From Altererythrobacter xiamenensis (GTDB taxonomy: Bacteria > Pseudomonadota > Alphaproteobacteria > Sphingomonadales > Sphingomonadaceae), in contig CAMDSM010000005.1 of NCBI GenBank assembly GCA_945906905.1, forward strand, positions 1 through 32,301: DNA of 32,301 nt, read 5' to 3'. Under the pieces are notes generated by a model. The model did no database searches. It was not told where the DNA came from and saw nothing but the letters and a program-made list of their open reading frames with translations. Below are positions 1 to 32,301 of the stretch, piece after piece. The position numbers were made by a program, and so were the translations under genes. Numbering within the stretch: position 1 is the first letter of the stretch; every line of letters starts with the position of its first letter.

Positions 1-660
1 CTGAACGCCGCTGCGTTTTATTACGACTACCAGGACAAGCAGATTCGCGGCAAATTGCTCGATCCCACGTTCGGTGGATTGGACACGTTGATCAACGTCC
101 CGGAATCGCGCATTTATGGCTTGGAAGGCGATGTTACAATTCGTGCGACTGACGAGCTGACCTTCAACGCCGCTGTCACCTATCTCAATTCCAGGATAAC
201 CGATGGCCCTGCCGCGCCGAAAAACTATAATATCTACGGCATTGCCGACAGTTTCGAAGGTGATCCCCTGCCCTTCACGCCGGAATTCTCGGGCGTGGTC
301 AATATCGACTACCGGCACGAGCTGGCGTCGGGCGGTTCTGTCTTTGCAGGCTTGACCGCGAACGCCCGGTCAAGTTCGGAAGCGGCGATTGGTGCGAACC
401 GGATCCCGTTCCCCACGTCGGCCATATCCTTCACGCGCCCTGGGCTTGATGGCAATGTCTTCAATATCGACGGTTATACCACGGTCGATACCCGCATCGG
501 CTATGAAGCTGAAGACGGTGCCTGGCGGATCATGCTCTGGGGCAAGAACATCTTCGACACCTATTATTGGACAACGGTCATTCCATCCAATGACTCGCAA
601 GCTCGGTTTGCCGGAATGCCCGCGACTTACGGCGTGACGTTCGGGTTCCAGTTCAGGTAA
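1..660 (+). CDS. TonB-dependent receptor, C-terminal part (5' truncated by window edge)
   Basis: Frame is open from base 1 (LNAAAFYYDYQDKQIRGKLLDPTFGG...). Late beta-barrel motifs: ESRIYGLEGDVTIRATDELTFNAAVTYLNSRI, GYEAEDGAWRIMLWGKNIFDTYYW, and terminal aromatic YGVTFGFQFR. Confidence 0.93.
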   Translation: MNAAAFYYDYQDKQIRGKLLDPTFGGLDTLINVPESRIYGLEGDVTIRATDELTFNAAVTYLNSRITDGPAAPKNYNIYGIADSFEGDPLPFTPEFSGVVNIDYRHELASGGSVFAGLTANARSSSEAAIGANRIPFPTSAISFTRPGLDGNVFNIDGYTTVDTRIGYEAEDGAWRIMLWGKNIFDTYYWTTVIPSNDSQARFAGMPATYGVTFGFQFR

Positions 661-727
661 TGAAGGGCTTTTCGAGCCGGCGTGGGGAACTCCTTCACCA
701 TGCTGATCTCGGTTAGCCTAATACTTG

Positions 728-780
728 GAGCCCTCGTCCTCCTCCCATTATTCAAGGGAAAGGACGAGGGCTCTTTTTTT
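728..780 (+). terminator. Rho-independent terminator after the TBDR
   Basis: Perfect 13-bp inverted repeat GAGCCCTCGTCCT (728-740) / AGGACGAGGGCTC (761-773) followed by a T-run. Confidence 0.93.
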
Positions 781-810
781 GCACATCTTCCGAAATTGTG
801 AGTAGCAACC

Positions 811-1731
811 ATGTCCACCACGCGACTCGACCCAGAAGGTTATTGCCCGGCCAACGATCATCCGGACTGGAACCAGAGTTTCTACTTCAATTTTTATGAT
901 CCGGTGCAAAAGGCCGGCGGGTTCATCCGTGTCGGCATTTTGGAGAACCGGAAAGAGGCAAATCTTTGGTTCGTGTTCTTTCGCGATGGACGGCCGCTGT
1001 TTTCCCGGCTGAATCTCAATCTGCCCTATACGACCGAACGGCTGACCGGAGGGGTAACACTGGCCGGGGTTACTCTGAAGGCACTCGAGCCGCTCAAGTC
1101 TGCTGCGGTGACATTCGATGAACCCCAGTTCAAAGTAAACCTGAAGTGGGGCGCGATCCTGCCGATGACCGACAGCATCGAATTATCGGCGTCGGGTGCA
1201 GATGATGCGTTTGCAAAGGAGATGTCGCACTATCATCCCGAAGGTACTTGCCAGGTAACCGGAACGATCACCCTGCGCGATGGGGAGACCATCGTGATCG
1301 ATGCCAAAGGCTTTCGCGACCTCTCGTTTGGCCCGCGCAATTGGGACTACATGCGCCACTATCGCCTCGCTTGGCCGATCTTTGACAATGGCCTGGCGAT
1401 TGTTGCGGTTCACGGCTTTTCGACCAGTGGTGGCGACAACTATATGCGCATGGTCGGCAAGAACGGCAAATGGATCGCCGTCACCGACATCAAGGAGCGG
1501 ATCGTCTTCGAGGACGATGACATGACGATGCGTTCGGGTGAATGGTCGGTGACCGATGCCGATGGCGATGTGCACGAATTCACCAGCCGGAGGATTTTCC
1601 GCTGGATGTTCCCGCTCGATACATTCGTGGTAACCGAACATATGATGGAATACACACTGGCCGATGGCACCAAGGGTTATGGTCTGGGTGAATGTGGCTT
1701 CCGCTTCCCGTGGTCGGGCAACGGTGAATGA
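811..1731 (+). CDS. Lipocalin-like (AttH/CrtC-fold; DUF7064/DUF7065-like) protein
   Basis: 306-aa ORF. Shares the pattern HxExxCxVxGxIxLxDG...GFRDLSFGPRNWD with the 6766-7749 product (GFLVRDHSWGPRVWG). ATGA overlap with the next gene. Confidence 0.6.
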   Translation: MSTTRLDPEGYCPANDHPDWNQSFYFNFYDPVQKAGGFIRVGILENRKEANLWFVFFRDGRPLFSRLNLNLPYTTERLTGGVTLAGVTLKALEPLKSAAVTFDEPQFKVNLKWGAILPMTDSIELSASGADDAFAKEMSHYHPEGTCQVTGTITLRDGETIVIDAKGFRDLSFGPRNWDYMRHYRLAWPIFDNGLAIVAVHGFSTSGGDNYMRMVGKNGKWIAVTDIKERIVFEDDDMTMRSGEWSVTDADGDVHEFTSRRIFRWMFPLDTFVVTEHMMEYTLADGTKGYGLGECGFRFPWSGNGE

Positions 1732-2954
1732 GCGCGCCAAGCCTTCGCCACAGCGCCTATCCGCTGATCGACAAGGCCCGGCCTAGCGCCGAATGGATCA
1801 ATCTGCTGCGCGACCGCTTCCCGACCGAACGCGAATGGGACCGTATCCTGACTGCCAAGCAGCAACGGCGGGCAGGGCCAGGCTATTCCCCGATTCCGGT
1901 TGCCGACATTGTCGCGCGGCTGGAGACGATGCTGCGTCACGAATTGTCGGAAACTTTCACTATCAGCGATGCCAAATGGCTGGCGGGTGGCGCGTCGAAA
2001 CTGCAAATTGCCTTCTGGCTCGAGTGGAACAAGCCCGGTGTCGGACAGACCCGCGAGCGAATGGTGCTGCGGATGGAGCCGCCCGAATCCGCGGTCGAAA
2101 CCAGCCGTCTGCGCGAATTCGAGATATTGGGCGCGATGAAGGGCGTACTGTCCGTACCCGATGTTTACTGGGTCGATGCCGACGCAACCTTCATGCAATA
2201 TCCGGCGCTAATCTGCGGCTTCGTGAACGGCGTGACCAAACCGAGCGGTGCCACCAGCGCTGTCACCGGGATCGGGATCAACTTCGGCCCGGCACTACGC
2301 GCGCCGATTGGCCAACAGGTCGTGCGCGACATGGCGATCATGCACAAATGGGATTGGGCCTCCGCAGGGCTGAAATCATTCGATTCGCCTGCGCTCGGCA
2401 CCCAGGCCGTGGAATGGAACCTTAATCACTGGGGCCGGGTGTGGGAGGAGGACGGCAACGAAGAAGTGCCGTTGATGACCGAACTGTTTTTTTGGCTCAA
2501 GGCCAATATGCCGCCGGTCGACCGGATATCCCTCACTCACAACGATTTCCGCTCGGGCAACTTCCTGTTCGACGAGGCAACGCAACAGATCACCGCGTGG
2601 CTGGACTGGGAACTTGCCCACCTCGGCGACCGGCATCAGGAACTGGGCTTCTTCGCAGTCGAAAATATGGGCCATTTGAGCGAGGATGGCTCGCAGCTTT
2701 TGTCGCACGGATTGTTGCCAATCGACGCCATGCTCGAAGCCTATGAGCGTGAGAGCGGCTTGCCGGTCAATCTCCGCGCCGTCGAATACTACCGCGTCTT
2801 TTTCTGTTACCGCGCGGCGGTGATCATCCTTGGTACATGCGTCCGTGCAGCGCGCGGCGGCAAGACGCATCAGGATTTGACCGTCGCCTGGCTGTCAGCC
2901 TTTGCCTTCCGCAACCTTGAAGAAGCGCGTGCGGTTGTCGAGAGGATCGGTTGA
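1728..2954 (+). CDS. APH-family phosphotransferase (aminoglycoside/choline/acyl-CoA kinase-like)
   Basis: Brenner-type motif LTHNDFRSGNFLFDE and metal-binding AWLDWELAHLGD. ATGA translational overlap with the upstream gene. Confidence 0.9.
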   Translation: MSAPSLRHSAYPLIDKARPSAEWINLLRDRFPTEREWDRILTAKQQRRAGPGYSPIPVADIVARLETMLRHELSETFTISDAKWLAGGASKLQIAFWLEWNKPGVGQTRERMVLRMEPPESAVETSRLREFEILGAMKGVLSVPDVYWVDADATFMQYPALICGFVNGVTKPSGATSAVTGIGINFGPALRAPIGQQVVRDMAIMHKWDWASAGLKSFDSPALGTQAVEWNLNHWGRVWEEDGNEEVPLMTELFFWLKANMPPVDRISLTHNDFRSGNFLFDEATQQITAWLDWELAHLGDRHQELGFFAVENMGHLSEDGSQLLSHGLLPIDAMLEAYERESGLPVNLRAVEYYRVFFCYRAAVIILGTCVRAARGGKTHQDLTVAWLSAFAFRNLEEARAVVERIG

Positions 2955-2955
2955 A

Positions 2956-3492
2956 ATGGAACTTCGCCCAGAATATCTCCTGCCAGTCATCGCCAAGGCG
3001 CTGCAGGATGTCGTGCTTCCCGTCCTCGATGACCATCAGCAAGTGGCTCAGGAACAATTGAAACTCGCTATCGGCTTTCTCAATATCATGGCGCAAAACG
3101 GGCCGCTGCAATTCGCGTTTGACGTCGACGAACTGCGCCGACTTACCGATCATGCCAAAGCGTTGCGCGACATCGTGGGTGCCAGCGCCGCGAGCGCTGC
3201 CACCATCGAGGCGGCCGAAGCGGCTGGTGAAGCTGTCGGCATCGACCCGGCAGAAATCGTCACCGCAACACGGCAATTGCGCCTCGGCGTCACCGACTTG
3301 ATCAAACGGGGTCATGCCAAAGGCGACAAGGCACTCGACGCAAGCATTTTCGGCCTCGTCAACGAATTCTCGCGCATCCAACTTGATCGTGAGCGCGCCT
3401 GGGTGTTGCCGATGGGGTTCGAGAATGGGCAGGACGCGGTCCCATCGATTGCCAGCCAGCTGGGTTTGCCAGATTCGGTCGCGTCTGACTAA
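2956..3492 (+). CDS. Small helical kinase-associated protein (DUF6285/LvaB-like helper, tentative)
   Basis: ATG at 2956, one base after the kinase stop (TGAAATG); the track start at 2902 lies inside the kinase gene. N-terminus MELRPEYLLPVIAKALQDVVLPVLDDHQQVAQEQLKLAIGFLNIMAQ parallels the 4734 product and the N-terminus of the 5268 product. Confidence 0.7.
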   Translation: MELRPEYLLPVIAKALQDVVLPVLDDHQQVAQEQLKLAIGFLNIMAQNGPLQFAFDVDELRRLTDHAKALRDIVGASAASAATIEAAEAAGEAVGIDPAEIVTATRQLRLGVTDLIKRGHAKGDKALDASIFGLVNEFSRIQLDRERAWVLPMGFENGQDAVPSIASQLGLPDSVASD

Positions 3493-3564
3493 TTTGTCGA
3501 AAATCACGATTCTTCGGTTTGCTGACGTAGATAGAATACAACGAAATCGAGAGAGGACACCGCG

Positions 3565-4737
3565 GTGGCGCAATTGGAATCCGATCACCCGGCAGTGCCA
3601 GATTGGCGCGGGGACATGGAGCCACACCTGCTGGCGATGCTCGAAACCAAGCACGCACGCCAGGGCAAGTGCGGATACAAGCCGCGCGAAACGCAGGACG
3701 TTGCCGAGCGGCTGGGTCGCTTGCTCAGCGCGCACGGCGTGCGGGGCCATGCGCATAATGTCCGCCGGATGGGCGGCGGCGCTTCCAAGGAGCAGTTCCT
3801 GTTTGAACTGATCGATCCCGCAAGTGGCGCATCCGAGCAACTGGTGCTGCGGATGGACCCGCTCGAAGGCATCATCGAAACCTGCCGCACGCGCGAGGCG
3901 CAAGTGCTCGCGGTGATCGGTGGCACCGTGCCCGCCCCGCCAGTCGCCTATGTCGATGGTGATGGGCGGTATATGGGCCAGCCGGCGATGGTCACCGGCT
4001 TCGTGCACGGCGCTACCAAGCCGCGCGATTCCACCTCGGGCCCTTCGGGAGTAGGCATCGTGATCGGCGAGCGCGCCTCGGCCGCGCTGATCCCGCAATA
4101 TCTCGACAACCTCGTTGCTATCCATGGTTTGGACTTCGCCGACATCGATCTTTCCACTTATGCGGTGCCGCTGGCCGGGACCAATCAGGCGGCGCTGTGG
4201 CAGCTCAATTTCTGGCAGCGGGTGCTGGAAGACGATGCGATCGATCCCTCCCCGCTGCTCACCTACACCGCCTGCTGGCTGCGCGATCGCGCGCCTGTGT
4301 GCACAACACCCGTTCTGCTTCACGGCGATTACCGGCTCGGGAACTTCATGTTCGACGAGGACACGCTGGAGATGACCGCCGTGCTCGACTGGGAACTGGC
4401 GCACTTCGGCGATTTCCACGAGGACGTCGCCTATGCCCTTGAGCCGCTATTCTGCAGCCGCGATGCGCAAGGGGAGCCGCTGGTTGCCTCAATGATGCAG
4501 GTGAGCGCCTATCTCGACGGTTATACGCAGCGTTCGGGCCGCGTCATCGATCGGCAAGTGCTTCTGTGGTATCAGGTTCTCACCGGCTTCAAGCTGTCTT
4601 TGATGAACTTTGCCTCAGGCGCGCGCGCCGCACGCGATGGCACCAACCACCAGAGCGCGTTTCTGGGCTACCTCGCCGCCTGCCATGTTGGACTTTCTGC
4701 CAACATGTGCCGCTTGCTCGAAGGAGAAGGCGCATGA
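3565..4737 (+). CDS. APH-family phosphotransferase
   Basis: LLHGDYRLGNFMFDEDTLEMTAVLDWELAHFGD. GTG start at 3565 preceded by GAGAGGAC. Confidence 0.91.
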   Translation: MAQLESDHPAVPDWRGDMEPHLLAMLETKHARQGKCGYKPRETQDVAERLGRLLSAHGVRGHAHNVRRMGGGASKEQFLFELIDPASGASEQLVLRMDPLEGIIETCRTREAQVLAVIGGTVPAPPVAYVDGDGRYMGQPAMVTGFVHGATKPRDSTSGPSGVGIVIGERASAALIPQYLDNLVAIHGLDFADIDLSTYAVPLAGTNQAALWQLNFWQRVLEDDAIDPSPLLTYTACWLRDRAPVCTTPVLLHGDYRLGNFMFDEDTLEMTAVLDWELAHFGDFHEDVAYALEPLFCSRDAQGEPLVASMMQVSAYLDGYTQRSGRVIDRQVLLWYQVLTGFKLSLMNFASGARAARDGTNHQSAFLGYLAACHVGLSANMCRLLEGEGA

Positions 4738-5252
4738 CACCGAGCATCGAAGTGCGGCTGGAAAGCGTTCTCCACGGCCTGCGCGACGTCATTTTTCCCG
4801 CGATCAACCCGGACGAGGCGCTCGCGGTTGAACAATCCGGGCTCATCATTGCGCAGCTCTCGATGCTGGTGCAGCAGCTGCCCTATGCCGACCGCTACTA
4901 CCGGCTGTGCCGGGACGACGCGCGCAGCACCGCCGCCGCCATCGTGCAGGATGCTGCGGGAGGTCCGCGCAGCCGTCCGGTAGCCTGTGAGCTTGAAGCG
5001 CACTTGACGAAAGAGGGCACAGGCGACCCCCATGCCGACTATCTTGCGCTCGCAGGAGCTATCGCAGCGCTGACGATCGCCGTCGCTGAGGATGCCGAAC
5101 CTGCCTGGCACGCGCGCGTCAATGCCGTCGTCCTTGCCTTTTCGATCCGACAAAACCGCCGCGAGCGCGTGTGGTTCAAGGACGCCGGGTTTGATCCCGA
5201 TCCCGCAGCACTGCCCGATCTGGCGACCATGTGCGCCGCTTCGGTGGCGTGA
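4734..5252 (+). CDS. Small helical kinase-associated protein (paralogue of 2956-3492)
   Basis: ATG at 4734 overlaps the kinase stop (ATGA), with AAGGAG just upstream. MTPSIEVRLESVLHGLRDVIFPAINPDEALAVEQSGLIIAQLSMLVQQ... The track start at 4566 is too far upstream. Confidence 0.7.
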   Translation: MTPSIEVRLESVLHGLRDVIFPAINPDEALAVEQSGLIIAQLSMLVQQLPYADRYYRLCRDDARSTAAAIVQDAAGGPRSRPVACELEAHLTKEGTGDPHADYLALAGAIAALTIAVAEDAEPAWHARVNAVVLAFSIRQNRRERVWFKDAGFDPDPAALPDLATMCAASVA

Positions 5253-5267
5253 GCGGGAGATTGCGCA

Positions 5268-6764
5268 GTGAAGATTACCGACAACGCAACATATCTCCGG
5301 CTCGCTCAGCATACACTGAACAGCAAGATCGCGCCCGAACTGACATCTGGCGACGGGCAGGCTGCGGCAGCCATGCTCGCTCAGGTGCTCGACGAACTGC
5401 TCAAGCGCGAGACCGGTTCATCTGCATTGCTCGCCGATCAGGTGGCGGCAGGCGAGTGTTTGGTGGATCGGCTTGCTGACTTCGCCGCCGGGAAAGAAGT
5501 GGCCGTGACCTTACCAGAGATTTCTCCGAGCCAAGGCACTGGCTTTACCACGCTCGCCGCGCAGCATGACGCGTTGACCGCACGGATCGCGGCGTTGGCC
5601 GATTCGATGGCTGGCTACCGCGAACACCTGCCAGCCGTGGCGCAGGACGCCCTTTCCGCGCTACTGCTCGACGTCGCGCTTTGGGACCAGCACTATCCGC
5701 TGACCCAGCGCGACATGGCGGTGCCCGAGGGGGTGCCAGTTGCAGTCCCGGCGGGCGCACCACTTTCGCGCGACTTGCTGGAAGCCTTCCTTCGCAGCGC
5801 CCACCCCGATGGCGCGGCGGTGAGCGTACTCGCTATGCAGCCGATACCGGGCGGTTTTGGCAAACAGACCTTTCGCATCCGTATCCGCGAGGCCAACGGT
5901 GCCGAGCGCGCGCTGATTGTGCGCAAGAGCGATCCAGTGCCGATGGTACGCAAGGGCGCATTCCTGATCGACCATGAATTCCACCTGCTGCGCGACCTTT
6001 ACTCCACCGGCATACTTCCGCTGGCCGAGCCACTTTGGCTGGCCAAAGATTTTCCCGGGGTCGATGCCGATTTCTACGTGATGCAGGAGTTGCCGGGCAC
6101 TGTACCCAGCTCGTTCATGGGCGCGGCCAATGCCGCCATTCCTGAAGGTATTATCCTACAGTTGGCCGAGCACATGGCACGGCTACACCGCATGGATATG
6201 TCCTGCCTTTCCGGCTTTCTCGACCGTTTCGAAAGCCCAGCGGTTGCCACTGACACAATCGAAAGCTGCTATCGCCGTCAGATCGCCGAGTGGAAGCACT
6301 ATTACCGTCAGGCCGGCCACTTGCCCTCCCCGTTTGTCACCTATCTGCTCGATTGGCTGGACCGGAACGTGCCTTCAGACCAGCGTCGTCCGGTGCTGGT
6401 CCATGGCGATCTCAACATCCATAATGTGCTGGCCGAGGACGGGCACATCACGGGCATTCTGGATTGGGAATGTGCGATGATCGGCGCTCCCGAACAGGAT
6501 CTGGCCTATGTCCGCCCGATCCTGTCACAGCATATCGAATGGGACCGTTTCGTTGCCCACTACCGCGCCAGCGGCGGGCTGCCTGTGAACGCCGCAACTA
6601 TGAACTTCACCATGGCCTTTTCCGCGATGCGGCTATGCATCGTGTTCAACAAGGGTGTGCGCAACCTGCAGGACCGTGCCCATCAGGACATCCGCTATGC
6701 CGTCATCGACCTAAGCCTTACGCCCGAATTCATGAAGCAGGCGATGGCCTGCACCACCGGCTGA
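5268..6764 (+). CDS. Fusion: N-terminal helper-like helical domain + C-terminal APH-family kinase domain
   Basis: About 150 N-terminal residues (MKITDNATYLRLAQHTLNSKIAPELTSGDGQAAAAMLAQVLDELLKRE...) resemble the standalone helpers. C-terminal kinase motifs: LVHGDLNIHNVLAEDGHITGILDWECAMIG. Confidence 0.85.
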   Translation: MKITDNATYLRLAQHTLNSKIAPELTSGDGQAAAAMLAQVLDELLKRETGSSALLADQVAAGECLVDRLADFAAGKEVAVTLPEISPSQGTGFTTLAAQHDALTARIAALADSMAGYREHLPAVAQDALSALLLDVALWDQHYPLTQRDMAVPEGVPVAVPAGAPLSRDLLEAFLRSAHPDGAAVSVLAMQPIPGGFGKQTFRIRIREANGAERALIVRKSDPVPMVRKGAFLIDHEFHLLRDLYSTGILPLAEPLWLAKDFPGVDADFYVMQELPGTVPSSFMGAANAAIPEGIILQLAEHMARLHRMDMSCLSGFLDRFESPAVATDTIESCYRRQIAEWKHYYRQAGHLPSPFVTYLLDWLDRNVPSDQRRPVLVHGDLNIHNVLAEDGHITGILDWECAMIGAPEQDLAYVRPILSQHIEWDRFVAHYRASGGLPVNAATMNFTMAFSAMRLCIVFNKGVRNLQDRAHQDIRYAVIDLSLTPEFMKQAMACTTG

Positions 6765-6765
6765 C

Positions 6766-7749
6766 ATGCCGCCCGAAATCGATGATCGCCCGCATCAACC
6801 GGATGATCAGGAAGGAACCCGATCAGTGCCCGAAATGCCTCCGCCCAGCGCCGTCCTCCCCGAACATGCTTTCCGCCACAAGCTGACACTCGAAGGGCGT
6901 GAATCGCTCGCGCACATCCTTTTGATGCCCGAGCACAATATCGCCGGCTTCATCTACCCCACCATGCTGGGAACCGGCGTTGCCAAGTCAACGGCATGCT
7001 TTTTCAGCCCAGATTTCCCGGAACAGATAGTTGAAGTGGTCGAAGGCCCGGTGGCCGACGACATGAATTTTGACGACTGGCGCCATGGCCCGCTGCACAT
7101 GGAAATTGTCGAACCGCTCAAGGCGGTCAATATCGCCTGGAATGGCCAGCGTATCCACTTCAATGGTGCGTTCACCGCCACCCATCCGGCCTATGGGTTC
7201 AGTTCGCATCCGCGCGGCAATCCGCCCTATTTCGGCGATGATCGCACCGAACAGCATGGGCGCGTGATCGCCGATCTCGAACTCGATGGGCGCAAGCTGC
7301 ATCATGAGGGCTTCCTGGTGCGCGACCACAGCTGGGGCCCGCGCGTCTGGGGGCTCAACCAGCATTACAAGTGGATCCATGCCACCACCGGCGACAGCTC
7401 GATGCATTTCTTCGAGATGCAGGCTTCCGGTCGGACCGAGCTGCGCGGATTTCTGTTCAAGGACGGCGAGATGCGGCATATTGACCGGGTCGATTATGAA
7501 TTCGTCTACGACGCAGACATGTTGCAGAAGACCTTCAACGTCACGGTGACTGACACGAGCGGCCGCCAGACGCACATCGCCTTCACCATGTTCGGGATAT
7601 TGACATCGTCGCACGATCCAAAAACCTTGATCAACACGGGCTGCGCGACACTGGACTTCGATGGCAAAGCGGGTGTGGGTGTATGCGAATTCGCCTGGAA
7701 CAAGGACTATTTCGACTTCGCGAAAACCTACGTAGAAAAGTTCGGATGA
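6766..7749 (+). CDS. Lipocalin-like (AttH/CrtC-fold; DUF7064/DUF7065-like) protein
   Basis: GRVIADLELDGRKLHHEGFLVRDHSWGPRVWG motif; same family as 811-1731. The true start may be GTG at 6826 (AGGAAGGA upstream). Confidence 0.6.
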   Translation: MPPEIDDRPHQPDDQEGTRSVPEMPPPSAVLPEHAFRHKLTLEGRESLAHILLMPEHNIAGFIYPTMLGTGVAKSTACFFSPDFPEQIVEVVEGPVADDMNFDDWRHGPLHMEIVEPLKAVNIAWNGQRIHFNGAFTATHPAYGFSSHPRGNPPYFGDDRTEQHGRVIADLELDGRKLHHEGFLVRDHSWGPRVWGLNQHYKWIHATTGDSSMHFFEMQASGRTELRGFLFKDGEMRHIDRVDYEFVYDADMLQKTFNVTVTDTSGRQTHIAFTMFGILTSSHDPKTLINTGCATLDFDGKAGVGVCEFAWNKDYFDFAKTYVEKFG

Positions 7750-7784
7750 CGCGGATGATTGGAGACGGGCATGGTGCGTAAAAC

Positions 7785-8936
7785 ATGAGTCAGACACTTG
7801 CCGAGCGGATCAACGCAGCATTCGCCGCCGAACAGGCCGCGCCGCTTGTGGCAAGGACGCGAGATGATATTCCGCGTTCGTATGATGCGATCAGCGATGA
7901 ATGGCTGACTTCAGTCTTGTGCGGCGATGTGCCGGGTGCCTCGGTGGTCAGCCATCGCCTCGGACCACCCGACGATGGCACCAACAACCGCCGCCGCATT
8001 TTCGTGGATTACAATCCGGCTGGACAGGGTGCGAACCTGCCTGCCAGCGTGTTCTGCAAGGCAACCTTCGGCCTGCCCAACCGCCAGATGCTTGGCCATT
8101 CCGGCGGAGTGTTGTGCGAAGTGACTTTCAACAATCATGCGCGCCAGTTGCTCGATTTCGAAGCACCGCGAGCCCTGCTCGCCAACTACGATCCAGTCAG
8201 CTTCGCATCGATTGTGGTGTTCGAGGACTTTGGCGAACGCGCCACATTCTGTTCAGAAGAAACCCGCGTCGATCAGGCCTTCGCGCGCGCGCAGCTGGAC
8301 ATCCTGGCGCGATTGCACGGCCGGTTTGCCGGAGCGCCCGAGCTGGCCGGAGTGCTCGCCGTGTTGCCGACGTGGTACGATCGCTTCCACAATCTTGCGA
8401 CGTTTCATCTGGAAGAATCGTGCGCTGCCGGGGTTGACGCCGCAGAAGCCTTCCTGCCCCCCGAACTGTTCGCCCGGCGTGCGCAAATCTGGCCTGCGAC
8501 ATTGCGCTCGCTGGAACTCCTGCGCGACCTGCCACTGACCTTGTGCCATGGCGATGTCCATCTCAAGAACTGGTATCAGTGCGATGACGGCAGATTGGGC
8601 CTGGGCGACTGGGGGGTGACGCATCGCGGACATTGGGCGCGCGACCTCGCCTACACGCTGACAACCGCACTGACGGTTGCGGATCGGCGGGCTTGGGAAG
8701 CCGATCTGGTCGCTTACTATCTGGATAGACTGGCGGCCGAGGGTGGCCCGCGCGAGCCTATGGATTCGGCCATGCGCGCTTACCGGCTTTCGCTTCCCAG
8801 CGCTTTCGCCTTCTGGACGCTGACCCTGAAACCGGACCCGGCCTTTCCCGACATGCAGCCGGTTGGCACGGCAAAGGTGTTCATCGAACGCATCGGTCAG
8901 GCCATGGCCGATCACAATGCGATCGATGTCCACTGA
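7785..8936 (+). CDS. APH-family phosphotransferase (divergent)
   Basis: LTLCHGDVHLKNWYQCDDGRLGLGDWGVTHRGHWARDLAY. Confidence 0.85.
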   Translation: MSQTLAERINAAFAAEQAAPLVARTRDDIPRSYDAISDEWLTSVLCGDVPGASVVSHRLGPPDDGTNNRRRIFVDYNPAGQGANLPASVFCKATFGLPNRQMLGHSGGVLCEVTFNNHARQLLDFEAPRALLANYDPVSFASIVVFEDFGERATFCSEETRVDQAFARAQLDILARLHGRFAGAPELAGVLAVLPTWYDRFHNLATFHLEESCAAGVDAAEAFLPPELFARRAQIWPATLRSLELLRDLPLTLCHGDVHLKNWYQCDDGRLGLGDWGVTHRGHWARDLAYTLTTALTVADRRAWEADLVAYYLDRLAAEGGPREPMDSAMRAYRLSLPSAFAFWTLTLKPDPAFPDMQPVGTAKVFIERIGQAMADHNAIDVH

Positions 8937-9060
8937 CCACTTGGGGTGATTGGCTTGCGGGGGCGAGACCTTGCCGTGCTCGACCCTTACCGGCCCAGAA
9001 TTCCCGTGGTGCAATTGGTCTGCCAAGGTCGTGACAAGTGTTTTGACGATGGACGCCTAG

Positions 9061-11196
9061 TTACACATCGGCCTTTTGGGCGATCCGGTAGCGGTGGAGC
9101 ACGGGCTCGGTATAGCCGTTGGGCTGCCTAGCGCCTTCGAAAACAAGCTTGCGTGCGGCTTCCAGCGCCAGGCTTCCTGTTTTTCCAGCCATGGGCCGAT
9201 AAGCGGAATCACCAATATTTTGCTGGTCCACCCTGGCCGCCATCCGCAAGAGCGCAGTATCCACCTGACCTTCCGAGACAATACCGTGCAACAGCCAGTT
9301 GGCCACGTGCTGGCTCGAAATGCGCAAGGTAGCCCGGTCCTCCATCAGCGCCACGTCGTGGATGTCGGGCACCTTGGAGCAGCCGATCCCCTGATCGATC
9401 CAGCGCACCACATAACCTAGGATGCCTTGCAGGTTGTTGTCCAGTTCCTCGGCAATTGCGGCTGGCGACCAGTCTGATGGATTGCCCAGCGGAACCTGCA
9501 AGAGTGCCGTCAGCGGCGGGACGGACTGCTGTGCCACCGCTTGTTGTCGGGCGGCAACGTTGCATTGATGATAGTGCGTTGCGTGCAGGGTGGCCGCCGT
9601 GGGAGACGGCACCCAGGCCGTGCTCGCTCCTGATGCCGGATGAGCACCTTTTATCGCCAACATGTCAGCCATCAAGTCGGGTGCAGCCCACATACCTTTG
9701 CCGATCTGGGCGCGACCGATAAAGCCGCAGCCGATGCCGATAGCCACGTTGCGGGCCTCGTAGGCGGAAATCCAGGCCGCCTGCTTGATCTCACCCTTGC
9801 GGGCAAATGGTCCGGCCAGCATCGAGGTGTGGATCTCGTCGCCGGTGCGGTCGAGGAAGCCGGTGTTGATGAAGAAGATCCGGTCTTTCACAGCAGCGAT
9901 GCAGGCGGCGAGATTGGCACTGGTGCGCCGCTCCTCGTCCATCACGCCGATCTTGATCGTGTGCCGGGCGAGGCCGAGCAGGTCTTCAACCGCGTCGAAC
10001 ACCTCGTTGGCAAACGCTGCTTCTGCCGGACCGTGCATCTTGGGCTTGACCACATAGATGCTGCCAGCGCGGCTGTTGCGGAAGCGGCTGTGCCCGCGCA
10101 AATCGTGCAACCCGATCAGGCAGGTCAGCGCCGCATCGAGCAGGCCTTCGAAAACCTCTTCGCCAGCGCCATCCAAAATCGCCGGTGTGGTCATCAGATG
10201 GCCGACATTGCGAACCAGCAGCAGGCTGCGGCCGGACAGGACCAGTTCGCTGCCATCGGTTGCATGATAGGACCGGTCAGGGGCGAGCGCTCGCGCCATG
10301 GTCTTGCCGTTCTTGGAAAAATGCTCGGTCAGATCACCGCGCATCAGGCCAAGCCAGTTGCGGTAGGCCGCAACCTTGTCAGCCGCATCGACCGCTGCCA
10401 CCGAATCCTCGAAATCGACAATCGTGCTCAGGGCACTTTCCAGCACCACGTCGGCAATTCCGGCGGGGTGCTGAGAACCGGCCGGATGATCCCGATCAAA
10501 CCTGACCTCGATATGCAGCCCGTGGTTGCGCAGCAGGACGGCGTGCTTGGCCCGGCCGACCAGTTGCTGCGGATCGACCAGCACGATCAGATCGGGGTCC
10601 GTCAGGTCGCGCCACGAGCCATTGGCCAGCGGCACGGCCTGATCGAGAAACGCCATCGCCCACGCAATCACCCGCTCGCCCCGTCGCGGGCAATAGGGTC
10701 CCGGGGCAGGCAAGTCACCCAAGGCATCGGTGCCGTAGAGCGCATCGTAAAGGCTGCCCCAGCGCGCATTGGCGGCGTTGAGGGCGAAGCGCGCATTGAG
10801 CGCAGGCACCACCAGTTGCGGCCCGGCGGTACAGGATATCTCCGGATCGACATTGCCCGTGGTGATCGCAAAGGCAGGCGGATCGTCGACCAGATAGCCG
10901 ATCTGCCGCAGATAGGCTTCGGGCGCCCCGGTGCCCGAAGCCGGATTGGCCCGATGCCAATTGTCGATCAGGTTTTGCAACCGGTCGCGTTCGGCCAGCA
11001 GCTGGCGGTTGCGCGGCGTGAAGCGGGCAAACAGCGCAGCCAGACCCGACCAGAATGCGTCCTGCCCCACACCGGAGCCGGGCAGAACCTCGTCCTCGAC
11101 GAACCGGACGAGACATTCGGCGACCGCCAGGCCCGCCCGGCTTACCCGCGCCGAAGCGAGCGGTTCGTCATGGGTTGGCGCTGCGGTACTGGCCAT
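9061..11196 (-). CDS. glcB: Malate synthase G
   Basis: 711 aa. [72 protein letters not shown]. Consensus RBS GGAGGT upstream of the ATG. Confidence 0.97.
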
Positions 11197-11207
11197 CGCC
11201 TACCTCC

Positions 11208-11360
11208 TTATCCCAACCGGCCGAGGCGGTGGTGCAGGTTGACGTATTTCTGCGTGTCAGCTTCGCCATCGTGGACGCGGATATAGTCGACCACCGCCTT
11301 GCGGATCAGGCGGAAGTCTTCGGTTGAAAAAACGGGGCGGGCCCGGGTCGGTTCACTCAT
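11208..11360 (-). CDS. Small ORF (50 aa) between aceA and glcB
   Basis: Below the track's length cutoff. Reverse strand reads MSEPTRARPVFSTEDFRLIRKAVVDYIRVHDGEADTQKYVNLHHRLGRLG*, with AAGGA upstream. Its TAA is directly followed by the glcB RBS (TAAGGAGGTAGGCGATG). Confidence 0.72.
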   Translation of the reverse strand: MSEPTRARPVFSTEDFRLIRKAVVDYIRVHDGEADTQKYVNLHHRLGRLG

Positions 11361-11391
11361 CTCTGGTTCCTTTCGTGGTGGTGCGGGCGGA

Positions 11392-12990
11392 TCAGGCCGC
11401 CGCGAACTGGTTCATGGTGTTGTGCTCGCCGCCGGCCTTGAGTGCGGCTTCCCCGGCGAAGGCTTCCTTGTGATCGTCGCCAATGTCGGACCCGGACATG
11501 GCCTGATGGCGAACGCAGGCAATCCCCTGCCTGATCTCCTCGCGCTGCACAGTGCGGACATAGCCCAGCATGCCCTCGTCACCGAAATAGCGCTTGGCCA
11601 GATTGTCGGTGCTGAGCGCGGCCGTGTGATAGGTCGGCAGGGTGATCAGATGATGGAAGATGCCAGCCTCGCGGGCCGAATCTGCCTGGAACGAGCGGAT
11701 CCGATCATCAGCCTCCTGCCCCAGCGCGGTTTCGTCAAACTCCGCGCTCATCAGCCGCGCCCGGTCATAGTCCGCCAGATCGCGGCCCTGTTCCGCCCAG
11801 TCATCGAACACCTGGCAACGGAAATTGAGCGTCCAGTTGAAGCTGGGCGAATTATTGTAGACCAGCTTGGCATTGGGCACCGCCTCGCGGATCCGCCGGA
11901 CCATGCCGCTGATCTGGCCGATGTGCGGCTTTTCGGTTTCGATCCACAGCAAGTCAGCGCCGTTCTGCAGGCTGGTGATACAATCGAGCACCACGCGATC
12001 CTCGCCCGATCCGGGGCGGAATTGGAACAGGTTGGACGCGAGGCGCTTGGGGGCCAGCAGCTTGCCATTACGGCTGATCAACACCTGGCCATTGCCAATC
12101 TGGCTGGGGGTGATCTCCTCGCCGTCGAGGAAGCTGTTGTACTGGTCGCCAAGATCACCCGGCTCGCGGCTGAAGGCGATCTGCTTGGTCAGGCCCGCGC
12201 CCAGCGAATCGGTGCGGGCAACGATGATCCCGTTCTCCACCCCCAGTTCGAGGAAAGCATAGCGGATGGCGCGGATCTTCTGCAGGAAGTCCTCGTGCGG
12301 CACGGTCACCTTGCCGTCCTGGTGGCCGCATTGCTTCTCGTCGGAAACCTGATTTTCGATTTGCAGCGCGCAGGCGCCCGCCTCGATCATTTTGCGCGCC
12401 AGCAGATAGGTCGCCTCGGCATTGCCAAAGCCGGCGTCGATATCGGCAATGATCGGCACGACATGGGATTCAAAATTGTCGATGGCCTGCTCAATCCGGC
12501 GGGCCTCCACCTCGTCACCGCGAGTGCGGGCAGCGTCGAGCTTGCGGAACAGATCGCCCAGTTCGCGCGCGTCGGCCTGCCGCAGGAAGGTGTAAAGTTC
12601 CTCGATCAGCGCCGGAACGCTTGTCTTCTCGTGCATGGACTGGTCGGGCAGCGGGCCGAATTCGCTGCGCAGAGCGGCGATCATCCAGCCCGAGAGATAG
12701 AGATAGCGGCCCTTGGTGGAGCCGAAATGCTTCTTGATGCTGATCAGCTTCTGCTGGCCAATGAACCCGTGCCAGCACCCCAGCGAGCGGGTGTAGTTGG
12801 CCGGATCGGCATCATAGGCGGCCATGTCCAGGCGCATGATCTGCGCGGTGTGGCGGGCAATGTCGAGAACGGTCTGGAAACGGTTCTGCAGCCGCATCCG
12901 TGTGGCCGCTTCGGCATCAATCCCGGCCCAGCTTTGGCCGCTGGCCGAAATGGTCTGCCGCAGTCCGGCGAGTGTGGAGTGGTAAGCCAT
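11392..12990 (-). CDS. aceA: Isocitrate lyase
   Basis: About 532 aa from MAYHSTLAGL. DIDAGFGNAEATYLLARKMIEAGACALQIENQVSDEKQCGHQDGKVTVPHEDFLQKIRAIR with the KQCGH signature variant. Confidence 0.97.
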   Translation of the reverse strand: MAYHSTLAGLRQTISASGQSWAGIDAEAATRMRLQNRFQTVLDIARHTAQIMRLDMAAYDADPANYTRSLGCWHGFIGQQKLISIKKHFGSTKGRYLYLSGWMIAALRSEFGPLPDQSMHEKTSVPALIEELYTFLRQADARELGDLFRKLDAARTRGDEVEARRIEQAIDNFESHVVPIIADIDAGFGNAEATYLLARKMIEAGACALQIENQVSDEKQCGHQDGKVTVPHEDFLQKIRAIRYAFLELGVENGIIVARTDSLGAGLTKQIAFSREPGDLGDQYNSFLDGEEITPSQIGNGQVLISRNGKLLAPKRLASNLFQFRPGSGEDRVVLDCITSLQNGADLLWIETEKPHIGQISGMVRRIREAVPNAKLVYNNSPSFNWTLNFRCQVFDDWAEQGRDLADYDRARLMSAEFDETALGQEADDRIRSFQADSAREAGIFHHLITLPTYHTAALSTDNLAKRYFGDEGMLGYVRTVQREEIRQGIACVRHQAMSGSDIGDDHKEAFAGEAALKAGGEHNTMNQFAAA

Positions 12991-13058
12991 TGTTCGATTC
13001 CTCAAAACGTGATGGCACCACTTGCCTCGGTTTGCAGGGATCGACGAGGGGGTTCGAT

Positions 13059-13115
13059 GTCCGATTGTCCAACTTTACAAAAAACTCTTGTATAGTTGTA
13101 TAGTTTGTCCGATTG
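13059..13115. promoter_or_regulatory. Putative operator region between divergent aceA and the ScfR-type regulator
   Basis: 10-bp direct repeat TGTCCGATTG at 13059-13068 and 13106-13115; tandem 8-mer TTGTATAG x2 at 13088-13103; AACTTTACAAA at about 13071. Confidence 0.5.
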
Positions 13116-13125
13116 CTTGATGCCT

Positions 13126-14520
13126 ATGGCACGTAAGACAATCTACATGGGGCCGCGCCTCAAGCGGCTGCGGCGCGAACTGCGGCTGACCCAGAACGAC
13201 ATGGCAACCGATCTGGAGATTTCGCCCAGCTATGTCGCCCTGCTGGAGCGCAACCAGCGGCCTGTCACGGCGGACCTGCTGCTCAAGCTGGCTTCGATCT
13301 ACCAAATTGATCTGGCCGACCTCGCCCACGGCGATGTTGAGCAAACGACGGGCAAGTTGCAGGCGATCCTGCGCCAGCCGTTCTTTTCCGAGATCGACCT
13401 GCCGGCGATCGACATTGCAGACATCGCCACCAGCTATCCCGGTTTTGCCGAAGCCATGCTCCGCCTGCATCAGGCGCATGAACAGGCCCAGTTGGCGCTG
13501 GCGATCCGCCGCGAGCGGGCAGAAGGCAGCACCGGTACACGCGAACCGGGCGAGGAAGTTGGCGCCTTTCTAGCCGCCCATCACAACAGCTTTGCCGAAC
13601 TCGATCACAGCGCCGAAACGCTGGCGGCAGAACTTGGCAGCGCGCAAGCCATGGCCTCCTACATCACCCGCGAGCACCAGATCCGCGTGGAATTCGTGGA
13701 GCCCGGCGCGATCCGGCAGGCCTTGCGGTTCTACGACTATCACCGCGCCCGCCTGTTGGTGAACGCCTGGCTGGGCGAAGCGGGGCGGCGGTTTCAGCTG
13801 GCGCTGCATATTGCCATGCTCGAACAGAACAAGACCATCGCCGCACTGATCGATCCCACACCCTTCGACAGTGCCAACGGGCGAATTATGGCCGAGCAGG
13901 CCTTGCGCAACTATTGGGCCGCCGCGGTACTCATGCCCTATGCGCCGTTCCTCGCAGCCGCCCGCCGCCTGCGCTATGATGTCGCAGCGCTGGCCGCGAC
14001 CTTTCAGGTCAGCTTCGAGCAGGTGGCACACCGGCTGACCACCCTACAGCAGGATGGCGCAAGCGGAGTGCCGTTTTTCCTGGTGCGCGTGGATCAGGCC
14101 GGGAACGTGTCGAAGCGGCTCGACGGCAGCGGCCTGCCCTTTGCCCGCATGGCTGGTGGCTGCCCCTTGTGGGCCGCCCACACCAGCTTCGCCCGCCCGG
14201 AGGAGGTGATCGCGCAACTGGTCGAACTGCCCGATGGACAGCGGTTTGTCACCGTGGCTCACTGCGCGTTCGCCGGCACAGGCGGTTTCGCCGCCCCGCG
14301 CAACCTGCGGGCGGTAGCGCTGACCTGCTCGGCCGAGCATCTCGACCAGCTTGTCTATGCCGATCACTTGTCCGCCACTGAGCCGACCGGCATCGGCATT
14401 TCCTGCCGTGTCTGCCATCGCCTCAATTGCATGGCCCGCTCAGCCCTGCCGATTGGCCGCGAAGCCTTGCCCGACACCTACCTCAGGCCGAGCACACCAT
14501 TTTCGTTCGAAGGTGAATGA
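13126..14520 (+). CDS. XRE-family HTH regulator of the short-chain fatty-acid/RamB type (HTH + ImmA/IrrE-like + C-terminal ScfR-like domain)
   Basis: N-terminal HTH MARKTIYMGPRLKRLRRELRLTQNDMATDLEISPSYVALLERNQRPVTADLLLKLA. C-terminal Cys-containing CRVCHRLNCMARSALPIG region. Divergent from aceA. Confidence 0.88.
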   Translation: MARKTIYMGPRLKRLRRELRLTQNDMATDLEISPSYVALLERNQRPVTADLLLKLASIYQIDLADLAHGDVEQTTGKLQAILRQPFFSEIDLPAIDIADIATSYPGFAEAMLRLHQAHEQAQLALAIRRERAEGSTGTREPGEEVGAFLAAHHNSFAELDHSAETLAAELGSAQAMASYITREHQIRVEFVEPGAIRQALRFYDYHRARLLVNAWLGEAGRRFQLALHIAMLEQNKTIAALIDPTPFDSANGRIMAEQALRNYWAAAVLMPYAPFLAAARRLRYDVAALAATFQVSFEQVAHRLTTLQQDGASGVPFFLVRVDQAGNVSKRLDGSGLPFARMAGGCPLWAAHTSFARPEEVIAQLVELPDGQRFVTVAHCAFAGTGGFAAPRNLRAVALTCSAEHLDQLVYADHLSATEPTGIGISCRVCHRLNCMARSALPIGREALPDTYLRPSTPFSFEGE

Positions 14521-14840
14521 AAAGGCCTTCGTCCGCTCTTACACGAAATTGCCCAGCTCGATTTCGAGCAGTCTTTCAGCGGATCCACGCCCGCCAGCAT
14601 CGCCGCTTCGCTGATCGCCGTCTCGCGCGGGAAATTCTTCTGAAACTGGATCAGCGTGCGCATCGAATGAACGCTGAGACCGATCGCAAGCAGGCATTCC
14701 GCCTGCCCAATTTACATAGTGCCGATAGCGTGCTCGCGGACATTGGCCACCTCGCCATAAACCGCGGCCATCTGGCCTGCCGAAAACAGGACCGCTGCGA
14801 TACCAACCTGCTGCGCTAGTCGTGGTACCCAACGCCCCGA

Positions 14841-15650
14841 TCAGTGATAGGCCTGCATGTAGCCACCATCTGCGACGATATATTGGCCCGAAATATAGCC
14901 CGCATCCCGCGAACACAGAAACGCGACTAGCGATCCAACTTCCTCCGGCTGGCCAAACCTGTTGGCCGGAATCCGCCGCAGGAAATCGTCCAGAAACGGC
15001 CCGATCGCCATCCCCGCATCCGCCGCGCATTGATCGAAAAACGCTGCATAGGCAGGGCCAGTGTCGATGAATCCTGGCGCAACCGTGTTGACTGTGATCC
15101 CGTGTGGCCCAAGCTCGTCGGCGAGGCTGCGGCTCAGGCCTAGCCCGGCGGGCCGGACAGTATTGGCGAGGATATAGTCGAAGTTCAGCACCGAAGCGCG
15201 AGCGGGCGATTTTGCCGCACCTGATCCGATGGTCACGATCCGGCCCCACCGCCGATCCTTCATCGCCGGAACGAGGGCTTTTGCAAAATGGCGGAAAGCC
15301 TTCACGATGTTGAGATAAGCTTCGTCAAACGCATCGTCATCAAAGGCATCAAACCCTCCTGAAGGTGGCGCGACCGGGGTGAAGATGGCGATATCGGGCG
15401 CACCGAACGCCTTTTTCGCTTCGCTGACGATGTAGTCATAGGCCGCAAGGTCCGTGAGATCGGCAGAAACGCCGACCGCCTTGCCGCCTTTTGCCGCGAT
15501 GGCCGAGACAGTCTCGTCCAGCCCCGCTTTGCCGCGCGCCACCACGACGATCAGCGCACCATTTTCGCCCAGCCGCTCGGCGGTAACGCGGCCCATCCCG
15601 TGGGTGCCGCCGGTTACCAGTGCGACTTTGTCCCTTATTCCAAGATCCAT
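14841..15650 (-). CDS. SDR-family oxidoreductase with atypical active site
   Basis: VALVTGGTHGMGRVTAERL (TGxxxGxG), NTVAPGFIDTG, YISGQYIVADGGYMQAYH. ATG at 15650. Confidence 0.9.
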   Translation of the reverse strand: MDLGIRDKVALVTGGTHGMGRVTAERLGENGALIVVVARGKAGLDETVSAIAAKGGKAVGVSADLTDLAAYDYIVSEAKKAFGAPDIAIFTPVAPPSGGFDAFDDDAFDEAYLNIVKAFRHFAKALVPAMKDRRWGRIVTIGSGAAKSPARASVLNFDYILANTVRPAGLGLSRSLADELGPHGITVNTVAPGFIDTGPAYAAFFDQCAADAGMAIGPFLDDFLRRIPANRFGQPEEVGSLVAFLCSRDAGYISGQYIVADGGYMQAYH

Positions 15651-15797
15651 GATCTGCCTGCTCCCTACGCTTGTTCGCGGGCTGTTATGCGAAAGCCGGC
15701 AAGCTGCCCTGCCTACCCAAAGGAGGGGGCAAGGGGGCAGCAAGGCATGATTACCTGCGGCATTCGCGCAGTCTGCGAAACGCGCAAGGAACAGCAG

Positions 15798-16898
15798 ATG
15801 GCATCAGGAACCGTCAAACTTCTAGCGGTCGGCGATCTGCAACTCATGACCCGAGAACCGCCCACGGATCTGTTCGCGCAAGCGGCGCCAGTACTCTCAG
15901 GCGCAGACGTGACTTTTGGCAATTGCGAATGGCCCTATGCCGAAGAGGCTGGCGACACCCACCCGGTAGAAGCGCATATCAACGACGATTTCGACGGCGG
16001 CGACCTGTTTGTCCCCGGCGCGCCCGAATGTATCGCCATGATGGGCGCGGCGGGATTCGATGTGATGAGTGTGGCCAACAACCACACTATGCACGGCGGT
16101 TATCGCGCGTTTGCGCGGACCCTCTCGCTGCTGATCGAAGCCGGCATTGCGCCCGTGGGCGGCGGCGACACGATTATCAGCGCCCGCCTGCCTGCAATTG
16201 TGGAACGCGTCGGCCACAAGATCGGCTTCCTCGCTTGCACTTCAGGATTCCTGCCCGGTGCTCACGCGGGACGGCGCACGCCGGGGATCGTGCCCCTGCG
16301 CCGCCATACCTATGCCGAAAACAACAGTTGGCACGATTGGGGTATCGAACCGGCAACGCGAACGCTGGTCAACCGCGACGACCTGGCCGCGATGGTCGAC
16401 AGCATCACGCAGTTGAAAGCAAAGGCCGATATCGTGGTGCTGAGCTGCCATTGGGGCATTCTCGAACATGTCTCGGCCATTGCCGACTACCAGCGCGAGG
16501 CGGCGCGGGCTTTTATCGATGCAGGCGCAGATCTGATCGTCAGCCAGGGGCCACTGCCGATAAAGGGGATTGAGGTCTATCGCGGCAAGGCGATCCTGTA
16601 TTGCATGGGCAAGTTTGCGATGATTTCCCCCTGGTCGCGTGCCGAGACACCATCGGGCATTTCAGCGCCGCTCCTCGATGAAACCAGCCGCGGTCTGGCC
16701 GCGTCAGTAACGATCACCGATGGCTCAATCACCAGCGTGCAGGTCATTCCGGTCTATCTTGGCAGCAGCGGGCGGCCCAATATTCTCGCTCCGGGCGACC
16801 CGAACTTTGCCGAGATCCTTGCCATCGTGGCAGAGCGCACCGCCGCTGCTGGCTTGAACGGCGTGATGGACGCGGACGGCCGGATCGCGCTGGGTTGA
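15798..16898 (+). CDS. CapA-family (PGA_cap, metallophosphatase-like) protein
   Basis: KLLAVGDLQLM...GADVTFGNCEWP...GFDVMSVANNHTMHGG...VVLSCHWGILEH...ADLIVSQGPLPIKGIEVYRGKAILYCMGKFAM. ATG at 15798 with AAGGA upstream. Confidence 0.85.
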   Translation: MASGTVKLLAVGDLQLMTREPPTDLFAQAAPVLSGADVTFGNCEWPYAEEAGDTHPVEAHINDDFDGGDLFVPGAPECIAMMGAAGFDVMSVANNHTMHGGYRAFARTLSLLIEAGIAPVGGGDTIISARLPAIVERVGHKIGFLACTSGFLPGAHAGRRTPGIVPLRRHTYAENNSWHDWGIEPATRTLVNRDDLAAMVDSITQLKAKADIVVLSCHWGILEHVSAIADYQREAARAFIDAGADLIVSQGPLPIKGIEVYRGKAILYCMGKFAMISPWSRAETPSGISAPLLDETSRGLAASVTITDGSITSVQVIPVYLGSSGRPNILAPGDPNFAEILAIVAERTAAAGLNGVMDADGRIALG

Positions 16899-16901
16899 TC
16901 G

Positions 16902-17969
16902 ATGACGAACAACCAAACATCCGTGCCGACGGAGGAATTCGCCAGGCAGATCGGCCCCTGGCTTTCCGCGCGGCTGCCCGGCTTGCCGCCAGTCGCAATT
17001 GCCGAGCTGAGTGAACCGGCGCAAGGCTTTTCCAGCCGCACCATCCTGTTCACCGCGCGCTGGAATGACGGCAAGCGGGACGTGGAACGGCCCCTCGTCG
17101 CACGTGTCCAGCGCGACGTTGCCGTGCCGATGCTGGCCGACGTTTTTCATCAATGCCGGGTGATGCAGGCTGTCACCGCCAATTCTGCGGTCAACGTGCC
17201 GAAGATTAATTATGTGGAAGACGATCCGACCATTGTGGGGGCGCCGTTTTTCATCATGGAACGATTGTATGGCCGGGTGCCGCCTGATTTTCCCAGTTAC
17301 CATCAGCAAGGCTGGCTCGCCGAACTGGCACCGGCTCAGCGGACCCGCCTCTGGTGGAACGGCATCGAGGAAATGGCCCGTCTGCACCAGATCGACTGGC
17401 GCTGCTTCCCGTTTCTGGAGGATGCCGCCGCCACCCCGCCGGACGCAGTGTTCTATCTAGACCAGTTCCTAGGCAATTGGTTCGATTGGGCGCGCGATGG
17501 ACGCACGCATCCAGTTATTTCCGAAGCGTTGGCCTACCTCAAAGCGCATGCTCCCCCTCCAACTACTTCGGGGCTGGTATGGAACGACGCGCGGCTGGGC
17601 AACACGATGTACGGCGCCGACAGCGTCGCAGTTGTATCGCTGCTGGATTTCGAGGTGGCGACATTGGGGCCACCAGAAATCGATCTGGCGCACTGGGTCT
17701 ACCTTGACGAGGTGTTCAGCGAGAATTTCGGAGTGCCGCGGATTGACGGGCTGCCGCGCGATGCGGAGGCCGTGGCAGGGTTCGAGCGGATCTATCACCG
17801 GGCGATGCCGCAATTTAGCTTCTACATGGCTGTGGCCGCGCTCAAGATCCTGATCTTGTCGGTCCGCAGCTATGGCAACGATAAGGACACGGGTGCCCCG
17901 GCGCCGCTGCCAGATTTCCTGCTTGCCCGGCTGACCCATTATCTTGGCGAGTTCAAGGCGGGGCGCTGA
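16902..17969 (+). CDS. APH-family phosphotransferase (divergent catalytic loop)
   Basis: GLVWNDARLGNTMYGADSVAVVSLLDFEVATLGPPEIDLAHW. Starts 3 nt after the capA-like stop. Confidence 0.85.
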   Translation: MTNNQTSVPTEEFARQIGPWLSARLPGLPPVAIAELSEPAQGFSSRTILFTARWNDGKRDVERPLVARVQRDVAVPMLADVFHQCRVMQAVTANSAVNVPKINYVEDDPTIVGAPFFIMERLYGRVPPDFPSYHQQGWLAELAPAQRTRLWWNGIEEMARLHQIDWRCFPFLEDAAATPPDAVFYLDQFLGNWFDWARDGRTHPVISEALAYLKAHAPPPTTSGLVWNDARLGNTMYGADSVAVVSLLDFEVATLGPPEIDLAHWVYLDEVFSENFGVPRIDGLPRDAEAVAGFERIYHRAMPQFSFYMAVAALKILILSVRSYGNDKDTGAPAPLPDFLLARLTHYLGEFKAGR

Positions 17970-18093
17970 CGCCGTTTGTCCCGCCTCCCTTTGGATAGGC
18001 GCTGGGTGCAATTGGCGCGATAGTTTCAACGTATTGCAGAAAATAAGCCGCCCCCGAAAAAGATCGGTCAACTGAAATCAAAAGGTGAGGACC

Positions 18094-18534
18094 ATGTCAA
18101 TTGAAGCCAACAAGGCTGCCGTGCGTGGCTGGTTTGAAGCGGTCAACCACGGTGATGAAGCCGCCATACTGGAATCGACTGCAGAAGACTTCGTCTTTCT
18201 GACTATGGCGGTTGAGCCGGAATGGCTGCAATACAAGTGGGACCGCGTGCAGTTTTCCAAGGTGCCGGCCAACATGTCGACCGTGCTGACAGCGCCGATC
18301 CAGCTCAAGATCGTGGCCATGACGGCAGAGGACGACCGGGTTGCGGTGGAGGCGGAAACCGATTCCCAATTGCTCAACGGCCGCCGCTACAACAACGCCT
18401 ATCATTTCGTGTTCAAGCTGCGCGGCGGCAAGTTTACCGAAGTGCGCGAATACAGTTGCAGCCATCTGGCCCAGAACTGCTTCGGCGCGGTGACGCCCGA
18501 CGATCCTGCCGGAGCGACGATGGCCGAAGCCTGA
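18094..18534 (+). CDS. SnoaL-like / NTF2-fold protein
   Basis: MSIEANKAAVRGWFEAVNHGDEAAILESTAEDFVF...KIVAMTAEDDRVAVEAETDSQLLNGRRYNNAYHFVFKLRGGKFTEVREYSCS. Consensus-like RBS AAGGTGAGG. Confidence 0.85.
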   Translation: MSIEANKAAVRGWFEAVNHGDEAAILESTAEDFVFLTMAVEPEWLQYKWDRVQFSKVPANMSTVLTAPIQLKIVAMTAEDDRVAVEAETDSQLLNGRRYNNAYHFVFKLRGGKFTEVREYSCSHLAQNCFGAVTPDDPAGATMAEA

Positions 18535-18598
18535 CTATGTGGGGCTGATCATAGGGGGCGGCAATCGCCAGAACCCGGCACGAGATTGGAGAAATACG

Positions 18599-19804
18599 AT
18601 GCAAGCCGAAGCCTTGAACCTCCTGACCCGCACGATGGAAGCCCAACTTCTCAGGAAATCACAGCCCGAAGGCTATCCCTACCTGCCGCCTGTTCCATCA
18701 AGCCGCTATACCGACCCCGGGTTTGCCGGGCTGGAACGTGACGGGATGTGGATGAAGACATGGCTGCTGGCGGGCCATATTTCGGAACTGCCGACCGGCG
18801 GATCGTATTTTCTGTTTGAACAGCTCGACCAGTCGGTGATCATTTCACGCGGCAAGGATGGTGCGATCCGAGCTTTCTATAATGCATGCCGCCACCGTGG
18901 TTCGGCACTGCTGCTCCAGCAATCAGGCAAGGCTGCCCGGTTTGTCTGCCCTTACCATTCGTGGGGCTACTCGCTCGAAGGCGATTTGAAATCGGTCCCG
19001 GACCAGCATGATTTCCAATGCCTAGACAAGGCAGACAGCGGCCTCATTCCTGTCCGGTGCGATGTCAGCCGCGGATTCATTTACATCAATTTTGACCAGC
19101 AGGCCGGGCCGCTGGAGGATTTTCTCGCCCCGCAACTGCCGCAGACAGAGGGCTATCCAATCGACAAGATGGTCGTCAAACACCGCCTGCTGGTGGAGAT
19201 GGAGTGCAACTGGAAGATCGCCTATCACAATTTCTGCGAAATCTATCACGTCTCCACCTGCCATCCCAAGACCTTGTCCCCCTACCTCGATTCGCAGAGT
19301 TTCGTGATTGCCTTGCTCGCCAACGGGCACATGCGGTTTGCCACCCGCAAGAAGAAGGGCGATTCAATTTTCGGGCATGATTTGTACAAGCCGGACGACA
19401 TCGCCGATATCTTCCGCGAGGTCACCGTCGCCCTGCCAAGCTTCCCCAATGTGTTCTATTCGCTCGATCCAATCGGGTTCAATCTCCAGTCTTTCTGGCC
19501 GGCCGGACCGAACAAATCGGTCATGGAAGTGCGCATGATGGGCTGGGATGTCGATACCGAAGCAGACCGCACGCATTGGGAATCGATGAAGGGGCTAGTG
19601 GGCCATATCCTCGACGAAGACCTGCACTTGTTCGGGTCCATGCAGCGCAATCTGGCACAAGGGATCATCCCCGAACTGGTCCTGGGCTATCAGGAACGAG
19701 CGCTATACTGGTTCGAGGAAGAAATCGACCGGCGCATCGGCGTTGACAACATCCCCGAAACGCAGCGCGTCGCGCAAGTGCTTTCCGGACAGATGCAGCG
19801 CTGA
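18599..19804 (+). CDS. Rieske-type aromatic-ring-hydroxylating dioxygenase, large (alpha) subunit
   Basis: Rieske motif CRHRGSALLLQQSGKAARFVCPYHSWGYSL. Mononuclear iron region NWKIAYHNFCEIYHVSTCHP. Confidence 0.94.
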   Translation: MQAEALNLLTRTMEAQLLRKSQPEGYPYLPPVPSSRYTDPGFAGLERDGMWMKTWLLAGHISELPTGGSYFLFEQLDQSVIISRGKDGAIRAFYNACRHRGSALLLQQSGKAARFVCPYHSWGYSLEGDLKSVPDQHDFQCLDKADSGLIPVRCDVSRGFIYINFDQQAGPLEDFLAPQLPQTEGYPIDKMVVKHRLLVEMECNWKIAYHNFCEIYHVSTCHPKTLSPYLDSQSFVIALLANGHMRFATRKKKGDSIFGHDLYKPDDIADIFREVTVALPSFPNVFYSLDPIGFNLQSFWPAGPNKSVMEVRMMGWDVDTEADRTHWESMKGLVGHILDEDLHLFGSMQRNLAQGIIPELVLGYQERALYWFEEEIDRRIGVDNIPETQRVAQVLSGQMQR

Positions 19805-19812
19805 GGCTGCCA

Positions 19813-20025
19813 GTGCGCTATCAGTATCGCTGCGGCGGGACCTTGGTAGGAGCGACCTGTCAGGCCCGCCGCCAACAATTCATCGCAGTCGGCGTGCCCG
19901 ATTTGTTTGTGGACGAGGACATCGCCTTTGCCACCAATCTGCTTCGGCCCGGCGTGCCAACCGAATTGCAAGCCGCGAAATTGGCGCGACTGGATCTATC
20001 TATGCGCGCAAGTATTCATCTTTAG
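19813..20025 (+). pseudogene. Remnant of an alpha/beta-hydrolase fold-3 (acetyl-esterase-like) C-terminal segment
   Basis: VGVPDLFVDEDIAFATNLLRPGVPTEL matches the classic 'DLF-DEDI-YA-RLL-AGVPTEL' stretch. No upstream esterase domain. Confidence 0.55.
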
Positions 20026-20223
20026 GAAGGAAAGAAGCGAAGGCAGAGCATGATCTGCAGCGCGAAATCCTCCTTGGTCGGCAGCCCAGGCAACTGAACC
20101 TCGAGACCTTGATAAAGATGGTGCGCCCGCTCGCCTGGCCGCAGCAGCACGCCGCCATCGGTTGGACCTGATCGCGCAATTCCTGTTATCGCGAACAATC
20201 TGCCTTTTATCGGCGATTAATCG

Positions 20224-20403
20224 CCCTGTTCCAAAAAAATGCCCTGTCCGGGCGAATAACAGGGAAACCGGTTTTCGCCCCGCACAAGTGACGGAAATTA
20301 CGCTGAAAAATCTCAATCGCTGGGCCAGAATCAGGCAAAAATCCCTGTTTTTCCGCGCAAATGCACATTTTTCCCTGTTCTTCCCCGATAATTCTTCCCT
20401 GAT
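20224..20403. repeat. CCCTGTT-rich intergenic repeat cluster
   Basis: CCCTGTT at 20224, 20343, 20373; inverted AACAGGG at 20258; near-variants CCCTGTC at 20242 and CCCTGAT at 20397. Confidence 0.6.
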
Positions 20404-20416
20404 AACAGACAGCCCG

Positions 20417-21264
20417 GACCTGCGCGATCGGTTGCTGTTAATGTTGGCAGCGGAATTGCGGATTTCGCTCGACACCAGCGGGGCCACGGCAACGCTGGAG
20501 GAGGAGATCGCGCCTGAGCGTGTGGGTGCCTATCGCATAGCCGAAAGAATCGGACGCGGCGGCATGGGTTCGGTCTATCGCGGGGAGTGCGACACTGGCG
20601 ATTTTTCGCATGTGGTCGCGATCAAGGGCATCAAACCTGGCCTGCTATCATCGGCGCTGGTTGAACGCTTCACGCGCGAACGGCAGATCCTGGCCAGCCT
20701 AAGCCACCCAAACATCGCCCAACTCTACGATGGCTGCGAGACATCTGATGGTTCGCCGTATATCGTGATGGAAATGGTCACAGTGGCACCGGTGTCGCCT
20801 TTGCTCACCGAAATCTGGTGGTCCACCGCGACCTCACCCCTTCCAATACGCTGGTGACTGCAGACAGTTCGGTTAAGCTGATCGACTTCGGCATAGCCCG
20901 CCCAACTGATGCGCCCGGCGAGAGCGCCAACTTGTCATCGGCGCGGTCGCTTGCCAGCCTCAGCCTGACCCCCGGCTTTGCTGCACCTGAACGGCACCTC
21001 AGCAACGCCGCGACAACATCGGCAGACATCTACTCGCTCGGAAAGCTGCTCGAACGCTTGCTCCCCGACCACGACGATGCCGAGCTTACGGCAATAATCG
21101 CCAAGGCCAGCGCCATCGATCCAGCGGTCCGGTATCCGACCGTGGAAGCACTGGCAGGTGACCTCTCCGCTTGGGAGAACAACAGGCCGGTAACGGTTAT
21201 GGGCGATGCGCGACTACCTGAGCCGTTCGTGCAATCCACCGCACACGGGTCTTGGACCAAATAA
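20417..21264 (+). pseudogene. Ser/Thr protein kinase, decayed (internal deletion with frameshift; no C-terminal extension)
   Basis: Frame 2: YRIAERIGRGGMGSVYRGEC...VVAIKGIKPG...RFTRERQILASLSHPNIAQLYDGCETSDGSPYIVMEMV. Frame 1: GVAFAHRNLVVHRDLTPSNTLVTADSSVKLIDFGIARP...TPGFAAPERHL. The alphaD-alphaE region is missing between them. Confidence 0.85.
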
Positions 21265-21339
21265 GCTGGCTGATTTCCGAGGGCGAGGCATCCGCGCGCC
21301 CTACCCTAGATTTGCCCTTTGGATAGGGGTGCGTTTGGT

Positions 21340-21480
21340 TTGACAGGACCCCGTAATCTGTTCAACAAACAATATCCGATCGGGCCTTCGGTTCTTCTCA
21401 ATTCTTTCCCGGTCAACACCGTGTATTATGGCGAATCTCGCACCTACGGCCTTCAATTGACCTATAGATTTGGCCGGTAA
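21340..21480 (+). pseudogene. TonB-dependent receptor C-terminal remnant
   Basis: Frame ending at the TAA at 21478-21480 reads LTGPRNLFNKQYPIGPSVLLNSFPVNTVYYGESRTYGLQLTYRFGR*, a typical last-strand beta signal. Confidence 0.75.
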
Positions 21481-21495
21481 AAACGAGCATTATCG

Positions 21496-23727
21496 ATGAT
21501 CCAGAATGGCCTGCACCACCGGAGCTGTCCCTTGTGTGAAGGGATGTGCGGGATCACCGTGACCGTCGAGGGCGGACGGGCTGCATCCGTCCGCGCCAAC
21601 CGGCAGGATGTCTGGAGCCAGGGCCATATCTGCCCCAAAGGCACGACATTGGGCACGCTGCATCATGATCCGGACCGGCTGCGCACCCCAATGGTGCGCG
21701 ATGGAAACGCATGGAAGAGCGCGTCGTGGGAAGCGGCGTTCGAGCGTCTGGAGATGTTGGTCGGAGGTGTCCGCAACCGGCATGGGCCGCATGCCTTTGC
21801 CGCCTATGGCGGCAATATGGCGGGGAAGGACACCACACTGTCCCGCTATTCGGGTCTGATGCTGGCAACATCGGGCATCCAGCAAATTTATTCCTCGGGC
21901 ACGGTCGATCAGCACCCGAAAAATCTGTCGGCCATGTTGATGTTCGGGAATGAGTGGAAAATCCCTATTCCCGACCTCGACAATACCGACTTGTTCATCA
22001 TCTTTGGCGGCAATCCGGCTGCGTCCAAGGGCAGTATATTTTCCCACCGCGACGTGATGGGGGCAATGCGCGATCTTCGCGCGCGCGGCGGCAGGGTCAT
22101 CGTGGTCGACCCGGTGCGCACGCAAACGGCGCGATCTGCGGACCAGTGGATCGGTCTAAGGCCCGGCAGCGACGCGGCCTTCATGCTTGGCGTGGCCCAC
22201 GTCCTGTTCGCGCGCGATGCAGTGCGGCTGCGTCACCTGGAAGGATTGGTCGAAGGGCTTGAGAGCCTGCGCGATATCGTGGGCGGCTTCAGCCCGCAAT
22301 CTGTCGCAGCCCATTGCGGAATAGAGGCAATGATCATCGAAGATCTCGCCGAAGAATTGATCTGCACCGAACGATCCGCAATCTATGGCCGAATCGGCAC
22401 CTGCACCCAGAGCTTCGGCACGCTTGCATCCTGGATGATCGACGTGCTGGCGATCCTGACCGGCAATCTGGACCGGCGCGGCGGCAGTATGTGGAGCCGT
22501 CCGGTCGCGCCGCTGGTGGACATGCTGTCGATGCTGCCCGCCGGAATGCCGATCGTGATGGGCAAGAGCCGCGTTCGCGGCGTCCCCGCAGTTCTGGGCC
22601 AGTTCCCCGCCTCCTGCATGGCAGAGGAAATCGCAACGCCGGGACCGGGCCAGATCAAGGGTTTGCTGACCTTTGGCGCCAATCCCGCGCTCAGCGCCCC
22701 GGATTCAGGCAGGCTGGTGCAGGCTTTGCCGTTGCTGGAATGCATGGTCAGCCTCGACAATTACCTTAACGAAACCACACGGCACGCCCATGTGATCCTG
22801 CCCAGCCCCTCGTTGCTGGAAAGCGAGCATTTCGACATGTGGTCATGGGTCTTCTGCCTGACCAGCGGTGGCCATTATTCGCCACCTGTGTTCCCTGCCA
22901 CCGGTCGCCCGGAACACTGGCGCGTGGTCACCCGTGTGGGCGCGATCATTGGCGGGCAGCCGAACGCGGATGTCGAAGCAATGGACGATGGCTATTTCCG
23001 GGGGCTGGCAACGGCCCACGGGATCGATGAGGACATGGCCATCGAGGCACTGCCCGAACGGGGTCCGACCCGCATTCTCGACCTTGCTATCCGCACCGGC
23101 CCGTTTGGTGACCGTTTCGGCACGTTATCGAACGGCCTGACGCTGGAGAGCTTCCGCGACAAGCCGGACGGACTGATCATAGCACCCGCCATTCCGCGTG
23201 CAATCGAGGGATTCAAAACGCCATCGGGCAAGATCGAAATCGCGCCTGCGCTCATCCTGTCGGACATCCACCGGCTGGAACAGGCAGTGCGCACCAACGA
23301 TTCCTCGCTCGTCCTGGTCAGCCGCCGTCATCTCCGCTCGCTCAACAGCTGGATGCACAACATCGATACGCTGGTGAAAGGCAAGGAGCGCTGCACCTTG
23401 CAGATGCACAGCACCGATGCAGCGACCCATGGACTGGTCAACGGCGAGATGGTCGCGCTTTCCTCTGTTGCAGGCGAAATAGTCGTGCCACTGGAAACCA
23501 ATGACGATATCCGGCCAGGCGTCGTCTCGATGCCGCATGGCTGGGGTCATGGCGATCCGCAGACGCGCCTTGGCGTTGCTCAAGCCCATGCCGGGTCCAA
23601 CACCAATATTCTCAGCCCAGGCACCATGGTTGATGTCATTTCCGGCAACGCCGTGCTGAACGGCATCCCGGTCCGGGTAACCAAGGCTGACTTGCCGTCA
23701 GGCAACGAATTCGGAGCGGCCATATGA
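21496..23727 (+). CDS. Molybdopterin-dependent oxidoreductase (DMSO-reductase/formate-dehydrogenase superfamily) with N-terminal [4Fe-4S]
   Basis: CPLCEGMCGITVTVEGG...GHICPKG. FIIFGGNPAASKGS, GRVIVVDPVRTQTA, and C-terminal molydop_binding region VNGEMVALSSVAGEIVVP. Confidence 0.92.
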   Translation: MIQNGLHHRSCPLCEGMCGITVTVEGGRAASVRANRQDVWSQGHICPKGTTLGTLHHDPDRLRTPMVRDGNAWKSASWEAAFERLEMLVGGVRNRHGPHAFAAYGGNMAGKDTTLSRYSGLMLATSGIQQIYSSGTVDQHPKNLSAMLMFGNEWKIPIPDLDNTDLFIIFGGNPAASKGSIFSHRDVMGAMRDLRARGGRVIVVDPVRTQTARSADQWIGLRPGSDAAFMLGVAHVLFARDAVRLRHLEGLVEGLESLRDIVGGFSPQSVAAHCGIEAMIIEDLAEELICTERSAIYGRIGTCTQSFGTLASWMIDVLAILTGNLDRRGGSMWSRPVAPLVDMLSMLPAGMPIVMGKSRVRGVPAVLGQFPASCMAEEIATPGPGQIKGLLTFGANPALSAPDSGRLVQALPLLECMVSLDNYLNETTRHAHVILPSPSLLESEHFDMWSWVFCLTSGGHYSPPVFPATGRPEHWRVVTRVGAIIGGQPNADVEAMDDGYFRGLATAHGIDEDMAIEALPERGPTRILDLAIRTGPFGDRFGTLSNGLTLESFRDKPDGLIIAPAIPRAIEGFKTPSGKIEIAPALILSDIHRLEQAVRTNDSSLVLVSRRHLRSLNSWMHNIDTLVKGKERCTLQMHSTDAATHGLVNGEMVALSSVAGEIVVPLETNDDIRPGVVSMPHGWGHGDPQTRLGVAQAHAGSNTNILSPGTMVDVISGNAVLNGIPVRVTKADLPSGNEFGAAI

Positions 23728-24116
23728 AGATGGTGCTGAGTCTGTTGTCTGGCCTGATCGGGGTCGCGCTGATCGTGTTCGGTTGCTACGCCATGGTTGC
23801 GACTACCATAGTGACCGACATGACCGCGCTTGTGCCCAAAGGCGTGGCCGGTCTCAATGAAGCGCGTGCCATTTATGCGGGGTCGTTCTGGGCGATGGGC
23901 GGGTTGATTCTGTATGGGCTGGGATCACCACGTTTCAGGCAGCCTTTTTTGCTGTCGATTGGCCTTATCTTCGGCGGTTTCATCGTGGCTCGCATCATCT
24001 CGATTGCCATGGATGGCTACGATCCGTCGCTAGGCGCAGCCATCGGAGCAGAACTCGTGGCAACGCTGATTCTGATCGCCGCCAGCCGTGCATCATCGCC
24101 GGTTTCGTCAGTCTGA
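23724..24116 (+). CDS. Small integral membrane protein (DUF4345-like)
   Basis: 130 aa with about 4 hydrophobic segments. ALVPKGVAGLNEARAIYAGSFWAMGG. ATGA overlap with the Mo-oxidoreductase. Confidence 0.65.
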   Translation: MKMVLSLLSGLIGVALIVFGCYAMVATTIVTDMTALVPKGVAGLNEARAIYAGSFWAMGGLILYGLGSPRFRQPFLLSIGLIFGGFIVARIISIAMDGYDPSLGAAIGAELVATLILIAASRASSPVSSV

Positions 24117-24292
24117 AAGCGATGCCCGGCCGCCGACCGCGACGTGATTGGACCAGGGTGCGCCGGGCAGGCGGGCCGCGCCAAAAAATTCGCGTGTCTG
24201 CACAGGTTCGACCAGCCCCAGCGCCACGCGATACCGCCGGGCCTCGGCAGATGGCAGCGCAGCTGCCCCGAACGCATCGAGATGCGCCATGA

Positions 24293-25888
24293 TCTGCGCC
24301 AGTCGAATTCGAAGGTCCCGAGTGGGACCCGCCCGTGTTCGAGCCGCCGGTCTGGGTACCGCCCGAATTCGATCCGCCCGAAATCAGCGAGATCCCGTGG
24401 ACCGATTTCGACGACGATGACTACCTAGATGCCGGCAACCTCGCCTTCGACTACCTCGACATGTCGGGCACGGTGGAAACCGATCTGTCGCGCTGGGCCG
24501 CATGGCTGGCGACGCAGAACGTTCGTGAACTTGAACGGCTGGCGCTGCTGGCCGGCTATTCCAACCTCGCCTCTGCCCTGGCCGATGCAGAGAACATCAT
24601 TCGCCAGTCGCAGGACGATGGCTACCGCCGGTGGGCGATGCAGGCGCCCAGTTGCGGCGGCTATGTCGGCTGCGGGCCGAGCTATCTCGAATGGTGGTAC
24701 ATGAAGACCTCGATCGTGGCGCTCGGCGATATCCTGGCCCAGAGCCGCGAGATTTTCTCCTCTGGCGGGTTCAGCGATATCGGTATCACAGGCCTCGACC
24801 TGGGTTACCTGTTGCTCGATCACGGAACGCAGGATGGCGATTATGCCTATCATCTCAACGCCACCGCCTATGCCGGCTTCCTGCGCAAATTTGCTGAGAA
24901 GCGCGGCGTGGTGCGACTTGAAGGCAAGGTGGCCGACGTGAAGCTGGATGGTGAGACAGGGTCTGTCAACGCGATCACGATGGAAAACGGGCAGGACATC
25001 GCCGGCCAGCTGTTTATCGACTGCTCGGGATTTCGCGGCCTGCTGATCGAACAGGCGCTGGAAACGGGGTACGAGGACTGGACGCACTGGCTGCCTTGCA
25101 ACCGCGCTGTCGCCCTGCCCTGCAACCGCGACGATGGCAGCCCGCCGCCGCCCTTTACCCGCGCCACCGCCCATTCGGCCGGTTGGCAATGGCAAGTCCC
25201 GCTGCAACACCGCAATGGCAACGGCCATGTCTTTTGCGATGCCTTCATGTCGGCCGACGAGGCAACCGACATCCTGCTGGTAAACATTGCCGGCAAGCCC
25301 ACAGCCGATCCCAACCACCTGCGGTTTGTTACCGGCCGGCGCAAGAAGTTCTGGAACAAGAACGTCATCGCGATTGGCCTGGCTGCGGGCTTCATGGAGC
25401 CGCTGGAATCAACTTCGATCCACCTGATCAATACCGGGATCAACAAGCTCATCTCGCTGCTTTCGCTCGACGGGGTGACGCAGGCGCAAGAGGATGCTTT
25501 CAATCGGCTAACGGCCAAGGAATATGCCCGGATCCGCGATTTCCTGATCCTGCATTATAACACCACCACCCGTGATGATTCAGATTTCTGGAACTATTGC
25601 CGCACCATGTCCGTGCCCGACAGCCTGACCGAAAAGGTCGAACTGTTCCGGCAGAACGGACAGATCTTCCGCGAGGACGATGAGCTGTTCACCGAAACCA
25701 GCTGGGCGGCCGTGATGATGGGCCAAGGCATTGCCATGCAAGGCCACAATGCGATGGCTGAAACGCTCGACCAGAAAGCGACCAAGCACGAGTTGGACGA
25801 GATCGAAAAATCGGTTCGTTTCCTGGTGCAGAATATGCCGGGGCACAGCGATTTTCTGGCGCAATACTGCCCAGCGGCAGCCGTCTGA
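24293..25888 (+). pseudogene. Chimeric ORF: C-terminal flavin-dependent tryptophan-halogenase domain joined to an unrelated acidic/Pro-Trp-rich N-terminal segment
   Basis: From about 24840: YAYHLNATAYAGFLRKFAEKRGVVRLEGKV, LFIDCSGFRGLLIEQALETGYEDWTHWLPCNRAVALPC, GWQWQVPLQHRNGNG, GLAAGFMEPLESTSIHLI. No N-terminal GxGxxG. Upstream: SAPVEFEGPEWDPPVFEPPVWVPPEFDPPEISEIPWTDFDDDDYLDAG. Possible GTG start at 24335. Confidence 0.75.
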
Positions 25889-25955
25889 CAATCGGGACAA
25901 ATCAGACGGACATTATTGCCTGCCATCCGAGACTACACGCAGGGTATCCCTTTCG

Positions 25956-26351
25956 GGTGCTGTCAGTCTAATCGCAACTCGTCTCCGATTGGCGAAGTTC
26001 TCCACTCCCCAGCGACGGCTCATGCCATGAGCGACTGCCGCTCGGCCAGGGCGGCCGAGCGGCGGGTCTTGTAGGTTTGTCTGTCGACAAGGTGGCGTTC
26101 GAGATTGAAGTGGTTGTGGACGTTGGCATGGACCAAGGCGAACCTCTGTAAGCTCTTCATCTGCCGGAACCGCAGCATTGCACGCTGTCGTCGTCGGAAC
26201 GGCAGATGTGAATTCTCCGATAGATTGTGATGATCTCGGGTGCCGAGTTGAAATAGCGAAACGGACTGTCGGGTTTGCGACGTTTGGGCATCGCCCGACC
26301 CTACCCTCGTCGGCTTACTTTTCAAACAGGTGCATTTGCTTTGAAAGCACC
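25956..26351 (-). mobile_element. Internally deleted IS6-family element
   Basis: Minus strand: terminal GGTGCTTTCAAAGCAAATGCACC (26351 inward), transposase N-terminus MPKRRKPDSPFRYFNSAPEII (26291-26229), then about 11 nt, then C-terminus ENSHLPFRRRQRAMLRFRQMKSLQRFALVHANVHNHFNLERHL...SAALAERQSLMA* (26217-26020). Opposite end GGTGCTGTCA at 25956. Confidence 0.85.
26301..26351. repeat. IS end, copy 1 of a 51-bp direct repeat
   Basis: CTACCCTCGTCGGCTTACTTTTCAAACAGGTGCATTTGCTTTGAAAGCACC; 6 mismatches to 31917-31967 by eye. Confidence 0.9.
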
Positions 26352-26354
26352 TTG

Positions 26355-27248
26355 TCATTTGTTCGATACCAAACCAGTGCCAGACCACTCGCCAGCCGAA
26401 AGCGAGAAAGCCAAGGTAATAGCGTGGTCCGGCCCATAGTCGGTTTGCCAATCTGACCCGAACAGCAAGCCGATTCTGCGCGTAAATTCAAAGCCATCGA
26501 TGGGTACCATGGCAATGCCAGGGCCGGTCAGAGAGTGCGGCGCAACGGTTATGCCCATACCTGATCGCACCATCGCCATTGCTCGATCATCGTTTGCAGA
26601 TCGCAGGCTAAACCGTGGCCGTGCCCCGCGCTCTGTGAAGAAGCGGCTGGTCTGCGCAAGTATCTCGCACGAACGACGCGCAATCATTGTTTCCCCGGCA
26701 ACGTCCGCCACGGTCAGCGACGTGGCTCCAGCCAGCGTATGGCCTGACGAAAAGGCGAGGCAATAGGGTTCTGAGAAAAGCAATTGGTGGACAAATCGGC
26801 ACTCACCTTCGTTGACAAGGGTAATTGCAAGGTCGATCCCGCCGCTGGAAATGGCAGATAATAGGTCCCGCTCACCGCCTTCGATCAGTTCCAGCGGCTC
26901 CAGCCCGTCATACCCGGCCATCGCGATTTCCAGCAGAGATGTCGGGATGCTGTGCAGCACACCCAAGCGGATCGGCCTGACCGGAGTTGGCAGTCTGGCA
27001 ACGCGGGCTTCCGCAAGGCGAAAGTCCCGTTCAATGTCGCGCGCATGCGGTAGCAACCGGTTGCCCGCTTCGGTCAGGCGAATGCGGCGCTTCTCTCGGA
27101 TGAACAACTTTGATCCAAGCTGCCGTTCCAGTTCGGCAATTCCCATCGACAAGGTGGGCTGCGTCACATTGATGCGGCCTGCCGCCTGGGTGAAATTTCC
27201 GGCATCGACCACGGCGAGGAACTGGCGAATCTGCGTTCTGCTAATCAT
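26355..27248 (-). CDS. LysR-family transcriptional regulator
   Basis: N-terminal HTH MISRTQIRQFLAVVDAGNFTQAAGRINVTQPTLSMGIAELERQLGSKLFIREKRRIRLTEAG. Divergent from the ivd operon. Confidence 0.95.
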   Translation of the reverse strand: MISRTQIRQFLAVVDAGNFTQAAGRINVTQPTLSMGIAELERQLGSKLFIREKRRIRLTEAGNRLLPHARDIERDFRLAEARVARLPTPVRPIRLGVLHSIPTSLLEIAMAGYDGLEPLELIEGGERDLLSAISSGGIDLAITLVNEGECRFVHQLLFSEPYCLAFSSGHTLAGATSLTVADVAGETMIARRSCEILAQTSRFFTERGARPRFSLRSANDDRAMAMVRSGMGITVAPHSLTGPGIAMVPIDGFEFTRRIGLLFGSDWQTDYGPDHAITLAFSLSAGEWSGTGLVSNK

Positions 27249-27270
27249 AGGATTAGTTTATAACATTAAT
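27241..27270. promoter_or_regulatory. Putative LysR operator in the LysR/ivd divergent intergenic region
   Basis: Inverted repeat CTAATC-ATAG-GATTAG (27241-27256) overlapping the LysR start codon, followed by AT-rich ATTAGTTTATAACATTAAT (27252-27270). Confidence 0.4.
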
Positions 27271-27358
27271 CAGATTATTCCAATTTTTCTATCATTAGCA
27301 GCTTTGGTAAGGCGTTGTTCTCGCAAACTGCGATCCGCATTTCGGCTGGAGAGAGAAC

Positions 27359-28525
27359 ATGACCGCACCCGCGCTCGACTTCGCGCTTGGCGAAAGCGCA
27401 GACATTATCCGAGAGGCGACGATGCGCTTCGCCCGAGAACAGATTGCCCCGCTCGCCGCCAGGATCGATGCGCAAGACTGGTTCCCGCGCGATGAACTGT
27501 GGACGGCCATGGGCGATCTGGGTTTGCACGGTATCACCGTGGCGGAAGAGTTCGGCGGGCTTGGCTTGGGTTATCTCGAGCATGTCGTCGCCTGCGAGGA
27601 AGTCAGCCGTGCGTCAGCTTCCATCGGCCTCAGTTATGGGGCGCATTCCAACCTGTGCGTCAACCAGATCCATCGCTGGGGTAACGCGCAGCAGAAGGCC
27701 AGATACTTGCCGAAGTTGGTCTCGGGCGAGCATGTTGGCAGCCTTGCCATGTCCGAAGCAGGCGCCGGATCGGACGTTGTTTCGATGAAGCTTAGGGCCG
27801 ACAAGGTGGATGGTGGCTGGCGGCTCAACGGCACCAAATTCTGGATTACCAATGCCTCCCATGCCGATGTGCTGGTGGTCTATGGCCGCAGCGATGCCAA
27901 TGCCGGTTCGCGCGGGATTACCTCCTTCCTGATCGAGCAGGACATGCCGGGCTTCACGATCGGCCAAAAAATCGACAAGTTGGGTATGCGCGGCTCGCCG
28001 ACGGCGGAGCTGGTGTTCAGTGATTGCTTCGTGCCGGACGAGAACGTCTTGGGTTCAGTTGGCGGCGGGGTTGGCATCTTGATGTCCGGCCTTGATTACG
28101 AGCGCGTCGTGTTGTCGGGCATCCAGCTGGGCATCATGCAGGCCTGCCTCGACGTTGTCCTGCCCTTTGTGCGGGAACGCAAACAGTTCGGGCAAGCGAT
28201 CGGCACGTTTCAGCTCATGCAGGCCAAGGTGGCGGACATGTATGTCGCGCTCAATTCCGCACGGGCCTATGTCTATACCGTCGCAAAGGCCTGCGATGCG
28301 GGGCAGACCACCCGCTTCGATGCGGCAGGGGCAATTCTGCTGGCGTCAGAAAACGCGGTGAAAGTGGCGCTGGAAGCAGTGCAGGCGTTGGGTGGTGCGG
28401 GCTATACCAAGGACTGGCCGGTGGAGCGCTATCTGCGTGACGCCAAGTTGCTCGATATCGGCGCGGGCACCAATGAAATCCGCCGGATGCTGATCGGCCG
28501 GGAATTGTTTGGGGCTGGCGCATGA
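27359..28525 (+). CDS. ivd: Isovaleryl-CoA dehydrogenase (acyl-CoA dehydrogenase family)
   Basis: [55 protein letters not shown] (Glu position typical of IVD); [42 protein letters not shown] neighbours. Confidence 0.93.
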
Positions 28526-30123
28526 GCGCCCCTGTCCTGCCCACTTCGCTCACCATTGACAGCCCGCAAGCGCAGGCACGCGAGGCGCATAATCGCGCAC
28601 TGGCCGTGCAGTTGCGCGCCAAAGTGGCGCAGGCCGCACTGGGCGGCAATTCCAAGTCGCGCGAACGCCACACCGCGCGCGGCAAACTGCTCCCACGCGA
28701 ACGGGTCGAACAGCTGCTTGATCCCGGCTCGCCGTTCCTCGAAATCGGCCAGCTTGCGGCAGGCGGCCTTTACAATGATGAAGTCCCTGCGGCCGGAATC
28801 ATTGCGGGCATCGGCCGCGTCTCCGGCCGCCAGTGCATGATTTTTGCCAACGATGCCACGGTGAAAGGCGGCACCTATTTCCCGATGACGGTGAAGAAGC
28901 ACATCCGCGCGCAGGAGATCGCTCAAACCAATCGCCTGCCGTGCCTGTACCTCGTCGACAGTGGCGGCGCGAACCTGCCCAATCAGGCAGAAGTCTTCCC
29001 TGATCGCGATCATTTCGGGCGCTTTTTCTTCAATCAGGCGAACATGAGCGCAGCCGGCATCCCGCAGATTGCGTGCGTGATGGGATCGTGCACAGCCGGC
29101 GGCGCCTATGTGCCCGCGATGAGCGACGAGAGCATTATTGTGAAGGAACAGGGCACAATCTTCCTCGCCGGTCCGCCACTGGTTCAGGCGGCGACGGGCG
29201 AAGTTATCAGCGCGGAAGAGCTTGGCGGCGGCGACCTGCATTCGCGAAAGTCCGGCGTCACCGATCACCTCGCCGAGAATGACGAGCACGCGCTCACCAT
29301 TATGCGCGATATCGTAAGCCACCTTGGCGCGCGGCACCAGCACAACCTGCCGCTGAAAGAACCGCGTGCGCCCAAGTACGACTCCGAGGACCTCTATTCC
29401 ATCGTCCCTGAAGACGTGCGCGAACCCTATGACGTTCACGAGGTGATCGCACGGATCGTCGATGGCAGCGAATTCCACGAGTTCAAGGCGCTCTACGCCA
29501 CCACGCTGGTGTGCGGCTTCGCGCATATCTGGGGTATGCCGGTGGCGATCCTGGCCAATAACGGCATCCTGTTTTCCGAAAGTGCGCTGAAGGGCGCACA
29601 CTTCATTGAACTCGCCTGCCAGCGCGGGATTCCGCTGCTGTTCCTGCAAAACATTTCCGGCTTTATGGTTGGCGGCAAGTATGAAGCAGAAGGCATTGCC
29701 AAACATGGCGCAAAGCTGGTGACGGCAGTTGCTACGGCGCAGGTGCCCAAAATCACCGTATTGATCGGCGGCAGCTTTGGCGCGGGCAATTATGGCATGT
29801 GTGGCCGCGCCTATGACCCGCGCTTCCTGTTCACCTGGCCCAATGCGCGCATTTCGGTGATGGGCGGCGAGCAGGCGGCTTCGGTGCTGGCGACAGTCCA
29901 CCGCGATGCCGCCAAGTGGACGCCCGCAGAGGCTGAGGAGTTCAAGGCGCCGATCCGGCAGATGTACGAAGACGAAGGCAATCCGTATTACGCGACAGCG
30001 CGGCTGTGGGATGATGGGGTCATCGATCCCGTGCAGACCCGCGATGTGCTGGGGCTGGCACTGGCGGCGTGTCTGGAAGCGCCGATACCCGAAAGGCCGC
30101 AGTTCGGCGTGTTCAGGATGTGA
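28522..30123 (+). CDS. liuB: Methylcrotonyl-CoA carboxylase beta (carboxyltransferase) subunit
   Basis: [30 protein letters not shown]...[68 protein letters not shown] overlap with ivd. Confidence 0.95.
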
Positions 30124-31973
30124 TGCAGATGATCAAGTGCCTCCTCATCGCCAATCGCGGCGAAATCGCTTGCCGCGTTATCCGCACGGCGAGGCACATG
30201 GGTATTCGTACCGTGGCGGTCTATTCGGATGCTGACGCCGATGCGCTGCACGTTCGCTCGGCGGACGAGGCGGTGCACATCGGGCCTTCGCCTGCCCGCG
30301 AGAGCTACCTTGTCGGCGAAAAGATCATCGCCGCAGCAAAGGTGACCGGCGCAGAGGCGATCCATCCCGGCTATGGTTTCCTCTCGGAAAATGCCGAGTT
30401 CGCGCAGGCGGTGCTCGATGCAGGCCTCGTCTGGGTCGGGCCAAAGCCCGCCAGCATCACCGCGATGGGCCTGAAAGACGCGGCGAAGAAGCTGATGCAG
30501 GCGGCGGGAGTGCCGACCACGCCGGGCTATCTGGGCGAAAATCAGGACCCGGCCAACCTTCAGGCCGAAGCTGACAAGATCGGCTACCCCGTCCTCATCA
30601 AGGCGGTGGCTGGCGGCGGCGGCAAGGGCATGCGGCTGGTAGAGATGGCGGTGGACTTCGCCGATGCCCTCGCCTCGTGTCAGCGCGAAGCAGCCGCCAG
30701 CTTCGGCAGCGCCCATGTGCTGATCGAGAAATATATTCTCTCACCCCGCCACATCGAGGTCCAGGTGTTCGGCGACAGCCACGGCAATGTCGTCCACCTG
30801 TTCGAGCGCGATTGCTCGCTCCAGCGGCGCCACCAGAAAGTTATCGAGGAGGCCCCTGCCCCCGGCATGGACCAAGCCACCCGCGAAGCCGTCTGCGCCG
30901 CCGCCGTCCGCGCCGCCAAGGCGGTGAACTATGAAGGCGCGGGCACCATCGAATTCATCGCCGATGGCTCCGAAGGCCTTCGCGCCGACCGGATCTGGTT
31001 CATGGAAATGAACACCCGGCTTCAGGTGGAACATCCGGTAACCGAGGAAATCAGCGGGCAGGATCTGGTCGAATGGCAGATCCGGGTTGCCGCTGGCGAG
31101 AAGCTGCCGTGCACGCAGGATGAGCTGGAAATCAACGGCTGGGCACTGGAAGCGCGGCTTTATGCGGAAGACCCGGCCAAGGGCTTTCTGCCATCCATCG
31201 GGCGGCTTGAAGTGTTCCGGTTGGGTGAAGGGCAAAGTTTAACCGGGGCGCGTGGGCGCATCGATACTGGCGTCTATGAAGGTGCCGAAGTCTCGCCGTT
31301 CTACGATCCGATGATCGCCAAGCTGATCGCCCATGGCGAAACGCGCGACGCGGCGCGCGCGCTGCTTTCCGAGATGCTGAATCACAGCAAAGTGTGGCCG
31401 GTGCGGACCAATGCCGCGTTCCTGATAAACGCCCTTGCCCATCCCGAATTCGCCGCTGGCCAGGTCGATACTGGCCTGATCGGCCGCGATGGCGAGCGCA
31501 TGACGGCTGAACCGAAGCCTTCGCCGCAAGCGTTGACCGAAGCGGCGATGGCGATGGTCCCCCGCTCGCTGTGCTCGGGCTTCCGCCTCAACGGTCCGGA
31601 ACGCCTTACTGCGCCCTTCCTGCTCGATGGCTTTCGGGTGGATGTAATGCTGCGCGGGCCGGGTTCAGAACATCCCGTCGCTACCATGCTGGTCGCCGAA
31701 GGCGGCATGGTCTGGCAGTTGGCCCCGTGGCGCGCCGCCGGGGCGCCCGGGGTGGCAGCGGGCGATGGCTCGATCCTCTCGCCGATGCCTGGCAAGATCA
31801 TCGCGGTGGAAGTGGCCGAGGGGGATAGCGTGGTGAAGGGCCAGAAATTGCTCACCCTCGAAGCGATGAAAATGGAACATTCCCTCACCGCGCCATTCGA
31901 CGGCTTGGTGGCGCAGCTACCCTTTCCGGCTCACTTTTCAATCAGGTGCATTTGCTTTGACAGCACCAACTAG
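30123..31973 (+). CDS. liuD: Methylcrotonyl-CoA carboxylase alpha (biotin carboxylase/BCCP) subunit, C-terminus altered by IS end
   Basis: IKCLLIANRGEIACRVIRTARHMGIRTVAVYSDADADALHV; biotinyl motif EAMKMEH. The ORF ends ...APFDGLVAQLPFPAHFSIRCICFDSTN*, whose last residues are encoded by the repeat shared with 26301-26351. Confidence 0.9.
   Translation: MQMIKCLLIANRGEIACRVIRTARHMGIRTVAVYSDADADALHVRSADEAVHIGPSPARESYLVGEKIIAAAKVTGAEAIHPGYGFLSENAEFAQAVLDAGLVWVGPKPASITAMGLKDAAKKLMQAAGVPTTPGYLGENQDPANLQAEADKIGYPVLIKAVAGGGGKGMRLVEMAVDFADALASCQREAAASFGSAHVLIEKYILSPRHIEVQVFGDSHGNVVHLFERDCSLQRRHQKVIEEAPAPGMDQATREAVCAAAVRAAKAVNYEGAGTIEFIADGSEGLRADRIWFMEMNTRLQVEHPVTEEISGQDLVEWQIRVAAGEKLPCTQDELEINGWALEARLYAEDPAKGFLPSIGRLEVFRLGEGQSLTGARGRIDTGVYEGAEVSPFYDPMIAKLIAHGETRDAARALLSEMLNHSKVWPVRTNAAFLINALAHPEFAAGQVDTGLIGRDGERMTAEPKPSPQALTEAAMAMVPRSLCSGFRLNGPERLTAPFLLDGFRVDVMLRGPGSEHPVATMLVAEGGMVWQLAPWRAAGAPGVAAGDGSILSPMPGKIIAVEVAEGDSVVKGQKLLTLEAMKMEHSLTAPFDGLVAQLPFPAHFSIRCICFDSTN
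31917..31967. repeat. IS end, copy 2 of the 51-bp direct repeat (solo IS end)
   Basis: CTACCCTTTCCGGCTCACTTTTCAATCAGGTGCATTTGCTTTGACAGCACC, same orientation as copy 1. Confidence 0.9.
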
Positions 31974-32005
31974 CGAAACCGGTTGGATACTGTACATTAC
32001 CTGTA

Positions 32006-32301
32006 TTAGGTCTGGTCAAGCACGACTTCGATTGCGGAAAACACCGTGTCCAGATCGGCTTGAGATATGCAGTAAGGGGGCATCAGATAGATGGTGTTGC
32101 CTAGCGGTCGCAACAGAACGTCAAGCCGGGCAAACGACGCTAAAAGCTGCGGGCCGAGCTGTGACAAATAGCCGGAATCGGCAGCATTAACATCGAACGC
32201 AACGATGCTGCCGACCTGGCGCAGATTGGCAACATTGGGCCGCGCGCCAATATGAGCCATGCCTTGTGCTTCTCGCGCAGCAAGCGTGGCAATCCGTTCC
32301 A
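32006..32301 (-). CDS. bioA: Adenosylmethionine-8-amino-7-oxononanoate aminotransferase, C-terminal part (truncated by window edge)
   Basis: ERIATLAAREAQGMAHIGARPNVANLRQVGSIVAFDV...ARLDVLLRPLGNTIYLMPPYCISQADLDTVFSAIEVVLDQT*. Confidence 0.9.
   Translation of the reverse strand, partial: ERIATLAAREAQGMAHIGARPNVANLRQVGSIVAFDVNAADSGYLSQLGPQLLASFARLDVLLRPLGNTIYLMPPYCISQADLDTVFSAIEVVLDQT

Follow-up and report, generated by a model that had tools for sequence, protein, structure and literature searches.

What does a group of four APH-fold kinases, packed behind a TonB receptor gene, do in a sphingomonad? The window, that is, the whole stretch of DNA analysed here (32,301 nucleotides from Altererythrobacter xiamenensis, one entire contig), carries an eight-gene cluster at 811-8936 of the + strand, which is real and has intact genes (Table 1). 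Four kinases, two beta-barrel proteins of the DUF7064/7065 type and an all-helical helper without a Pfam match, present twice, make up the cluster. A cassette of three genes, for a small-molecule kinase, its putative partner and a relative of a steroid phospholyase, occurs in it twice, alongside further kinases. With activities, substrate class and operon status read from sequence, structural models and analogy, we consider it reasonably likely (probability about 0.62) that the cluster is a catabolic module for ATP-dependent alcohol dehydration, whose substrate would be a hydrophobic, isoprenoid- or steroid-like compound taken up through the receptor.

Gene content and genomic context

A preliminary description of this sequence had listed eight + strand genes with ATGA overlaps, four kinases and a TonB receptor directly upstream. 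These elements stand, with 4-nt overlaps at 1728 and 4734, and the receptor is present (PF00593), truncated by the contig end. Three details had to be revised. The start of helper 1, placed at 2902, was moved to 2956, 1 nt past the APH1 stop. Whether there is a 1-nt gap at 6765, as reported, hinges on which start is assigned to the type b DUF7064 protein (DUF7064b); its closest relatives (308 aa) begin about 60 nt later, so that the gap after the fusion gene is probably about 61 nt. Finally, the gene described as a helper-kinase fusion has an N-terminal domain (~165 aa), judged helical by sequence, that is not detectably a helper (hhalign probability <1%), and hhalign likewise gave no support for a DUF6285 domain there.

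Table 1. Coordinates and evidence for the cluster genes and the preceding receptor
Feature	Position	Strand	Evidence and remarks
TonB-dependent receptor, C-terminal 219 aa	1..660	+	PF00593 2e-16; probable substrate uptake
DUF7065+DUF7064 protein type a, 306 aa, putative phospholyase	811..1731	+	DUF7064 3e-21, DUF7065 1e-12; Asp170 in RDLSFGPR
APH1, APH-fold small-molecule kinase, APH1-type clade	1728..2954	+	PF01636 5e-19; HNDFRSGN, LDWE intact
Helper 1, 178 aa, all-helical, putative partner of APH1	2956..3492	+	no Pfam match; family profile; 1 nt after kinase
APH2, APH-fold kinase, APH2-type clade	3565..4737	+	PF01636 3e-20; HGDYRLGN, LDWE intact
Helper 2, 172 aa, putative partner of APH2	4734..5252	+	overlaps APH2 by 4 nt
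Two-domain protein, N-terminal ~165 aa helical + APH kinase	5268..6764	+	PF01636 2e-29, residues 191-437; HGDLNIHN, LDWE
DUF7064 protein type b, putative phospholyase	6766..7749	+	DUF7064 3e-22; Asp187 in RDHSWGPR; likely GTG start near 6826
APH4, divergent APH / ecdysteroid-kinase-like	7785..8936	+	PF01636 1.5e-10; EcKL PF02958; HGDVHLKN, GDW

Beyond the cluster, the window contains a fifth APH kinase at 16902-17969. The 2.73-Mb genome encodes 14 APH kinases in total, of which four are packed in 7.2 kb; this clustering is more than chance, and the same cassette is found again in other genera and phyla. Neither a consensus promoter nor a strong terminator was found that would delimit the cluster as an operon. 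Contamination of the metagenome-assembled contig was considered and rejected, since the neighbouring block of malate synthase, isocitrate lyase and RamB-like genes is found in synteny in three genomes of the same genus, and the contig thus fits the genome. Unrelated genes occupy the place of the cluster in those three genomes, which suggests that it was acquired or lost at a variable flank.

Kinases and their helper proteins

The four cluster kinases score 41.7-103 bits on the Pfam APH model (cut-off 23.2). All window kinases retain the Asp and Asn of the catalytic loop and the Asp that binds metal, in the motifs HxDxxxxN and D-W/F, with a WNDxxxxN variant in the fifth kinase. Relatives of APH1 in the PDB comprise 3DXP, 9O56, ACAD11, 9FSG and Rv3168, and the kinase domain of ACAD11 is matched by APH1, APH2 and the fusion kinase (1e-23 for the last). 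APH2 is 80% identical to its counterpart in N. lentum, and the fusion kinase represents a third kinase clade with an 81% identical protein in N. colocasiae (L109), which also adjoins a DUF7064b gene. APH4 exceeds the cut-off of the EcKL model PF02958 (25.0 bits against 22); Nevskia (L110) and Mycolicibacterium (L133) have related kinases (25-29%) within 4 kb of their DUF7064b genes. PDB 9FSG, which we tentatively take to be the 25-hydroxysteroid kinase (25-HSK), is not the closest relative of the window kinases; no paper on 9FSG or 9O56 was found in the open literature.

Helpers 1 and 2 are homologous to one another (phmmer 2e-7). The AlphaFold model of helper 2 (pLDDT 94, pTM 0.83) has six helices and no match in the PDB at E <= 0.001. 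Of 46 distinct helpers, 44 come immediately after a kinase gene, in most cases with an overlap or at most 3 nt between the two. The helper and kinase trees mirror one another and their distances correlate (r=0.94): kinase and helper co-evolve. On these grounds the helper may be a partner subunit of the kinase. DUF6285, the domain of the LvaB family, was detected neither in the helpers nor anywhere in the genome. An hhalign comparison of the two families gave a score of 27.8 over 56 collinear columns, with a probability of only 26-34%; this score exceeds the maximum of 40 column shuffles (21.5) and both reversals, and hints at a possible remote relationship between the helper and DUF6285.

DUF7064 proteins and 25-phosphosteroid lyase

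The two proteins first described as lipocalin-like score 76.5 and 79.7 bits on DUF7064 (Pfam PF23212, cut-off 24.7), and on DUF7065 (PF23213, cut-off 27) type a is above the cut-off with 48.6 bits and type b below it with 21.6. In a Foldseek comparison of the DUF7064b AlphaFold model (pLDDT 90.5), on which the fold match is based, all five best PDB matches were 25-phosphosteroid lyase (25-PSL; E 1e-14 to 1e-12, TM 0.68-0.69), headed by 9G4C (E 1e-14, probability 1.00, TM 0.69). Diels-Alderases, kievitone hydratase and AttH ranked below. This fold similarity goes with a sequence identity to the lyase of 15-17%. By sequence, the DUF7064b profile also finds 25-PSL entry 9FZN (E 2e-5). A mixed type-a profile did not match 25-PSL in the PDB, and the link of type a to the lyase runs through the common Pfam domain DUF7064. 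The aspartate of the RDxSWGxR motif (D187 in type b, D170 in type a) is conserved in 69 of 70 relatives; among the 25-PSL structures compared (9FZN, 9G2I, 9G4C), the product-bound 9G4C has Asn at this position, whereas the other two, like nearly all DUF7064 proteins, carry Asp. The modelled protein has the fold and the active-site motif of 25-PSL. This fold also serves hydratases and pericyclases, so phosphate elimination by DUF7064 proteins is not certain.

Experiments with Sterolibacterium denitrificans have shown that 25-HSK and 25-PSL together dehydrate a tertiary alcohol at the expense of one ATP (PMC7411048, PMC8449060, PMC11061730). The likeness to the cluster consists in an APH-type kinase and a DUF7064-fold lyase with the same motif aspartate; the chemistry, in which phosphate is the leaving group and the alcohol becomes an alkene, has been shown only for Sterolibacterium. 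There, no lyase candidate lies near the kinase gene and recombinant 25-HSK is active without a helper (PMC8449060, PMC7411048, PMC11061730), whereas the sphingomonad cluster has kinase and DUF7064 genes side by side, in duplicate and with a helper gene added, and its kinases number four. No Mo-dependent steroid C25/C26 hydroxylase of the kind that supplies the tertiary alcohol in Sterolibacterium was found in the window. The molybdoenzyme encoded at 21496 was rejected as a steroid C25 dehydrogenase: on the type II DMSO reductase model it reaches 75 bits (cut-off 985), and with 205 bits on formate dehydrogenase it is formate-dehydrogenase-like. A search of the open literature found no dedicated 25-PSL paper.

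A second comparison is offered by the Rv3168-Rv3169 operon of Mycobacterium tuberculosis, which is repressed by the TetR regulator Rv3167c (PMC5340868) and shares the two-gene layout of a kinase and a DUF7064-family protein. Both window families detect its proteins: APH2 matches PDB 3ATS at 3e-11, and DUF7064b matches the NCBIfam Rv3169 model at 2e-12. The relation is distant, as the window DUF7064 proteins score 32.6 and 46.6 bits on that model, below its cut-off of 150. We take 3ATS to be Rv3168, and know of no helper gene at Rv3168-Rv3169.

Recurrence in other genomes

The preliminary description had named a lack of co-occurrence in other genomes as a ground for rejecting its reading; the three families do co-occur elsewhere. 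Apart from the pairing of helpers with kinases, when loci were sampled by DUF7064 alone, 21 of 34 had a kinase no more than 1.5 kb away, in Sphingomonadales, Gammaproteobacteria and Actinomycetota. Genome contigs were also searched for related cassettes with a DUF7064b alignment. The receptors directly upstream of these cassettes are 53-73% identical to that of the window in N. lentum (L102), the Umea MAG (L103) and EhC05 (L104), and 57-60% identical in Sphingobium (L117-119 and L128) and N. rosa (L112). Further genes that accompany such cassettes encode P450s, alcohol and aldehyde dehydrogenases, CoA ligases and thiolases. DUF7064b genes without a kinase were also encountered (L106-L108 and L113; none adjacent in L110). 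Plasmid cassettes of Sphingomonas sp. MM-1 (pISP1), Sphingopyxis macrogoltabida, Novosphingobium resinovorum and Rhodococcus ruber have the same DUF7064-kinase-helper unit as the window but lack its fused kinase; they are annotated as 'phosphotransferase family protein / hypothetical protein', and the annotation describes no function. No paper on the substrate of such cassettes was found in the open literature.

Alternative explanations

The preliminary description had cited the hydroxyacyl-CoA kinases LvaA and ACAD10/11 as known precedent; as the closest precedent they are not supported. Under such a scheme, the kinases would act on 4- (or other) hydroxyacyl-CoA, the helper would be the equivalent of LvaB, an acyl-CoA dehydrogenase encoded elsewhere would eliminate the phosphate, and DUF7064 would be accessory. 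LvaABC and mammalian ACAD10/ACAD11 do share with the cluster a related kinase domain, a small partner gene right after the kinase, and phosphorylation followed by elimination, the last step being done by an acyl-CoA dehydrogenase in the Lva pathway (PMC12440821, PMC11342911). The position of the helper and its possible remote kinship with DUF6285 fit this scheme, and DUF6285 kinases with DUF7064 nearby do occur (L046, L047). However, in the kinase tree the DUF6285 kinases are monophyletic (support 0.995) and the window kinases fall outside them, helper-partnered kinases forming two sister clades of their own; an acyl-CoA dehydrogenase is found within three genes of 0/44 helper kinases against 25/31 DUF6285 kinases. 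Moreover, the window cluster has no CoA ligase, and DUF7064 has a phospholyase fold. By these sequence comparisons the cluster is not an LvaABC/ACAD10-11 system, and we regard such a role for its kinases as unlikely.

Phosphorylation might also serve detoxification or storage, as proposed for ecdysteroid-kinase-like enzymes, with DUF7064 as a hydratase, isomerase or hydrophobic carrier. The EcKL score of APH4, the two-barrel lipocalin-like fold common to kievitone hydratase, AttH and Diels-Alderases, the DUF7064 genes without a kinase neighbour and the tyrosine-phosphatase-like genes beside two plasmid cassettes are all compatible with such a function. We nevertheless judge it quite unlikely, given that phosphosteroid lyase is the best match of DUF7064 in both structure and sequence, down to the aspartate that is mutated in 9G4C, and that the neighbourhood is catabolic, with TonB receptors 53-73% identical travelling with the cassette. 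That the genes encode aminoglycoside or macrolide kinases, as the APH fold might suggest, or are a chance gathering of unrelated paralogues is very improbable: the best resistance-model score of the window kinases is 33.4 bits, for APH(3'), against cut-offs of at least 205, and the three-gene unit is conserved across genera. The view that the cluster serves catabolism and not antibiotic resistance is upheld by these scores and by the receptors, oxidative enzymes, CoA ligases and thiolases around its relatives.

Proposed function and implications

In the dehydration module that we favour, a bulky hydrophobic substrate would be imported by the TonB receptor, and APH1 with helper 1, APH2 with helper 2 and the two further kinases would phosphorylate hydroxyls of the substrate or of its breakdown intermediates. 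The DUF7064 proteins would then act as C-O lyases, the RDxS(W/F)GPR aspartate promoting loss of phosphate and leaving an alkene, from which ordinary oxidation could continue. By analogy with 25-HSK and 25-PSL, the hydroxyls preferred are probably tertiary ones, or others that resist dehydration, on isoprenoid- or steroid-like molecules; the two cassettes and extra kinases may handle different hydroxyls or related compounds. As to whether the system is undescribed, the kinase/lyase chemistry is already known, while the helper and the tandem cassettes, for which no description was found, look new.

A wider proposal, to which we give slightly less than even odds, is that cassettes of kinase, helper and DUF7064 provide aerobic bacteria in general with a modular kit for ATP-dependent dehydration, diversified for many substrates, that a subfamily of kinases has the helper as a new, obligate subunit, and that Rv3168-Rv3169 is the same kind of kinase/phospholyase pair. 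The present reading provides a testable function for DUF7064/7065 and for the unnamed helper family. A reaction of anaerobic sterol degradation, the ATP-driven removal of tertiary hydroxyls, would by this reading extend to sphingomonads, actinobacteria and, judging from gene layout, M. tuberculosis. The reading may also explain many genes annotated as 'phosphotransferase family protein' or 'hypothetical protein' on catabolic plasmids and islands, one plasmid having nine kinase places. If true, resistance-like annotations of such kinases would be wrong, and the DUF7064 proteins would constitute a new class of alkene-forming enzymes.

Organisation of the cluster

The window is the entire contig C5 (32,301 bp) of a 2.73-Mb sphingomonad genome, 87.5% complete, which holds 14 APH kinases. 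Eight genes, spaced successively by -4, 1, 72, -4, 15, 1 or about 61, and 35 nt, encode in Pfam terms DUF7065+DUF7064, APH, no family, APH, no family, APH with an N-terminal extension, DUF7064 and APH. The two unnamed proteins, helper 1 and helper 2, are homologous (2e-7), and catalytic motifs are intact in every kinase of the window. A truncated TonB receptor lies upstream. The glyoxylate-shunt genes malate synthase and isocitrate lyase come next, on the opposite strand; together with a RamB/ScfR-like regulator they are syntenic in three same-genus genomes, where the kinase cluster is absent at that place; the cluster is taken as accessory, given that no DUF7064 or helper match occurred in the same-genus genomes shown.

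Features of the window
Feature	Position	Strand	Remark
Kinase-helper-DUF7064 cluster	811-8936	+	eight genes
Malate synthase G, isocitrate lyase, RamB/ScfR-like regulator	9061-14520	opposite to cluster (malate synthase, isocitrate lyase)	3' side of the block adjoins the cluster; syntenic in the genus
PGA_cap-domain protein	15747-16898		precedes the fifth APH-fold kinase
Fifth APH-fold kinase	16902-17969		outside the cluster
SnoaL-like and Rieske oxygenase genes	18094-19804		other side of the fifth kinase
Ser/Thr protein kinase fragment	20288-20857		kinase domain limited to roughly its first third
Formate-dehydrogenase-like molybdoenzyme, DUF4345 protein, tryptophan-halogenase family protein	21496-25888		consecutive

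The cluster is a union of parts found apart in close relatives. N. lentum and strain EhC05 carry receptor-APH2-helper2-DUF7064b (in N. lentum 80, 74 and 89% identical to APH2, helper and DUF7064b of the window), a Umea MAG carries receptor-DUF7064a-APH1-helper1-DUF7064b, N. colocasiae a fusion kinase-DUF7064b pair (81% and 83%), and three MAGs DUF7064b by itself. Receptor identity to that of the window is 53-73% in N. lentum, EhC05 and the Umea MAG. The window genome has a second cassette, cut by a contig end (C9:1-5000, L043); it begins within a helper gene and continues with DUF7064, alcohol dehydrogenase, enoyl-CoA hydratase and CoA ligase genes, and the block further downstream is similar to a block of N. 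resinovorum (L083).

Recurrence of the cassette

Helper searches gave matches in 4/150 relatives and 12/399 genomes of the order. The co-occurrence of kinase, helper and DUF7064 in other genomes, expected in the preliminary description, was borne out. The upstream neighbour was available for 46 distinct helpers; 44 of them directly follow a kinase on the same strand, mostly with a 4-nt overlap or at most 3 nt between them and never more than 22 nt apart. For the remaining two, the kinase lies on the opposite side. DUF7064 occurs within three genes of 36 of the helpers. Some of the loci entered the set through DUF7064 or kinase searches; searches with the helper only give the same layout.

Aquisediminimonas sediminicola has three DUF7064-kinase-helper cassettes, several Sphingobium genomes have two in tandem, and Nocardia higoensis carries the cassette too. 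Cassettes are plasmid-borne in Sphingomonas sp. MM-1 (pISP1), Sphingopyxis macrogoltabida, Novosphingobium resinovorum (pSA1) and Rhodococcus ruber; tyrosine-phosphatase-family genes adjoin the cassette on two plasmids (L097, L100). In N. resinovorum, seven helper genes lie within 92 kb of one contig (126,817 bp, L081-L086). They belong to a catabolic island in which about nine DUF7064 genes and genes for several TonB receptors also occur, and which has a counterpart on pSA1 of strain SA1 (L098). DUF7064 is strongly expanded in N. colocasiae (13 genes), Patulibacter minatonensis (9) and N. lentum (8), and otherwise rare (4/398 Pseudomonadota genomes).

Kinases, helper and putative phospholyase

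DUF7064 proteins are related to a phospholyase. The model of DUF7064b (pLDDT 90.5) has 25-phosphosteroid lyase 9G4C as its top match (E 1e-14, TM 0.69, 17% identity), and a DUF7064 profile recovers the same lyase by sequence (2e-5). The printed alignments read RDRSWG in 9FZN and RNRSWG in 9G4C. As 9G4C is the entry with bound phosphate and desmost-1,4-diene-3-one, its Asp was presumably mutated to trap the product. The aligned Asp is kept in 69/70 DUF7064 proteins. One DUF7064 protein (L127:613-1584) has Asn there and is possibly an inactive copy; its two adjoining paralogues retain Asp.

In Sterolibacterium denitrificans, 25-hydroxysteroid kinase and 25-phosphosteroid lyase together turn a tertiary alcohol at C25 into an alkene at the expense of ATP (PMC8449060, PMC7411048, PMC11061730). 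The 2021 paper states that no lyase candidate was located near the kinase gene. In the present loci, lyase-family genes are linked to kinase genes: a kinase lies within 1.5 kb in 21/34 loci sampled by DUF7064 alone, compared with 14 kinases in all 2.73 Mb of the window genome. Of the 34 loci, 11 had been fetched before, and by our count a kinase is present in 14 of the remaining 23.

In a tree of 90 kinases, helper-partnered kinases form two clades (support 0.97-0.98 each) whose sister grouping is weak (0.15), and fusion kinases, every one adjoining DUF7064, form a third group. Kinase and helper distances are correlated (r=0.94, 44 pairs), which fits the helper being an obligate partner subunit of the kinase; kinase and DUF7064 distances give r=0.40, a lower bound since types a and b were pooled. 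For the helper, a confident model (pLDDT 94) gave no fold match in the PDB; the family may be remotely linked to DUF6285, the LvaB family.

The Lva-type pathway, also put forward as a precedent, is not supported for this cluster. The 32 DUF6285-partnered kinases form a separate clade (0.995), and an acyl-CoA dehydrogenase lies within three genes of 25/31 DUF6285 kinases but 0/44 helper kinases, a conservative contrast as the DUF6285 loci are shorter. Elimination in LvaABC is performed by LvaC; since acyl-CoA dehydrogenases are missing beside helper kinases, DUF7064 probably takes that role here. In Sphingomonadales (L138-L163), DUF6285 is often fused to the kinase C-terminus, and the acyl-CoA dehydrogenase gene next to it completes a compact LvaABC-like set.

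Proposed pathway

We propose that the TonB receptor would import the substrate, helper-dependent kinases would phosphorylate its hydroxyls (judging by family, motifs and co-evolution), and DUF7064, by its fold and active-site motif, would eliminate phosphate. Ordinary oxidation would then proceed through genes elsewhere, such as the contig C9 set. Related loci have P450s and alcohol and aldehyde dehydrogenases as neighbours, which points to a hydrophobic alicyclic or isoprenoid substrate. With its four kinases and two putative lyases, the cluster may act on several hydroxyls or on several related substrates.

Kinase/lyase chemistry has one experimental precedent. As far as could be found, the connection between this chemistry and DUF7064 cassettes is new, as are the helper family, the tandem and modular arrangement in aerobes, and the match between the cassette and the layout of the Rv3168-Rv3169 operon (PMC5340868).
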